From positions 1 through 58,245 of the forward strand of contig JAAZXC010000003.1 in the NCBI GenBank assembly GCA_014240365.1: a DNA stretch of 58,245 nt, written 5' to 3'. This document shows, in pieces, positions 1 to 58,245 of this stretch. Made by a program: the position numbers and the translations under genes. Position 1 is the first letter of the stretch; every line of letters starts with the position of its first letter. This stretch comes from Acidimicrobiales bacterium (lineage in GTDB: Bacteria; Actinomycetota; Acidimicrobiia; Acidimicrobiales; MedAcidi-G1). The notes beneath the pieces are model-generated. The model did not search any database. It saw only the letters and a list, made by a program, of their open reading frames with translations, and had not been told where the DNA came from.

Positions 1-118
1 GGACAGCTACGTGGACCACCTTCGGTGAACCGTCGCCACCAACCGTCACCAGGAATGCGCTCGTCCCGTACTCCTCCAGTCGGGCCGGGACGTCGTCTGC
101 GGTGACCAGCTGGCTCAT
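1..118 (-). CDS. FMN-binding split-barrel (pyridoxamine-phosphate-oxidase-like) protein, 5' part only
   Basis: This is the first 39 codons of a minus-strand gene that runs off the left edge of the window. It starts with ATG at 118 and reads MSQLVTADDVPARLEEYGTS and onward. The stretch that follows, ending in GDGSPKVVHV, resembles the first two strands of pyridoxamine 5'-phosphate oxidase-like flavin proteins. The family call rests on so few residues that it is only suggestive; the substrate cannot be inferred. The gene diverges from the HTH-Mop regulator at 210. Confidence 0.45.
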   Translation of the reverse strand, partial: MSQLVTADDVPARLEEYGTSAFLVTVGGDGSPKVVHVAV

Positions 119-195
119 GGCCGCACACTAGCCCCGGTTACCAGCCCGAACGGCTCTTCGATGGTCGTCGATTATCGCATTTGCGCCTTTTAGTG

Positions 196-209
196 GCTAG
201 TTTTCTAGC
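196..209. promoter_or_regulatory. GCTAG-tttt-CTAGC palindrome with leaderless -10 at the regulator start
   Basis: A perfect five-base inverted repeat with a four-base loop ends directly before the ATG at 210. It contains TAGTTT (198-203), a TANNNT -10 box six bases from the ATG, and no Shine-Dalgarno sequence is visible. The simplest reading is a leaderless promoter overlapped by an operator, possibly autoregulatory for the HTH-Mop protein. Binding by that protein is inference. Confidence 0.5.
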
Positions 210-611
210 ATGCACCACTTTCGAATAGGTGAAGCCGCCAAGTTGCTGGCCGTCAGCCCTGACACCGTCCGGCGCTGGGCTGACGCCGGGCGGCTGGCAA
301 CCAGTCGGACGTCCGGCGGCCATCGCACCATTGCCGGACCTGACCTGGCGCTTCTCTCCCAGGAACTGGCCGCCGAGGCCGCCACGGAAGAAGCCGGGGG
401 TTCGGTGCTATCGGCACGCAACCGCTTCACGGGTCTGGTCACCCGCATAGTTCGCGACGGGGTGATGGCCCAGGTCGAGATCCAGGCCGGCCCCCACCGG
501 GTGGTCTCGCTGCTGTCCGCCGAGGCGGTCGACGACCTGGGCCTGGAACCCGGGGTCCTGGCGGTCGCCGTAGTCAAGGCCACCAACGTGGTCGTCGAAC
601 GACCCCGCTGA
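210..611 (+). CDS. MerR/excisionase-type HTH protein fused to a molybdate-binding Mop domain
   Basis: The 133-aa product begins with a winged helix-turn-helix of the MerR/excisionase type at residues 3-50 (FRIGEAAKLLAVSPDTVRRW, then GRLATSRTSGGHR). Residues 65-131 look like one Mop (TOBE/molbindin) domain, with the NRFTGLV strand and a final AVVKATNVVV strand. HTH-Mop fusions sense molybdate and control its uptake, and this gene sits ten bases before modABC. It differs from classic ModE in having a MerR-like DNA-binding part and a single Mop domain. It is probably expressed from a leaderless promoter at 196-209. Function is inferred from the fusion and the neighbours. Confidence 0.82.
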   Translation: MHHFRIGEAAKLLAVSPDTVRRWADAGRLATSRTSGGHRTIAGPDLALLSQELAAEAATEEAGGSVLSARNRFTGLVTRIVRDGVMAQVEIQAGPHRVVSLLSAEAVDDLGLEPGVLAVAVVKATNVVVERPR

Positions 612-620
612 CCGGAATCC

Positions 621-1403
621 GTGAACCTGCCCGCCCGGAGGATGCCCGGTACAGCCATCCCGAAGCTGCTGACCGTGGGTCTGGTGACCCTCGGGCTACT
701 GATGGGTGGGGCCTGTTCCCTTCTCGACGACGACAGCAACGGCGATCGGCTCACCGTCTTCGGCGCCTCCTCGCTGACCGACGTGATCAGCGATCTGGCC
801 ACAGCATGGGAGTCAGCCGGTGGCCCCGGGCTCGTTGAGGTGGTTGGCGGCTCCAACCATCTGGCCGCACAGCTGCGCGACGGAGCCCCAGCCGACGTCT
901 TCATCACCGCCGACGCCGCCCTATTCGAGCTCCTGGCCCCGGATCGCGTTCCGATCGCCGTCCTGGACAGGTTCGCCGCCAACCACCTGGTGGTGGCCGT
1001 GCCCATAGACGACCCTGCCGGCATCCGTGGACCGGCCGACCTCAGGAGGACCGACACCATCCTCGTGGCCTGCGTCACCGGCGTTCCCTGCGGTGACGCC
1101 ACCTTCGAGCGCTACGGAGACCTCCCGCTCGACTCCTACGAGCCCAGCGTGCGGGCCGTCGTCACCAGGCTGGCCCTCGGCGAGGCCGACCTGGGCATCG
1201 TCTACGCCACCGATGTCGCAGCCGAGCCCCGTATCACCGCAGCCTGGGACGAGCCGCCCACATGTCCGTGCGTCACCTATGCCGCTGCAGCCATGACCGA
1301 CAGTGGTACGAAGTTCCTGGACTTCCTGGAAACCGACCAGGCCCGGGACGTCCTCGCCACGCACGGCTTCAACCGGGAGGCGGCGCCTTCCGGATCGTCA
1401 TGA
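621..1403 (+). CDS. modA: Molybdate ABC transporter, substrate-binding lipoprotein ModA
   Basis: The 260-aa protein has a signal peptide ending in a lipobox (LLMGGAC, residues 26-32) and is therefore probably a membrane-anchored binding protein. The mature part starts with LTVFGASSLTDV, the usual ModA opening that forms the oxyanion site, and ends with TKFLDFLETDQARDVLATHGF, also typical. It would deliver molybdate or tungstate to ModBC. I used the GTG at 621; an ATG at 642 is possible. Its stop overlaps the modB start by four bases (ATGA), so the two are translationally coupled. Confidence 0.9.
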   Translation: MNLPARRMPGTAIPKLLTVGLVTLGLLMGGACSLLDDDSNGDRLTVFGASSLTDVISDLATAWESAGGPGLVEVVGGSNHLAAQLRDGAPADVFITADAALFELLAPDRVPIAVLDRFAANHLVVAVPIDDPAGIRGPADLRRTDTILVACVTGVPCGDATFERYGDLPLDSYEPSVRAVVTRLALGEADLGIVYATDVAAEPRITAAWDEPPTCPCVTYAAAAMTDSGTKFLDFLETDQARDVLATHGFNREAAPSGSS

Positions 1404-2191
1404 GCCGAGTTCCCACCCGGGCGCCACGACCGCTCCTGGTCGTGGCGGTACTCGGCATCGCCTTCCTGGCCCTACCAGTGGTCGGCCTCCTGCAGCGCGC
1501 CCCATGGTCGTCGCTCGACGACCTACTCGGGCGTCGCACCGTGCTGGACGCCCTGCGCGTCTCTTTGACGGTGAGCGTCATCGCTGCGGGCATCGTCGTA
1601 GTACTCGGCACGCCACTGGCCTGGGTGCTGGCACGCGTGGACATCCCGCTGCGGAGACTAGTCAGGGCCCTCGTGATCCTGCCCATGGTCCTTCCACCGG
1701 TGGTGGGCGGCACGGCCCTGCTCTTCGCCCTCGGCCGCCGGGGGCTGGTCGGACAGTGGCTGGACCGCTGGTTCGACATCACGCTGCCCTTCACGATGAC
1801 CGGAGCGGTCGTGGCCGCCACCTTCGTAGCCCTGCCGTTCTACGTGATGACCGTGGAGGGCGCCCTGCGAACCATGGGTGACGACCTGGAGCAGATGGCC
1901 GGCACCCTGGGTGCACCTCCGCTGACCGTGCTACGTCGCATCACCCTGCCGCGGCTGCTGCCCGCGATGGGTGCCGGACTGGCACTGGCCTGGGCCCGTG
2001 CACTGGGCGAGTTCGGTGCCACCATCACGTTCGCAGGCAACCTGCCGGGCCGTACCCGCACACTGCCCCTGGCCACCTTCCAGGCCCTGGAATCCGACCC
2101 GGAGGCTGCACTCGCCCTCAGCCTGGTCCTGCTGGCGGTATCCCTGGTCGTCCTACTCCCCACCCGCGACCGCTGGCTACCCACCCGATGA
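1400..2191 (+). CDS. modB: Molybdate ABC transporter permease ModB
   Basis: The 263-aa membrane protein has about six hydrophobic helices and the conserved inner-membrane permease loop near residues 190-215 (GTLGAPPLTVLRRITLPRLL), which docks on the ATPase. The motif ARALGEFGATITFAGN downstream is characteristic of ModB/CysT permeases. The start is the ATG overlapping the modA stop, and its own stop overlaps the modC start (ATGA at 2188-2191). It forms the membrane channel of the molybdate transporter. Confidence 0.92.
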   Translation: MSRVPTRAPRPLLVVAVLGIAFLALPVVGLLQRAPWSSLDDLLGRRTVLDALRVSLTVSVIAAGIVVVLGTPLAWVLARVDIPLRRLVRALVILPMVLPPVVGGTALLFALGRRGLVGQWLDRWFDITLPFTMTGAVVAATFVALPFYVMTVEGALRTMGDDLEQMAGTLGAPPLTVLRRITLPRLLPAMGAGLALAWARALGEFGATITFAGNLPGRTRTLPLATFQALESDPEAALALSLVLLAVSLVVLLPTRDRWLPTR

Positions 2192-2865
2192 GCACGCAAC
2201 CGGACCTCCAGACCGGGGCATCGGCTCGCCCGAAGGCCGTGGACCTAGAGGGTCACCTTGTCCGCGGCGACCTGCACCTGGAACTGACCCTGACGGTTGC
2301 GCCCGGTGAGATCGTGGCCGTGGTGGGGTCCAACGCCGCCGGCAAGACCACCCTCCTGCGACTCCTGGCCGGACTGGAACGCCTCGACGACGGACTGCTC
2401 CGGCTGAACGGCTTCACCGTTGACGATGCCACCGACCCCGGCCATGTCGCCTCCCACGACCGTTGCGTCGGCTGGGTCCCGCAGGACCGCCTTCTGTTCC
2501 CGCACCTCTCGGTGGCCGCCAATGTGGGCTTCAGCCCCGGAGCCACCCCGGAACGCGTCGACCACCTGTTGGACGCCCTTGACCTGCGCTCGATCGCCGA
2601 CAGACGGCCGTCGGAATGCTCAGGCGGCCAGGCGCAACGCGTCGCAGTCGCCAGGGCTCTGGCCGGCTCACCCAGCCTGCTCCTCCTGGACGAACCATCC
2701 ACCGCCCTGGATGGCGCATCGCGTCAACGCATACACGAACTCCTGGGAGCCGACGACCACCCGACCACTCTCCTGGTCACCCACGACCCTGTGGAGGCAG
2801 CCGGGATCGCCGACCGCATCATCGAACTCGAGGCCGGTCGGATCGTCGCCGCCGGCACCCCTTAG
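2188..2865 (+). CDS. modC: Molybdate ABC transporter ATPase ModC
   Basis: The 225-aa ATPase shows a Walker A motif (GSNAAGKTT, about residues 48-56), the ABC signature (ECSGGQAQRVAVARAL), a Walker B box (SLLLLDEPS) and the switch histidine (LLVTHD). The family usually carries a C-terminal TOBE domain and about 350 residues; this protein ends right after the nucleotide-binding domain. Molybdate sensing may instead rest on the separate HTH-Mop protein upstream. The assignment to molybdate depends on the operon with modA and modB. Confidence 0.85.
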   Translation: MSTQPDLQTGASARPKAVDLEGHLVRGDLHLELTLTVAPGEIVAVVGSNAAGKTTLLRLLAGLERLDDGLLRLNGFTVDDATDPGHVASHDRCVGWVPQDRLLFPHLSVAANVGFSPGATPERVDHLLDALDLRSIADRRPSECSGGQAQRVAVARALAGSPSLLLLDEPSTALDGASRQRIHELLGADDHPTTLLVTHDPVEAAGIADRIIELEAGRIVAAGTP

Positions 2866-2868
2866 GCT
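2863..2868 (+). promoter_or_regulatory. Leaderless -10 box TAGGCT for the SDR gene
   Basis: TAGGCT lies seven bases before the GTG at 2876 and begins inside the modC stop codon. No Shine-Dalgarno sequence stands between it and the start, so transcription probably begins at the start codon itself. Confidence 0.45.
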
Positions 2869-2875
2869 CGCCGCC

Positions 2876-3679
2876 GTGAACGCAGCCGACAGCGACCCCA
2901 GCCCTCCCCCAGCCTCCGCCCTCGACAGTTTCCGGCTGGACGACCGGGTCGTCGTGGTGACCGGCGCCAGTTCCGGGTTGGGCGAGCGCTTCGCCCGCGT
3001 CCTGGCCGGCGTGGGTGCCCGCGTCGTGCTGGCCGCCCGCCGTACGGACCGCATTGAGGCCCTGGCCGACGAACTGCCAGATGCCCTGGCCGTCACCATT
3101 GACATAACCGACGAGAACGGCCCACAGACCCTGATCGACACAACCGTCGCCCACTACGGGCGTCTGGACGTCCTGGTCAACAACGCCGTGATAGCCAGGG
3201 TGGTCCCAGCCGTAGACGACGACCTGGAGGGCTTCCTCCACGAGATGGCCGTCGACCTCGTCGCCCCGTACGAGCTGGCCCGCAGGGCGGCCCGATGGTG
3301 GATGGCCGAGGAGCATCCGGGGGTGGTCGTCAACCTCGGCTCGGTCCTGGGTGCCGGAGCGGGCGGCAGGCTTCGTGTCCCCGGCTACGCGGCCGCCAAG
3401 GGTGGCCTCCACAACCTGACCCGGGAACTGGCCGTGGAGTGGGCACGGAAGGGAATCCGCGTGAACGCCCTGGCCCCGGCCTGGTTCGAGACCGAGATGA
3501 ACTCGGACGACATGTTCCACACGGACAGCGGCCGCGCCTACGTCTCTGCCGGAACCCCGATGGGCCGTGGCGGCCTGGCCCACGAGCTGGACGGCGCCCT
3601 GTTGCTGCTCGCATCGGATGCCGGCTCCTACCTGACCGGCCACGTCCTGTACGTGGACGGCGGTTGGACCGCCGTCTAG
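2876..3679 (+). CDS. Short-chain dehydrogenase/reductase
   Basis: The 267-aa protein is a classical SDR oxidoreductase. It has the NAD(P)-binding TGASSGLG motif near residue 24, an acidic-residue site giving DITDE, the NNAV structural motif, an active-site serine in NLGSVLG and the YAAAKGG catalytic Tyr-Lys pair. The end (YLTGHVLYVDGGWTAV) is typical of 3-oxoacyl-ACP reductase-like or glucose-dehydrogenase-like members. I chose GTG 2876 because a -10 box lies seven bases upstream. The substrate is unknown. Confidence 0.88.
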   Translation: MNAADSDPSPPPASALDSFRLDDRVVVVTGASSGLGERFARVLAGVGARVVLAARRTDRIEALADELPDALAVTIDITDENGPQTLIDTTVAHYGRLDVLVNNAVIARVVPAVDDDLEGFLHEMAVDLVAPYELARRAARWWMAEEHPGVVVNLGSVLGAGAGGRLRVPGYAAAKGGLHNLTRELAVEWARKGIRVNALAPAWFETEMNSDDMFHTDSGRAYVSAGTPMGRGGLAHELDGALLLLASDAGSYLTGHVLYVDGGWTAV

Positions 3680-3695
3680 CCATGCCGAATGGCTA
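3677..3695 (+). terminator. Hairpin at the SDR stop codon
   Basis: A perfect 7-bp inverted repeat (TAGCCAT and ATGGCTA, loop of five) begins in the SDR stop codon. No T-run follows, as is common for terminators in high-GC genomes. Confidence 0.4.
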
Positions 3696-3840
3696 ACTGG
3701 CAGAACAGGATGACCGAATGGCCGAAATTCCGTTCGCTGGTGTGCCGGCCTTCCGGTGGGGTCCCACTTGTCTGCCGGCCATGGGCCGGACGCTGGGCAC
3801 CCACCCCGGCGAAGTACGTATGAGCCAGAAGCTCCTGTCA

Positions 3841-3901
3841 GGCACCCGGGACCAGCCGGTTCCTGCCCGGTGCCCGGTACCAGCCAGGTCCCGTCAGGTG
3901 C
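3841..3901. terminator. Long imperfect inverted repeat between convergent genes
   Basis: GCACC-CGGGACC at 3842-3853 pairs with GGTCCCG (3887-3893) and GGTGC (3897-3901), enclosing shorter nested repeats. It lies seven bases beyond the end of the minus-strand peptidase gene, so it could stop that transcript. Otherwise the 228 bases between the two convergent genes show nothing recognisable. Confidence 0.4.
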
Positions 3902-3907
3902 ACGGGA

Positions 3908-6067
3908 TCAGTTGGTCGTGCCCAGGGCCTCGCGTAGGAACTCCAGTTGCACCAGGAGCAGGTTCTCGGCCACCTCGGGCTGCGGGGTCATGTGGGTCAC
4001 CCCGGAGAGCGGCAGCACCCGGTGGGGCCGTCCGGCCTCCAGCAGGGCCCGGGAGAACTGCAGCGTGTGTGCCGCCACGACGTTGTCGTCGGCCAGACCG
4101 TGGATGAGGAGCAGCGGGCGCTCCAACAGCGCTGCCTGGGCGCAGAGGTCGGTACGGGCGTAGTTCCCCACCTGAGAAGCCGGATCACCGAGGTACCGCT
4201 CGGTGTAGTGGGTGTCGTAGAGGCGCCAGTCGGTCACCGGAGCGCCCGCTATCGCAGCGTGGAACACGTCAGGTCGGCGTAGCACCGCCAGAGCTGCCAG
4301 GTAGCCGCCGAATGACCAGCCCCGGATGGCCACTCGGTCCAGGTCCAGCCTGTCGTCCAGAGCCGCCAGACCGTGGAGGGCATCCACCTGGTCGTCCAGA
4401 GTCGGGGCGGCCAGATCACCGCCCACCGCACGCTCCCAGGCGGGTCCACGCCCGGGCGTACCCCGGCCGTCGGCCACGACCACGGCGAACCCCTGGTCGG
4501 CGAACCACTGGGAGGTCAGGAACTGTCCACGTGCCCTCTGGACCCGCTGCCCGTGGGGTCCGCCGTAGGGGTCGAGCAGCACCGGGAGGCGGGAGCCATC
4601 GTGTCTGTCCGGCACCAGCACGGCGGCCCGCAGGGATCGGTCCCCGACCACGTGGAAGGTGGGCTGTGGCCTCACCACCGGCTCCTCGGCATGGCTGGCG
4701 ATCACATGGCCGCCCGGCAGCACAACCATCGAGGAGCCCTCCAGGGTGGCCGTCGATACCACGACCACGCCACCCCCGACAGCGACTGAGCGCACGCCCT
4801 CGCCGCCGGCCACCACCTCGGTGGCCCCGTCCCTGGAGATTCGAACCACCTCCACGTCCAACGGGTCACCCGACGCCAGCACAACTACAGCGCCGTCCCC
4901 GGCAATGCCGGCCACCGAGCGCACCTGCAACCCGTCAGACGAGACGGCCACCCCGTCGACCACCAACCGGTTGGTGCCGTCCCTGGATTCCACCGTGAAG
5001 ATGGCACCGCCGTCGAGCCGTGGCGTGCCCGGCACGAGATCCACCCAGTGATCGTCCACGATGCGTGTCCGCTCGGTGGTGGCTCCGCTGGAGGGATCCA
5101 CCTCCAGCACCAGAGTCCGCTGGTCACGGGTCTGGGCCACCACGGTGGGCACCCCGCCGGTGGGCCAGGCCACGCCGGCCAGATACTCGAATGTTGCGTC
5201 CACATGCCAGTCCACGTCGGTCGTGGTCCCGTCCAGGTCCACCACCGACAGGCCGACTGTTGCGTTGGTGGAACCGGCCGCCGGGTACCTGATCGCCTTC
5301 GGCGGCGCCGACGGGTCCACGGGAGACGAGATCCACCACTCGGACACGTCGACCGTGTCCACCCTGGCGACCAACAGCCGACTTCCGTCCGGCGACCACC
5401 AGTGTCCACGGGACCGCCCCATCTCCTCGGCGGCGATGAACTCCGCCGAGCCCCACGACACGGTCGGCGTGGAACCGCCCACCAGACGACGATCCCCACC
5501 GGATCCAGTGATTCGCAACGAGGAACCGGACACGTATGCCACCGCCGAACCGTCCGGACTGAGCCTGGGGTCAAAGGCATCCCCAGAGGACGGAAGCTCC
5601 ACAATCCGAGCCGGTGACGGTCCGGATCCAACGCCGGCAACATCTCCAGCACCTGCAACTCCGGCAGCAGGCACACCCGGTGTGGGTATCTCCACCAGGA
5701 ACACCCGCCCGTCGACGGCGAAGCACGCCCGGGAGAGGTCAGCCAGTGCGTCGTAGGCGACGATGCCGGACGCCGACTCGCGGACCCTCTCGCGTCGTGC
5801 CAGCTCCGCAGCCGGCAGGTCGCCATGGTCCACGGCGCCCGGGAGGCTCGACGGGTCCACCACCAGGCTCTCCTCGCCCGTGGAGGGGCACAGCAGCCAG
5901 AGGGCATTGACCGGGTCGTCCCCTGAACCCGAGCGCAGGAACAGCACCCGGGACCCGTCATCTGCCACCGCCACGTCACGCGGCGCACCGCAGGTGAACC
6001 GGCGGGTACGGGCGTGTTGTCGGGGGAAGCCCTCCGGTGAGAGGCCCTCGCTGGTTCGACCGTTCAC
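3908..6067 (-). CDS. Prolyl oligopeptidase-family (S9, DPP4-like) serine peptidase
   Basis: The 719-aa protein has an N-terminal beta-propeller-like half (about residues 20-440) with repeated Asp/Gly-rich blades, then an alpha/beta hydrolase domain. The nucleophile is Ser585 in GWSFGGY, with Asp660 in the LADDNV box and His692 in SGVTHMTP, spaced as in dipeptidyl peptidase 4. It probably removes N-terminal dipeptides or short oligopeptides. There is no clear signal peptide, so it may act in the cytoplasm. The GTG at 6067 is supported by a TAGTCT box seven bases before it. It has no operon partner. Confidence 0.88.
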   Translation of the reverse strand: MNGRTSEGLSPEGFPRQHARTRRFTCGAPRDVAVADDGSRVLFLRSGSGDDPVNALWLLCPSTGEESLVVDPSSLPGAVDHGDLPAAELARRERVRESASGIVAYDALADLSRACFAVDGRVFLVEIPTPGVPAAGVAGAGDVAGVGSGPSPARIVELPSSGDAFDPRLSPDGSAVAYVSGSSLRITGSGGDRRLVGGSTPTVSWGSAEFIAAEEMGRSRGHWWSPDGSRLLVARVDTVDVSEWWISSPVDPSAPPKAIRYPAAGSTNATVGLSVVDLDGTTTDVDWHVDATFEYLAGVAWPTGGVPTVVAQTRDQRTLVLEVDPSSGATTERTRIVDDHWVDLVPGTPRLDGGAIFTVESRDGTNRLVVDGVAVSSDGLQVRSVAGIAGDGAVVVLASGDPLDVEVVRISRDGATEVVAGGEGVRSVAVGGGVVVVSTATLEGSSMVVLPGGHVIASHAEEPVVRPQPTFHVVGDRSLRAAVLVPDRHDGSRLPVLLDPYGGPHGQRVQRARGQFLTSQWFADQGFAVVVADGRGTPGRGPAWERAVGGDLAAPTLDDQVDALHGLAALDDRLDLDRVAIRGWSFGGYLAALAVLRRPDVFHAAIAGAPVTDWRLYDTHYTERYLGDPASQVGNYARTDLCAQAALLERPLLLIHGLADDNVVAAHTLQFSRALLEAGRPHRVLPLSGVTHMTPQPEVAENLLLVQLEFLREALGTTN

Positions 6068-6074
6068 CGGCCGG

Positions 6075-6080
6075 AGACTA
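6075..6080 (-). promoter_or_regulatory. Leaderless -10 box TAGTCT for the S9 peptidase
   Basis: On the minus strand TAGTCT stands seven bases before the GTG at 6067, with no Shine-Dalgarno sequence in between. Confidence 0.42.
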
Positions 6081-6130
6081 GATGCAGGCGACCCCGTGAC
6101 GGGAGATCGCGCCTGACTCCAGGAACCTGC

Positions 6131-7471
6131 CTAGCTCCAGGGATAGGGAGAGTTGCTCACCGGATGCAGCTTGCCGAGGGCGTAACGGTTGTACCGGAAC
6201 GGCTCCAGGAGAGCCTGGGTGTCACCACAGAGTTCCTTGGCCACCAGGGCGCCCAGCCCGATCATCTTGAAGCCGTGGTTGGAGTCTGCAATCACGTAGA
6301 CGTTCTCGCAGAAGGTGTCCAGGACCGGGAAGCTGTCCGGGGTGAAAGCCCCGATACCACCGGACGGCACATTGCTCATCATGTGGGCCATGCCCTCGAA
6401 ACGCTCCTGGCAATGTGAGAGGGCGGCAGCCCAGACGGCCCGGAAGTCCTCACCCACCACGAAATCGGGGCTGGCAGGACCGTACGGGTCGATGGCCACG
6501 TCACGCCAGGGCTTCTCGACCGGGTATGGCATGTACCCGCCCTGGACCCCTCCGAAGTTGAAGTCGGGCTTGTAGTAGATGCCCCACTTGCCGTCGACCA
6601 GCAGGTTGCCGGCCTCGTCGTACAGCGGAGCATCGGCGTCAACGTGCACGACCGGCGGCATCGAGCCGTCGTTGTTCATGAGGTAGCCGGGGTCGACGTC
6701 GAGCGTGCCCTCCTGGAGGGCCCAGAACTTCCAGGTGGGAACGTTGTGGGTGGTGCCCTCCGAGACGATGTCGGTGGTATCGGGGAGGTCCAGCATCTCC
6801 CAGAGCTTGGGCACCCACGGACCGGCCGCAGCGATCACATGGTCGACGGCGACCATGCCGCGGTTGGTGACCACATGGGTGACCGCACCGCCGTTGACCG
6901 CCAGTTCGGTGACCAACGTGTCGGACACGATGTTCACGCCTTCGGCCTGCACCTTCGCCAGCAGGCCGTTCACCGTGGCCATGTTGTGGGCGTAGCCACC
7001 CTTCTTCTCGTGCAGCACACTGCTGACGCCGGTTGCCCGCCAGTCGCTGAATATGCCCTTCATGTGTTCACGGGTGGCCGCCACGCCGTCGATGAACTCC
7101 GACTCGTAACCGATTGCCTTCTGCTGCTCGTGGATCGTTGCCACGTCCTCGCCCATCTCGTCATACGAGATCTGGAGGTAGCCGACCGGGTGGTACTCGA
7201 ACGCCTCGGCGTTGGCGTCCCACACCTCGACCGAATGGGCCATCAGCTCGCGCATGGCGGGCTGGAAGTAATTGTTGCGAACCACGCCACATGCGATGCC
7301 GGACGGGCCGGCGCCAGCCTGGGACTTCTCGATGATGACGATGTCGTCACCGCTGCCGGTGCCGCGGGCCTTCAGCTCGCGGGCCAGGTGCCATGCCGTC
7401 GAGAGGCCGTGGATGCCGGCTCCGATGATGCAGTACCTAATGGACTCGGGAAGCTTGCCGGACGTGCTCAT
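6131..7471 (-). CDS. FAD-dependent amine oxidoreductase, sarcosine-oxidase-beta-like (candidate N-methylglutamate dehydrogenase flavoprotein)
   Basis: The 446-aa protein is a DAO/GlpO-fold flavoenzyme: FAD-binding GAGIHGLSTAWHLA at residues 17-30, an acidic end to the second strand (IIEKSQAG), the GACGV-type loop after it and a C-terminal FAD motif (DSNHGFKMIGLGA). It is the last gene of the gmaS-mgsABC operon, where mgd genes usually lie, so oxidative demethylation of N-methylglutamate is the likely role. It is longer than SoxB or MgdA and has an extra block around residues 245-330. The histidine that carries covalent FMN in Corynebacterium SoxB is not at the aligned position. No mgdB, mgdC or mgdD accompanies it. 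A clear Shine-Dalgarno (AGGAG) precedes the ATG. Confidence 0.72.
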   Translation of the reverse strand: MSTSGKLPESIRYCIIGAGIHGLSTAWHLARELKARGTGSGDDIVIIEKSQAGAGPSGIACGVVRNNYFQPAMRELMAHSVEVWDANAEAFEYHPVGYLQISYDEMGEDVATIHEQQKAIGYESEFIDGVAATREHMKGIFSDWRATGVSSVLHEKKGGYAHNMATVNGLLAKVQAEGVNIVSDTLVTELAVNGGAVTHVVTNRGMVAVDHVIAAAGPWVPKLWEMLDLPDTTDIVSEGTTHNVPTWKFWALQEGTLDVDPGYLMNNDGSMPPVVHVDADAPLYDEAGNLLVDGKWGIYYKPDFNFGGVQGGYMPYPVEKPWRDVAIDPYGPASPDFVVGEDFRAVWAAALSHCQERFEGMAHMMSNVPSGGIGAFTPDSFPVLDTFCENVYVIADSNHGFKMIGLGALVAKELCGDTQALLEPFRYNRYALGKLHPVSNSPYPWS

Positions 7472-7598
7472 CGGGCACTCCTGTCTCAGAATGGCCCGGT
7501 TCCCGGACCGACGGTCGTCGTTTTCCTACGGTTTCATGGTCGAACTCGTCGACGTGGTGTCGACGGACTCGAACCCGGGGGTACTCGCTGTCCGTCGG

Positions 7599-8021
7599 CT
7601 AGTGGGCCGGCGGATCCCAGCCCTCCAGGATCGGACGCTGGTAGTTGTCGCCCACCGACTTCGAGTCGGCGACCCACGGCCCGAGCTCCACCTGGTGGAA
7701 CTTGCAGTGCTTCTCCTTCAGCTGGATGCCGTAGGAGTTGCCGGAGATGAGGTGCTTCATGAGCACCTTGCGTGCCAACTCGTCCTCCCGACCCTCCGGG
7801 ATCTCGAAGTAGATCTTGAGGAAGGCGTTGGAGTACCGGTCGAACACCGCTGGGGTGCCCTGCTCCTCGAGGAGGTGGATGTCCTCCAGCCAGTTGAGGT
7901 CCCCGCCCGGCGTCAACTCCATCAGGTCGAGGTCCTCGACGAGCGAGATGTCCTCCTGGTACTCGAACCGGCGACCGGCGAGGGCCTCGGCATCGATTGC
8001 AACAGTGTGCTTTGGTGCCAT
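7599..8021 (-). CDS. Uncharacterised 140-aa protein in the N-methylglutamate operon (orf140)
   Basis: The product is soluble, acidic and 140 aa long, starting MAPKHTVAIDAEAL. I do not recognise a family. Visible landmarks are an acidic, leucine-rich block (residues 22-53, with EDISLVEDLDLMEL and EDIHLLEE), the segment FLKIYFEIPEGRE at 67-79, and HCKFHQVELGPW at 105-116, whose Cys and two His could bind metal. It starts five bases after mgsC, has its own Shine-Dalgarno sequence, and precedes the FAD oxidoreductase. It lacks the CPxCG-type zinc motif of SoxD/MgdB and is not similar to SoxG. A partner subunit of the flavoprotein or of MgsABC is the obvious hypothesis. Confidence 0.8.
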   Translation of the reverse strand: MAPKHTVAIDAEALAGRRFEYQEDISLVEDLDLMELTPGGDLNWLEDIHLLEEQGTPAVFDRYSNAFLKIYFEIPEGREDELARKVLMKHLISGNSYGIQLKEKHCKFHQVELGPWVADSKSVGDNYQRPILEGWDPPAH

Positions 8022-8026
8022 GGTCC

Positions 8027-9460
8027 TCAGCTCCCGCTTCCGGCGATCTGTTTTGCGAGCATTTCCTTCATCTCCGCAAGCGCCCGCTCCTCGCTGACAC
8101 CCGGGATGTAGGTGGTTCCGGCCAACGGCACCTTGGCCATGGCGGAGGCCTCGTGCGTGAGGGCCGCGAGGTCCTCCGGCTCGAGGTTGTGGATGTTGGT
8201 CTTGCCGCAGGCCCTTGCCAGCAACTGGACCTCCATGGTCAGCGTGTGCAGGAAGTTGTAGACCCGCAGCGCCGCCTCTTCGATGTCGAGGCGTGCCCGG
8301 AGCTCTACGTCCTGTGTGGCAACACCCACCGGGCAACGACCCGTGTGGCAGTGGTAGCACTCGCCGGCCGGCACACCGATGGTGCCCTCGTAGTCGGTCA
8401 CGCCCTCGATGTGCTTGTTGCAGTTCAGCGCCATCAGTGCGGCGGTTCCGATGGCACACGCCTTCGCACCGAGGGCGAGGCACTTGGCTACGTCACCACC
8501 ATTTCGGATTCCACCGGCCACCACTAGGTCCACCTCGTCGACGAGGCCCACGTCCTCGAGAGCACGTCGAGCCTCGGGAATGGCCGCCATGAGCGGGATG
8601 CCGGTCTCCTCTGTGGCGAGGTGCGGCCCGGCTCCGGTTCCACCCTCCGCGCCATCCAGGAAGATGGAATCGGGGCCGCACTTGGCGGCCATCCGCACGT
8701 CGTCGTAGACCCGCGAGGAACCCAACTTGAGCTGGATCGGAATCTGGTAGTTGGTTGCCTCCCGGATCTCCTGGATCTTCAAGGAGAGGTCGTCGGGACC
8801 GATCCAGTCAGGGTGGCGTGCAGGGGACCGCTGGTCTATGCCGGCGGGCAGGGAGCGCATCTCGGCCACCTGCTCGGTGACCTTCTGGCCCATGAGATGA
8901 CCGCCCAGACCGACCTTGCAGCCCTGGCCGATGAAGAACTCGACGGCATCGGCAAGCATGAGGTGGTGCGGGTTGAAGCCGTAGCGGCTCTGGATGACCT
9001 GGTAGAACCATCTGGTGGATAGGTCCCGCTCGGGCGGAATCATGCCGCCCTCACCTGAACACGTGGCCGTTCCGGCCATTGAGGCGCCCTTGGCGAGAGC
9101 CGACTTGGCCTCGATCGAGAGCGCACCGAAGCTCATGCCCGTGATATAGACGGGGATGTCCAACTCCAGCGGCGTGTGTGCGAACCGGCCACCGATGACC
9201 GTCTTGGTTTCGCACTTCTCCCTGTAGCCCTCGATCACGAAGCGAGTCAGCGTTCCCGGCAGGAACACCAGCTCGTCCCAGTGCGGGATCTTCTTGAACA
9301 TCGAGAATCCACGCATCCGGTACCGACCCAGCTCGGCCTTCACGTGGATGTCGTTGATGACCTCCGGAGTGAAGATCTTGCTCTTACCGAGGACGTCGGT
9401 GGCGGAGTTCGTGACGGTAGGTGGGGTGTCTACCCCTTTGATGTCGTTTGCTTCTGGCAT
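8027..9460 (-). CDS. mgsC: N-methylglutamate synthase subunit C (glutamate-synthase FMN/Fe-S domain protein)
   Basis: The 477-aa protein matches the FMN-binding alpha/beta barrel of glutamate synthase (GlxD-type): ITGMSFGALSIEAKSALAKGA early on, the GGTGAGPHLATEETGIPL stretch in the barrel, GGIRNGGDVAKCLALGA for the phosphate of FMN, and a cysteine cluster (CYHCHTGRCPVGV) that fits a 3Fe-4S site. With MgsA and MgsB it should make N-methylglutamate from gamma-glutamylmethylamide or methylamine and glutamate. The second ATG (9460) is preferred because AGGAGG lies eight bases before it; the first ATG (9466) touches that sequence. Confidence 0.85.
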   Translation of the reverse strand: MPEANDIKGVDTPPTVTNSATDVLGKSKIFTPEVINDIHVKAELGRYRMRGFSMFKKIPHWDELVFLPGTLTRFVIEGYREKCETKTVIGGRFAHTPLELDIPVYITGMSFGALSIEAKSALAKGASMAGTATCSGEGGMIPPERDLSTRWFYQVIQSRYGFNPHHLMLADAVEFFIGQGCKVGLGGHLMGQKVTEQVAEMRSLPAGIDQRSPARHPDWIGPDDLSLKIQEIREATNYQIPIQLKLGSSRVYDDVRMAAKCGPDSIFLDGAEGGTGAGPHLATEETGIPLMAAIPEARRALEDVGLVDEVDLVVAGGIRNGGDVAKCLALGAKACAIGTAALMALNCNKHIEGVTDYEGTIGVPAGECYHCHTGRCPVGVATQDVELRARLDIEEAALRVYNFLHTLTMEVQLLARACGKTNIHNLEPEDLAALTHEASAMAKVPLAGTTYIPGVSEERALAEMKEMLAKQIAGSGS

Positions 9461-9472
9461 CGTCATCTCCTC

Positions 9473-10264
9473 CTAGAGCACGAGCTTGCGCTCGGAGGGC
9501 TCCAGCGCGTCGTAGTTGTGGAGCACCTTGCCGCACTCGAACTTGTTGAAGTCCGGCGGGGTGCCGAGGTCGTATATCGCGAACTTGCGGTTGATGAACT
9601 CGTGGTCGTCGTCGGTCATCTCGGCCGGTACGCAGTCCACGCCGAGCGAGGCGATCTTCCCGCCGACATAGATGACGCCGTCGTACATGGAGTCGCCCAG
9701 GCCATCATGGGCGTCGCCACAGATGATCTGGTGGCCTCTCTGCATCATGAAGCCGGTGTTGATGCCGGCACTTCCCATGGTGATGATCGTGCCGCCCTTC
9801 TGGTCTATACCCGTCCTGGCGCCGACGTTGCCCTTGATGACCAGGTCGCCGCCTCGGAGGGCGGCCCCTGTCAGGGAGCCGGCGGGACCCTCGACGACGA
9901 TGGACCCGGACATCATGTTCTCGCCCAGTGCCCAGCCGACACGACCGTTGATCTGGACCTCGGGTCCGTCTATGAGGCCACAGGCGTACCAGCCGGGGCT
10001 TCCTTCGAAGGTCAGCTTGCAACGCTTCAAGATGCCCACACCGAGGGAGTGCTTGGACCCCGGATTCACGATGGTGACCTCGTTGACGCCCTCGTCGTAG
10101 ACGATGCGCTTCAACTCCAGGTTGATCTTGCGGGTCGTGAGGTCGGTGGCGTCTATCGTGGCCATCGCACCGTCGATCACCGCCGTCATCGGCGGCTCCG
10201 GATCCGGCTCGACGAGGCCCCGGGCGTCGTATACGACGCCGCTCTTGGTGTTCATACCTGCCAT
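9473..10264 (-). CDS. mgsB: N-methylglutamate synthase subunit B (GltB C-terminal GXGXG-type)
   Basis: The 263-aa protein has the repeated GXXXG beta-helix pattern of the glutamate synthase C-terminal domain, for example around residues 100-160 (VGWALGENMMSGSIVVEG, then GNVGARTG and GSAGINTGF). In class I glutamate synthases this helix holds the amidotransferase and synthase domains together; here it is a separate subunit, as in GlxC and MgsB. ATG 10264 has GAGGTG five bases upstream. The gene overlaps the end of mgsA by 13 bases; a second ATG at 10255 would give an ATGA overlap. Confidence 0.83.
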   Translation of the reverse strand: MAGMNTKSGVVYDARGLVEPDPEPPMTAVIDGAMATIDATDLTTRKINLELKRIVYDEGVNEVTIVNPGSKHSLGVGILKRCKLTFEGSPGWYACGLIDGPEVQINGRVGWALGENMMSGSIVVEGPAGSLTGAALRGGDLVIKGNVGARTGIDQKGGTIITMGSAGINTGFMMQRGHQIICGDAHDGLGDSMYDGVIYVGGKIASLGVDCVPAEMTDDDHEFINRKFAIYDLGTPPDFNKFECGKVLHNYDALEPSERKLVL

Positions 10265-11181
10265 GTCAACACCTCATTCTCGAACGGATCCCTGGTCTCG
10301 ACCTCGGTTCCGACGAGTGCCCGGATAGCGACCTCCTCGGAGGCCATTGCCACCAGGTTCTCGGTCTCCATGAGCACCAACGGCTTGGCCGCCATCTCGT
10401 CCTTTGCAATTCCCAACTCGTTGCCGGTGGCTACGAGATAGGTGTACACACCGTCGAAATCGTCAAGGCTGTGCTTCATGGCCGTCTCTAGCGAAAGGCC
10501 GTTCTCGAGCTGCTGTGCCAGGTACACGGCGATGATCTCGGAGTCGCACTGGGACTGGAACCGGTGGCCCATCCGCTCGAGGCGACGCCGCCACATGTGG
10601 TAGTTGGTGAGCTGGCCGTTGTGCACGACCGCCACGTCGGCGAACGGATAGGCCCAGTAGGGATGGGCGCTGGCCAGGTCCACGTCGGACTCGGTGGCCA
10701 TCCGGACGTGCCCGATGCCGTGCGTGCCCGACACCTTGGCGAGCCCGTACTGGTCATGCACAGTGTTGGCGTCGCCGAGGTCCTTGATGATCTCGAGCGA
10801 GCTACCCAGTGAGAGCACCTTGCAGCCCGGGATGTCCTCCAGGTAGTCGGCGAGGGGCTTCAGGTCCCCGCCGTAACGGATGGTCGCCCGGAAGGCGTAA
10901 CCGGTCTCGTTCTGGATGGTCGCCACCTCGGCGCCGATCTTTGCGAGACGTGACTCGACCTCGGCCCGGTTCCTCTCCAACTTCTCGTCCATGCCGAAGC
11001 CGGTGAAGTCGTTGGGCTCCGCCAGCATGAACCGGACGATGACCATCTCATCGGCCGGTCCGTAGATGGCGTAACCCGTTGAATCGGGGCCCCGGTGCTT
11101 CATGGAGTTGAGCATCGCTGTGAGCTCGTCGCCGATACTGGCTGCTCCGTCGCGGTGGATGATGCCGGCTATGCCGCACAT
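10252..11181 (-). CDS. mgsA: N-methylglutamate synthase subunit A (class II glutamine amidotransferase)
   Basis: The 309-aa protein begins MCGIAGIIHRDG, so after removal of Met the cysteine is the N-terminal nucleophile of class II (Ntn) glutamine amidotransferases. KHRGPDSTGYAIYG, GTHGIGHVRMATESDVD and the VVHNGQLTNY segment supply the usual oxyanion and glutamine-binding residues. It corresponds to GlxB/MgsA and would hydrolyse gamma-glutamylmethylamide, passing methylamine to MgsC. AGGAGA precedes the ATG. Without the gmaS neighbour, a glutamate-synthase-like role would be equally possible. Confidence 0.84.
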   Translation of the reverse strand: MCGIAGIIHRDGAASIGDELTAMLNSMKHRGPDSTGYAIYGPADEMVIVRFMLAEPNDFTGFGMDEKLERNRAEVESRLAKIGAEVATIQNETGYAFRATIRYGGDLKPLADYLEDIPGCKVLSLGSSLEIIKDLGDANTVHDQYGLAKVSGTHGIGHVRMATESDVDLASAHPYWAYPFADVAVVHNGQLTNYHMWRRRLERMGHRFQSQCDSEIIAVYLAQQLENGLSLETAMKHSLDDFDGVYTYLVATGNELGIAKDEMAAKPLVLMETENLVAMASEEVAIRALVGTEVETRDPFENEVLTWQV

Positions 11182-11217
11182 GGCGTGTCTCCTGCTATCT
11201 GTGTCTCGGGGGGTGCC

Positions 11218-12627
11218 CTACGGAAGGATGTCGAGGTACTCCTCGACGTCCCAGTCGGTCACCGAGGCCATGAAGCGCTCCCACTCATCGCGCTTGTAGT
11301 GCTCGAAGACCCTGTACATGTCGCCGGGGAGGGCGCTCTTGACGACCTCGTCCTTGTCGAGGGCGATGAGTGCCTCGCCGAGCGACATCGGGATCTTCTT
11401 GACGTCCTTGCCCTGGTCCATGGCCTCGTAGATGTTGCGCTCCTCAGGCGGTCCCGGGTCCAGGTCGTTGTCCAGACCGTCCTCCATGGACTTGATAAGT
11501 GCGGCCATTGTCAGGTACGGGTTCACCGCCGAGTCCACCGAGCGGTACTCGAAGCGCCCCGGAGCGCTGATGCGCAGGGCGGTGGTGCGGTTCTGGAAGC
11601 CCCAGTCGGCGAACACCGGAGCCCAGAAACCGGTATCCCAGAGGCGCCGGTACGAGTTCACGGTCGGTGAACCCAGGCAGGTCAACGCATCCAGGTGCTT
11701 CATGATCCCGCCGATGGCCTGCATGCCGATCGCGCCGGGGATCTGCATGTCGTCGCCCTCGGGCATGAACTTGTTCTCGCCACCCTCGTCGGGCTCGCCG
11801 GTCCAGAGGGAGATGTTGTGGTGGCAGCCGTTGGCCGACACGCCCATGAACGGCTTGGGCATGAAGCACGGGAAGGCGCCCATCTCACGACCCACCTGCT
11901 TGCAGATCTGGCGGTAGGTGGTGAGCCTGTCGGCCGTCAGCTCGGCACGGTCGAAGTTGAAGTTCAGCTCGAGTTGGCCGGGCGCGTCCTCGTGATCGCC
12001 CTGGATCATGTCCAGGCCCATGGCCTCGCCGTACTCCACCACCCGGTGGATGAGCGGCTGCAGCTCGGCGAACTGGTCGATGTGGTAGCAGTTCGGCTTG
12101 GTGAGGCCCTCGACGGTGGGCTTGCCGTTGGAGTCGGTCTTGAGCCACATCATCTCAGGCTCGCAGCCGGCCCGGAGGTGGAGGCCGGTCTTGGCCTCGA
12201 ACTCCTTGTGGATGCGGTGCAGGTTGCCGCGGCAGTCCGACGTCAGGAATGCGCCCGGTTCCACCTCTTCCTCACGGCCCCGGAAAAGAGTGCAGAAGAC
12301 GCGGGCGGTCTTGGGGTCCCACGGGAGCTTGCAGAAGGTCTCGGTCTCGGCGACACCGACCAGCTCGCGTGACTCGGCGCCGTAGCCGATGTAGTGGCCG
12401 TGGCGATCGGTGAACAGGTTGGCCGTGGAGCCGTAGACCAGCTGGAAGCCCTTGTTGGCGATTGTGGCGAAGTGCTTGGCGGGGATGCCCTTGCCCATGA
12501 TCCGACCGGTGACGGAAACGAACTGGCAGTAGAGGTACTGGATCTCCTCGACCTCGATCCGCCTCTGGATCTCGGCGACCTGCTCGGCCCGTCCCGGTGC
12601 CTCGATGAACTCCTGGATGTCAGTCAT
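11218..12627 (-). CDS. gmaS: Gamma-glutamylmethylamide synthetase (glutamine-synthetase family)
   Basis: The 469-aa protein is a glutamine-synthetase-family ligase with the ATP/glutamate core: EPEMMW, GQLELNF for metal binding, NGCHHNISLW for ATP and glutamate, and NRTTALRIS plus RFEYRSVDSAVNPYL near the end. GmaS joins glutamate and monomethylamine at the cost of ATP. The specific call rests on its place first in an operon with mgsABC and back to back with tdm; by sequence alone GlnT-type glutamine synthetase is hard to exclude. A strong GAGGGGGAA ribosome site precedes the ATG. Confidence 0.82.
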   Translation of the reverse strand: MTDIQEFIEAPGRAEQVAEIQRRIEVEEIQYLYCQFVSVTGRIMGKGIPAKHFATIANKGFQLVYGSTANLFTDRHGHYIGYGAESRELVGVAETETFCKLPWDPKTARVFCTLFRGREEEVEPGAFLTSDCRGNLHRIHKEFEAKTGLHLRAGCEPEMMWLKTDSNGKPTVEGLTKPNCYHIDQFAELQPLIHRVVEYGEAMGLDMIQGDHEDAPGQLELNFNFDRAELTADRLTTYRQICKQVGREMGAFPCFMPKPFMGVSANGCHHNISLWTGEPDEGGENKFMPEGDDMQIPGAIGMQAIGGIMKHLDALTCLGSPTVNSYRRLWDTGFWAPVFADWGFQNRTTALRISAPGRFEYRSVDSAVNPYLTMAALIKSMEDGLDNDLDPGPPEERNIYEAMDQGKDVKKIPMSLGEALIALDKDEVVKSALPGDMYRVFEHYKRDEWERFMASVTDWDVEEYLDILP

Positions 12628-12888
12628 AATTTCCCCCTCGCGCCCTGGGCGCTTTCCACCTGACCACCGGTTTCCATTGAAATGTGCCCGCGGTCACGTC
12701 TGTCGGACTGGGGTACCATAGCAATCAAGCACAAGTACTGCTAGTGAAATCTTCCACCGCAGGAAACTCTCTCTACACACAGGGGCGATTGCTTGAGTTA
12801 CGCTGGCTGACAAGGTTTTGCGATGGTGTAGCCGCAGATGGCGAGGCATCGACAGGCACGGAAACGGGTTGCCGAGGGGGGAAGAAGG
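12628..12888. promoter_or_regulatory. Divergent control region between gmaS and tdm
   Basis: These 261 bases must hold both promoters. I see TCAAGCA at 12725-12731 mirrored by TGCTTGA at 12790-12796, the palindrome AGTACT within 12733-12740, and strong ribosome sites at each end. No clear -10/-35 pair or known operator could be assigned. The distance and the mirrored heptamers fit joint control of both genes by one regulator. Confidence 0.5.
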
Positions 12889-15234
12889 ATGACGATCACG
12901 GTGGCAGAGCGGTCCCGGCTACTCATGCCCGGCATGGCCAACTTCGAACCCGGCGTGGAGCGCTACCGGGTCACCGGAGGCGCTGTCACCGCCGTCCTCA
13001 TGGGCGCCGGTGACAGGCTCGAGATCATCGATCCCGAGGGCTGCCAGCCCGTGGAGGTGGCCGCATTCGACCGGGATGGAAAGTCCGATCCCGGCCTGCT
13101 GGGCCATTCGTCGGGGGCTCCGGCCACCGGCATCGCCGCGATCCTGGCCGGCAACCAGCACGACGCCAGCCGGGTGGCTGACGCCCTCGCCCTGAGGGGC
13201 ATCGACCTGGGCGCCACCACCGCCATCCACTGCTTCTCGCAAGACTCGGCGCCCGCAGAGACCATCTGGATGACCGCCTCGGCCGACGTGGTGTGCGTGA
13301 TCGGCGTACCGGGCGGCGACATGTCACCGGAGGAACAGAACACACCTACCGATGTCATTGCCTTCATCCACCGAACCGCTCCCCCGGCGCCGGGCCTCGA
13401 GATCCTCCCCACCCCGCTGGCCGACCAGAACCAGGACCTCCGCATCCGGGCCGCCACGGCACGGGCCTACGAGGTGAAGGCAGGCGAGTTCATCCAGGTC
13501 ATCGACGTGGAAGGACGCGAGTGCTCGGACTTCCAGTGCTTCGACGCCGCCCAGCTGGACGGCGGCGTGGAGGCTGCGCTGGACGCCACCGTCACCCGCA
13601 GCCTCCTGGGCGCCAGCTACCCGATGCCGGGCCTCTACGCCAAGTACTTCACGCATGACTTCCAACCGATGGTCGAGATCATCCACGACACCGTTGGACG
13701 CCACGACACCTTCAACACGGCCTGCAACGCCAAGTACTACGAGGACATGGGCTACCCGGGCCACATCAACTGCAGCGACAACTTCAACTCGGTGCTGGCC
13801 CCGTACGGCATCGCCCCCCGCAGTGGGTGGGGAGCCATCAACTTCTTCTACAACACCAACCTGGACGACTCGAACCAACTCTTCTTCGAGGAGCCGTGGT
13901 CCCGACCCGGCGACTACGTCCTGCTCGAGGCCCTGACCGACCTGATCTGCGTCTCGTCAGCGTGCCCGTGTGACATCGACGCCGCCAACGGTTGGCAGCC
14001 CACCGACATCCATGTCCGCGTCTACCCGGCAACCAACACCTTCAAGAAAGCGACGGCCTTTCGCATGACCACCGATGCCGACCCAGAGCTGACAAAGGAG
14101 ACCGGCTTCCACCCCCGGACGTCGGCCCTCACCCGGAACTTCACAGAATACAACGGCTACTGGTTGGCCAACAGCTACACCAACCACGGCCCGATCGACG
14201 AGTACTGGGCCACCCGCGAGAAGGCCGGGATCATCGACCTCTCACCGCTGCGCAAGTACGAGGTGACGGGCCCCGATGCCGAACTGCTGCTGCAGACATG
14301 CATGACACGCAATATCCGCAAGCTGGCCGTCTACCAGATCGTCTACACGGCCATGTGCTACGACACCGGTGGGATGATCGACGACGGAACCCTGTTCCGG
14401 CTGGGTCCCGACAACTTCCGGTGGATCGGCGGCTCGGACGCCAGCGGGCTCTGGCTGCGCAGGCAGGCCAAGGAACTCGGCCTCCACGCATGGGTCCGCG
14501 ACTCCACCGACCAGCTCCACAACGTGCAGGTCCAGGGGCCACTCAGCCGGGAGATCCTCTCGGCGGTCATCTGGACCCGGCCCGACCAGGCACCGGCCGA
14601 GGAGCTGGGCTGGTTCCGGCTCTCGATCGCCAGGATCGGCCAGGCTGACGGCATCCCGATCATTCTTTCGCGCACCGGTTACACGGGCGAGCTGGGATTC
14701 GAGGTCTTCTGCCACCCGTCGAAGGCGCCGGAGGTGTGGGACGCCATCTGGGAGGCGGGGGAACCCAAGGGCCTCACGCCGCTCGGGTTCGAAGCCCTGG
14801 ACATGCTGCGCGTCGAGGCCGGGCTGGTCTACGCCGGTGCCGAGTTCTGCGACCAGACCAACCCCTTCGAAGCCGGCATCGGCTTCACGGTTCCTCTCAA
14901 GACCAAGGAGGACGACTTCATTGGCCGCGATGCCCTGGTCAGGGCCAAGGAGCACCCGCAACGCGTTCTGGTGGGTCTGGACCTGGTCGGCGACGACCTG
15001 GTGGGCAACGGCGACCCGGTCATGATCGACCGCCAACAGGTCGGCACGATCACCAGCGGGGCCCGGTCACCGATCCTGCGAAAGAACATCGCCCTCGCCC
15101 GGATGTCCATCGAGCACTCGGAGATCGGCACCGAGGTCGAGGTGGGAAAGATGGACGGTCACCAGAAGCGCCTACCGGCGACCGTCGTGCGCTTCCCGCA
15201 CTACGACCCGGACAAGGAGCGCGTACGTAGCTAG
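12889..15234 (+). CDS. tdm: Trimethylamine N-oxide demethylase Tdm (DUF1989-GcvT fusion)
   Basis: The 781-aa protein has a DUF1989 (urea-carboxylase-associated) half at about residues 10-375, and a GcvT/aminomethyltransferase folate-binding half at about 395-775 (LSPLRKYEVTG, SRTGYTGELGFEVF, LGFEALDMLRVEAGL). This layout is that of Tdm, which splits TMAO into dimethylamine and formaldehyde; the folate domain can trap the formaldehyde. Cys279, Cys295 and Cys359 have exactly the spacing (16 and 64) of the zinc-binding Cys263, Cys279 and Cys343 that I recall for Methylocella silvestris Tdm. The ATG at 12889 follows GAGGGGGGA; an in-frame ATG at 12838 lacks such a site. It diverges from gmaS. Confidence 0.87.
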   Translation: MTITVAERSRLLMPGMANFEPGVERYRVTGGAVTAVLMGAGDRLEIIDPEGCQPVEVAAFDRDGKSDPGLLGHSSGAPATGIAAILAGNQHDASRVADALALRGIDLGATTAIHCFSQDSAPAETIWMTASADVVCVIGVPGGDMSPEEQNTPTDVIAFIHRTAPPAPGLEILPTPLADQNQDLRIRAATARAYEVKAGEFIQVIDVEGRECSDFQCFDAAQLDGGVEAALDATVTRSLLGASYPMPGLYAKYFTHDFQPMVEIIHDTVGRHDTFNTACNAKYYEDMGYPGHINCSDNFNSVLAPYGIAPRSGWGAINFFYNTNLDDSNQLFFEEPWSRPGDYVLLEALTDLICVSSACPCDIDAANGWQPTDIHVRVYPATNTFKKATAFRMTTDADPELTKETGFHPRTSALTRNFTEYNGYWLANSYTNHGPIDEYWATREKAGIIDLSPLRKYEVTGPDAELLLQTCMTRNIRKLAVYQIVYTAMCYDTGGMIDDGTLFRLGPDNFRWIGGSDASGLWLRRQAKELGLHAWVRDSTDQLHNVQVQGPLSREILSAVIWTRPDQAPAEELGWFRLSIARIGQADGIPIILSRTGYTGELGFEVFCHPSKAPEVWDAIWEAGEPKGLTPLGFEALDMLRVEAGLVYAGAEFCDQTNPFEAGIGFTVPLKTKEDDFIGRDALVRAKEHPQRVLVGLDLVGDDLVGNGDPVMIDRQQVGTITSGARSPILRKNIALARMSIEHSEIGTEVEVGKMDGHQKRLPATVVRFPHYDPDKERVRS

Positions 15235-15239
15235 CCAGC

Positions 15240-15283
15240 CCAGCCCGGGGACACCGTCCGGCACGGGCCCGGCTCCGGGCTGG
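15240..15283. terminator. Shared hairpin between tdm and the convergent FAD oxidase
   Basis: CCAGCCCGG at 15240-15248 is perfectly mirrored by CCGGGCTGG at 15275-15283, six bases after the tdm stop. A 9-bp GC stem between convergent genes is a good candidate for a two-way terminator, although no T-run follows. Confidence 0.55.
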
Positions 15284-15327
15284 CGGCGCGTTGGCAGGTG
15301 GGTCACGCAGCCCACCGGATCTTGGGC

Positions 15328-16533
15328 CTACATGCGGAAGCGGGCCCGGAACTGGTCACGGTCCACCTCCGTAGGCCACGGGTCCCCAAGGAGCATCCCC
15401 GCGGCCAGACCACCGAGCGCCGGTGCGCACTTGGCGGCGTAGCCGTTGCCACCGACACAGCAGGCAATCCGCTCGGCACCTGCGTTCACGCCCGGACCCA
15501 CCCAGTCAATGGCCGGATGGCCGGTCGGCGTGTAGGTGGTGACGCATGAGCCGGTCCACCGGCCAGTCCACCGCAGGCCCGGGAGCAGGCCCCTGACCGT
15601 GCTGTCGAGGCGAGCCGCCACCGCCGGATCACCGTCGGTCCGGTACCACGCAGACAGGTCGGCTGGCGGAACCCGGACGTGGTCGTCGTGTGGCGTGCCG
15701 ATCTTGAGCACGTGGTGGCCCGGTCGGGCCGGATCCGGTACCGGTGGAGTCAGGTAGAGGTCTCCGGCCGGATCGGCGTGCTTGGCGATGATGCTGGGCA
15801 TCCCCGACAACCGGTCCGCCTCATCGCTGCCAAGGTCCACGTACAACTGGGTGTGCAGTGCGTACTCGACGTCCAGACCGGCCAGCGGCGTGTCGCCGTG
15901 CCCCGAGAAGGCCCCGGTGGCCAGCAGCACCCGGTCGGCGCTGATCGGACCGACGTCGGTACCGATCTCGACGCAGTGTCCTGAGACCGTAACCGACCCG
16001 ACCAGTGCGTCGACCACGGTCGCTCTGGCCCCGACAGCGGCGAGAACCTCAGCGCGGACATGTGCCCGCGGGTCCACGTAGCCGGCGGGTGCAGGCTCGT
16101 ACATGGTGTCCAGGCCCTCCGCAAGGGACAGGTACGACATGGCGGCCATGGCTTCGGTCGCCGGACGACGGCTGCACCCCAGGTCGAATCTCTGGTCGGC
16201 GATGGCCAGGAGGTCTATTCCCTCCGACGCCTCCACCCACAGGTGGCCAGTCCCGACCACGCAGCTGATACCGGTACGGGCCGTCAGCATCTCGAACTGT
16301 TCCACCGATCGCTGCGCCAGCCAGGCGCGGAGCGGATCCGGGTCGATCGTGCGAGAGACGCGGGCGATGTCGTGGTGGCTGGCGAACACACCGGTGTGGC
16401 TGCGATGGTCGGTCGGCTCCGGCTGGCCGATGAGGACCACATCGCAACCGGCGTCGGCCAGACGCCGGGCAGCCGAACTTCCGAGCATGCCGCACCCGAC
16501 CACGGCGACGTCGTAGCGGTGGCCGCCTATCAA
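15328..16533 (-). CDS. FAD-dependent oxidase, monomeric sarcosine/N-methylamine oxidase-like
   Basis: The 401-aa protein has the DAO-type FAD-binding start (VAVVGCGMLGSSAARRLADAG at residues 9-29), a middle GTGHLWV strand, and the C-terminal segment GHPAIDWVGPG plus GNGYAAKCAPALG that contacts the flavin. Length and motifs fit the monomeric sarcosine oxidase/N-methyltryptophan oxidase group, which demethylates secondary amines to give formaldehyde and peroxide. It is the last gene of the minus-strand run from amt and ends tail to tail with tdm. A role in handling dimethylamine, sarcosine or N-methylglutamate is inference. Confidence 0.75.
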   Translation of the reverse strand: MIGGHRYDVAVVGCGMLGSSAARRLADAGCDVVLIGQPEPTDHRSHTGVFASHHDIARVSRTIDPDPLRAWLAQRSVEQFEMLTARTGISCVVGTGHLWVEASEGIDLLAIADQRFDLGCSRRPATEAMAAMSYLSLAEGLDTMYEPAPAGYVDPRAHVRAEVLAAVGARATVVDALVGSVTVSGHCVEIGTDVGPISADRVLLATGAFSGHGDTPLAGLDVEYALHTQLYVDLGSDEADRLSGMPSIIAKHADPAGDLYLTPPVPDPARPGHHVLKIGTPHDDHVRVPPADLSAWYRTDGDPAVAARLDSTVRGLLPGLRWTGRWTGSCVTTYTPTGHPAIDWVGPGVNAGAERIACCVGGNGYAAKCAPALGGLAAGMLLGDPWPTEVDRDQFRARFRM

Positions 16534-16558
16534 CTTGAGATGCCAGGCAACTGGATGG

Positions 16559-16912
16559 TCAGTCCTCCCCGGGTGGCCTCACCTCGGCGAACATGTTCCA
16601 GACGAGGAAGACGACGGCCACGGTGGCCGCCAGTGCGCTGGTGAGGAGCCCCAGGCTCCGGATGAACTCGCCGCCGGACAACCATGCCCGCCACAGCACG
16701 GCTGCAGAGAAGCCAGCTGCGAACCACGCCAGATGGCTACCCATGCGGATCATCGCGATCATCACGATGGCCGTGAGGATCGCCAACTGTCCCTCGCCGA
16801 CCTGGATACCCCTCAGGGTCCGCCCTTCATCAACGGCCCACGGCAGGAACGTTGAGAAAACGATGGCGGCAGCGGCCACCTCCGCAACGCGGAGGCGCGC
16901 CGCCGCCCTCAT
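16559..16912 (-). CDS. Small four-helix membrane protein
   Basis: The 117-aa product has four likely membrane helices (about residues 10-27, 43-56, 61-78 and 88-108). Its start, with FSTFLPWAVDEG followed by GIQVGEGQLAIL, is a pattern I have seen in unassigned actinobacterial membrane proteins. GGAGAAG precedes the ATG by seven bases. It lies between the miniproteins after amt and the FAD oxidase. No function can be given. Confidence 0.7.
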   Translation of the reverse strand: MRAAARLRVAEVAAAAIVFSTFLPWAVDEGRTLRGIQVGEGQLAILTAIVMIAMIRMGSHLAWFAAGFSAAVLWRAWLSGGEFIRSLGLLTSALAATVAVVFLVWNMFAEVRPPGED

Positions 16913-16948
16913 CTGACTACTTCTCCTGGTGACTGCTACTCGCCAGAG

Positions 16949-17092
16949 CTAGCAGCAGGTACCGCCGCCGCCGACGACGTTCACCGCGATGATGACGAAC
17001 ACAATGCACAGAGCTGACAGGAGCAGCATCCCACGCTCGTAACTCTTCTTATGGGTGTGGTTCTCCTGGAACTCGATCTGCTTGCCGGCCAT
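16949..17092 (-). CDS. 47-aa single-helix miniprotein with a Gly4-Thr-Cys-Cys tail
   Basis: The product reads MAGKQIEFQENHTHKKSYER and then a hydrophobic helix (residues 21-40) ending VVGGGGTCC. The start overlaps the tail of the previous gene closely: one base separates that stop from this ATG, and a strong GGGAGGTGAG ribosome site lies inside the previous gene. The polar end is rich in His and Lys. The helix should sit in the membrane with the glycine-cysteine tail outside or within it. The twin cysteines at the very end could be lipidated, bind metal or form a disulfide. I know no family. Confidence 0.72.
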   Translation of the reverse strand: MAGKQIEFQENHTHKKSYERGMLLLSALCIVFVIIAVNVVGGGGTCC

Positions 17093-17093
17093 C

Positions 17094-17312
17094 TCACTCA
17101 CCTCCCGTCACTGCGTCTCGTGCGGCCAGCCGAGCGGCCGCGTGGTTGAGGTCCTTGTCCTCGTTCCTGATGATGTGAATCATGCTCAACAGGAACGCTG
17201 CGATACCCAGGCCCGTGAGCAGGAAAATAATGCTCTCGTTGTCGGCAAAGGTGTAGATGGCACCGTTCGCTTCAAGTGCCTCCGCCCAATCGGCGTAGGG
17301 AAAACTGTCCAT
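17094..17312 (-). CDS. 72-aa single-helix membrane miniprotein
   Basis: The product has an acidic, aromatic N-terminal part (MDSFPYADWAEALEANGAIY), one membrane helix at about residues 27-48 (ESIIFLLTGLGIAAFLLSMI) and a charged tail of about 24 residues. AAAAGGAG directly after the stop of the preceding 41-aa gene serves as its ribosome site. It lies third in the run starting with amt. No family is recognised; a small transporter-associated subunit is one possibility. Confidence 0.72.
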   Translation of the reverse strand: MDSFPYADWAEALEANGAIYTFADNESIIFLLTGLGIAAFLLSMIHIIRNEDKDLNHAAARLAARDAVTGGE

Positions 17313-17330
17313 TACGTTTCACACTCCTTT

Positions 17331-17456
17331 TCAGACTGAACTGTCGATGTCGTTCGCTTCTGCCTCACGCAGGGCCCTGGACTTACGGGTTGCCCAGATA
17401 CCCGCAGCCAGGACGACTGCGTACATCAGTGCAATGGCCCCGATGAGTTCCAGCAC
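17331..17456 (-). CDS. 41-aa single-helix miniprotein coupled to amt
   Basis: A GTG three bases after the amt stop opens a 41-codon frame: an N-terminal helix (LELIGAIALMYAVVLAAGIW) and a basic then acidic tail (ATRKSRALREAEANDIDSSV). GAGG at the end of amt can act as the ribosome site. The helix with the following WATRKS resembles the first membrane segment of sodium:solute symporters, but the frame stops there. It could be a genuine transporter accessory peptide; a relic of a larger gene seems less likely because the reading frames around it are tightly packed. Confidence 0.6.
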   Translation of the reverse strand: MLELIGAIALMYAVVLAAGIWATRKSRALREAEANDIDSSV

Positions 17457-17459
17457 CGA

Positions 17460-18833
17460 TCAGCCTCGGATCACCTGGCTGGCGGCCCTAACGAGTACTG
17501 GTGCCGCCGGTACCTCTCTACCGTCGGCCTCCACGATGATCTCGTCGGTGGCAGCGAAGTCCGGGTAGAAGTCCGTACCGAACTCAGCGATATCGATGCC
17601 CTCGAGCTCCACCTCTAGCGGGACTCGAAGGAGGTTCGCCCGCTTCAACAACCACGAGATTACATAGCCGGAAAGGAACGCCAACGGTATGAGCGTAGCG
17701 ATGCCGACCAACTGACCCAGGATGGTCACCCGGACGTTGCCCGAAAATCCACCGGTGGGATAGCCGCTGGCGAAGATGCCCATGAAGAGCACTCCCAGCA
17801 TTCCCGTCCAGCCGTGGACCGCCACCGCCCCGACCGCATCGTCCACCCGCATCTTCTTCTCCTGCCAGGTGCCGATCCACACGGCGAACGCCGCACCGGC
17901 CATTGCCAGCAGATAAGTCAACGACGGGGCGTAGACGTCAGCACCCGAGGACACGGCGATCACGCCGGCAAGACCGCCCGAGAGGGTCCAGAACGGATCC
18001 CCCTTGGAGCAGATGTAGCCGCTCATGAAGCCACCAGCGAAGGCAATGGTGATGGTGTAGGTGATGGCACCCAACGTGGTCGGGTTGTAGTAGATGGAGT
18101 TCCAACCCGGAGCCTCACCGGGCAGCACCGCCAGGCACGCCGCGTAGAAGGCGTAGAAGGCTGTGAAGATGATCATCAGGCCCATGAGGGTCATGTGGAG
18201 GTTGTGGGGTTTGAACGCCCGTGTACCTCCGGAGTCGTCGTACTTTCCGACCCGCGGACCCAGGTTGAACAGGACGCCCAGGGCGAATAGCCCGGCTACG
18301 CCGTGCACCACTCCTGATGCGGCGAAGTCGTGGAAGCCGAAGTGGACTGTAAGCCAACCGTGCCAACTCCAACCCCATGCCGCGGCGAGAATCCAAACGA
18401 ACGCACCGAGGAACACGGCGAGCACCAGGTAGGCCGAGACGCGGATGCGCTCGATGCAGGCACCAGACATGATCGAGCCAGTGGTCCAGGAGAACAGCAG
18501 GAACGCTGCCCAGAAGACGGCCATAACGTGGTCACCGATATTGGGACCCGACAGCTCGGACCATGGGAGAGTCATGGTGCACTCCCCGCCGTGGATGGCA
18601 TCGCCAATCGTCGGGATGAACCCCTGCGACATGCAGAAGTAGGTCCACCAGCCGGCGTAGTAGAAGGCCGGCGTCACCACGGCGATGGTCATGATGTTCT
18701 TGACCGCCGTCGACATGACGTTCTTGCGTCGGCTGACGCCCGCTTCGTAACACATGAAGCCCACATGAAGGAACCACATGAAGACAACCGTCACAAAATA
18801 GTAATTCTCGATGAAGATGTCGTCACCCATCAT
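17460..18833 (-). CDS. amt: Ammonium/methylammonium transporter, Amt family
   Basis: The 457-aa membrane protein has about eleven helices and the Amt signature features: an Asp followed eight residues later by the first pore His (DFAASGVVH, canonical DFAGGTVVH), and the second pore His in AVHGWTGMLG. The tail ELEGIDIAEFG is the usual C-terminal regulatory segment. The first signature is changed from GGT to ASG. Its position between tdm/gmaS and an XRE regulator suggests transport of methylammonium or recapture of leaked ammonium. GAGGAGGTG precedes the start. It heads a run with three miniproteins, a four-helix protein and an FAD oxidase. Confidence 0.88.
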   Translation of the reverse strand: MMGDDIFIENYYFVTVVFMWFLHVGFMCYEAGVSRRKNVMSTAVKNIMTIAVVTPAFYYAGWWTYFCMSQGFIPTIGDAIHGGECTMTLPWSELSGPNIGDHVMAVFWAAFLLFSWTTGSIMSGACIERIRVSAYLVLAVFLGAFVWILAAAWGWSWHGWLTVHFGFHDFAASGVVHGVAGLFALGVLFNLGPRVGKYDDSGGTRAFKPHNLHMTLMGLMIIFTAFYAFYAACLAVLPGEAPGWNSIYYNPTTLGAITYTITIAFAGGFMSGYICSKGDPFWTLSGGLAGVIAVSSGADVYAPSLTYLLAMAGAAFAVWIGTWQEKKMRVDDAVGAVAVHGWTGMLGVLFMGIFASGYPTGGFSGNVRVTILGQLVGIATLIPLAFLSGYVISWLLKRANLLRVPLEVELEGIDIAEFGTDFYPDFAATDEIIVEADGREVPAAPVLVRAASQVIRG

Positions 18834-19000
18834 CGTGCCGCCACCTCCTCACCCGTGCTGCAGACAGATGCATTCATATACTCACTCCCCTGGTTGGATC
18901 TACCGAACTGATTTAGCGTCTGCGCCAACAGACACCAAAATCGCTCGCGGTGACACTGTTACTTACGTCACACTAAGCAAAGCAAATCCAGACGTCAACC

Positions 19001-19016
19001 GACAGGAAATCCTGTC
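19001..19016. promoter_or_regulatory. GACAGG-aaat-CCTGTC palindrome upstream of amt
   Basis: A perfect six-base inverted repeat with a four-base spacer lies 168 bases before the amt start. GTCAGGAAA is repeated at 19021-19029. It could be an operator or a weak hairpin. Confidence 0.35.
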
Positions 19017-19041
19017 AACTGTCAGGAAACCCTTTAGGAAC
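19015..19041. promoter_or_regulatory. Possible GlnR-type box upstream of amt
   Basis: TCAAC, GAAAC and GGAAC follow one another at 11-base steps (19015, 19026, 19037). This matches the AC-n9-AC core of actinobacterial GlnR sites, although the first half-site departs from GTNAC. Nitrogen control of amt would make sense. The match is weak and no GlnR gene is in the window. Confidence 0.25.
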
Positions 19042-19080
19042 GGAGGCAGGCCTCACCGGCGGGTGAACGGGCCCGCCTCC
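19042..19080 (-). terminator. Hairpin after the XRE operon
   Basis: GGAGGC (19042-19047) pairs with GCCTCC (19075-19080), enclosing CACC-ggcg-GGTG. It lies 30 bases past the end of the 107-aa gene and before the amt promoter region, where a terminator is expected. Together with the two elements at 19001-19041 this accounts for what is visible in the 276 bases before amt. Confidence 0.4.
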
Positions 19081-19109
19081 CACGAATCCGGGATGGCCTG
19101 TGGTGGCGA

Positions 19110-19433
19110 TCAGGGGTTGTGGTGGACGGCAATCACCACGCCGGAGTCGGCGTGGATCTCGACGGCCGTCCGGCGCTCGAATCCACCATCGGTGCCCTTG
19201 GCCTCAATCCAGAAGGTGATTCCCCATACCGCCGTCGGCGGAAAGCCCTTACGACCCAACTCGGCGTTGGTGTGCTGGGGAACGAAGTCGATCTCCCCGC
19301 TAGCGATCCGGACCGCCTCGCTCCCGGAGATGCCGGTCCCTCCCAGGCAACCACCTAGGTAGCCCCCGATGAGGATCACCATCAGTGCCAGGAACATTCT
19401 GGCGGGTATCGACGACTGACGAAACCAAGTCAT
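19110..19433 (-). CDS. 107-aa membrane-anchored PepSY-like protein
   Basis: The product has an N-terminal hydrophobic segment (residues 13-30, with a GGC that might be a poor lipobox) and a C-terminal part resembling a PepSY fold: EAVRIASGEIDFV, then a strand WGITFWIEAKG and VEIHADSGVVIAV. PepSY domains often modulate peptidases or membrane reductases. The ATG shares one base with the preceding stop (TAATG), so it is coupled to the 69-aa gene. Exact role unknown. Confidence 0.65.
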   Translation of the reverse strand: MTWFRQSSIPARMFLALMVILIGGYLGGCLGGTGISGSEAVRIASGEIDFVPQHTNAELGRKGFPPTAVWGITFWIEAKGTDGGFERRTAVEIHADSGVVIAVHHNP

Positions 19434-19642
19434 TAGTTCTGTCTTTCCCGGAAGGTAACCCAGAGCCGCAAGGCCAAGTAGCCCAGTACGTGCGTCATAC
19501 CTACCACCGAGATCCACCAGAAGGTGAGCCGGCGGTCGAAGTCCTGCTGGCGTGCCTCCCACCACGTGAGTCCTATGGCGGCTAAAAGCAACACGAACAG
19601 GACGGCGCTCTGCTGTGCGCCCATCAACCAGAGGATCCCCAT
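19433..19642 (-). CDS. 69-aa two-helix membrane protein
   Basis: The product has two hydrophobic helices (about residues 10-27 and 41-59) joined by a charged loop WEARQQDFDRR. AGGGAGACGGA precedes the ATG, nine bases after the end of the XRE-cupin gene. It is coupled by TAATG to the PepSY-like gene. No family recognised. Confidence 0.62.
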   Translation of the reverse strand: MGILWLMGAQQSAVLFVLLLAAIGLTWWEARQQDFDRRLTFWWISVVGMTHVLGYLALRLWVTFRERQN

Positions 19643-19651
19643 TCCGTCTCC

Positions 19652-20260
19652 CTACTCGGCTGCCTGAAAGACCTTGACCGACATGAACCGGACCGGCAAC
19701 TCGACGAGGTTGACCGGGCCGTGGGCCACCTCGCCGTGGATCTGGATCGTGTCACCCGGCTCCAGCAGGTAGGTCCTGGGGCCGTACCCGTATTCCATGG
19801 CGCCTTCCAGGATGTGGAGGAACTCCACGCCCTCGTGCTGGAACAGCGGGAACACGTCATCGGCCGACTCCAGGGTGACCATCATCGGCTCGATGATCCT
19901 GGTCTTTCCGCGAAGCGATCCGAGGTCCTCGTAGACATGACCGGGACGGCTTCCCTCGTGGAGGATTTCCATGCGCTCGTCGGCCCTCACGATCACGACG
20001 TCGTGTTCCTCGTCCAGGCCGCGGAAGAAGGCGGTGATCGGCACGCCGGCGGCATGGGCCAGGCGCGTGAGTGTGGAGAGGCTCGGGGATGTCTGGCCGT
20101 GCTCGATCTTGGACACCATGCCGAGAGAGATCTGCGCAACCTCGGCGAACTGCGCCATGGTCAGGCCGAGGGCACGACGTGCATCACGGACCCGCTCGCC
20201 GACCACCCGGCAGACGTCGTCCGACGAGAAGTTCACTACCTGACCGTCCACTTCCGTCAC
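19652..20260 (-). CDS. XRE-family transcriptional regulator with C-terminal cupin
   Basis: The 202-aa protein has a helix-turn-helix (VGERVRDARRALGLTMAQFA, then ISLGMVSKIEHGQTSPSLSTL) in residues 18-75 and a cupin at about 125-195 (FQHEGVEFLHILEGAMEY, LEPGDTIQIHGEVAHGPVNL). This is the PuuR/HipB-like layout, in which the cupin senses a small metabolite. I chose GTG 20260 because AAGGGAG lies five bases before it; an upstream ATG at 20371 gives an unlikely tail. It is a good candidate to control amt or the nearby amine genes, but no target is shown by the sequence. Confidence 0.85.
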   Translation of the reverse strand: MTEVDGQVVNFSSDDVCRVVGERVRDARRALGLTMAQFAEVAQISLGMVSKIEHGQTSPSLSTLTRLAHAAGVPITAFFRGLDEEHDVVIVRADERMEILHEGSRPGHVYEDLGSLRGKTRIIEPMMVTLESADDVFPLFQHEGVEFLHILEGAMEYGYGPRTYLLEPGDTIQIHGEVAHGPVNLVELPVRFMSVKVFQAAE

Positions 20261-20482
20261 TGGTGCTCCCTTGCCTCGGTCCGGATCCGGATCAGAGGGA
20301 CCAACAGAGTGGGATCTGAAGTCCACGGTCGCGTCCGACTGACGCCTCCGATGGTACCCATCTTCCCACACGGTGGCGATCCGACCCCTCAGGGTGGAGA
20401 GCCGAATACAGGATCACCGGGGTCGCACCACGGGGATCGGACCCACCACGGGTCGGGCTCCAAGGCGTCGACGACGCTCCCC

Positions 20483-20488
20483 TAGGCT
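20483..20488 (+). promoter_or_regulatory. Leaderless -10 box TAGGCT for the FAD oxidoreductase
   Basis: TAGGCT stands seven bases before the ATG at 20496, with no ribosome site in between. Confidence 0.45.
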
Positions 20489-20495
20489 GCAGCTG

Positions 20496-21791
20496 ATGCC
20501 GGACGTGGTGGTGGTCGGAGCGGGGGCGCTGGGGGCGTCGATCGCCCTCGAACTGCAGCGATCAGGGCGCACCGTGACCGTCGTGGACAAGGGCATGTCC
20601 GTCGGTGGAGGGTCCACCAGCTCCAGCTCGGCGGTGGTCAGGTACAACTACTCCACGCTCGACGGGGCGATCTCAGCCTGGGAATCCGCCCACCGTTGGT
20701 GGTCCTGGTCCGACCACCTTGACGTTGGCGAGGGGGCCGGCCCGCTCGCCACCTTCCATCGCTGCCCGATGATCCTGCTGGAGTCGCCCGGCTTCGACAG
20801 GGCCCGGATACTCAAGCACCTGACGGACGTCGGAGTGCAGTGGGAGGAGCTGGACAGCGACGCTCTGGCCGGGCGGTTCCCCAGCATCGACACCCGGGCC
20901 TTCTTCCCACCGCGTCGGCCTGACGACGAGAGGTTCTTCGACGAACCTGGCGACCGCCTCGACGGCGTCCTGATTCCCGACACGGGTTTCATCGACGATC
21001 CACAACTGGCGGCAGTGAACCTGATGGACGCCGCCCGACGCCAGGGAACCGAGCTGCGCCTCCGGACCCTGGTGGTCGGCGTGGCCGTCAGCGGCGGACG
21101 GGTCGCCGGAGTAGAGCTGGCCGACGGCTCCACCATTCATGCGCCCGTCGTGGTCAACGCCGCCGGCCCGTGGAGTTCGGCACTGAACCGCCTGGCCGGA
21201 GTCACCGATGCGATGGCTGTCCACACCCGGCCGATGCGCCAGGAGGTGCACGTGGTAGAGAGCCCGCCCGGCTGCGGACTCCACGACGGCGGTGTGCTGC
21301 TGGCCGACCTGGACCTCGGCTACTACAGCCGTCCGCAGCCCGGTGGCACCCTGCTGGTGGGCGGTGTGGAACCTGACTGCGACCCGCTGGAGTGGGTGGA
21401 GGATCCGGACGAGGTCGCGCCGACCCCCACAGTGGAGTGCTTCGAGGCCCAGGTCTGGCGGCTGGCTCGTCGCCTTCCCGACCTGGCCGTGCCGCACCGT
21501 CCAACCGGGCTGGCCGGGGTCTACGACGTCACGCCCGACTGGCTACCCATCTACGACCGGTCCTCGCTGGACGGCTTCTACCTGGCCATCGGCACGTCGG
21601 GCAACCAGTTCAAGAACGCCCCCCTGGTGGGCCAGATGCTGCTGGACCTGGTGGATGCCTGCGAGGCGGGCCACGACCACGACGCTGATCCCGTGACGAC
21701 GGACTGCCACCACATCGGACGGACCCTCAACCTGGGGACATTCTCACGCCTGCGGACCGAGGTGGCCACCAGCGGCACCGTCCTGGGCTGA
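20496..21791 (+). CDS. FAD-dependent oxidoreductase, sarcosine-oxidase-beta/DAO type
   Basis: The 431-aa protein begins MPDVVVVGAGALGASIALEL, a dinucleotide-binding fold for FAD, with the acid at the end of the next strand (VVDKGMSVGGGSTSSSSAVV). The C-terminal part has GVYDVTPDWLPIYD and IGTSGNQFKNAPLVG, typical of the SoxB/DAO group. It diverges from the XRE-cupin regulator with 235 bases between. It probably oxidises an N-methyl or other amino compound. It is the third flavoenzyme of this fold within 16 kb. Confidence 0.8.
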   Translation: MPDVVVVGAGALGASIALELQRSGRTVTVVDKGMSVGGGSTSSSSAVVRYNYSTLDGAISAWESAHRWWSWSDHLDVGEGAGPLATFHRCPMILLESPGFDRARILKHLTDVGVQWEELDSDALAGRFPSIDTRAFFPPRRPDDERFFDEPGDRLDGVLIPDTGFIDDPQLAAVNLMDAARRQGTELRLRTLVVGVAVSGGRVAGVELADGSTIHAPVVVNAAGPWSSALNRLAGVTDAMAVHTRPMRQEVHVVESPPGCGLHDGGVLLADLDLGYYSRPQPGGTLLVGGVEPDCDPLEWVEDPDEVAPTPTVECFEAQVWRLARRLPDLAVPHRPTGLAGVYDVTPDWLPIYDRSSLDGFYLAIGTSGNQFKNAPLVGQMLLDLVDACEAGHDHDADPVTTDCHHIGRTLNLGTFSRLRTEVATSGTVLG

Positions 21792-21828
21792 GCCTCAGGC
21801 CCGTCGGTCGATCTGCGAGGCTCGACCA

Positions 21829-23016
21829 ATGGACATCGCCGATCGCCTCACCAACTTCCCGGTCGGCGCTGCGGTGACCCTCGGGGACCTGACCGGCGAC
21901 GTGCACCCATGCCTGGCCCGTATCCGGGCCACCGAACCGGTCTCATGGCTGCCGGCCATCGGCGGCTGGCTGGTGACCGGGAGGGACCACGCCCTTGCGG
22001 TCCTGCGTGATGCGGATTCCTTCACCGTGGACGACCCCCGCTTCTCGACCGCCCGGGTGGTGGGGCCGAGCATGCTCTCCACCGACGGCGACGACCACGC
22101 ACGCCACCGGGCTCCGTTCGTCGGCGCCTTCAGGCATGCAGTCGTCATGGACGGGTTCGAGGCCTGGACGGCCAAGAAGGCTGGGCGCCTGTTGGCCGGG
22201 CACCTGGCCGCCGGGTACTGCGACCTGAGGGCGGTGCTGGCAGCCCCGCTGGCCGTGGGGGTGATCGCCCGTGCCCTGGACCTGGCGGAAGCCGACCCCG
22301 ACCGGGTACTGGGGTGGTACCGGGCAATCGCCGCCGGCGTCGAGGGCGTGAACGCCGGCAGCGACGTGGGCGACGGCACCCGCAGGGCCGTGGCCGACCT
22401 GCGCAGGGCCGTGGACCGCACCGTCGCCGACTCCGCCGGTTCGCTGCTGGCCGAGGTGGCCGCAGGCGGCTCGTTGACGGCCGATGAGCTCTTCTCGAAC
22501 ACGGCGGTGCTCATGTTCGGTGCCATCGAGACCTCAGAGGCAATGACGGCCAACGCCCTGGCCCACCTGCTTGGCAGTGCCGACCAGCTCGAAGCTGTAG
22601 CAGCGGACCGGTCCCTCGTACCCGACGCAGTGGAGGAGTCGCTACGGATGGAACCGGCTGCCACCCTCGTGGACCGGTACGCCACTGGTGCTGTGGACCT
22701 GGCTGGCGTGGCGATCAGCGCCGGTGACCTGGTTTCGGTGTCGCTGGCCGGCGCCAACAGGGATCCGACGGTGTTCGCCGGCCCCGACAGGTTCGACGTG
22801 TCCCGTCCGAACCTGAATCTCCAGTTGGCCTTCGTGAGGGGGCCCCACACGTGCCTGGGACTGCACCTGGCCCGACTCCAGACGATCGCAGCGGTCAACG
22901 CCGTGCTGGACCTGGTTCCCGACGCCAGGCTCGATGACGACTTCCAGCCGGCCAGCGGCCTGGTGTTCCGAAAGCCAGCCACCGTGCCGGTGACCTGGGA
23001 TCCGACCGTGGAATAG
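21829..23016 (+). CDS. Cytochrome P450
   Basis: The 395-aa protein has the complete heme-thiolate motif FVRGPHTCLG near residue 340, the ExxR pair (EESLR) and an I-helix variant (FGAIETSEAM) in place of the usual AGxxTT. It is a soluble bacterial P450 that needs a ferredoxin and reductase, none of which is adjacent. It lies 37 bases after the FAD oxidoreductase. A GAGGCT hexamer six bases before the ATG is a near match to the -10 boxes seen elsewhere here. Substrate unknown. Confidence 0.92.
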   Translation: MDIADRLTNFPVGAAVTLGDLTGDVHPCLARIRATEPVSWLPAIGGWLVTGRDHALAVLRDADSFTVDDPRFSTARVVGPSMLSTDGDDHARHRAPFVGAFRHAVVMDGFEAWTAKKAGRLLAGHLAAGYCDLRAVLAAPLAVGVIARALDLAEADPDRVLGWYRAIAAGVEGVNAGSDVGDGTRRAVADLRRAVDRTVADSAGSLLAEVAAGGSLTADELFSNTAVLMFGAIETSEAMTANALAHLLGSADQLEAVAADRSLVPDAVEESLRMEPAATLVDRYATGAVDLAGVAISAGDLVSVSLAGANRDPTVFAGPDRFDVSRPNLNLQLAFVRGPHTCLGLHLARLQTIAAVNAVLDLVPDARLDDDFQPASGLVFRKPATVPVTWDPTVE

Positions 23017-23068
23017 ACGATCCCGACGGCCACCGGCCCGGCGTGAGACCGAACGGGTCCGACGGTGG

Positions 23069-23266
23069 TCAGGGACGGCCGGGTGGTCCCATGAGGCGAC
23101 GCAGGTCCTCGGGATCCACGCCCAGGACAGCCGCGGCGGCGTCGATGTCCGGTGGCGGGGGGCCGAGGGCCTGGCGTAGGGCGTCGAAGGTGACGCCGAG
23201 TGCCTCCGCTACGGCAGCCAGGTCGGTAGGGCCTCCATCGTCGGGTTCGTCGAACGGCCCGGACAC
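23069..23266 (-). CDS. 65-aa protein with two helix-turn repeats
   Basis: The small acidic product starts with GTG. Residues 15-38 (DLAAVAEALGVTFDALRQAL plus GPPP) and 40-62 (DIDAAAAVLGVDPEDLRRLM plus GPP) are two copies of one unit: an Asp-led helix, LGV, then a second helix ending in a Pro motif. Each unit resembles a short helix-turn-helix. It stands alone between the P450 and a small beta protein. Function unknown; it might be a small DNA- or protein-binding adaptor. Confidence 0.55.
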   Translation of the reverse strand: MSGPFDEPDDGGPTDLAAVAEALGVTFDALRQALGPPPPDIDAAAAVLGVDPEDLRRLMGPPGRP

Positions 23267-23349
23267 TAGTCAGCGTCTGGAACCGTCTACCGTTGGCGCC
23301 GGTGGTCCACCTGAAACATTCCGCGACGGGCCCCTGAACGGAGAATGCA

Positions 23350-23646
23350 ATGGGAGCCGACGGCACTTGGACCATGACCATGAAGACCCCCATGGGCGAG
23401 CAGGAGGGCACGCTCGACCTCAAGACCGACGGTTCGACGTTGACCGGCACCATGAGTAGCCCCCAGGGCTCGATGGACCTCGAGAACGGCACCGTCGACG
23501 GCGACCAGCTGGCGTGGACCGTCAAGATGACGTCCCCGTTCCCCATCACGATCGAGGCCACGGCGACGGTCGACGGAGACTCCATCTCCGGTGACGCCAA
23601 ATTGGGTGCCTTCGGGAACGCCCCGTTCAGCGGAACCCGGACCTGA
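23350..23646 (+). CDS. 98-aa all-beta conserved hypothetical protein
   Basis: The product is rich in Thr, Gly and Asp with alternating hydrophobic residues: TWTMTMKTPMGEQEGTLDL, then DGSTLTGTMSSPQG and AWTVKMTSPFPITIE. The pattern suggests an antiparallel beta-sheet like that of small secreted or lipocalin-like domains, but there is no signal peptide. I have the impression that similar proteins accompany many environmental genomes, but cannot check. It is flanked by convergent genes and is likely a single-gene unit. Confidence 0.65.
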   Translation: MGADGTWTMTMKTPMGEQEGTLDLKTDGSTLTGTMSSPQGSMDLENGTVDGDQLAWTVKMTSPFPITIEATATVDGDSISGDAKLGAFGNAPFSGTRT

Positions 23647-23686
23647 CGAACTCACCGTCTGGCCGGGCCGGTCGCGGCTGGTCTGG

Positions 23687-24868
23687 TCAGGTCCTTCGGC
23701 GGGTGGCTCCGGACCACCAGTCGCCGGGCTTCAGCCTCTTACCGAACCCCAGGCGGCCATTCAGCCTGAGCATCACCGGGCGTAGTCGGGTGCCTGCCAG
23801 GCGACGGCCGATCCGGTGGCGCCGCTTCGTGAAGTCCTTGTTGTACGGGCAGACCCGGATGCAGATCATGCAGTCGCTGGCGATCTGACCCCAGTAGGAG
23901 AAGCACTTCTCACCATCGGTAGTCCACTTCCGGACGCCGCCAATGGATGACCGGTTCAGCTTCACCGAGACCGGCTGTCCGTCGGCGATCGCCTTCGGCG
24001 GGCAGGCATCGGTGCATCGCCTGCACGACTCACAGAACTCGGTCACACCGAAGCTGATCGGCGAGTCGTGGGCCACCGGAGCATCGGTGAAGATCTTCCC
24101 GAATCGGACCCGGGGACCGAACTCCGGTGTGATGACCAGGCCGTGCCTCCCGTACTCGCCGAGTCCAGCCTGGATGGCCTGGGGTATGACCAACGCCGAA
24201 TCGTTGAGGCTGGGCACCGCCTTGTAGCCGAGGTTGCGGAGCCACTGGGCCGTGGCCAGCAGCACGAGTACGTCCTTCGAATACCCCAGCCCGGTCGCCG
24301 CCCCGGAGAGGGCCGACGGCACGGTGTCGACCAGGTCATGGTCCATGGCCTGGCCAATGACGATGACGCTGGTCAGGCCATCGGGCAGGTCGACCGGACG
24401 GCCCTCGTCTGCGTGCCTGGCGTAGCGCTCCGTGTAGACCCACCGCTCGTCGTGTCCACAGATCCCCACGAGATCGGCCCCGAAGGTGCCGGCCACAAGC
24501 TTCACGGTCGCCGCCGCCTCGGCGGGCGTTCCCAGGTCGAATCGATCCTCCGGACCATCTCGCAACTGCGTGAGCGGGCTGAGGAAGCCGTCGCGAAGGT
24601 CGTCGCGGTCGTGCATCTCGGCGAAGATGTCGACCACCTGCCAGGCGGCATTGCGGATCGCATAGTCCCGTTGCCCGAACCCGGCGGCGTTGCGCCACTC
24701 GGTGAGCGGCTCGCGGTACGACCGGAAGAACCGTCGGGCATCGTCGGTGGCTATCTCCGGGTCCCAGAAGGACCTGTTGAAGACGTCATCGACCTGGCTG
24801 AAGCGTTCGAAGTCGGGGAGGACCTCCCAGGACGGCCCGCTGGGCAGGTCCTCTCGCGCGGCGGTCAC
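23687..24868 (-). CDS. Reductive-dehalogenase-like corrinoid/Fe-S protein, cytosolic
   Basis: The 393-aa protein resembles the catalytic domain of reductive dehalogenases: the segment GLGEYGRHGLVITPEFGPRV followed by KIFTDAP, then two ferredoxin-like clusters, CESCRRCTDACP (Cx2Cx2Cx3CP) and a second set ending CMICIRVCPYN. It lacks a twin-arginine signal and an rdhB anchor gene, so it is cytosolic, like the catabolic NpRdhA type, but it has no fused reductase domain. Its ATG overlaps the stop of the aminotransferase gene (ATGA), so the two are coupled. Reductive removal of halogen is possible; another corrinoid-dependent reduction cannot be excluded. Confidence 0.75.
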   Translation of the reverse strand: MTAAREDLPSGPSWEVLPDFERFSQVDDVFNRSFWDPEIATDDARRFFRSYREPLTEWRNAAGFGQRDYAIRNAAWQVVDIFAEMHDRDDLRDGFLSPLTQLRDGPEDRFDLGTPAEAAATVKLVAGTFGADLVGICGHDERWVYTERYARHADEGRPVDLPDGLTSVIVIGQAMDHDLVDTVPSALSGAATGLGYSKDVLVLLATAQWLRNLGYKAVPSLNDSALVIPQAIQAGLGEYGRHGLVITPEFGPRVRFGKIFTDAPVAHDSPISFGVTEFCESCRRCTDACPPKAIADGQPVSVKLNRSSIGGVRKWTTDGEKCFSYWGQIASDCMICIRVCPYNKDFTKRRHRIGRRLAGTRLRPVMLRLNGRLGFGKRLKPGDWWSGATRRRT

Positions 24869-26322
24869 GCCGGGTTCCAGAGCCCCTCGGCAACGAGGTC
24901 GGCCTGGACCTCGATGATGCCGTCGCGCAGCACGTCGACCATCCAGTCGATCTGCTCGACGCTCAGCACCAGCGGTGGCGAGAGCACGTTCAGGTGCGCA
25001 ATGGGCCGCACGATGAGGCCACGCTTCTCACACGCCTCGGCGACACGATCCCCGACATGCACCGACGGGTCGAAGAGTTCCTTCGTCCCCTTGTCGGCCA
25101 CGTTCTCCACGCACTGCATGAAGTGGCTACCCCGGACATCGCCCACTATCCCCAGGTCCGACAGGCTGGCAAGGCGCTCGGAGAAGTACGGGCCGACCCT
25201 GCGGACATGCCCGCAGATGTCCTCCCGCTCGATGATCTCGATGTTGGCGAGCGCCGCGGCGCAGCAGACCGGATGGCCGGAGTAGGTGAAGCCGTGTGCG
25301 AACACCGAACCCTCGGCCTGCGGGACGCTGATGACGTCGTAGATCCCATCGGAGATGATCGTGGCCGAGAGCGGCGCATAGGCCGACGTGAGGCCCTTGG
25401 CCGAGTTGATGATGTCAGGGACGATCCCGAACACGTCCTCCGAGGCGAAGAAGTGTCCGAGCCGTCCGAAGGCGGTCACGACCTCGTCGGCCACGAACAG
25501 GATCTGGAACTCGGTACAGAGGTCGCGCATGCCCTTCAGGTAGCCGGGTGGCGGCACCAGCACGCCGCCTGCACCCATGATCGGCTCGGCGAAGAAGGCG
25601 GCGACGTTCTGGGGTCCCAGGGATTCGACCTTGGTGCGGAACTCGGCTAGCAGCAGGTCGGTGTACTCCTCGGGCGTGGTCCCCTCGGGGCGCCGGTAGA
25701 GGTCCGGGCCTGACACCCGCTGGATGAGCGGCTCGCCTATCACGTCGAAGCCAATGTGGTCGTAGTCGATGCCGGTCATCGACATCGCCAGGTAGGTGGA
25801 CCCGTGATAGCCGTTCTCCCGGGTGATGATCATCTTCTTGTCGGGCATGCCCAGCTGGTTGAAGTAGAAGTGGACGAGCCGCACCGTGGTGTCGTTGGCC
25901 ATCGACCCGCCGGACCCGTAGAGCACGTGGTTCAGCGGCTCGGGGGCGAGGCTGGCCAGCTTGGCCGAGAGTTCAGCGACGGGGATCGTGGTGTGGTGGC
26001 CGAACGACGAGTAGTAGGTCATCTTCGTGGCCTGTTCGGCCATGGCCCGGCCGATCTCGGCCCGGCCGTAGCCGACGTTCACGCACCAGAGTCCACCGAT
26101 GCCGTCGAGGTAGCGCTTCCCGTCGCTGTCGAAGATGTAGGCGCCCTCAGACTCGGCAACGACCATCGACCCCTGTTCCTTGAAGGTCGAGAAGTCCGTC
26201 CAGGGGTGGATGAAGTGGTCCTTGTCCTTCTGCCAGATGTCCTGCGTGTCGTACTGGTCGAAGCGGGCCGCCGCTGCGGCTTCAGCCTCGACGCCGACCG
26301 AGATCTCGTGTTCTATGGGCAT
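24865..26322 (-). CDS. Class III (omega) aminotransferase
   Basis: The 485-aa protein is a fold-type I, PLP-dependent aminotransferase. It has YGSGGSMANDTTVRL for phosphate binding, ENGYHGST, the aspartate in FVADEVVTAFGRLG, and the Schiff-base lysine in NSAKGLTSAYAPL. This pattern fits the beta-alanine/taurine/putrescine:pyruvate group. A strong GGGAGAGG site precedes the ATG. The coupling to a reductive-dehalogenase-like gene suggests the two act on one substrate, perhaps a halogenated or sulfonated amine; that is inference. Confidence 0.88.
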   Translation of the reverse strand: MPIEHEISVGVEAEAAAAARFDQYDTQDIWQKDKDHFIHPWTDFSTFKEQGSMVVAESEGAYIFDSDGKRYLDGIGGLWCVNVGYGRAEIGRAMAEQATKMTYYSSFGHHTTIPVAELSAKLASLAPEPLNHVLYGSGGSMANDTTVRLVHFYFNQLGMPDKKMIITRENGYHGSTYLAMSMTGIDYDHIGFDVIGEPLIQRVSGPDLYRRPEGTTPEEYTDLLLAEFRTKVESLGPQNVAAFFAEPIMGAGGVLVPPPGYLKGMRDLCTEFQILFVADEVVTAFGRLGHFFASEDVFGIVPDIINSAKGLTSAYAPLSATIISDGIYDVISVPQAEGSVFAHGFTYSGHPVCCAAALANIEIIEREDICGHVRRVGPYFSERLASLSDLGIVGDVRGSHFMQCVENVADKGTKELFDPSVHVGDRVAEACEKRGLIVRPIAHLNVLSPPLVLSVEQIDWMVDVLRDGIIEVQADLVAEGLWNPA

Positions 26323-26418
26323 TGCCTCTCCCGGCTGTTCCTAGGGACCGGCACGACTGCCGGACCGTGGCACAGATCGTGCCACGGATGGCTGCTGCGC
26401 GCCGTTGCCCAGACCGGC

Positions 26419-28041
26419 TCAGGGCAGGATCGCCATCTGGTCTGCGATCGACCACGCCAGGAATTCCTCGAACTCGTCGTAGAAGGTCGATGACGACATG
26501 CCGTAGGCGTTGGCGAACGCCCCTTCCCAACCAAGATCCTCGATGCGCGGGAACATGACGTCCATGAGGTGGTCCGCTCCGAACCGGTTGGCCAGCCAGG
26601 CGTGTGCCCACGCCCCCATGTCGTAGCCGGTGGCGTAGCACGTGTCGCGGTTCATCGAACCGATCTTGAGGCCCGGGCATTCGATGCTGCGATTCTCGAG
26701 GCCGTTGACCACCTTCCTGCGCATCTGGTCGTCGAAGACATACGGGTGTCGGCCTTCAACGTTGACCTCCGGGAGCACTCCACTGGCACCTAGCCGCTTC
26801 TCTGCAGCGCTGGCCATGAACTCGGCGCCACCCTCCACGAACCATGTCGGACCCAGGAGTTCGTCCCGCAGGTCGAAGTCGGTGGTGTCGAACTGGGCGT
26901 GCTGAACGGCATGGAAGTACTCGTGGAGAATGACCTTCTGGTCATCTCGGCCGGAGATCATCGAGAAGTCGGACAGCCCCAGGAGCAGCGACGAGGTGAA
27001 GAAGTGGATGCCCCAGTCCCGGCTGCCATTGCGGCCGGCGTTGAGTCCCCCACCGCTCGCAACCGCATCAGCAGAAGTCCTCTGGTAGGTGATCATCCCG
27101 TAGTCACCACTACTGGTCTCGCCGTCCACGCAGTCGCTGCTGGTGTACGCACCCCAGGCGAGCTGGCCGCGGGCCGCACGCCGATCGCACTGGACCCCTA
27201 TGAGGGTCATCGCCGCTGCCTCGTCGGCGCCCAGGACCCAGTACTCCAGCGGTCCGTAGTTGCCCCACTCCTCAATCCCCACGAGCAGCGCCTTGGTCGC
27301 CCGCTCACAGACACGGTCATCCATGTCCGTCGTGCAGAACACCTCAGGCGTGTAACCCACGAGCATCCCCCACGCATCAATGCCAGCAGGCGCCACCGGA
27401 GCGCCAGCCGCCACGCAGTACCGGTATCCATCAGTCTCGCTGCACCCGACGGTGGTCCCCGGCGGATCCGTCGGGATCGACGCCCTCAGCCTCGCCGCCT
27501 CGGCCAGGGACGCTTCGTAGGAGTCCAGACATCCCAGGAGATTCTGCACCTCCTCGTACACCGGCTCGGTCTCACCCAGCTCAACGGCACGTGATTGGCC
27601 AACGACGCCTATCGCACAGATGGCAAAGGTCAGGTCACCGTCCCAGTGGGCCGCGGCAGCGACGTTAAAGCGGGCGAGGAGTTCAGGCTCGATCTGACGC
27701 TCAAGGGTGGTTGTGGTCGCCGCTGGAGCCTCAGTGGTCGTGGTTGCCGGAGCTTCGGTCGTCGCCGCTGGAGCCACAGTGGTCGTGGCGGCCGGGGCCT
27801 CGGTCGTCGTGGCGGCCGGAGCTTCAGTCGTCGCCGCTGGAGCCACAGTCGTCGTGGCGGCCGGGGCCTCGGTCGTCGCCGCTGGAGCCACAGTCGTCAC
27901 GACGACCGGAGCCTCAGTCGTCGCCGCAGGGGCGGCGTCCTGGTCGCCTGCCCCACCTCCCGACGAACACGCCGCGCCCGCCAGGGCCGCGACGAGGACC
28001 ACATGAGTCAGGCGCGTATTGCTCCACAACTTCCCACCCAT
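26419..28041 (-). CDS. Lipoprotein with a Thr/Ala/Pro linker and an HExxH metallopeptidase-like domain
   Basis: The 540-aa protein has a signal peptide ending at Cys25 (AALAGAACSSGGG), so it is probably a lipoprotein. Residues 36-113 form a low-complexity linker of repeats such as PAATTEAPAATTT. The globular part starts near residue 115 and contains HEYFH (His373, Glu374, His377), the zinc-binding motif of metallopeptidases, followed by VEGGAEFMAS, which could supply the third ligand. It probably acts outside the cell. Its stop lies 96 bases after the aminotransferase start. Peptidase family not assigned. Confidence 0.72.
   Translation of the reverse strand: MGGKLWSNTRLTHVVLVAALAGAACSSGGGAGDQDAAPAATTEAPVVVTTVAPAATTEAPAATTTVAPAATTEAPAATTTEAPAATTTVAPAATTEAPATTTTEAPAATTTTLERQIEPELLARFNVAAAAHWDGDLTFAICAIGVVGQSRAVELGETEPVYEEVQNLLGCLDSYEASLAEAARLRASIPTDPPGTTVGCSETDGYRYCVAAGAPVAPAGIDAWGMLVGYTPEVFCTTDMDDRVCERATKALLVGIEEWGNYGPLEYWVLGADEAAAMTLIGVQCDRRAARGQLAWGAYTSSDCVDGETSSGDYGMITYQRTSADAVASGGGLNAGRNGSRDWGIHFFTSSLLLGLSDFSMISGRDDQKVILHEYFHAVQHAQFDTTDFDLRDELLGPTWFVEGGAEFMASAAEKRLGASGVLPEVNVEGRHPYVFDDQMRRKVVNGLENRSIECPGLKIGSMNRDTCYATGYDMGAWAHAWLANRFGADHLMDVMFPRIEDLGWEGAFANAYGMSSSTFYDEFEEFLAWSIADQMAILP
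27703..27936 (-). repeat. Degenerate tandem repeat encoding the Ala-Thr-Pro linker
   Basis: Units of about 21-45 bases coding for AATTEAP and AATTTVAP recur through this stretch. They keep the reading frame, so they are part of the lipoprotein gene. Slippage here could change linker length. Confidence 0.7.
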
Positions 28042-28053
28042 GGGGCCCTACCT

Positions 28054-28746
28054 TCAATCCATCGGGCAGGTCAGGTCGACGCCCTCGCTGAGAGCGGCGT
28101 TGAAGCCCGCCGGGCCGTCGGTGAAGACCGCGACGTACCAGGTGGCCACGTCCTCCTCGGCCACACCGGCCAGGAGGCAGTCGATGTCCTGGGGAACCCC
28201 AATGGTTGTGAGCTCGGCCCGAGCCATCGCCAGGAGGTCGGCGCAGTAGGCGACAGGCTGCACGAGGGCCTGCGCATCCACGACCGACATGCCACCGGTG
28301 CTGGCGTTGGCCACCAGGTATCCGGTGCGCGCTATGCCCTCGACGCGCATCATCGTCACGATGGCGCACTCGGCCTGTTCCTCGGACCAGTGGCTCCCCA
28401 GCACTGGATGCACCGGGTACCGGTTCATCCAGTTCGCGTAGATGGCCAACTGCTGCTCCATGACAGCGGAGTCGGTGCCCTGCTCCATGAGCAGGTCGGC
28501 GCTCTCCTCGGCGGCCGCCCGTTCGAGACCCTCGCGCTCCATGAGCAGCCCCACCAGCGCATCCCGGACACCATCCATAACCTCGTCCACCGCTGGCCCG
28601 TCCATCGTGGGCGTCACGTACGCGAGGGTCGTCGGGGGAGCCGCCGACACGTCGGCTGACTGTGTCGCCGCCGACTCGGGCGAATCCCCGCACGCCGCCA
28701 GCAGGAGACACGACGAGGCCAGCAGGATGATCGTACGGTTCAGCAC
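28054..28746 (-). CDS. Uncharacterised lipoprotein (230 aa)
   Basis: The GTG at 28746 gives a signal peptide with a clean lipobox (LNRTIILLASSCLLLAACGD, Cys at about 20). The mature part is acidic and mostly helical, with several cysteines late in the sequence (for example AECAIV, YCADLL, DIDCLLAG, LTCPMD) that may form disulfides. It lies 12 bases before the metallopeptidase-like lipoprotein gene and is probably co-transcribed with it. Function unknown. In-frame codons upstream of the GTG code for an implausible Cys/Arg-rich tail. Confidence 0.68.
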   Translation of the reverse strand: MLNRTIILLASSCLLLAACGDSPESAATQSADVSAAPPTTLAYVTPTMDGPAVDEVMDGVRDALVGLLMEREGLERAAAEESADLLMEQGTDSAVMEQQLAIYANWMNRYPVHPVLGSHWSEEQAECAIVTMMRVEGIARTGYLVANASTGGMSVVDAQALVQPVAYCADLLAMARAELTTIGVPQDIDCLLAGVAEEDVATWYVAVFTDGPAGFNAALSEGVDLTCPMD

Positions 28747-28878
28747 CGACGCATTCTCACAGCACTCCGACACGCAACAGCGCTCCCGGGGGAAAGTACC
28801 AGTGAATTTCGCGTCAGCCCGAATACCTGAGATTCCAATCGGAGAACCGTCCAGACCACGCCTGACCCGATCACCGCC

Positions 28879-28983
28879 TTCGCTGCACGCAGGGTCCACA
28901 CCATGGATCCATCGCTTCCCGAGGCGACGGCCGTCGCCGTCCGAAATGGTCGGATCGTCGAGGTCGGCGACCTCGAACCATCA
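28879..28983 (+). pseudogene. Relic of an amidohydrolase (YtcJ-like) gene, N-terminal part only
   Basis: One frame here reads FAARRVHTMDPSLPEATAVA and then VRNGRIVEVGDLEP. This is the standard opening of amidohydrolase family 3 (YtcJ-like) proteins, in which VxTMDP and AVAVRDGRIVAVGD start the composite beta-domain. After about 35 residues the similarity stops and the metal-binding core is absent. I read it as the stump of a deleted gene, now lying in the 300-base leader of dddP. The rest of that gap holds the lipoprotein promoter region and nothing else I can name. Confidence 0.5.
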
Positions 28984-29037
28984 TCGGGGTCGCCCCGTCA
29001 GGCAGATGAACATTTCCGCCGTCGGGCCAGCGGGGTC

Positions 29038-29043
29038 TATGGT
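29038..29043 (+). promoter_or_regulatory. Leaderless -10 box TATGGT for dddP
   Basis: TATGGT lies seven bases before the GTG at 29051. The ATG at 29039 falls inside this box, which argues that GTG is the real start. Confidence 0.4.
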
Positions 29044-29050
29044 CCGCGTC

Positions 29051-30229
29051 GTGTCCGAGTTCCTGGCCACACCACCACTGGACCTGGCTGCGCTGCACGC
29101 CGGTCGCCTGGCCCGACTTCGATCCACCATGGCCGACCACGGCCTCGACCTGTGCGTGCTGACGAACCCGGTGAACCTGCGGTATGCAGCCGACTACCGG
29201 AACTTTCCGGTCTTCCAGAGCCATATTCCATCGACCTACCTGATGGTTCCGGTGGAGGGCCCCCTGGTGCTCTACGGCGGCTACTGCGGTCCACTCGACA
29301 CCATTGCCGACAACCGCCCCGCCCATTCGGTGACGAGCTTCGACGCCGGCCTGGACCTGGCGGCGGTCGCGGTCGGTTTCGCCGCCGACGTGGTCGGCTT
29401 CCTGGACGAGGTCGGCCTGGCGGCGGACGCCGTGGTCGGTCTGGAACGCACGACGCCCAGCGGGCATGCAGCTCTTAGCCACGCCGGCCTCCACATCGTC
29501 GACTCCGACCCTGTCCTGGAACTGGCCCGGAGTCGGAAGTCGTCGCTGGAAATCGAAGCGTTGCGTTACTCGATCGACGTGGCTGAACTCGGGCTGGCCG
29601 AAATGGAGGCGGCGCTGCTCCCCGGCATCAGCGAGAACCAGCTGTGGTCGATCCTCCACCAGGTCAACATTGCCCACGACGGGGACTGGATCGACGGACG
29701 GATGCTGTGTTCCGGCCCGAGGAGCAACCCGTGGTACCAGGAGGCGACCAGCCGGGCCATCCAGGTCGGCGACCTGGTTCCGTTCGACACCGACATGGTT
29801 GGCCCGTTCGGGTACTGCGCCGACATCTCACGGACGTTCCTGTGCGGAGGGGTGCCACCCACCGCCGAGCAGGTCTACCTCTACGAGCGGGCCCGGGATG
29901 AGATCGAACACAACATGGCGCTGCTGCACGTCGGAGCATCCTTCAGGGAGCTCTCCATGGGAGTGCTTCGCCAGCCCGACGACATCATCGCCCAGCAATA
30001 CGTCTGCGCATTCCACGGCGTGGGCCTGAGCGACGAGTATCCGAAGATCCCCTATCCCGACGAATGGGATCGCATTGGCTACGACGGCGAGGTCGAGGCC
30101 GGCCTGGTGCTGTCGGTCGAGAGCTACGTGGGCCCGCTGGGAGGCACCCAGGGCGTGAAGCTGGAGCAGATGGTCCAGGTCACGGCCGACGGGGTGGAGA
30201 CGCTGTCCTCCTATCCCTTCTGGGATTGA
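29051..30229 (+). CDS. dddP: DMSP lyase DddP (M24-fold metalloenzyme)
   Basis: The 392-aa protein belongs to the M24 (pita-bread) family and closely resembles DddP, which cleaves dimethylsulfoniopropionate to dimethyl sulfide and acrylate. Asp246, Asp248, Asp258, His322, Glu357 and Glu372 reproduce exactly the spacing (2, 10, 64, 35, 15) of the metal ligands I recall for Ruegeria DddP (Asp295, 297, 307, His371, Glu406, 421). SGPRSNPWYQE, PFDTDMVGPFGYCADISR and FHGVGLSDEYP follow the DddP pattern rather than Xaa-Pro peptidase or creatinase. It is somewhat shorter at the N-terminus. ATG 29039 is an alternative start. An amidase gene follows four bases later. Confidence 0.82.
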   Translation: MSEFLATPPLDLAALHAGRLARLRSTMADHGLDLCVLTNPVNLRYAADYRNFPVFQSHIPSTYLMVPVEGPLVLYGGYCGPLDTIADNRPAHSVTSFDAGLDLAAVAVGFAADVVGFLDEVGLAADAVVGLERTTPSGHAALSHAGLHIVDSDPVLELARSRKSSLEIEALRYSIDVAELGLAEMEAALLPGISENQLWSILHQVNIAHDGDWIDGRMLCSGPRSNPWYQEATSRAIQVGDLVPFDTDMVGPFGYCADISRTFLCGGVPPTAEQVYLYERARDEIEHNMALLHVGASFRELSMGVLRQPDDIIAQQYVCAFHGVGLSDEYPKIPYPDEWDRIGYDGEVEAGLVLSVESYVGPLGGTQGVKLEQMVQVTADGVETLSSYPFWD

Positions 30230-30232
30230 GGC

Positions 30233-31657
30233 ATGCGAGTGCTGAGGCCCGACGAGTACGACCGCCACGACGCCGTCGGGCTGGCCTCGCTGGTGGCCAT
30301 CGGCGAGGTGACGGCAGCCGAGCTGACCGAGACCGCGATCTCACGCATCGGGGCGACGGAGATGCCCCTGAACGGCGTGATCGCCACCTGCTTTACCGAC
30401 GCCCGCCGCGACGTCAAGGCTGGCCGCCTGGTCGGTCCGTTGGCCGGCGTGCCGTTCCTGGTCAAGGACCTGAACACCTGGGTCCGTGGCATGGCGGCCA
30501 GCAACGGCAGTCGGGCCCTCGCCGGCTTCGTGCCCGAGCACGACTCCGTGCTGGTCGGGCGCCTGCGGGCCGCCGGGCTGGTCCTCCTCGGGAAGACCAA
30601 CACACCGGAGTTCGGCCTGAACGTCTGCACGGCGCCGGCGATGTTCGGAGTCACCCCCAACCCCTTTGATCCGACCCGCAGTGCGGGAGGCTCGAGCGGC
30701 GGTTCAGCCGTAGCGGTGGCCACCGGCATCGTGCCCGCTGCTCACGCCACAGACAGCGGAGGGTCGATTCGGATCCCCGCCTCGAACTGCGGACTGTTCG
30801 GGCTGAAGCCGTCGCGGTCGCGTGTCCCGCTCGGGAACGACCAACCCGAGGGCCTGGGCGGGTTGAGCGCCGGCCACGCCGTGACCCACAGCGTGCGCGA
30901 CTCGGCGGTCCTGCTGGACGCCACCGCCGGGCCACTGCCCGGACGCTCCGAAGGGTTCAGCGGATCCACGGAGTCGTTCGCCGAGGCGCTGACCCACGCC
31001 ATGCCCGAACTCCGCGTGGCGTTGTGGACCGAAGGCCTGGCCGGCGAGGCGGTGTCGGCGCAGTGCGTCCGGGCCGCCGTCGACGCAGCGCACCTCAGCG
31101 AGACCGTCGGCTGCCGGGTGGAGGAGGTGAGACCACCGGTCGAGGGGGCGGCGCTGCGCCGGGCACTCGACGTGATCTTCACCACGAACATCCGCCGGGT
31201 GGTGCACGCCGTGCTGGCCGACCAGCCGAACGCCCTGGCTGCCGGGCTGCTGGAGCCGATCAGCGTTGCGTGCTTCGAGGCCGGCGCCCGCCACGACGAT
31301 GCCGACTACGAGACCGCCCTTGGCCACATACGGAGGGTGGCCGAGGACATGGAGGCGTTCTTCGAACAGTTCGACCTGCTGCTCACCCCCACGCTGGCCG
31401 AACCGCCCATGGCGCTCGGGGTGCTGGACATGCAGAGCGACGGCTGGGACGCCTACTTCGGCCGACTGCTGGATGCGATCCCGTTCACCCCGCTGTTCAA
31501 CGTGACCGGCGGTCCGGCTGCGTCCGTACCCCTCGGCTGTTCCGACGGCGGCCTGCCGATCGGGGTCCAGTTCGGCGCGGCGCTGGGCGCCGAGGCCACG
31601 GTCCTTCGCCTGGCCCGGGAACTCGAGTTGGCGAAGCCCTGGCATGACCGCATCTGA
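30233..31657 (+). CDS. Amidase signature family protein
   Basis: The 474-aa protein has the Ser-cisSer-Lys catalytic layout: lysine in GVPFLVKDLN (about residue 79), the Gly/Ser-rich GGSSGGSAVAVATG stretch with both serines, and ATDSGGSIRIPASNCG around the acyl site. GKTNTPEFG is also typical. It hydrolyses a carboxamide; the substrate is not evident. It starts three bases after the dddP stop and overlaps the next gene by 14 bases, so the three form an operon. It could also be a GatA relative, but no gatB or gatC is near. Confidence 0.85.
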   Translation: MRVLRPDEYDRHDAVGLASLVAIGEVTAAELTETAISRIGATEMPLNGVIATCFTDARRDVKAGRLVGPLAGVPFLVKDLNTWVRGMAASNGSRALAGFVPEHDSVLVGRLRAAGLVLLGKTNTPEFGLNVCTAPAMFGVTPNPFDPTRSAGGSSGGSAVAVATGIVPAAHATDSGGSIRIPASNCGLFGLKPSRSRVPLGNDQPEGLGGLSAGHAVTHSVRDSAVLLDATAGPLPGRSEGFSGSTESFAEALTHAMPELRVALWTEGLAGEAVSAQCVRAAVDAAHLSETVGCRVEEVRPPVEGAALRRALDVIFTTNIRRVVHAVLADQPNALAAGLLEPISVACFEAGARHDDADYETALGHIRRVAEDMEAFFEQFDLLLTPTLAEPPMALGVLDMQSDGWDAYFGRLLDAIPFTPLFNVTGGPAASVPLGCSDGGLPIGVQFGAALGAEATVLRLARELELAKPWHDRI

Positions 31658-32579
31658 CCGGGTCGTCACCCTCTACGACGCCTTCTCGGAGGTCCCCGGC
31701 GGCGGCAGCGTGGCCGGCGTGGTCGGGGCCGCTTCGGGGTTCAGCGCAGACCGGATGCAGCAGGTCGCCACCGAGGTGGGTGCGCCGGCCACCTGCTTCA
31801 TCACCGGGGTGGGCTCCGGAATGGATTTCGGGATGGTGGACGTCCGGTTCTTCTCGACGATCACCGAGTACCCGATGTGTGGGCACGGGACCATCGCCGT
31901 GTTCACCTGGCTGGTCGAGGAGGGCCTGCTGGAGGTGGGCCCGGAAACCGTGTCGTGGATCCTCAGGACGCCCGGTGGCAATGCGGCCGTGAACGTAGTC
32001 GCACGGCCCGATGGGCGGCCGGAGGTCCTGCTGGCCCTGGATCCGACCGTTGCCGAGCCCTGCTCCGTCACCGCCGCCGAGGTGGCGCCACTCCTGGGCA
32101 TCGGCGTCGGGGTGATCCTCGAACCGTTGGCCATCGAAGCAGCGAGCGCCGACTTCACGCATCTGGTCGTCCAGGTCGACTCCCTGGCCGCCATCAAGGC
32201 GGTGGCGCCGGACCATGCGGCGGTTGCGGACCTGTGCCGCCGCGTCGGCGCCGACACTCTGGCGGTGTTCACCACCGACACAGGTGACGCAGGGGTGACC
32301 ATCAGGTGCCGGGACTTCTGTCCGGCAGTGGGAACTCCCGAGGCCGCCGCCACCGGCACCACCAACCGCGCCCTGGCCTGCCACCTCCTGCGTCAAGGCC
32401 TGGTCGACCTCGGGGCAGGCGACCCGGTCGTGGTGGCTGTCCAGGGTGTGGAGATGGGTCGCCCCAGCATCATCCGCACCGAGGTCACCCTGGTCGACGG
32501 GCTGCCTACCCGGCTCAGCGTGGGTGGGGTGGCCACCAGGTCCTCGGAGTCGACCGGGGTGATGGGCAGCCGGCGATGA
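31644..32579 (+). CDS. PhzF-family isomerase-like protein
   Basis: The 311-aa protein has the PhzF/diaminopimelate-epimerase-like two-domain fold signatures: an early YDAFSEVPGGGSVAGVV (usually GNPxxV), ATCFI, FFSTITEYPMCGHGTIAVFTWL near residue 70, with a cysteine before GHGT, and a late PAVGTPEAAATGTTN. Family members include epimerases and isomerases of amino or hydroxy acids. The role beside an amidase and DddP is unknown. A trans-3-hydroxyproline dehydratase-like function is another option. Confidence 0.75.
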   Translation: MTASDRVVTLYDAFSEVPGGGSVAGVVGAASGFSADRMQQVATEVGAPATCFITGVGSGMDFGMVDVRFFSTITEYPMCGHGTIAVFTWLVEEGLLEVGPETVSWILRTPGGNAAVNVVARPDGRPEVLLALDPTVAEPCSVTAAEVAPLLGIGVGVILEPLAIEAASADFTHLVVQVDSLAAIKAVAPDHAAVADLCRRVGADTLAVFTTDTGDAGVTIRCRDFCPAVGTPEAAATGTTNRALACHLLRQGLVDLGAGDPVVVAVQGVEMGRPSIIRTEVTLVDGLPTRLSVGGVATRSSESTGVMGSRR

Positions 32580-32660
32580 AACGCCCGGATCAACTCCCAC
32601 CAGGATCCGATCCCAACGGGCCAAACCTGCCTCACCTGTAACCTTCACAGCGAGGAAGAC

Positions 32661-32693
32661 CGTTACCGGCAGTAACGCGCCATGTAACGCGCC
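32661..32693 (+). repeat. Hairpin and 10-bp direct repeat upstream of tRNA-Arg
   Basis: CGTTAC and GTAACG (32661-32677) form a six-base stem with a loop of five. GTAACGCGCC occurs at 32672-32681 and again at 32684-32693, just before the tRNA. The hairpin may end the PhzF operon transcript; the repeat may be promoter-related. Confidence 0.45.
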
Positions 32694-32699
32694 TCCCTC

Positions 32700-32773
32700 G
32701 CCCTCGTAGCTCAGTTGGATAGAGCGACCGCCTCCTAAGCGGTAGGTCACAGGTTCAATTCCTGTCGAGGGCG
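32700..32773 (+). tRNA. tRNA-Arg (anticodon CCT)
   Basis: The 74-base sequence folds as a standard cloverleaf. The acceptor arm is GCCCTCG with CGAGGGC, the D-arm contains AGCTCAGTTGGATAGAGC, the anticodon arm ACCGC-CTCCTAA-GCGGT displays CCT, and the T-arm ACAGG-TTCAATT-CCTGT is complete. CCA is not encoded: the bases after discriminator G are CAT. Confidence 0.96.
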
Positions 32774-32774
32774 C

Positions 32775-33662
32775 ATGACGACACGACAGGACGCGCCCGC
32801 CTGGTACCGCCACGCCCTCGACGTCCCCCACGGCGACGCGACCGTCGAGGTGGACGGTGCGGCGATCCACTACCTCACCTGGGGTGAGCCCGGCGGGCCC
32901 GGCCTGGTGTTCGTCCACGGCGGCGCCGCCCACGCCCACTGGTGGACCCACGTGGCCGCCCAGTTCGCCGGCAACTACCGCATCGCGGCACTGGACCTGT
33001 CGGGACACGGCGACAGCGACCGGCGAGACAGGTACTCCCTGGAGAAGTGGACCAACGAGGTCATTGCCGTAGCCGACGCCGCCGACATGGCCGGCCCGCC
33101 GATCGTGATCGGACACTCCATGGGAGGATTCGTCACGCTGGCCACCGCCGCAGGTCACCCCGACCGCCTGGCTGGCGGAATCGTCATCGACTCGCCGGTC
33201 GTGCGGGTCGACCCGGAGATGGACACCGGCCGCCGCGACAACTTCCGCGACCCCAAGGTTTACCCGGACGCCGCCACGGCGATCGCCCGTTTCCGCACCG
33301 TTCCCGCCCAGGACCACTACGAGCCGTTCATCATGGCCGACGTGGCGGCCCGCTCGCTGCGGGCCTGCGAGGGCGGCATGACCTGGAAGTTCGACCCGGG
33401 GATATTCCTGCCCGACCGGGCGGCCGCCGACGACCTGCTACCACGAATCACCTGTCGGATCGCTCTGTTCCGGGCCCAGCACGGCCTCGTCACCGCCGAC
33501 ATCGGCGCCTACATGTACGAACAACTGGGCCGGGTGGCACCGGTGGTGGAGATCCCACTGGCGGGACACCACGTCATGCTGGACCAGCCTCTCCTCCTGG
33601 TCACCGCACTACGGACCTTGCTGGCCGACTGGGAACACTCGGTCCCGTTCATCCGGATCTGA
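32775..33662 (+). CDS. Alpha/beta hydrolase
   Basis: The 295-aa protein is an alpha/beta hydrolase with the oxyanion HGGAAHAHWW, the GHGDSDR loop, the nucleophile in GHSMGG (about residue 116) and a C-terminal His in LAGHHVMLDQP. The ATG lies only one base after the 3' end of tRNA-Arg. No ribosome site is available apart from tRNA sequence, so the mRNA may arise as a leaderless product of tRNA 3' processing. The substrate is unknown; esterase or lactonase activity is likely. Confidence 0.85.
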   Translation: MTTRQDAPAWYRHALDVPHGDATVEVDGAAIHYLTWGEPGGPGLVFVHGGAAHAHWWTHVAAQFAGNYRIAALDLSGHGDSDRRDRYSLEKWTNEVIAVADAADMAGPPIVIGHSMGGFVTLATAAGHPDRLAGGIVIDSPVVRVDPEMDTGRRDNFRDPKVYPDAATAIARFRTVPAQDHYEPFIMADVAARSLRACEGGMTWKFDPGIFLPDRAAADDLLPRITCRIALFRAQHGLVTADIGAYMYEQLGRVAPVVEIPLAGHHVMLDQPLLLVTALRTLLADWEHSVPFIRI

Positions 33663-33682
33663 GCCCCCACCCAGCCGGGCCG

Positions 33683-33698
33683 GCACCCGGGGGGGTGC
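33683..33698 (+). terminator. GCACCC-gggg-GGGTGC hairpin
   Basis: A perfect six-base stem with a four-base loop lies 20 bases after the hydrolase stop and before the mshC promoter. No T-run follows. Confidence 0.5.
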
Positions 33699-33715
33699 AG
33701 GGACCGGCAGGCCAC

Positions 33716-33721
33716 TACCGT
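33716..33721 (+). promoter_or_regulatory. Leaderless -10 box TACCGT for mshC
   Basis: TACCGT lies eight bases before the ATG at 33730, with only C-rich sequence in between. Confidence 0.38.
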
Positions 33722-33729
33722 CCCCGCCC

Positions 33730-34935
33730 ATGGGAATGAACCTCTACGACACGGCCCGGGGTGAGGTGGTCCCATTTCAGCCCGGACCAAAGGTGTCGAT
33801 GTACGTCTGCGGAATCACCCCGTACGACGCGACCCACCTCGGACACGCCTTCACCTATCTGACGTTCGACCTGGTGGTCCGCCGCCTCGAGGACCTCGGA
33901 CACGAGGTCCGGATGGTGCGCAACGTCACCGACGTGGACGATTCCATCCTGGCCAAGGCCCGCGACATCGGCATCGACTACCAGGACCTGGCGGCCCGCG
34001 AGATGGAGCTCTTCCATGCCGACCTGGCGGCCCTGGACCTGAGGCCCGCCACAGCCGAACCCACGGCGACCGGCTCCGTCGACGGGATCCTGGACCTGAT
34101 CGGTCGCCTCGAGGCCGGCGGCCACACCTACGCCGTCGAGGGCAACACCTACTTCGACGTGTCCACCTGGGACGGGTTCGGTTCGATGACCGGACTGGAC
34201 GAGGCCACCATGCTCACCTACGCCGCCGACCGCGGCGGCAACCCGGACGACCCCCGGCAGCGCAACCCACTGGACTTCGTGCTCTGGCAGGCCAGCACCG
34301 CCGGTGAGCCGTCATGGGATTCACCGTTCGGGCCGGGTCGCCCCGGCTGGCACATCGAATGTTCCGCCATGGCCATGGCGGAACTGGGCGAGACCATTGA
34401 CCTGCACGGTGGCGGCGACGACCTGACGTTCCCCCACCACGAGTGCGAGGCGACCCAGAGCGAGGCAGCCACCGGCGTGCCCCTGGCCCGCCACTGGATG
34501 CACGTGGGGATGGTGGCCTACGAGGGCACCAAGATGTCCAAGTCGCTCGGGAACCTCGTGTTCGTCCGGAATCTGCGCCGCATGCACGACCCGAGAGCCA
34601 TCCGCCTGGCGCTCATGGCCCACCACTACCGGGCCGGATTCGAGTGGTTCGACTACGACATCGACGACGCCGTCACCCGTCTGGACAGGCTCGTGAGTGC
34701 GGCACGCAGGACCAAGGGGCCGAACCCCGCCCCCACCCTTGCTGCGGTACGTGCCGCCCTGGACGACGACCTCGACACCGTGACAGCACGCGATGCCATT
34801 GACCTGCTGGCGAGCGGGATCCTGGCCGGGTCCGGCGAGGATCCGACTGCTGCCTCAGGGCTGGCCAGCGCTGCCGCCCTGCTGGGCCTGCGGCTGGACG
34901 CCACCATCCCGGAGTCCTGGGTCCGCACCACCTGA
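33730..34935 (+). CDS. mshC: Cysteine:glucosaminyl-inositol ligase MshC (mycothiol synthesis)
   Basis: The 401-aa protein is a class I aminoacyl-tRNA-synthetase fold enzyme with the HIGH-like THLGHAFTYLTFD, a zinc-binding CGITPYDATHLG cysteine, PGWHIECSAMA, GGGDDLTFPHHE and the KMSKS loop. Length, missing C-terminal tRNA-binding part and details such as YVCGITPYDATHLGHA fit MshC, which adds cysteine to GlcN-inositol in mycothiol synthesis. The direct neighbour is true cysS, which supports the paralogue reading. Mycothiol can serve as formaldehyde cofactor in actinobacteria, relevant to the demethylases here (inference). Confidence 0.87.
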   Translation: MGMNLYDTARGEVVPFQPGPKVSMYVCGITPYDATHLGHAFTYLTFDLVVRRLEDLGHEVRMVRNVTDVDDSILAKARDIGIDYQDLAAREMELFHADLAALDLRPATAEPTATGSVDGILDLIGRLEAGGHTYAVEGNTYFDVSTWDGFGSMTGLDEATMLTYAADRGGNPDDPRQRNPLDFVLWQASTAGEPSWDSPFGPGRPGWHIECSAMAMAELGETIDLHGGGDDLTFPHHECEATQSEAATGVPLARHWMHVGMVAYEGTKMSKSLGNLVFVRNLRRMHDPRAIRLALMAHHYRAGFEWFDYDIDDAVTRLDRLVSAARRTKGPNPAPTLAAVRAALDDDLDTVTARDAIDLLASGILAGSGEDPTAASGLASAAALLGLRLDATIPESWVRTT

Positions 34936-34957
34936 CCCGACCTCGGCCAGCCGGCCG

Positions 34958-34963
34958 TATCCT
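34958..34963 (+). promoter_or_regulatory. Leaderless -10 box TATCCT for cysS
   Basis: TATCCT lies six bases before the GTG at 34970. Confidence 0.42.
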
Positions 34964-34969
34964 GACCCG

Positions 34970-36358
34970 GTGCTGCGATTCACCGACAGCCTGACCGGCA
35001 AAAAGGTCGAGTTCACCCCACGCGACCCCGGGAAGGCATCGGTCTACTGGTGTGGACCCACCGTCTACGACGACCCCCACCTCGGGCACGCCCGCTCCAC
35101 GCTGGCATTCGACGTGCTGGTCCGATACCTGCGCTGGTCTGACTACGACGTGTGCGCCGTGTCGAACATCACCGACATCGACGACAAGATCATCAACCGG
35201 GCCGCTGCCGAAGGCGGCAGCGAACCCGAGGTGGCTGGCCGCTACGAGGCCTCGTTCATAGGCCAGATGGACCGCCTGAACGTGGCGCATCCGGACCTGC
35301 GTCCCCGGGCCACCGAGTACGTGGACAAGATGGTCGAGATCATTGCCGATCTGGTCGACCGGGAGATGGCCTACACGACCGACTCCGGCGTCTACTTCGA
35401 CGTGGACCGTCTGGACGACTACGGCGCGCTCGTGGGCAGGTCGGTGGAGGATCTCCGGGAGGGCGCCGGCGCCCGGGTGGAGGTGGACGACGACAAGAAC
35501 GATCCACTGGACTTCGCTCTCTGGAAGGCCGCCAAGCCGGGCGAACCCACCTGGGACTCGCCGTGGGGACCCGGCCGCCCCGGCTGGCACATCGAGTGCG
35601 TCGCCATGTCACTGCACCTGCTGGGTGACGGCTTCGACATCCATGGCGGAGGCGACGACCTCGTCTTCCCGCACCACGAGAACGAACGCGCCGAGGCCCT
35701 CGGCTGCGGCAGGGCCTTCGCCCGCCACTGGGTCCACAACGCAATGGTCCAGGTGGATGGCGAGAAGATGTCCAAGTCGCTTGGCAACTTCACCACCCTG
35801 GACGACCTGCTCAACACCTGGGACCCCCGGGCGCTGCGCCTGCTGGTCCTCCAGACGCACTACCGGCGCACCATGGAGGTCGGCTCGACAACGCTCGACC
35901 AGTCGGCCGCTGCCCTGGCACGCCTAGACAAGTTTGCCGACCGGATGGCCGGTTCCGACCTCCCCGAGGCCGAGCCGGATGCCGACGTCGTGACCCGCTT
36001 CAGAACCGCCATGGACGATGACCTCGGCTCGCCACAGGCCCTCGCGGTGATCTTCGATGCCGTACGGGACGCCAACCGGGCGCTGGATGCCGAGGACGAC
36101 TCCACCGCAGCCGAACTGCACGCGGCCGCCATCGAACTGGCCGGGGTACTGGGACTGGAACTGGGATCGGCCGCCGCTCCGGCACGAGATGTCCAGGACG
36201 ATGCCGAAGCCGCCGAGATCGATGACCTGGTCGACCAGCGCGTTGCCGCCAAGGCGGCGAAGAACTACGACAAGGCCGACCGCATCCGGGACAAGCTGAC
36301 CGCCCGGGGAATAATCCTGGAGGACTCAGCCCGGGGCACCTCCTGGCACCGGGGCTGA
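34970..36358 (+). CDS. cysS: Cysteinyl-tRNA synthetase
   Basis: The 462-aa protein has YWCGPTVYDDPHLGHARS (zinc Cys and HIGH motif), NITDIDDKII, PGWHIECVAMS, GGGDDLVFPHHENE and KMSKSLGNF. It also has the C-terminal DALR region and the helical tail (AKAAKNYDKADRIRDKL) that binds tRNA-Cys, all missing from the adjacent mshC. It charges tRNA-Cys. The GTG start is supported by the -10 box upstream and by the conserved FTDSLTGKK opening. Confidence 0.95.
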   Translation: MLRFTDSLTGKKVEFTPRDPGKASVYWCGPTVYDDPHLGHARSTLAFDVLVRYLRWSDYDVCAVSNITDIDDKIINRAAAEGGSEPEVAGRYEASFIGQMDRLNVAHPDLRPRATEYVDKMVEIIADLVDREMAYTTDSGVYFDVDRLDDYGALVGRSVEDLREGAGARVEVDDDKNDPLDFALWKAAKPGEPTWDSPWGPGRPGWHIECVAMSLHLLGDGFDIHGGGDDLVFPHHENERAEALGCGRAFARHWVHNAMVQVDGEKMSKSLGNFTTLDDLLNTWDPRALRLLVLQTHYRRTMEVGSTTLDQSAAALARLDKFADRMAGSDLPEAEPDADVVTRFRTAMDDDLGSPQALAVIFDAVRDANRALDAEDDSTAAELHAAAIELAGVLGLELGSAAAPARDVQDDAEAAEIDDLVDQRVAAKAAKNYDKADRIRDKLTARGIILEDSARGTSWHRG

Positions 36359-36371
36359 CCACCGCTTCGCC

Positions 36372-37583
36372 CTAGTTGCGGGGCACGTCCACCCAGGCGA
36401 CCTTCTTGTCGACCCGCACGTCACCGGGCAGGCCGAGCACCCGCTCACCCAGGATGTTGCGCATCACCTCGGAGGTGCCGCCCTCGATCGTGTTGGCCCG
36501 GGCCCGCAGGAACGAATACTTCGTGCCGGCACCACCTGTGAGGCGGACCCCATCGGGGCGCTTGCGTTCGTAACCGGAGTCGTAGACCATGGCGTCCGGA
36601 CCCATCAGGTCCATGCATGTCTCGTAGATGTGCTGGTTCATCTCGGCCGACATGAGCTTGGTAACCGATCCCTCGGGGCCGGGGTTACCGCCCTTGGAGG
36701 CCTCCCGGGCCCGCCAGTTGGTAAGTCGAAGCGCCTCGGCCTGCGTCCACAGGTCGGTCACCCGGTCGCGCATCACATCGTGGGCCACGGGATCGAGTGC
36801 ACCCTTGCGCTCGCCCCAGAGCTTGACCAGGTCCGCGATCGGACCCGAGCCCTTCCTGGGCACTCCGCCGCCGAGGGCCACCCGCTCGTTCATGAGCGTC
36901 GTGACCGCTGCGCCCCAACCGCCTCCGACCTCTCCGAACACCCGGTCATGTGGAATCCGGACATCGGTGAGGAAGACCTCGTTGAACTCGGCCTCACCGG
37001 TGATCTGGTGGAGCGGCCTGACGTCAACCCCATCGGACTCCATGTCCAGCAGGAAGTAGGTGAGTCCCTTGTGCTTGGGCTGGTCCGGATCTGTCCGGGC
37101 GACCAGCATCCCCCAGCGCGAGACGTGGGCCAGCGTGGTCCACACCTTCTGCCCGTTCACGATCCACTCGTCGCCATCTCGAACGGCCCGACTGGAGAGG
37201 CCGGCCACGTCCGAACCCGACCCGGGCTCCGAGAACAACTGGCACCAGATCTCCTCACCCGTGTACATGGGTCGCAGCAGGCGCATTTTCTGATCCTCGG
37301 TGGCGTAGGTGAGCACAACCGGTGCGCCCATGCCGATGCCGATCGGGTTGATGTTGAGGTCGTGGTACGTGACGCCGGCGGCCCGCAACTCGGCGTCCAC
37401 GACCGTCTGCATCCTGCGACTGGACAGGCCCAGGCCCCCCAGGCCGACGGGGAACTGCACGAGGGCCAGGCCACGGTCGAACTGGGCACCCCGGAACTCG
37501 AACTGGTCGACGTCACCGGGCGGGACATCGGCCACCAACTGCCTGGTCAGGTCCCGGATCTCGGCTTCGGTCATGTCGGCCAT
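36372..37583 (-). CDS. Acyl-CoA dehydrogenase
   Basis: The 403-aa protein has the acyl-CoA dehydrogenase pattern: LFSEPGSGSDVAGLSSRA (flavin and substrate loop), VNGQKVWTTLAH, and a C-terminal GGTSEVMRNILGERVLG. The aligned position for the catalytic base is not obvious by eye. It likely oxidises an acyl-CoA with electrons going to ETF. CAGGAG precedes the ATG at 37583; codons upstream of this are not protein-like. It faces cysS with only 13 bases between stops. Confidence 0.88.
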   Translation of the reverse strand: MADMTEAEIRDLTRQLVADVPPGDVDQFEFRGAQFDRGLALVQFPVGLGGLGLSSRRMQTVVDAELRAAGVTYHDLNINPIGIGMGAPVVLTYATEDQKMRLLRPMYTGEEIWCQLFSEPGSGSDVAGLSSRAVRDGDEWIVNGQKVWTTLAHVSRWGMLVARTDPDQPKHKGLTYFLLDMESDGVDVRPLHQITGEAEFNEVFLTDVRIPHDRVFGEVGGGWGAAVTTLMNERVALGGGVPRKGSGPIADLVKLWGERKGALDPVAHDVMRDRVTDLWTQAEALRLTNWRAREASKGGNPGPEGSVTKLMSAEMNQHIYETCMDLMGPDAMVYDSGYERKRPDGVRLTGGAGTKYSFLRARANTIEGGTSEVMRNILGERVLGLPGDVRVDKKVAWVDVPRN

Positions 37584-37715
37584 GGAAGGCTCCTGGATCA
37601 GCTGCGGCACGGGAGGACGCCCGGCGCGGGGCGGGAGAGAGAAGAGAACAGTGCCGAACCTACCTGTGGGCCACCGGACAGATCCCATCCGGCAGGACTC
37701 GCCTGACGGCGACGG

Positions 37716-38282
37716 TCAGGCTCCCGGGTCTCCCTCGAAGACGAGCTGCCCGTCGTCGTGGCCACCTGCCACTTCACTGGGATCACGCTGGTCCCATTCC
37801 TGGTCCCACGGCCCGTCCTCAACAGGACCCGACGCCGTCGAAGGCTGGTCGCTGGGGGTGGCCGGATGTCGCTCCACTCCGAGGAAGGCCCTCGCCAGCA
37901 ACGGGGTCTCCAACGGCGAAGGGGCCGCAGCAGGTTTCGACCCGGTCCTGACCGACCGGGCGGATTCCAGCGGATGGATGGCGGCGGTAACCGGATGCAG
38001 CGGTGAGACATCGGCGACGGGACGCTTCACCTCGTCAGCAGCCTCGTCGGTGGTCATCGGACGCTCGGGGAGCGGAATCAGGGTTCCTCCGGTCCGGGCG
38101 TCAACGAGAGCCCATCCTCTCGGCGCCTTCAGCCTGTCCAGGTGCAGGCTGCAGAGCACCACGGCTCCCGGCCCCTCCACCTCGTCCAGGTCGTAGACCG
38201 TGAAGGTAAGGCCCTTGACGTCCATCACCACCAGCACGTCAGCCGTGCCGAGGCACGCCGATCGCATACACAGGTCCCGCAT
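37716..38282 (-). CDS. DUF3499 family protein with long C-terminal tail
   Basis: The 188-aa protein starts MRDLCMRSACLGTADVLVVM and continues to VVLCSLHLDRLKAPRGWALVD. This is the DUF3499 pattern of actinobacteria: a Cys pair, then CxxHxxRLxxPRGW, probably a small zinc-binding unit. The last 110 residues are acidic, Pro-rich and likely disordered. ATG 38282 follows a TACCTT -10 box by six bases. The function of DUF3499 is unknown. Confidence 0.78.
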   Translation of the reverse strand: MRDLCMRSACLGTADVLVVMDVKGLTFTVYDLDEVEGPGAVVLCSLHLDRLKAPRGWALVDARTGGTLIPLPERPMTTDEAADEVKRPVADVSPLHPVTAAIHPLESARSVRTGSKPAAAPSPLETPLLARAFLGVERHPATPSDQPSTASGPVEDGPWDQEWDQRDPSEVAGGHDDGQLVFEGDPGA

Positions 38283-38288
38283 GGGCCC

Positions 38289-38294
38289 AAGGTA
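38289..38294 (-). promoter_or_regulatory. Leaderless -10 box TACCTT for the DUF3499 gene
   Basis: On the minus strand TACCTT precedes the ATG at 38282 by six bases (GGGCCC). Confidence 0.4.
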
Positions 38295-38384
38295 CCCCCG
38301 GGCGTCCGACCAGTCGCGGACACCCGGACCGCGGCGGGGTCGCTGCAGGCCGGTCCGTTGGCCTCCGCCACCGGCTATCGAACC

Positions 38385-38390
38385 TAGGCT
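38385..38390 (+). promoter_or_regulatory. Leaderless -10 box TAGGCT for the HAD gene
   Basis: TAGGCT precedes the ATG at 38399 by eight bases. The same hexamer occurs before 2876 and 20496. Confidence 0.4.
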
Positions 38391-38398
38391 CTCGTGCC

Positions 38399-39127
38399 AT
38401 GGCCAACCCCGACCCGACGCGTGACGACCTCCCGGTGCTGGGCCTCGACGCCGATGACACCCTCTGGGAGAACGAGGCCTGGTTCCACAAGGTGGAGGGG
38501 CGGTTCCGGGACCTGATGGAGCCGTGGGCCGATGGGGCCACGACCGATGCGGCACTGCTGGCCACCGAGCGGGCCAACATCTCACGCCACGGCTACGGCG
38601 TGAAGGGCTTCGTACTGTCCATGATCACCACCGCCGTCGAACTCTCCGATGGCCGGGTGGAAGGGCGACGTATAGGCGACATCGTCATCTGGGGACACGA
38701 GCTGATCGACCATCCGATCCAACTCCTGGACGGGGTCACCGATGCCCTCGACCACCTGGGCGCCACCCACCGGCTGCTCGTCATAACCAAGGGCGACCTG
38801 AACGACCAGATGGGCAAGGTGGCCCGGAGCGGCCTGGCTGACCGGTTCTGGCGGGTCGAGGTCCTGGCCGAGAAGAACGAAGCCTCCTACGCAGCGGCGC
38901 TGGACCGCCACGGCGTCGATCCACTGGCCTTCGTGATGGTCGGCAACTCGGTGAAGTCCGATGTCCTACCCGTGATCGGCATCGGGGGCCGGGCCATCCA
39001 CGTACCGCACACCACGACCTGGGCGCTGGAAGAGCCGGATCCCGTGGCGGCAGCCTCCGCCGAGTTCCCTGTCGCTGATCGACTGGCCGACGTGGCGGGA
39101 CTCCTCGCCGCGTGGCCGACCGCCTGA
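38399..39127 (+). CDS. HAD-superfamily hydrolase
   Basis: The 242-aa protein has HAD motif I in LGLDADDTLWENE (Asp nucleophile and second Asp), motif II in LLVITKG, the lysine in LAEKNEASY and motif IV in FVMVGNSVKSDVLP. The cap lies at about residues 35-105. It is likely a phosphatase or phosphoglycolate-phosphatase-like enzyme; the substrate cannot be told. It stands alone, divergent from the DUF3499 gene. Confidence 0.85.
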   Translation: MANPDPTRDDLPVLGLDADDTLWENEAWFHKVEGRFRDLMEPWADGATTDAALLATERANISRHGYGVKGFVLSMITTAVELSDGRVEGRRIGDIVIWGHELIDHPIQLLDGVTDALDHLGATHRLLVITKGDLNDQMGKVARSGLADRFWRVEVLAEKNEASYAAALDRHGVDPLAFVMVGNSVKSDVLPVIGIGGRAIHVPHTTTWALEEPDPVAAASAEFPVADRLADVAGLLAAWPTA

Positions 39128-39228
39128 GGCCGACGGCGGACCAGGGCCCTCATCACCTCCATACTCCGGCGGGCATGGACCCCCCGAGGGCTGATCCTGG
39201 CCATTGCCCTACCCCTGGGCCTGGAGCC

Positions 39229-40236
39229 TCAACGGAGGTAGGCCCCATCGGCGGCAGCCCTGGACATCACGGCCGCCACGTCGACCACCCGGGGGCCGTC
39301 GCGTCGAACCGTCAGAACGACCTCCTCGCCGACCAACAGCCGCCGCTTCCTCTCGCCATCGAAGGCCAGGAGCAACGGTCCGGAGACCACCACCTCCTCA
39401 CCCTCGGCGAGGCGTCGGACCTCGGCCAGACCCAGGTCGTCGTAGTGGCCGGGGGCCGTCGGGCCACGGACCACCCGGTCACAGTCGGCAACCGGCCCGA
39501 ACCGGAGAAGCAGGCCACCATCGTCGTCCGGACCCACCGGCTCCACCAGTCCGGCTACCCCGGCGAAGCCCACCGCCGTCGGCTCGGCCCGGGTCACGAC
39601 CGCCAACCGGAGAGTCGACGGGTTGAAGAGCTCGAACGAGCCCACGTAAGGGTCATCGACGGCGACAGCATCCACGAGGGCCAGGTCGTCGGGCAGGTCT
39701 GCTCCTGAGGGCGTCACACGGACCACCTTGGCCATCTGGGACACGTCCTCGAGCCGGCACCGCCCGGTGGCCAGATGGCCACTGGCGGCGCCGGCCACCG
39801 TCGCCTCCACCGTGATCGGGAAGGCGTTGTTCGTGCCGGTCGATAGCGGCACCACGGGGAGGTCGGGCCAGGCCCGGGCCGCCGCCCGGTTCGTGCCATC
39901 GCCACCGATCACGACAACGACAGCGCAGCCCGCAGAGCGCATGGCAGCCACAGCCGTGACGGTGTCCTCTTCGGTAAAGGTCGGGGCCATGTCGATCCAC
40001 GACAACTCCACATCGCGCATTGTCTCGGTGGCCCTGCGGATGATGCGGTGCGAGTCGTGGTGGACCATGAAGTGCCGTGCCCCGGCCTCGCGTGCCCCAC
40101 GGACCACCCGTCGCACCACGTTGGCCTTGTCCTCCACGGTCACGCTGGCCGCTGCCGCCACCGACCTGCGGACATCTGTCCCAGACCGCGGATTCACCAC
40201 GATGCCAATGGGCCCCGATGCCATCGTGTCGTCCAC
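39229..40236 (-). CDS. AcoX-like NAD kinase-family protein
   Basis: The 335-aa protein has the kinase fold of the NAD/diacylglycerol kinase superfamily: GIVVNPRSGTDVRR near the N-terminus and the GGDGTNR motif, with the PLSTGTNNAFP loop that contacts the nucleotide. This combination matches the AcoX (acetoin catabolism X) group. I chose GTG 40236 because TACGGT lies seven bases before it; ATG 40224 and 40284 are alternatives. The physiological substrate is unknown. It diverges from the MFS gene with only 62 bases between starts. Confidence 0.75.
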   Translation of the reverse strand: MDDTMASGPIGIVVNPRSGTDVRRSVAAAASVTVEDKANVVRRVVRGAREAGARHFMVHHDSHRIIRRATETMRDVELSWIDMAPTFTEEDTVTAVAAMRSAGCAVVVVIGGDGTNRAAARAWPDLPVVPLSTGTNNAFPITVEATVAGAASGHLATGRCRLEDVSQMAKVVRVTPSGADLPDDLALVDAVAVDDPYVGSFELFNPSTLRLAVVTRAEPTAVGFAGVAGLVEPVGPDDDGGLLLRFGPVADCDRVVRGPTAPGHYDDLGLAEVRRLAEGEEVVVSGPLLLAFDGERKRRLLVGEEVVLTVRRDGPRVVDVAAVMSRAAADGAYLR

Positions 40237-40243
40237 GGACGGG

Positions 40244-40249
40244 ACCGTA
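40244..40249 (-). promoter_or_regulatory. Leaderless -10 box TACGGT for the AcoX-like gene
   Basis: On the minus strand TACGGT lies seven bases before the GTG at 40236. Confidence 0.4.
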
Positions 40250-40285
40250 CCGGTCGCCACTGCAGGCCTCCGAACGGGGCGCACG

Positions 40286-40291
40286 TATGTT
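40286..40291 (+). promoter_or_regulatory. Leaderless -10 box TATGTT for the MFS gene
   Basis: TATGTT lies seven bases before the GTG at 40299. An in-frame ATG at 40287 falls inside it, exactly as at dddP. Confidence 0.4.
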
Positions 40292-40298
40292 CCGAGAG

Positions 40299-41723
40299 GT
40301 GGACGAGGACGATGGTGCGGGACCCGGAGATCCGGGTAGAGGGTTGAAGGCCCGCCGGGCCCGGATCCGCCAACGCAGCGACTACCAGCGGCTCGTCCTC
40401 ATAACCGCCCTCTTCGGCGCGGCGGCCGGCAGCTACCCGGTCACGGTCCTGTCGGCATCGCTGCCGCGCATCGCGGACGACCTGGGGGCGGCGGACTCCA
40501 CGATCACGTGGGTGATAGCCGCACCCCTGCTGGCATTCGCCGTGGTCACACCGATAATCGGCAAGGTCGGCGACCTCTACGGCCACCGCCGGACCTACCT
40601 CGTGAGCTTCAGCATCGGAGCCGTGCTGGCCTTCGCCACGGCCTTCGCCTGGGACACCACCTCCCTGATCGTGCTGCGGACCATTGCCCAGGCCGCCAAG
40701 GCCGCATCCGGACCGTCCGCCATGGCGATGATCCTGTCGGTGTACCCGCAACGCGAACGCACCCGGGCGCTCGGCATCTGGGCTGCGGTGGTGGCCCTCT
40801 CGCCGGCCGTGGGCGTCGTCACGGGTGGGCCACTCATCGAATGGATCGGTTGGCGCTCGCTCTTCGTCGTGCAGGGATGCACGGTGGTCATCGCCCTGAT
40901 GGCCGGCATCTTCATCGCCCCCGAGACCCGTCGTCGGTCAGGTATACGGTTCGACATCCCGGGAGCCATCACCCTGGGGCTGGGCGTGGGCGGCCTGCTC
41001 CTCGCCATCAACAGGGGCATCAGTTGGGGATGGACCAACCCCATTGTCCTGACGGCCGCCATCGTCGCCCCCCTGTCCCTCGCCCTGTTCGTACGGGTCG
41101 AGACGCGGACCGAGGCTCCCCTCCTCCCACCGTCGCTCATGCGGCGCAAGGCGTTCACCAGACCGATGCTGGCCCAGGCCGTCCTCCAGTCCGGCTACAT
41201 GGGGGCAATGGTGATGGCACCGTTCCTGCTGGAACGCCGCTGGGGCTTCCGCCCGACCATCATCGGGCTGGCAATGCTGCCGAGACCGCTCTCGTTCGCC
41301 TTCTGTGCCCGGCTGGGGAGTCACCACGACCCCCGGCACGGGGCTCGGCGGGTGGCGGTCACAGGAATGCTGGTTTTCGCCCTGGCAATGGTGCTGGCCG
41401 GGATCGGCGCCCACCAGCGCTGGCTGTTCGTGTTCCTGGCCGGAGCCATGCTGGCCGGGGCGGGCAGCGGCTACATCCGGCCGACGATCGCCAACGCGGT
41501 CACATCGGCAGCCGGTGACGACGACCTGGGCATCGCCGGCGGGTCCATGAACATGCTCCAGCAGATCGGTGCGGCTGTAGGGATAACCGTGCTGACCGCC
41601 CTCATGGCCGACGCCGTGGACGGCACCCGGTTCCTGCTACTCCACCTGGCTGCGGCTGCCACCGGCATCGTGGCGGCCATCCTGGCCACCGGGATCGAGG
41701 ATGGGCCGGATCCTCACGAGTAG
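40299..41723 (+). CDS. MFS transporter, DHA2 (EmrB/QacA-like) drug exporter type
   Basis: The 474-aa membrane protein has about fourteen helices and the MFS loop motif GKVGDLYGHRRTYLVSF between helices 2 and 3, plus the antiporter motif region (ALSPAVGVVTGGPLIEWIGWR). These place it with proton-driven DHA2 exporters. An N-terminal tail of about 30 residues is charged and probably cytoplasmic. It ends tail to tail with the 3-hydroxyacyl-CoA dehydrogenase gene, overlapping by ten bases. Cargo unknown. Confidence 0.85.
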   Translation: MDEDDGAGPGDPGRGLKARRARIRQRSDYQRLVLITALFGAAAGSYPVTVLSASLPRIADDLGAADSTITWVIAAPLLAFAVVTPIIGKVGDLYGHRRTYLVSFSIGAVLAFATAFAWDTTSLIVLRTIAQAAKAASGPSAMAMILSVYPQRERTRALGIWAAVVALSPAVGVVTGGPLIEWIGWRSLFVVQGCTVVIALMAGIFIAPETRRRSGIRFDIPGAITLGLGVGGLLLAINRGISWGWTNPIVLTAAIVAPLSLALFVRVETRTEAPLLPPSLMRRKAFTRPMLAQAVLQSGYMGAMVMAPFLLERRWGFRPTIIGLAMLPRPLSFAFCARLGSHHDPRHGARRVAVTGMLVFALAMVLAGIGAHQRWLFVFLAGAMLAGAGSGYIRPTIANAVTSAAGDDDLGIAGGSMNMLQQIGAAVGITVLTALMADAVDGTRFLLLHLAAAATGIVAAILATGIEDGPDPHE

Positions 41724-42571
41724 TCGTAGAACCCCCGGCCGGTCTTTCGACCCAGATGGCCCGCCGCCACCATGCGCCGCAGCAACGGGGGCGGCATGTA
41801 GAAGTCGTCGCCGTACTCGGCGAACAGGGTCTCGGCGACGAGCATCATCGTGTCCAGCCCGATCATGTCGCTCAGCTCCAGCGGTCCCATCGGATGGGCG
41901 GCCCCGAGCTTCATGGCGTTGTCTATGTCAATGGCCGAAGCATGTCCGTCGGCGTACATCCTCATGGCGGCGTTCAGGTATGGAACCAGCAGCATGTTGA
42001 CCACGAAGCCGGCCCTGTCCTTCGCCGCAACGACCACCTTGCCGAGTACGTCGGTGGCGAAGTCCGTGATCAGCCGGGTCACGTCGTCGTCGGTACGCAC
42101 CGACGGGATGACCTCAACGAGCTTCATGACCGGAGCCGGATTGAAGAAGTGCAGGCCGATGACGCGCTCGGGCCGGCTGGTGTTCATGGCGATGTCGATG
42201 ATCGGGATGGACGACGTGTTAGTGGCCAGCACGGCATCGGGCGATGTGACGACCTCGTCGAGCTCCCGGAAGATCCCGGCCTTCAGCTCATAGGACTCCA
42301 CGACCGCCTCGATCACCAGATCGCAGTCAGCCAGATCGGCCATCTCCGTCGTGAACGAGACGTTGCCGAGCGCCGAGGCGTGCGCCGCCTCGTCCAACTT
42401 GCCCCGCTCAAGGGCCCGATCCAACGACCTGCGGATCCCTGCGGCGCTGTGTTCGGCCGCCTCCGGGCTGACCTCACGGACCACCGTTGCCAGACCGGCC
42501 TTGGCGGTCAACTCGGCCACGCCGCCACCCATCTGTCCGCCGCCGATGACGCCTACACGCTCGATACCCAT
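41714..42571 (-). CDS. 3-hydroxybutyryl-CoA dehydrogenase (FadB2-like)
   Basis: The 285-aa protein begins with the NAD-binding GVIGGGQMGGGVAEL and has the dehydrogenase motif HFFNPAPVMKLVEVI (catalytic His). NMLLVPYLNAAMRMYADGHA and MGPLELSDMIGLD belong to the C-terminal domain. It would interconvert (S)-3-hydroxyacyl-CoA and 3-oxoacyl-CoA. AGGAAG precedes the ATG. It could serve beta-oxidation together with the acyl-CoA dehydrogenase 4 kb away. Confidence 0.9.
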   Translation of the reverse strand: MGIERVGVIGGGQMGGGVAELTAKAGLATVVREVSPEAAEHSAAGIRRSLDRALERGKLDEAAHASALGNVSFTTEMADLADCDLVIEAVVESYELKAGIFRELDEVVTSPDAVLATNTSSIPIIDIAMNTSRPERVIGLHFFNPAPVMKLVEVIPSVRTDDDVTRLITDFATDVLGKVVVAAKDRAGFVVNMLLVPYLNAAMRMYADGHASAIDIDNAMKLGAAHPMGPLELSDMIGLDTMMLVAETLFAEYGDDFYMPPPLLRRMVAAGHLGRKTGRGFYDYS

Positions 42572-42658
42572 AGTCAGCTTCCTGGTCGTTGCTCTTCTGG
42601 TCGGCCCGGCCGGCTCACCTGCGCCGGAGGCCGGGATGGCTCTGTTTCGTCGGCAGGT

Positions 42659-43216
42659 TCAGTCGGCTTCGGTGATGGTCACCGACTCGATGACCACATC
42701 GGTGGTCGGTCGATCACCGGGTGCGGTGGAGACCTCCTGGATGGCGGTTGCCACCTCGAGGCCGCTCACGACCTTGCCGAACATGGCGTAGGCCGGGGGC
42801 AGGGCAACCCCGCTCGGGCCCGTGATCACGAAGAACTGGCTGCCGTTGGTGTCTGGACCGGCATTGGCCATGACGAGCGAACCGAGCTCGTAGCGACCGG
42901 GCTTCGGGAGCTCGTCGGCGAACCGGTAGCCGGGTCCGCCCCTGCCGGAACCCTCCGGGCAGCCACCCTGGATCACGAAGCCGTTGATGACACGGTGGAA
43001 GATCAGGCTGTCGAAGTAGTGCCAGCGGGCCAGGTACACGAAGTTGTTGACCGTCTGCGGTGCGCCTATCGGATCCAGGTGGATGGTCATGGTGCCCATC
43101 GAGGTCACCATCTCAGCCGAGTACGTCCTGGTCGCGTCGATGACCATCGGGGGGGCGGACGGGAACTTCGTACGGCGTTCGCTGGAGCCGTCAGGGTTCG
43201 GAATCAGGTCGGACAT
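42659..43216 (-). CDS. Cyclophilin-type peptidyl-prolyl isomerase
   Basis: The 185-aa protein has the cyclophilin core: FHRVINGFVIQGGCPEGSG (catalytic Arg), MANAGPDTNGSQFFVITG and FGKVVSGLEVATAI. The usual QGGDP is QGGCP here. There is no signal peptide, so it acts in the cytoplasm as a folding helper. GGAG precedes the ATG. Its gene stands alone. Confidence 0.92.
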   Translation of the reverse strand: MSDLIPNPDGSSERRTKFPSAPPMVIDATRTYSAEMVTSMGTMTIHLDPIGAPQTVNNFVYLARWHYFDSLIFHRVINGFVIQGGCPEGSGRGGPGYRFADELPKPGRYELGSLVMANAGPDTNGSQFFVITGPSGVALPPAYAMFGKVVSGLEVATAIQEVSTAPGDRPTTDVVIESVTITEAD

Positions 43217-43441
43217 GGGGTCTCCTAGGCGGCCTGGATCGGATGGGTGGTGCGCTTCGCACCTGTCGGCCGCCCAGTCAGGCTACGGGCCGCGTGGCCG
43301 GGGTCACCCAGCAGCGCGCGGGCCTTCGCTACGGTGCCGCGCATGGCACTCTGGTCGACGCCGAGGAACCCTGACCGCACAGCGGGCGAGGCGTCCCTCG
43401 ACCATCCACTCCTGGACCGCCCGTCCACGAGGCCCTCCCGG

Positions 43442-43585
43442 GTGGCGAGCGTCGAACCCTCCCACTGGGTGGGGCTGGTCTGCACCAGTTGCGAGGTGGC
43501 GTGGCGTGGCGATCCCGTCGAACCCTGCTGGTCCTGCGGTTCGGTCGGACGGCGCCCGGCCGGCACCACCATCCTGAGGGACTGA
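43442..43585 (+). CDS. 47-aa zinc-ribbon protein
   Basis: Starting at GTG 43442, the frame encodes a protein with two CxxC knuckles (LVCTSCEVAW at Cys14/Cys17 and EPCWSCGS at Cys29/Cys32), a compact zinc ribbon. GAGG lies about 12 bases upstream. The same frame stays open back to 43247 but that part is not protein-like. It may regulate or accompany another protein. The 225 bases between the cyclophilin start and this gene show nothing recognisable. Confidence 0.5.
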   Translation: MASVEPSHWVGLVCTSCEVAWRGDPVEPCWSCGSVGRRPAGTTILRD

Positions 43586-43604
43586 CCCGTAGGCCGTCCC
43601 GACC

Positions 43605-44135
43605 TCAGAGGGCCAGGGCGAACATCGAAACCGTCTTGCCGGTCGCCTCGTCGGACTGCCCGCCGACCACCTCGAACCCGTACCGCTCGTGGAACTCGAG
43701 GGACCTGTCGTTGCGCGGCACGGTGTTCACCTCGGCACACAGGCGGGAGTGGCCATCGGCCGATTCGGTGAGCAACCGGTACATCGCACGCGCCAGGCCC
43801 CGCCCCCAGGCAGATGGGTGCACGACGACCCTGTCCACGTACAGGAACCGTTCCTGTCGGCGACGGGCCTGCTCGCAGAAGAACTCATAGTTGAGGCTCT
43901 GATACGCCAGTCCCGGCCCGTCCAGGCCGACGAGGAGGGCCACCACCTCGCCGGACCCCGGGTCCTCGACCACCGGGAACAGGTGGGCGACCTCCAGGAA
44001 CCAGGAGAGCTCGTCGGCCGTGAGTTCGTTCACCGCTGGAACGGCCTGGTTGTTCAGCTCCAGCAGTCGCTCCAGGTCGTCCGGGGTGGCACGACGGAAC
44101 CCGTCCGCGGTGCCCGAAGTCACCTCATCCATCAC
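43605..44135 (-). CDS. GNAT-family N-acetyltransferase
   Basis: The 176-aa protein has the acetyl-CoA-binding signature VDRVVVHPSAWGRGLARAMY (motif A, with the pyrophosphate loop GRGLA), followed by the LCAEVNTVPRNDRSLEFHERYGFEVVG segment typical of GNAT folds. The acceptor substrate is unknown. It diverges from the ABC exporter genes. Confidence 0.87.
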   Translation of the reverse strand: MMDEVTSGTADGFRRATPDDLERLLELNNQAVPAVNELTADELSWFLEVAHLFPVVEDPGSGEVVALLVGLDGPGLAYQSLNYEFFCEQARRRQERFLYVDRVVVHPSAWGRGLARAMYRLLTESADGHSRLCAEVNTVPRNDRSLEFHERYGFEVVGGQSDEATGKTVSMFALAL

Positions 44136-44178
44136 GCATCTCCCATCGCCCCGTGGTCGGCGCTGTAAGCACCGACCA

Positions 44179-44184
44179 TAGGGT
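44179..44184 (+). promoter_or_regulatory. Leaderless -10 box TAGGGT for the ABC ATPase
   Basis: TAGGGT lies seven bases before the ATG at 44192. Confidence 0.45.
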
Positions 44185-44191
44185 GACAGCC

Positions 44192-44932
44192 ATGAGCACC
44201 CAGACCACCAACGCTGCGGCCCGCATGGCTGGCGGCACCAAGACCTACGGCTCGGGCGACACCGAGGTCCACGCCCTGGATGGCGTGGACGTCGAGTTCG
44301 AGCGCGGTCGGTTCACCGCCATCATGGGTCCTTCGGGTTCCGGCAAGTCCACCCTCATGCACTGTTCGGCGGGTCTCGACGACCTGACCTCCGGAACCGT
44401 GCACATAGGCGATGTGGAGCTGGGGTCCCTGTCGGAACGCGACCTGACGCTGCTGCGTCGCGACAGGATCGGCTTCGTCTTCCAGGCGTACAACCTGCTC
44501 CCGACGCTGACCGCCAGGGAGAACCTGACCCTCCCGCTGGACCTGGCGGGAACGAAGCCCGATCCGGGATGGCTCGTCGAGGTGATCGAGTCCGTGGGCA
44601 TACAGGACCGCCTGGGCCACAGGCCCAGCGAGTTGTCGGGTGGACAGCAGCAGCGGGTGGCCGTCGCCCGGGCGCTGGTGAGCCGGCCTGAGATCGTCTT
44701 CGCCGACGAACCGACGGGGAACCTGGACTCGGTGACCGGCGGAGAGGTGTTGGACTTCCTGCGGTCCGCCGTCGACGACCTCGGCCAGACCCTGGTGGTG
44801 GTCACGCACGATGCGAGTGCGGCAGCCCGGGCCGACCGGGTCCTGTTCCTGGCCGACGGCATGATCGTGGACGAGTTGGTCGACCCGGAAGCCGACGCCA
44901 TCCTTGATCGAATCAAGGCCATCGGCGGCTGA
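44192..44932 (+). CDS. ABC transporter ATPase, MacB/LolD type
   Basis: The 246-aa ATPase has Walker A (GPSGSGKST), the Q-loop in FVFQAYNLLPTLTARENL, the signature LSGGQQQRVAVARAL, Walker B (IVFADEPTGNLDS) and the H-loop VVVTHD. The FQAYNLLP and DEPTGNLD strings are typical of MacB/LolD/FtsE-type ATPases, which drive mechanotransmission rather than classical transport. It is followed four bases later by its FtsX-type permease. Confidence 0.93.
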   Translation: MSTQTTNAAARMAGGTKTYGSGDTEVHALDGVDVEFERGRFTAIMGPSGSGKSTLMHCSAGLDDLTSGTVHIGDVELGSLSERDLTLLRRDRIGFVFQAYNLLPTLTARENLTLPLDLAGTKPDPGWLVEVIESVGIQDRLGHRPSELSGGQQQRVAVARALVSRPEIVFADEPTGNLDSVTGGEVLDFLRSAVDDLGQTLVVVTHDASAAARADRVLFLADGMIVDELVDPEADAILDRIKAIGG

Positions 44933-44936
44933 CCCG

Positions 44937-47657
44937 GTGTTCCGACTCACATTCCGGAACATCACGCGCCGCAAGCTGCGGTTCGCCCTCACGACCCTGG
45001 CCGTGGTGCTGGGTGTCGCATTCCTGTCGACGTCGTTCTTCCTCACGGACCGTCTCCGAGACACCTTTGACGAGCTGGCTACCGACATCAGTGGCGAAAT
45101 TGACCTCGTCGTGCGGACATCGATCGACGAAGGCGCTGAACGGATCAACCGTCTCCCCTTCCCGGAAGAGGTTCTCGGCGCATTGACGGACGTCCCCGGC
45201 ATCAGTTACGTCTGGCCGTCGGTCCAGGTCTGGAACGTGGTCCCCCTCTACACCGATGGGGACGGCGAAATCAAGGCAATCGGCACCAATGGCGGGGCGC
45301 CGCAGTTCGGTTTCAACATCACACCCCCGGAAGGGTCCGACTACGGGGATGCGACAGAGGACCATAACCAACTCTTCATCACGGACGGTCGGGCCCCGCT
45401 CCGCACCGGGTCAATGGCAGACCCGGCCAACGTGGGCGAGTTCGCGCTCGACAACATGACTGCTGACGAGTACGGGTTCACCATCGGCGAGACGTACACG
45501 ATCAGTGCCCCTGGCGGTAACCGCCGGTTTGTCCTCGTAGGTACGGCCAACTTCGGCGACCCGGACGAGACCAAGAACATCGGTGCCAACATGAGCCTCT
45601 TCGACGAGGAGACCGCCCAGGAGGTCGGCAACAAGGTCGGCCTCTACGACGAGATCTCCATCTACCTGGAAGACGATGCGGACGAGGCCGCGGTAATGGC
45701 CATAGTCCAGGATCGCCTCGACCTGGCGACCGACGACTTCCGGGCTGTCCTCTCGACTCTTCCGGAGGACCAGCAGAAGCAACTGTCTGCTTTCGGTGAT
45801 GTCGATCTAGAGGTGGTCACGGCAGCCACGAAGATTGCCGAGGACCAGAGTGACTTCGACCAGTTCATAGACATCATCTCCTCGGTGCTCCTGGGTTTCT
45901 CGGTCATCTCCGTGGTGGTCAGCGCCTTCATCATCAACAACACGTTCTCGATCGTGATCGTACAGAGGGTTCGCGAGCTGGCCCTGCTCCGAGCGTTGGG
46001 GGCCACGGGTCGCCAGATCAGCAGATCAGTGAGACTCGAGGCAGTCGTAATTGGCTTGGTCGCCACCGTCCTTGGTCTCGTTGGCGGCTACCTACTCTCC
46101 ACGCTGCTTGTTTGGGTACTTGTAAACATCGGCTTCGGCGAATTGCCGGGCTCGATCCCGATCCGGCCAAGGACCATCATCGTGGCCTCTGTAGTCGGAG
46201 TGGGCGCCACTCTCATCTCCGCAATCGGGCCTTCACGCCGGGTTCGGCAGATCCCACCGGTGGCTGCGATGCGCGACGACGTACGCCTCACCCCGACCAG
46301 CCTGAGGCGACGCCTCCAGGTGGGTTTGGCCGTGACGGCCATCGGCATCGGAGCCCTGACGTTGGGCATGACCGTCGAGATGTCGACTGTCTCGGTCCTG
46401 ACAGCAGTCGGTGGTGGGGCACTCACGACCTTCATGGGCGTGTACCTCCTAAGCCCGGTGATAGCCAGGCCGGTGGCCTCCATCCTGGGATGGCCCATTC
46501 GGAGGTTGTACCGGATCCCCGGCCGCCTGGCGACCGACAACGCTCAGCGGTCACCGCGCCGCACCGCCGCGACCGCCGCCGCATTGACCATCGGACTCGC
46601 CCTGGTGAGCCTCGCAGCGGTGGTAAGCGATTCTGTGAAGACGACCTTTCTGAGCACCATGGATCAGAGTGTCGAGGCGGATCTCTTCGTATATGGGGAC
46701 ACCTTCAACCCACAGGCTGGCTTCTCCACTGAACTCGGGTCCGACCTGCAGCATCTAGCTGCCGAAAGACCCGACCTCGTCAAGTCGGTAATGACGATGC
46801 GCTGGACTTTGGGCGGAGTGAAAATCGGAGACGGCTTCAAGGACCTGGTGGCCACCGACCTGGAGATCCTGGACGAACATATGAATGTCCGGGTGACCGA
46901 GGGCTCCGAGTTCGGCGCCGGAAGCAACGGAGTACTGGTCCACGTCGACTCGGCAGGCGATCTGGGGCTCACCATTGGCGATCCGGTCCTCATTGATTTC
47001 CCAGGTGGTCGAACTAGCGAGTTGACCGTCGCTGCAATCTTCGAGGACTCAACCCTTCTGGGGAACTGGGTCGTCGATATCTCGGTCTTCGATTCGTATC
47101 TTTCGAGCGCGCCCCTTGCCTGGATCTCGGTCCTTTTCCCAGCTGACGCTGACAACTATGCGTCTCGAGCCGCTATCGAGGTCTACACCGACGCCTACCC
47201 TCAGGTCGTCGTAGAGAATCGATCCGAATTTCGCGATGCCCAGGAGAAGCAACTCGACCAGGTGCTGTCGATAATCCAGGTATTTCTCGGCCTGTCACTG
47301 TTGATAGCCGTGCTGGGCATCACCAACACACTGGCCCTGTCGGTCTACGAACGGACGCGCGAACTCGGGCTGCTGCGGGCCATCGGGATGACCCGACGCC
47401 AGCTCCGCCGGATGGTCCGCTGGGAGGCGGTCATCATCGCCCTGTTCGGGGGCCTGCGGGGTGTGGGAATGGGGGTGTTGTTCGGGCTGGCAGCCATAGC
47501 GGCCATCCCCGAGACCTTCGTGGACATAGTGTCGATCCCGTACCGGAGCCTGCTGGGCTACCTGCTCGTATCAGGCCTGTTCGGAATGCTCGCCGCCATC
47601 CTTCCGGCCCGTCGCGCCTCCCGACTGAACGTCCTGGACGCCATCTCCCACCAGTAG
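44937..47657 (+). CDS. ABC transporter permease with two FtsX domains
   Basis: The 906-aa membrane protein starts with FRLTFRNITRRKLRFALTTL, a short first helix, and a large external domain (about residues 50-300). FtsX domain 1 follows at about 310-430 (RVRELALLRALGATGRQISR). After four further helices and a second external domain comes FtsX domain 2 at about 770-900 (YERTRELGLLRAIGMTRRQL). This is the duplicated permease of YtrF/SalY-like exporters that move lipids, lipoproteins or peptides. It pairs with the ATPase upstream. Confidence 0.92.
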   Translation: MFRLTFRNITRRKLRFALTTLAVVLGVAFLSTSFFLTDRLRDTFDELATDISGEIDLVVRTSIDEGAERINRLPFPEEVLGALTDVPGISYVWPSVQVWNVVPLYTDGDGEIKAIGTNGGAPQFGFNITPPEGSDYGDATEDHNQLFITDGRAPLRTGSMADPANVGEFALDNMTADEYGFTIGETYTISAPGGNRRFVLVGTANFGDPDETKNIGANMSLFDEETAQEVGNKVGLYDEISIYLEDDADEAAVMAIVQDRLDLATDDFRAVLSTLPEDQQKQLSAFGDVDLEVVTAATKIAEDQSDFDQFIDIISSVLLGFSVISVVVSAFIINNTFSIVIVQRVRELALLRALGATGRQISRSVRLEAVVIGLVATVLGLVGGYLLSTLLVWVLVNIGFGELPGSIPIRPRTIIVASVVGVGATLISAIGPSRRVRQIPPVAAMRDDVRLTPTSLRRRLQVGLAVTAIGIGALTLGMTVEMSTVSVLTAVGGGALTTFMGVYLLSPVIARPVASILGWPIRRLYRIPGRLATDNAQRSPRRTAATAAALTIGLALVSLAAVVSDSVKTTFLSTMDQSVEADLFVYGDTFNPQAGFSTELGSDLQHLAAERPDLVKSVMTMRWTLGGVKIGDGFKDLVATDLEILDEHMNVRVTEGSEFGAGSNGVLVHVDSAGDLGLTIGDPVLIDFPGGRTSELTVAAIFEDSTLLGNWVVDISVFDSYLSSAPLAWISVLFPADADNYASRAAIEVYTDAYPQVVVENRSEFRDAQEKQLDQVLSIIQVFLGLSLLIAVLGITNTLALSVYERTRELGLLRAIGMTRRQLRRMVRWEAVIIALFGGLRGVGMGVLFGLAAIAAIPETFVDIVSIPYRSLLGYLLVSGLFGMLAAILPARRASRLNVLDAISHQ

Positions 47658-47734
47658 GGACGCCCCATATCCGCCAGGACGCGTCTGCCAGGACGCGGCC
47701 GAGAAGACATCGGGCCCCAGGAAGCGGGGTCGGG

Positions 47735-48220
47735 TCAGGTGAGCGCCATGGCGGCCAGCACCAGCCCCCAGGAACTGAACGTGATGACCAGGAAGCTGGT
47801 CATCATCGTGTTCTGAAGGGTGTGGATGCGGTCCTCCACCTTCCCAAGCCTGGGCTCCATCCGGCCCAGCCGCTCCTCGACACTCTCCACCCGGGTCTCG
47901 AGGCCGTCGAAGCGGGTCTCCAGACCATCGAAGCGTCTGTCCATGGCATCGAAGCGTCTGTCCATGGCATCGAAACGCTGCTCGAAGAGCACCAACATCG
48001 CGTCCATGCGCTCGCCCATCTCGACGAGACGCAGGTCCATCGTGTCCATGCGGTCGCACATCGCATCGAGGCGCAGGTCCAGCCCGGCCAACCGGGTTCC
48101 CACCTCGGAGGCGCCCTCGTCGAAGAGGTGCCCCATCAGGACCTCGGCCGGGCGTTCGCCCAACGTCGCCTCGAGCCGCTCCCGCAGCTGCTGCCGATCT
48201 CTCGCATCTACCGCCATCAT
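47735..48220 (-). CDS. Coiled-coil protein with C-terminal membrane anchor
   Basis: The 161-aa protein has a short helical head (RQQLRERLEATLGERPAEVL), a coiled coil at about residues 40-135 with repeated heptads such as RFDAMDRRFDAMDRRFDGLE, and one hydrophobic helix at the end (SFLVITFSSWGLVLAAMAL). It is probably a trimeric or dimeric rod anchored to the membrane from the inside. It resembles the DUF1640-like coiled-coil family in layout only. It lies convergent to the FtsX permease gene. Confidence 0.72.
   Translation of the reverse strand: MMAVDARDRQQLRERLEATLGERPAEVLMGHLFDEGASEVGTRLAGLDLRLDAMCDRMDTMDLRLVEMGERMDAMLVLFEQRFDAMDRRFDAMDRRFDGLETRFDGLETRVESVEERLGRMEPRLGKVEDRIHTLQNTMMTSFLVITFSSWGLVLAAMALT
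47926..47980 (-). repeat. 21-bp tandem repeat inside the coiled-coil gene
   Basis: Two identical 21-base units (47926-47946 and 47947-47967) and a partial third encode the heptad RRFDAMD. Exact identity at the DNA level suggests recent duplication that lengthens the coiled coil by whole heptads. Confidence 0.75.
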
Positions 48221-48313
48221 CCAACCTCCCGACCCATCGGGTCAACCATCAGGTGAGGGAGCTGCTGCTCCGAGGTTCGCTGTTCGGAACCTACGAAGGG
48301 GGTGTGACAGGGC

Positions 48314-50398
48314 TCAGGAGTCGATTACGGCGGGAAGTTCCTCGGCGTGGATGATGGCCAGGCGTCTGGTGGCCCGGGTGAGGGCGACGTAGAGGGCGCG
48401 AAGCCCCTGGGCGTGCTCCCGGAGGATCCTGGCCGGCTCGACGACGATGGCACCGTCCACCTCAAGGCCCTTGACCAGCTCGACCGGTACGACCGCCACC
48501 TGGGCATCGAGGCCATGGCGGGTCGGCCGGCCGAACGGGACGCCCGCCCTCTCCAGGGCGTCCTCCACCTCGGCGGTCTGGGAGTTGGCCGCGATGACGG
48601 CGAGGTTTCCGGCCCCCACCGCCTGCAGCTCGAAACGGACCGCCTCGGCCAGGCCGTCGAGACCCGGACCGTTGCCCCCTGCCAACCTCACGAAACGTGG
48701 CGGGTCGCCCTCGGCCCTGACGGAACGCGGAGGGGCCAGGTCAGGCGCAGCCTCGGCCAGCACACCGGCGGCCAGGTCCATGAGTGGACCCGGAATCCGG
48801 TAGCCGACGGTCAGCTCGTGACGAACTGCGGGCCGACGGTCGGGAAGGTGTATGAGGATCGAATCCCAGTCGTCGTGGGCCCATGCGCCTGTGGCCTGCG
48901 CAATGTCGCCGACGACGGTCATGGAACCGTTCAGGGAACGCCGGCCGAGCATGCGAAGGTCCATAGGTGAGAGGTCCTGAACCTCATCGACCACGACGTG
49001 GCCGTAGGTACGTACGGCATCGGCCTGACGCTGGCCGGGTCTGGCACCCAGCACGGCACGGGCCTCATCCAGAAGGGGTGCATCCGAGGCCGTCCAGAGG
49101 AGGTCATCAGGCTCTGCAACGCGCGCCCGGTGGAGCGCCCCGACCTGGTCCGGGGTGAGGGAGGAGTCGGCGGCACGGATGAGCGCCTGGGAGCCGAAGA
49201 GGTCGTTCAGGAGCTGCGCCGGGGTCAACTCCGGCCACATCCATTCCAGGGCCTCCCGGATGACCATCTCCCGGCCGAGGCGTTCCTGCACAGCCTCGGA
49301 TTCCAGGTCACCACGACCACTGGCCGCCAGCACCGTGAAGAACTCGGCCTCCACGAATTTGCGGGCTGCGTTGTGGGTCCGATAGCGGCGCCTCGCCTCG
49401 TCCACGATCTGCTGCGACTCCGACGTTGAGAGCCGCAACCACTGCAGCCCGTATCCGACCCTCAGGTCGTGGCGGAGTGCCCTCTGTCGGGTGCGGGCGG
49501 CACGCGCCACGAACCTGACCATGCGCAGGTCGCCCTTCAGCCTGCCCACCTCGGCCACCTCACGCCGATCGTCCACCCTGATGCCACCAACGACGTCGCC
49601 CATCGTCGCCAGCACCACGCCGGCCTCGCCGAGTGATGGAAGGACCTGTTCTATGTAGGCGAGGAACAGCCGGTTCGGGCCTACAACCAGCACGCCCTGG
49701 CCGGCCAACGGAAACCGGTGCGTGTAGAGCAGGTATGCGGCACGGTGCAGGGCCACGACCGTCTTGCCTGTCCCCGGACCGCCCTGGACGGCGTGCACAC
49801 CCGACAACGGCGCCCGGATGATCTCGTCCTGTTCAGCCTGGATCGTTCCGACGATGTCACCGAGACGACCGGTGCGCGCTGTCTCCAACGCCATCATCAG
49901 GGCACCCTCGCCCCTCAGCCGGTTCCGGTCGTCGTCGTCACGGAACCGGTCCAGGTCGCCGAACAGCTCGTCCTCCATGCCCAGCAGGCTCCGACCCCGG
50001 CTCACGAAGTGCCGGCGTCGCTTGAGGCCCATCGGCGACGGTCCGGTGGCCCGGTAGAACGGCTCGGCGACCGGTGCACGCCAGTCCACCAGGACCGGTT
50101 CCTGGTCCTCGCCCCAGACCCCTACCCGCCCGATGTAGTAGCGCCCGCCGCCGGCATCGGCCTCCTGGTCGATGCGACCGAAGACCAGCGATGCGTCACC
50201 CATGTCCAGCTGGTCGAGCCTGTCGGACACCGACTCCTGGATGGCCTCGCGTTCGAAGCGCGCCTGGTTCGTGCCACCCCTGCCGACCTCGACCATCGCT
50301 GTGAGCTCGAGTGCACGGGTCCGCGCCGCTTCCAGACAGGCATACGCCTCGTCGACGTAGACCTGTTCTGCGGTGAGTTCGGGGTGTTCGAGGGTCAT
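48314..50398 (-). CDS. HelD/HelR-type RNA-polymerase-associated helicase
   Basis: The 694-aa protein is a superfamily 1 ATPase with Walker A (GGPGTGKTVVALHRAAYLL), VVDEVQDLSPMDLRML as motif II, a Gln/Thr-rich motif III (TVVGDIAQATGAW) and ALTRATRRLAI near the end. The N-terminal coiled part (EREAIQESVSDRLDQL) and the YYIGRVGVWGEDQEPVLVDWRAPVAEPFY block mark the HelD group, which frees stalled RNA polymerase and in actinobacteria can confer rifampicin resistance. No antibiotic element could be found upstream. Confidence 0.88.
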   Translation of the reverse strand: MTLEHPELTAEQVYVDEAYACLEAARTRALELTAMVEVGRGGTNQARFEREAIQESVSDRLDQLDMGDASLVFGRIDQEADAGGGRYYIGRVGVWGEDQEPVLVDWRAPVAEPFYRATGPSPMGLKRRRHFVSRGRSLLGMEDELFGDLDRFRDDDDRNRLRGEGALMMALETARTGRLGDIVGTIQAEQDEIIRAPLSGVHAVQGGPGTGKTVVALHRAAYLLYTHRFPLAGQGVLVVGPNRLFLAYIEQVLPSLGEAGVVLATMGDVVGGIRVDDRREVAEVGRLKGDLRMVRFVARAARTRQRALRHDLRVGYGLQWLRLSTSESQQIVDEARRRYRTHNAARKFVEAEFFTVLAASGRGDLESEAVQERLGREMVIREALEWMWPELTPAQLLNDLFGSQALIRAADSSLTPDQVGALHRARVAEPDDLLWTASDAPLLDEARAVLGARPGQRQADAVRTYGHVVVDEVQDLSPMDLRMLGRRSLNGSMTVVGDIAQATGAWAHDDWDSILIHLPDRRPAVRHELTVGYRIPGPLMDLAAGVLAEAAPDLAPPRSVRAEGDPPRFVRLAGGNGPGLDGLAEAVRFELQAVGAGNLAVIAANSQTAEVEDALERAGVPFGRPTRHGLDAQVAVVPVELVKGLEVDGAIVVEPARILREHAQGLRALYVALTRATRRLAIIHAEELPAVIDS

Positions 50399-50577
50399 CG
50401 TGGTACCAGCGGGGTGTGAGTGGAGCTGTTCTGGTGGCCACTCCGGGACCGGAATCCCGAATTCGGCCGAAGAACGATTCTACCGGGCGGCCATCAACCG
50501 TCATCGGTAGCCCCCGGGCGTGATCCCACCTCGTCCGGAGGTCGGAAACCGTCCTTCGACGTGCGACGATTGCCGGC

Positions 50578-51537
50578 ATGACCACGGTCGGACTCATCCT
50601 CGGAGCTGGCGGACTCCATGCCGTCGCCCAGCACGCCGGGGTGCTGGCCGCTCTGGCCGAGGCAACCGGCTGGGATCCACGCACTGCCGACGTGCTCGTC
50701 GGCACCTCCGCCGGAGCCACCACCGCTGCCCGTCTCCGAGCCGGCCTCTCGGCTGAAGACCACCGGGCCCACTACGTGGGAGGCACCCTGTCCGCTGGTG
50801 GCCAGGTGCTCGTGGACCGGGTGACCACACGTCTGGAGATGGACCTCCCGCTGGACCTGCCCGGGCGCCGGCTGCCTGCCAACCCGTGGCTCGTGCTGAG
50901 GGAGCTCTTCTCGACGGGCCGACCCCGGCCGGTGGTCCCACTGGCGGGCCTGCTCCCCGTCGGCTCCCACGACGGTTCCTCCATGGGTGATCGCACCCGG
51001 GAGATCCACCCGGAGAAGTGGCCGGAGAAACCCACCTGGATCTGCGCCGTGGACCTGGGCACGGGGGACCGGGTGGTCCTCGGCCGCGACGACATCGACG
51101 TCGACCTCGGATCCGCTGTCCAGGCCTCGACCGCCGTGCCGGGCTGGTTCGCCCCGGTCGAGGTGGACGGGAAGCGCCTCGTGGACGGAGGCGTGCACTC
51201 GACCACCAACGCCGACCTGGTGGCCACACTCGGGCTGGACCTGGTGGTCGTGTCCTCCTCCAAGACAGTCGGCGGCACCATCGGCAGCGGCGTCGGCATC
51301 GCCGGCGCCTGGCACGGCCGCTCGCTGCGCCGTGAGGTCGAGGCGATCCGGCGGAGGGGCACCACTGTGCTGGTGCTGCAACCCACCGCCACTGAAATGG
51401 CCGGGCGCTCCGGCGACGACCGCTCCGGTGAACAACTCCGCGAGGTGTGCGAGGCGGCACGGGTCTCGGCGCTGGCACGACTGAGCCACCCCGAGGCGGA
51501 AGGTGCCCGACGGCTTCTGGATAGCGTCACGGCGTGA
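50578..51537 (+). CDS. Patatin-like phospholipase
   Basis: The 319-aa protein has the patatin dyad: Ser in VLVGTSAGATTAA (GxSxG, about residue 43) and Asp in RLVDGGVHS. The oxyanion loop near the N-terminus reads ILGAGGLHAVAQHAGVLAAL, with GAGG in place of the usual GGG. It is likely a cytoplasmic lipid esterase of the RssA type. Its stop overlaps the hemE start (GTGA), so the two genes are translationally coupled. Confidence 0.86.
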   Translation: MTTVGLILGAGGLHAVAQHAGVLAALAEATGWDPRTADVLVGTSAGATTAARLRAGLSAEDHRAHYVGGTLSAGGQVLVDRVTTRLEMDLPLDLPGRRLPANPWLVLRELFSTGRPRPVVPLAGLLPVGSHDGSSMGDRTREIHPEKWPEKPTWICAVDLGTGDRVVLGRDDIDVDLGSAVQASTAVPGWFAPVEVDGKRLVDGGVHSTTNADLVATLGLDLVVVSSSKTVGGTIGSGVGIAGAWHGRSLRREVEAIRRRGTTVLVLQPTATEMAGRSGDDRSGEQLREVCEAARVSALARLSHPEAEGARRLLDSVTA

Positions 51538-52574
51538 TCGCAGCGCATTCGGACTCGTCGTTTCTGGCCGCCTGCCGGGCAGAACCCCATGACCGCACGC
51601 CGGTCTGGTTCATGCGCCAGGCAGGCCGATCACTTCCCGAGTACCGGGCCATCCGGGGGTCCGGCAGCATCCTGAACGCCATTGCCGACGCCGACCTGTC
51701 GACGGAGATAACGCTGCAGCCGGTCCGGCGATACGGGGTGGACGCCGCCATCCTCTTCTCCGACATAGTGGTCCCGGCCCATGCCGTGGGCTTCGGGGTG
51801 GACGTCCGACCCGGTGTGGGACCGGTGATCGACCGGCCGTTCGAGAGCAGGGCCGACCTGGAACGCCTGCGACCCCTCGAACCCGAGACCGACACCCCCT
51901 ACGTGCTCGAGACGGTTCGCCAGGTGGTCGCCGACGGGTCCGTGCCGCTGATCGGCTTCGCAGGTGGGCCGTTCACCGTGGCCTCATACCTCATAGAGGG
52001 TGCTCCATCCAGAACGTACGGACGCACCAAGGCCATGATGCTCGGAGACCCCGAGCTGTGGAACGCCCTCATGGATCGACTGGCCGACATGGCCATTGCA
52101 TCTCTCCGCTCCCAGATCGACTGCGGGGCATCGGCCATCCAGCTCTTCGACAGTTGGGCCGGGGCTCTCAGCCCGCAGGTCTACGAGCGCTGCGTCCTGC
52201 CGTTCAGCCGTCGCGTCTTCGAGGGCGTGGCCGACACCGGGGTTCCCCGCATCCACTTCGGCGTCGGCACAGGTGAAATCCTGCACCTCATGGCAGATGC
52301 CGGAGCCGACGTGATCGGGGTGGACTGGAGGGTTCCACTCGACGTGGCGAGACGCCGGCTCGGTCCCGACACCATCCTCCAGGGAAACCTGGATCCGGCC
52401 GTATGCCTGGGCCCACTGGACGTCGTCGAGGCGGAGGTGGCCGATGTGCTGCGACGCAACGGCGACCACCCCGGCCACATCTTCAACCTCGGCCACGGGG
52501 TCCTGCCGGAGATCGATCCTGCGGTCCTGGCCCACATCGTGGACCAGGTCCACGCCCATACCCGGGGAGGCTGA
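51534..52574 (+). CDS. hemE: Uroporphyrinogen decarboxylase
   Basis: The 346-aa protein has the conserved opening RTPVWFMRQAGRSLPEYR (two catalytic-site Arg), DAAILFSDI with the essential Asp, GFAGGPFTVASYLIEG and the final GHIFNLGHGVLPE. It converts uroporphyrinogen III to coproporphyrinogen III in heme synthesis. The start is the GTG in the GTGA overlap with patatin. hemY follows three bases later. Confidence 0.95.
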   Translation: MIAAHSDSSFLAACRAEPHDRTPVWFMRQAGRSLPEYRAIRGSGSILNAIADADLSTEITLQPVRRYGVDAAILFSDIVVPAHAVGFGVDVRPGVGPVIDRPFESRADLERLRPLEPETDTPYVLETVRQVVADGSVPLIGFAGGPFTVASYLIEGAPSRTYGRTKAMMLGDPELWNALMDRLADMAIASLRSQIDCGASAIQLFDSWAGALSPQVYERCVLPFSRRVFEGVADTGVPRIHFGVGTGEILHLMADAGADVIGVDWRVPLDVARRRLGPDTILQGNLDPAVCLGPLDVVEAEVADVLRRNGDHPGHIFNLGHGVLPEIDPAVLAHIVDQVHAHTRGG

Positions 52575-52577
52575 CCG

Positions 52578-53954
52578 GTGGCCGGGCGCCGGATCATGGT
52601 GGTCGGCGCGGGCATCACCGGCCTGACTGTCGCCCATCGCCTGGTCGTGGACCACCCGCACCTGGACGTCACGATCCTGGAGGCCTCCACCGTTACCGGG
52701 GGCAAGCTCCGGACCACCCCGCTGGCAGGGCTCGGCATCGACATCGACGAGGGGGCCGACGCCTTCCTGGTCCGGGTGCCATGGGCGACCGACCTGTGCG
52801 CAGAACTGGGACTCAGTGACGGGCTTGTCGCACCGTCGGCACGCGGGGCCTCGCTGTGGCTGGACGGCCGCCTGAGGCCCATCCCCTCCCCCAACGTGCT
52901 CGGCGTACCCCTGGACCCGGCGACCGTGGCACCCGGACTCCTGCCTGACGCCGACCTGGAACGCCTGGCCGGAGCCGGGCGACCGGACGTCCCCCTCCCG
53001 GCCGGCGACCTGAGCGTCGGGAGGGTGATCAGGGCATGTGTTGGCGACACGGTTTTCGAACGCCTCGTGGACCCGCTCATCGGTGGCGTGAACGCCGGCC
53101 GGGCCGATGACCTGAGCTGCACCACGATGGCCCCCGGGCTGTTGGCGGCTTCGCGCAACCCCGACGGCCTGCTGGCGACGCTGCGCCACGCCAGCCTGAA
53201 GACCGATCCGACCGCGCCGGTCTTCAATACCCCCAGGGCCGGAATGGGGCGTCTGGTCGGTGAGCTGACGAGCCGGCTGGGCGACCGGATCAGGACCGGA
53301 GTGGAGGTCACACGTATCGAACGGGCCGACAGCGGCTGGGTGGTGTGCAGCACTGATGGCACGACAGCGGCAGTCGATGCCGTGGTCCTGGCCACCCCGG
53401 CCCATGTGGCGGCGACGCTGGTGGCCCCCCACGCCCCGGAGGCCGCATCGGTCCTGGGTGGGCTCCGACACGCATCGGTCGTGGTCGCCACCATGGCCTG
53501 GCGCCGTAGCGACCTGGAGGTACCCGGTGACCAGAGCGGCTTCCTCGTGGGCCGCGGCGAGGGGCTGCTCATGACCGCCTGCTCGTTCGCCGGCAGCAAG
53601 TGGGCACACCTGGATGACCCCGACCACACGATCCTGCGGGTCTCCTGCGGCCGGATCGACGACGAACGCCACGACACCATGGACGACCCCCGGCTGGCCT
53701 CTGCACTGGCTGCCGACGTGACGGCCACGCTGGGTGTGCAGGCCCCACCGGTCGTGGTCCGTCTGACACGTTGGCCCCGCTCGCTGGTCCAGTTCCCGGT
53801 GGGACACCCGGACCTGATGGCTGAGCTGCACTCTGCAATGGCCGCCTCACCGGGCCTCGTGGTCACCGGGGCGGTACGCCACGGTGTTGGCATACCGGCG
53901 TGCGTGCGATCGGGAACGGAAGCCGCAGTGGAGGTCGCCGACCTGGTCGGCTGA
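52578..53954 (+). CDS. hemY: Protoporphyrinogen/coproporphyrinogen oxidase HemY (CgoX)
   Basis: The 458-aa protein has a GxGxxG FAD site (MVVGAGITGLTVAHRL), the second-strand acid (ILEASTVTGGKLRTT), DEGADAFL, LIGGVNAGRADDLS and the end GVGIPACVRSGTEAA. This is the HemY family; in actinobacteria these enzymes usually oxidise coproporphyrinogen III to coproporphyrin III. It overlaps nothing and starts with GTG right after hemE. No hemQ or ferrochelatase is adjacent. Confidence 0.9.
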   Translation: MAGRRIMVVGAGITGLTVAHRLVVDHPHLDVTILEASTVTGGKLRTTPLAGLGIDIDEGADAFLVRVPWATDLCAELGLSDGLVAPSARGASLWLDGRLRPIPSPNVLGVPLDPATVAPGLLPDADLERLAGAGRPDVPLPAGDLSVGRVIRACVGDTVFERLVDPLIGGVNAGRADDLSCTTMAPGLLAASRNPDGLLATLRHASLKTDPTAPVFNTPRAGMGRLVGELTSRLGDRIRTGVEVTRIERADSGWVVCSTDGTTAAVDAVVLATPAHVAATLVAPHAPEAASVLGGLRHASVVVATMAWRRSDLEVPGDQSGFLVGRGEGLLMTACSFAGSKWAHLDDPDHTILRVSCGRIDDERHDTMDDPRLASALAADVTATLGVQAPPVVVRLTRWPRSLVQFPVGHPDLMAELHSAMAASPGLVVTGAVRHGVGIPACVRSGTEAAVEVADLVG

Positions 53955-54042
53955 GGCGTTCGAACCGGAACCACCCGGCAGACGCCGGCATTGCCCGTAT
54001 CCGGCCGCTAATCCATCGAAAACTCGTCTATACCGATGCCGG

Positions 54043-54645
54043 ATGTGGTTCGATGGAACAGTGGCACCCGAGACGACCCCCGCCCGCGAATGGGCCGACG
54101 CCCGACCCGGCAGCGGGACAGAGCATCCTGATGACCTTCCCGACACCGCCCACCTGTCCGTCGAGCGGACCTTCTGCTTTGCGGACCTGACCGGCTTCAC
54201 CCGGTACACACGAGAGAACGGCCCGCACGCCGCTGTCGGCCTACTCGAGGAGTTCCGGGCGGTGTCGCGTGACGTGGCCGCCAAGCGCGGCGTCCGGGTG
54301 GCCAAATGGCTGGGCGACGGCGTGATGCTGGTCGGCACGGAGCCGACGCCGGCCATTGCATGGGGAGGCCACATGATCGACCACTTCAAGGACGAGGTCG
54401 ACATCAACCTGCGAATAGGTCTGGCGACCGGCCATGCCCTGCTGTTCGAGGGCGACGACTACATCGGCGAGCCGGTGAACCTGGCCGCCAAACTCTGCTC
54501 CGTGGCCCAGCCCGGCCAGATCCTGGCCCACTGCGACGTGGCAGACCTTCCCGAGTGGATCCAGGTCCAGACCGTCGACCAGGTCGACATACGCGGTGTC
54601 GGCCCGATCGACGACATCCAGCACCTCGTGGTGACCGCCCGCTGA
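54043..54645 (+). CDS. Class III adenylate cyclase-like protein with an Arg-to-Lys catalytic change
   Basis: The 200-aa protein is a lone cyclase domain. Metal ligands Asp48 (FADLTGFT) and Asp92 (WLGDGVML), the adenine-selecting pair Lys88 and Asp139, and Asn146 stand at the spacing of mycobacterial Rv1625c. The expected transition-state Arg is Lys150 (EPVNLAAKL). It could make cAMP with reduced activity, or be a binding-only relative. No sensor or membrane domain is attached. ATG 54043 or GTG 54061 may be the start. Confidence 0.82.
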   Translation: MWFDGTVAPETTPAREWADARPGSGTEHPDDLPDTAHLSVERTFCFADLTGFTRYTRENGPHAAVGLLEEFRAVSRDVAAKRGVRVAKWLGDGVMLVGTEPTPAIAWGGHMIDHFKDEVDINLRIGLATGHALLFEGDDYIGEPVNLAAKLCSVAQPGQILAHCDVADLPEWIQVQTVDQVDIRGVGPIDDIQHLVVTAR

Positions 54646-54695
54646 CGGGAACCCCACCGTCATCCGCAGAACCACCGGCACCAGGACCACAGGAC

Positions 54696-56207
54696 ATGAG
54701 CACATCCAACGTCGAATGTGGCGCTCGCCGCCCGCCTCCGCCCGCCACGCTCATCCTGGCAGGACTTCTCATCGCCGCTTCAGTCCCCCCGTGGGGCTGG
54801 TGGCCGGCAGCCTTCGTGGGCATCGCCCTGCTGGATTCCATGGTGGCCAACCGCTCTGCGGCGTCACGCCTGCGCAGGGGGATGGTCGTCGGCGCGGCGT
54901 GGGCACTGCCGTCGACCCTCTGGGTGGTGGACCTCTCGCCTCCCGGATGGATCCTGGCTGCCGGCCTCCACGCCGTCGGACTGGGGCTGGCCACCGCACT
55001 CGTACCGGCAGGCAGGTGGAGGCGGCCCGGGCTCGTAGGCGCAATAACGCTCGCCGAGCTGGTCCGCTGGAGCGTGCCGTTCGGCGGGGTTCCGCTGGCG
55101 TCGATCGCCCTCGGCCAGGCTGGTGGTCCGCTGGCCCCGGTGGTCCGTGTGGCCGGGCCCCTGCTGCTGGTCGCCCTGACCGTGGCCGTCGGCATGGTCC
55201 TCAGTGCCCTCTTCGATGCCGGGAAGGCGGACCGCTCCTCGCTGGCCACCATCGGAATCGCGGCCTCCGCCCTCGTCATTGCCGGCCTGCTGGCGGCAAC
55301 CGCCCCGACGGGTCGCGTGGTGGGCGAGCTGGACGTCGCACTCGTGCAGGGTGGCGGCCCCCAGCGCACCCGGGCCACGCCCACGGGGGCGGCAACGGTG
55401 TTCGCCAACCAGGTCGAGGCGAACCAGCAGGTCCGCACACCGGTGGACCTGGTGGTGTGGCCCGAGAACGTGGTCAACCCGGTCCCGGAGCCCGCCTCCG
55501 GCTGGCGCCACGAGGGCCGCCTGTACGCCGACGATGCAACCGCTGCCCTGGCCACCGAGGCAACCCGGCTTGATGCGGTGCTGGTGCCCGGCTGGTTCCA
55601 TCGCGACGCCGACGACCCGACGGCCAACCTCAACTACCAGACGGCGATCGAACCGGACGGCTCGGTGGTCGACCGCTACGACAAGGTCAGGACGGTTCCG
55701 TTCGGCGAGTACGTGCCGATGAGGGCCCTGGTGCAACGGCTGGCGCCGGACATGCTCCCGGCACGGGACCTGAGGCCCGGAACCGGACCGGCGATCCTGG
55801 ACACATCCGTCGGGCGGCTGGGCATTGCAATCTCGTGGGATGTGTTTTTCGAGCACCGCACCAGGGACGCTGTCACCAACGGCGGCGAGGTGATCGTGAA
55901 CCCGACCAACGGTGCCAGCTACTGGCTCACCCAGGTACAGACCCAGCAGGTGGCCGCCAGTCGACTCCGGGCGCTAGAGACCGGGCGCTGGGTGCTGCAG
56001 GTCGCACCGACCGGCTTCAGCGCCGTGATCGACCCCCGGGGTCGGGTACTGCAGCGCACGGACGTGGGCGAGCAGGCGGTCCTCCACCACCGGGTGGAGC
56101 GTCGACAGGGGCTCACCTGGGCCAGCCGGATGGGCACATGGCCCATGGCCGTACTGTCGCTGCTGGCAATGGCAGGTGCATGGACTGCGTCCAGGCGCCG
56201 CACCTGA
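54696..56207 (+). CDS. lnt: Apolipoprotein N-acyltransferase homologue lacking the catalytic Cys
   Basis: The 503-aa protein has about six N-terminal helices and a C-terminal nitrilase-like domain. The Glu (VVWPENVV) and Lys (YDKVRTVPFGEYVP) of the Lnt triad are present. The third position, normally Cys in the ICYE or ICFE motif, reads ISWD (GIAISWDVFFEHR), so Cys is replaced by Ser. The DNA codon is TCG. Lnt normally adds the third acyl chain to lipoproteins. This protein may be inactive or use Ser, or have another function. The last helix is at about residue 480. Confidence 0.8.
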   Translation: MSTSNVECGARRPPPPATLILAGLLIAASVPPWGWWPAAFVGIALLDSMVANRSAASRLRRGMVVGAAWALPSTLWVVDLSPPGWILAAGLHAVGLGLATALVPAGRWRRPGLVGAITLAELVRWSVPFGGVPLASIALGQAGGPLAPVVRVAGPLLLVALTVAVGMVLSALFDAGKADRSSLATIGIAASALVIAGLLAATAPTGRVVGELDVALVQGGGPQRTRATPTGAATVFANQVEANQQVRTPVDLVVWPENVVNPVPEPASGWRHEGRLYADDATAALATEATRLDAVLVPGWFHRDADDPTANLNYQTAIEPDGSVVDRYDKVRTVPFGEYVPMRALVQRLAPDMLPARDLRPGTGPAILDTSVGRLGIAISWDVFFEHRTRDAVTNGGEVIVNPTNGASYWLTQVQTQQVAASRLRALETGRWVLQVAPTGFSAVIDPRGRVLQRTDVGEQAVLHHRVERRQGLTWASRMGTWPMAVLSLLAMAGAWTASRRRT

Positions 56208-56222
56208 GCAGGTAGGCCGGAT

Positions 56223-56939
56223 TCAGTCCGTCCTGACCGCCCGGATCACCTTGGCCGGAACGCCGGCGACCGTCGTGTGCTCCCCGGTGGCCCTCAGGCC
56301 GACCTCTGCCATCGCTGCGACTATCACCGCCACGTCCACAGGAGTCATCTCGGCCTCATGACCTGCGTGCTTCTCGTGGTCGGGATGGGTCGGGTCATCG
56401 AAGTCCTCGTCGACCAGCACGAGGCGGCCGCCGGGAGCCAGAACCCTGGCGAACTCCCGCCACACCGCCGCGTGGTCGACCCAGTGGTGGACGGCGTTGG
56501 TAGCCCACAGGACCTCGGTCGAACCGCCAGCCACCGGTAGGTCCTCGGCAACACCCGACTCAACTGTGATGCGTCGCCGGGCACGCTGACCGAGACGTCG
56601 GAACCCGCAGAAGGCCCGCATGAAACCCGACGGATCCACGGCCACCACATGGGCTCCCCGTTTGGCGGCCAGCACTGTGGCCGGACCCATGCCGGCGCCC
56701 ACGTCCAGCCCCCGTTCGCCGGGTTTCGGATCGGCCAGGTCGACCACCGCACGGTTCACGTCCGACATCCAGAAGTGTCGGATCCGCAGCAGCCAGTGGA
56801 GCTTGGTCATCAGGCCCCTGTCGTGATCGTGTCTGTGTTGGTCGTGGGCCATCAGGGCCTGCTCCTCGAGTTCCAGGCGCCCGCCGGCGGCCGACCCGGA
56901 GCCTGCCACGATCCGAGGGGACGCCACGGTGATCGGCAT
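56223..56939 (-). CDS. Class I SAM-dependent methyltransferase
   Basis: The product (238 aa from ATG 56939, or 209 aa from ATG 56852) has the SAM motif LDVGAGMGPATVLAAKRG, the acid at the end of strand 2 (VVAVDPSGF), LWATNAVHHWVDH and the post-motif region FARVLAPGGRLVLVDED. This pattern is common in UbiE/COQ5-like and arsenite-type methyltransferases. A His-rich stretch (HDQHRHDHDRG) follows the second ATG. The substrate is unknown. Both starts have a ribosome-site-like sequence. Confidence 0.82.
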   Translation of the reverse strand: MPITVASPRIVAGSGSAAGGRLELEEQALMAHDQHRHDHDRGLMTKLHWLLRIRHFWMSDVNRAVVDLADPKPGERGLDVGAGMGPATVLAAKRGAHVVAVDPSGFMRAFCGFRRLGQRARRRITVESGVAEDLPVAGGSTEVLWATNAVHHWVDHAAVWREFARVLAPGGRLVLVDEDFDDPTHPDHEKHAGHEAEMTPVDVAVIVAAMAEVGLRATGEHTTVAGVPAKVIRAVRTD

Positions 56940-56952
56940 GGGAGACTCTCCC
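56940..56952. promoter_or_regulatory. GGGAGA-c-TCTCCC palindrome serving as ribosome site on both strands
   Basis: The perfect 13-base palindrome sits between two divergent ATGs (56939 and 56954). Its GGGAGA half reads as a Shine-Dalgarno sequence on each strand. Confidence 0.45.
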
Positions 56953-56953
56953 G

Positions 56954-57904
56954 ATGCCCCAGAACCCGCAACCCCTCGGCGGCAACCAGATGCCCCGATT
57001 CGGCGGCATCGCCACCTTCATGCGACTCCCCGGTACCACGCCACCGGCAGATCTGGATGTCGCAGTGGTCGGCGTTCCGCTGGACACCGGCACGTCGAAC
57101 CGGCCCGGGGCTCGGTTCGGCCCCCGTGGCATACGCGACGAGTCGGTACTGCTACGTCCCTACAACATGGCTACCCGCGCCGCGCCGTTCGACAGCCTCC
57201 GCATCGACGACACGGGTGACGTGGCGGCCAGCCCATTTGACCTGTTGGCTGCCGTCGACGCCATCGAGGAGCACTTCGACGACCTCCTGGCCCATGACGT
57301 CATGACCGCGTCGATGGGTGGCGACCACACGGTGGTCCTTCCCATCCTGCGTGCCATGGCGAAGAAGCACGGGCCCGTCGGGCTGGTCCACATCGACGCC
57401 CACACAGACATCAACGACACCATGTTCGGGTCCAAGATCGCCCACGGCACGCCGTTTCGCCGCGCTGTCGAGGAGGGCCTCCTGGCTTGCGACCGGGTCG
57501 TCCAGATCGGCGTCCGGGGTACCGGCTACGCCGCCGACGACTTCGACTGGTCCCGTCAGCAGGGATTCCGGGTGGTCCAGGCCGAGGAGTGCTGGCACCG
57601 GAGCCTCGAACCCCTCATGGGCGAGGTCCGCGAGCAACTCGGTGAGGGCCCCGTCTACCTGAGCTTCGACATCGACGGCCTGGACCCGGCCTACGCACCG
57701 GGGACCGGCACCCCGGAGGTAGGTGGCCTCACCATGCCCCAGGCCCTCGAGGTGGTGAGGGGCTGTCGCGGGCTCGACATCGTGGGCTGCGACCTGGTCG
57801 AGGTAGCTCCTATATATGACACCACCGGGATGACCAGTCTGGTCGGCGCCAACCTGCTCTACGAGATGCTCTGCGTACTCCCCGGTGTCGACGTCCGTGG
57901 CTGA
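56954..57904 (+). CDS. Agmatinase/ureohydrolase family enzyme
   Basis: The 316-aa protein has all manganese-binding boxes of ureohydrolases: MGGDHTVVLP, HIDAHTDINDT and SFDIDGLDPAYAPGTGTPE. The LGLGIDG-type start seen in arginases is lacking, and the N-terminal loop ATFMRLPGT with YNMATRAAPFDSL resembles agmatinase, guanidinobutyrase and guanidinopropionase. It hydrolyses a guanidino compound to urea and an amine. Its stop overlaps the MFS start by eight bases, so the transporter may carry the substrate or product. Confidence 0.88.
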   Translation: MPQNPQPLGGNQMPRFGGIATFMRLPGTTPPADLDVAVVGVPLDTGTSNRPGARFGPRGIRDESVLLRPYNMATRAAPFDSLRIDDTGDVAASPFDLLAAVDAIEEHFDDLLAHDVMTASMGGDHTVVLPILRAMAKKHGPVGLVHIDAHTDINDTMFGSKIAHGTPFRRAVEEGLLACDRVVQIGVRGTGYAADDFDWSRQQGFRVVQAEECWHRSLEPLMGEVREQLGEGPVYLSFDIDGLDPAYAPGTGTPEVGGLTMPQALEVVRGCRGLDIVGCDLVEVAPIYDTTGMTSLVGANLLYEMLCVLPGVDVRG

Positions 57905-58245
57905 CGATCTTTCGAGTAACGGCGAGCCCTCCAAGACCGGGCCCAGCCTCACGCCCTACTTCCTTATCCTGTTCGGGGCGTCGGCAGGGCTGGGGTCGAT
58001 CATCGTGCTGCTGGCCGAGATCCGCAATGAGCTCGGATTGACCGAGACCGGCATCGGCCTGGCCATCGCTGCGGGATTCGCGGCGGCCTTCGTGGCCAAC
58101 ATCATCATGGCCCCCCATGCCGACCGGGGCCGGGCACCGGCCATGCTTCGCGGCGGGCTCGCCCTCGGCGTCGTCAGCCTGGTGGTCCTGGCCGTCGGCC
58201 AGGACCTTTGGCACTACGTGCTCGGGCGGGCGGTGTTCGGCTTCG
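57897..58245 (+). CDS. MFS transporter, N-terminal part (cut by window end)
   Basis: The frame opens with GTG 57897 inside the end of the agmatinase-like gene and runs to the window edge (116 codons). It shows three hydrophobic helices (YFLILFGASAGLGSIIVLLA, GLAIAAGFAAAFVANIIMAP, LALGVVSLVVLAVG) and the loop HADRGRAPAML, a version of the MFS motif between helices 2 and 3. Substrate unknown; coupling to the guanidino-hydrolase gene suggests a related cargo. Confidence 0.75.
   Translation, partial: MADDLSSNGEPSKTGPSLTPYFLILFGASAGLGSIIVLLAEIRNELGLTETGIGLAIAAGFAAAFVANIIMAPHADRGRAPAMLRGGLALGVVSLVVLAVGQDLWHYVLGRAVFGF

Follow-up and report, generated by a model that had tools for sequence, protein, structure and literature searches.

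The window examined here, a 58,245-nucleotide stretch of acidimicrobial DNA, contains an intact ORF for an M24 protein that, from its sequence, belongs to a subfamily of its own, a paralogue of the DMSP lyase DddP. We named this clade FQSHIP, after a motif in its N-terminal domain. The initial annotation had called the protein a DddP-type DMSP lyase. That assignment was not borne out, given ligands shared far beyond the lyases, a score of 283 bits on a DddP model that requires 600, a separate clade, a lost N-domain segment and coexistence with true DddP. Instead, we favor with about even confidence a DddP-like enzyme that takes part in breaking down an N-methylated osmolyte (betaine-like or a methylated amine) or a derivative of one. 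We read it this way because of the separate clade, the low model score, the coexistence of the two families, the loss of R102, the genes enriched around its relatives and the trimethylamine N-oxide (TMAO) demethylase in the window. Features are listed in Table 1.

Table 1. Coordinates of the M24 gene, its operon partners and context genes in the window
Feature	Coordinates	Strand	Evidence or remark
DddP-like M24 metalloenzyme, FQSHIP clade	29051..30229	+	start may be ATG 29039
F-Q-S-H-I-P motif, residues 55-60, in place of DddP W95-P100	29213..29230	+	alignment
Amidase-signature amidase, operon gene 2	30233..31657	+	PF01425 E 7e-86; synteny
PhzF-family isomerase, operon gene 3	31644..32579	+	TIGR00654 113.7 bits, cut-off 76.2; PF02567; synteny
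Trimethylamine N-oxide demethylase (context, outside operon)	12838..15234	+	NF053776 1206.9 bits, cut-off 1100
Glutamine-synthetase-like, class II amidotransferase-like and glutamate-synthase-like genes (context)	8027..12627	-	partial matches below cut-off

The start of the M24 gene is uncertain: the GTG at 29051 and an in-frame ATG 12 nt earlier are both present in the two closest orthologues. A start at 28442, giving a long ORF, was rejected, as the alignment with relatives begins only at about 29039-29051. The gap to the amidase gene is 3 nt, the amidase and PhzF genes overlap by 14 nt, and the M24-amidase-PhzF order is kept in six other genomes of the same genus, although two of the PhzF copies at these six loci are cut by contig ends. 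At one such same-genus locus the M24 identity is 62%. The spacing and synteny confirm the earlier proposal that the gene forms an operon with an amidase and a PhzF-like gene. No equivalog was reached when the amidase was compared with the NCBIfam models.

The best solved relatives of the M24 protein are RlDddP (4rzy; E 5e-67) and RdDddP (4b28), at about 34% identity. An AlphaFold2 model built from an alignment of relatives (mean pLDDT 93.7) matched 4rzy with a Z of 46.3 and an rmsd of 2.0 over 390 residues. The four solved structures closest to the model are all DddP (Z 46.1-46.3), and the next family reaches Z 34.6. The model has the M24 pita-bread fold together with a DddP-type N-terminal domain, so that the DddP fold is predicted with confidence. 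In the alignment, D246, D248, D258, H322, E357 and E372 correspond to the RlDddP ligands D295, D297, D307, H371, E406 and E421. The steps between them are 2, 10, 64, 35 and 15 residues in both proteins, exactly as the initial annotation had claimed for the spacing of Ruegeria DddP. Equivalents of the RlDddP residues Tyr366 and Asp377 (Y317 and D328, candidate catalytic residues) are also present, as they are in all 25 members of the FQSHIP clade.

We aligned 9 true DddPs, 25 window-type proteins and 42 other DddP-like proteins residue by residue. All six ligands were invariant in the three sets; Tyr366 was absent once and Asp377 six times, in every case among the 42 other DddP-like proteins. 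Since the ligands are common to every DddP-like protein sampled, they cannot discriminate a DMSP lyase. At the level of this alignment, the six ligands with the Tyr and Asp mark off a broad DddP-like superfamily from ordinary M24 peptidases, not DMSP lyases from their sisters. An ordinary M24 Xaa-Pro peptidase is a highly improbable identity for the window protein. Its M24 and creatinase-N domains do exceed the Pfam cut-offs, but the sequence match to such peptidases has an E of about 1e-9 as against 5e-67 for DddP, the fold Z is 34.6 as against 46.3, and D248 is an extra ligand. In addition, the two His positions of M24 peptidases are changed to Y or L and to D (Y229 and D328 in the window protein, aligned to RlDddP F278 and D377); the F278 column is His in three of four outgroup M24 proteins.

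Creatinase was considered as the nearest family and was so in no comparison (7yto: E 1.8e-4 versus 5e-67 for DddP). The ectoine hydrolase DoeA model NF038259 gave the window protein 37 bits against a cut-off of 575. Ectoine hydrolase (DoeA/EutD) and creatinase have the M24 fold and act on an osmolyte or N-methyl compound, as we suggest for the window protein, but they are only about 20% identical to it, with Z about 32 and a sequence score far below that of DddP. Their sites, which we take to be of a five-ligand type, differ from the six-ligand site found here. The initial annotation had proposed to look for a grouping with ectoine hydrolase, creatinase or Xaa-Pro peptidase as evidence against it; this check was run and no such grouping was seen.

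Placement within the DddP-like proteins was then judged from model scores and trees. The NCBIfam DddP equivalog NF043017 gives the window protein 283 bits (E 3e-84), under half its cut-off of 600. True DddPs sampled score 695-907 bits on this model, and window-type proteins of the same genus 255-283 bits, those sampled having E-values of 1.5e-75 or better. In maximum-likelihood trees the window-type proteins and the true DddPs each formed a clade with SH-aLRT 100, with many DddP-like lineages between them. The window protein thus did not fall into a single clade with the verified DddPs, which in this tree are bacterial; the root is uncertain, as outgroup branches are long. Forcing the two clades together cost the best such tree 51 log units (p-AU 0.028, a generous value because the grouping was itself drawn from a first tree). 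Among 24 genomes reached via related loci, proteins of 695-907 bits occurred in seven, six of which also carry a window-type protein. Because both coexist in these six genomes, the FQSHIP proteins and DddP are paralogues. The two families agree in fold, in six ligands with identical spacing and in the Tyr366/Asp377 equivalents, but differ in overall sequence (34% identity), model score, clade, the neighbors of relatives and a set of otherwise conserved residues.

These residues lie largely in one segment. Throughout the clade, F-Q-S-H-I-P stands where RlDddP has W-N-T-H-N-P, and the DddP-invariant M92, W95, N99 and R102 are F, F, I and T in the window protein. R102 is present in 9 of 9 DddPs and 42 of 42 other DddP-like proteins and is lost in the FQSHIP clade, where M92 is replaced by Y or F, W95 mostly by F, N99 mostly by I, and W379 by Y. 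The active-site tunnel of one DddP chain is built in part by the N-terminal domain of its partner chain (PMC4108388), so a change of substrate in the FQSHIP clade through its remodelled N-domain is plausible by analogy. We do not claim W95 as the sulfur-binding Trp of DddP, as the residue number of the latter was not found in the literature.

A divergent DddP that cleaves DMSP to DMS and acrylate is, in our estimate, distinctly unlikely, but this reading stays alive because FgDddP is a verified DddP with 32% identity to RdDddP (PMC4108388). The fold, the six ligands and the Tyr366 and Asp377 equivalents are consistent with it, as is an AcuI/YhdH-type acryloyl-CoA reductase in the host genome (436 bits, cut-off 297). 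Against it stand the separate clade, the low model score, the remodelled segment, the coexistence with true DddP and the betaine-type neighbors of relatives. Furthermore, DmdA had no match over cut-off in the host genome, and a closer relative of DddP is encoded there on contig C119. This paralogue (L006, L133) belongs to the same superfamily and has all the key residues, but it scores 423 bits on the DddP model, is 44% identical to RlDddP, lies nearer true DddP in the tree and has the NMQxWxxHNxxR motif. It is the host genome's better DddP candidate, and most of the sampled genomes of the family have a counterpart. Yet its neighbors are of the methylated-amine type: at C119:7662-14731 it shares a run with the gene for an MttB-family methyltransferase of full length (622 bits) and with genes for a DAO-GcvT demethylase and an enolase-superfamily protein. 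Another DddP-like clade, the third in this genus (L017, L018, L020), is about 43% identical to the window protein; Gly stands at its Asp377 position, so that its active site probably differs.

The neighbors of 23 deduplicated window-type loci were compared with those of other M24 genes at 40 control loci, which were chosen by hand, nearly all from the same genomes, with none among the DddP-model matches. A Rieske oxygenase was found at 7 of the 23 FQSHIP loci versus 2 of the 40 controls (p 0.009), a DAO-GcvT (dimethylglycine-dehydrogenase-type) demethylase at 6 versus 0 (p 0.0015), and an enolase-superfamily enzyme at 5 versus 0 (p 0.005), in loci that are not phylogenetically independent. Each neighbor type is missing from most FQSHIP loci (about two thirds), and MttB, amidase and PhzF were not enriched across the clade in this comparison. 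This stricter count was used instead of a loose one lacking a coverage filter, in which FQSHIP and other DddP-like loci did not differ in demethylases or ABC ATPases. The nearest solved relative of the Rieske protein is carnitine monooxygenase. Gene orders vary; uptake genes of the ProV/ProX type and regulators of the AraC/DJ-1 type also occur at some loci, and one same-genus orthologue (64%) is divergent from a DAO-GcvT demethylase gene. The link to N-demethylation is thus above background for relatives in the clade but does not extend to the window operon itself, which has no demethylase, Rieske or betaine transporter gene. The earlier suggestion of a user of methylated osmolytes therefore gains support from the neighbors of relatives, with the qualification that these point to N-methyl compounds and not to DMSP.

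Methylated-amine genes are missing from the surroundings of some FQSHIP loci, and within the genus the amidase and PhzF partners are conserved. Both facts would suit an enzyme of general scavenging that hydrolyses a small amide, amidino or peptide compound; amidase and PhzF would then carry the degradation further, and the association of relatives with betaine genes would be incidental. M24 enzymes in general hydrolyse C-N bonds. We consider this doubtful, if the least so of the alternatives, in view of the neighbor enrichment and the altered His positions. RlDddP, with D and F at those positions, had no Val-Pro activity (PMC5395565).

If the window enzyme acts on an N-methylated osmolyte, as we favor, it would perhaps cleave a C-N bond, by analogy with DddP. 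The substrate would be bound through its carboxylate by the metal pair and Asp328 would act as base, the C-N bond being broken much as DddP breaks the C-S bond of DMSP; alternatively, the bond would be hydrolysed in the manner of creatinase. Within the genus, the amidase and PhzF of the same operon may then take over the product. Counted against the favored reading are the gene content of that operon, its distance from the methylated-amine genes, the many FQSHIP loci that lack a given neighbor type, the non-independence of the loci, the lack of clade-wide enrichment of amidase and PhzF, the retention of Y366 and D377, and the divergence of the verified FgDddP. A more specific proposal, which we regard as unlikely, is that FQSHIP does for nitrogen what DddP does for sulfur: it would be an M24 lyase acting on the C-N bond of a betaine (for example beta-alanine betaine) with release of a methylated amine, and DddP would have been recruited from a betaine-catabolic superfamily.

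The dddP gene is counted among the ocean's most abundant DMSP lyase genes. The initial annotation was right to stress an actinobacterial host, but dddP calls in Acidimicrobiia have already been published (PMC7494906, PMC13280387). The metagenome HMM cut-offs for dddP were E <= 1e-50 (PMC7494906) and 1e-30 with 40% similarity (PMC13280387). On the NCBIfam DddP model, the E-values of the window protein and of the same-genus members sampled are lower than these cut-offs. A family that probably does not cleave DMSP could thus enter dddP estimates, notably for Acidimicrobiia, as gauged by the NCBIfam model and not by the papers' own. The MAG dddP calls in PMC7494906 used a 40% identity threshold, which the window protein would fail and the C119 paralogue would pass. 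Known ddd genes were absent from cultured actinobacteria able to form DMS from DMSP (PMC6309047). The window gene should be kept out of DMSP lyase counts until it has been assayed. The FQSHIP clade also provides a defined enzyme set for asking whether DddP arose from betaine-catabolism enzymes. Our literature searches found no paper describing this clade and nothing relevant on an M24 gene in betaine/Rieske clusters. Homarine catabolism was also considered, and nothing linked the FQSHIP gene to homarine.

The methylated-amine genes of the window lie 14 kb from the M24 operon. TMAO use, which had been proposed for this window, is supported by the demethylase score (Table 1). The adjacent genes on the opposite strand are possibly an N-methylglutamate pathway for methylamine, a name given from gene content. 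Overall, the region 6131-18833 contains the TMAO demethylase and the N-methylglutamate-type candidate genes, then an ammonium-transporter-like protein. At two acidimicrobial loci (L034:6513-7946, L029:1-827) the FQSHIP M24 gene and a choline-sulfatase-like gene are divergently oriented, and further downstream are glutamine-synthetase-like and amidotransferase-like genes, 85% and 77% identical to those of the window.

Elsewhere in the window, the gene at 23687-24868 matches the reductive dehalogenase model TIGR02486 (173.7, cut-off 160.35); it adjoins a class III aminotransferase gene, and the pair is kept in two genomes of the same genus. The product of the ORF at 26419-28041 is probably a lipoprotein; it has a long repeat linker rich in Ala, Thr and Pro and weakly matches HExxH peptidases of the flagellinolysin type. 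Two tandem cysteinyl-tRNA-synthetase-like genes occupy 33730-36358, the first of which resembles a mycothiol-type ligase (MshC).
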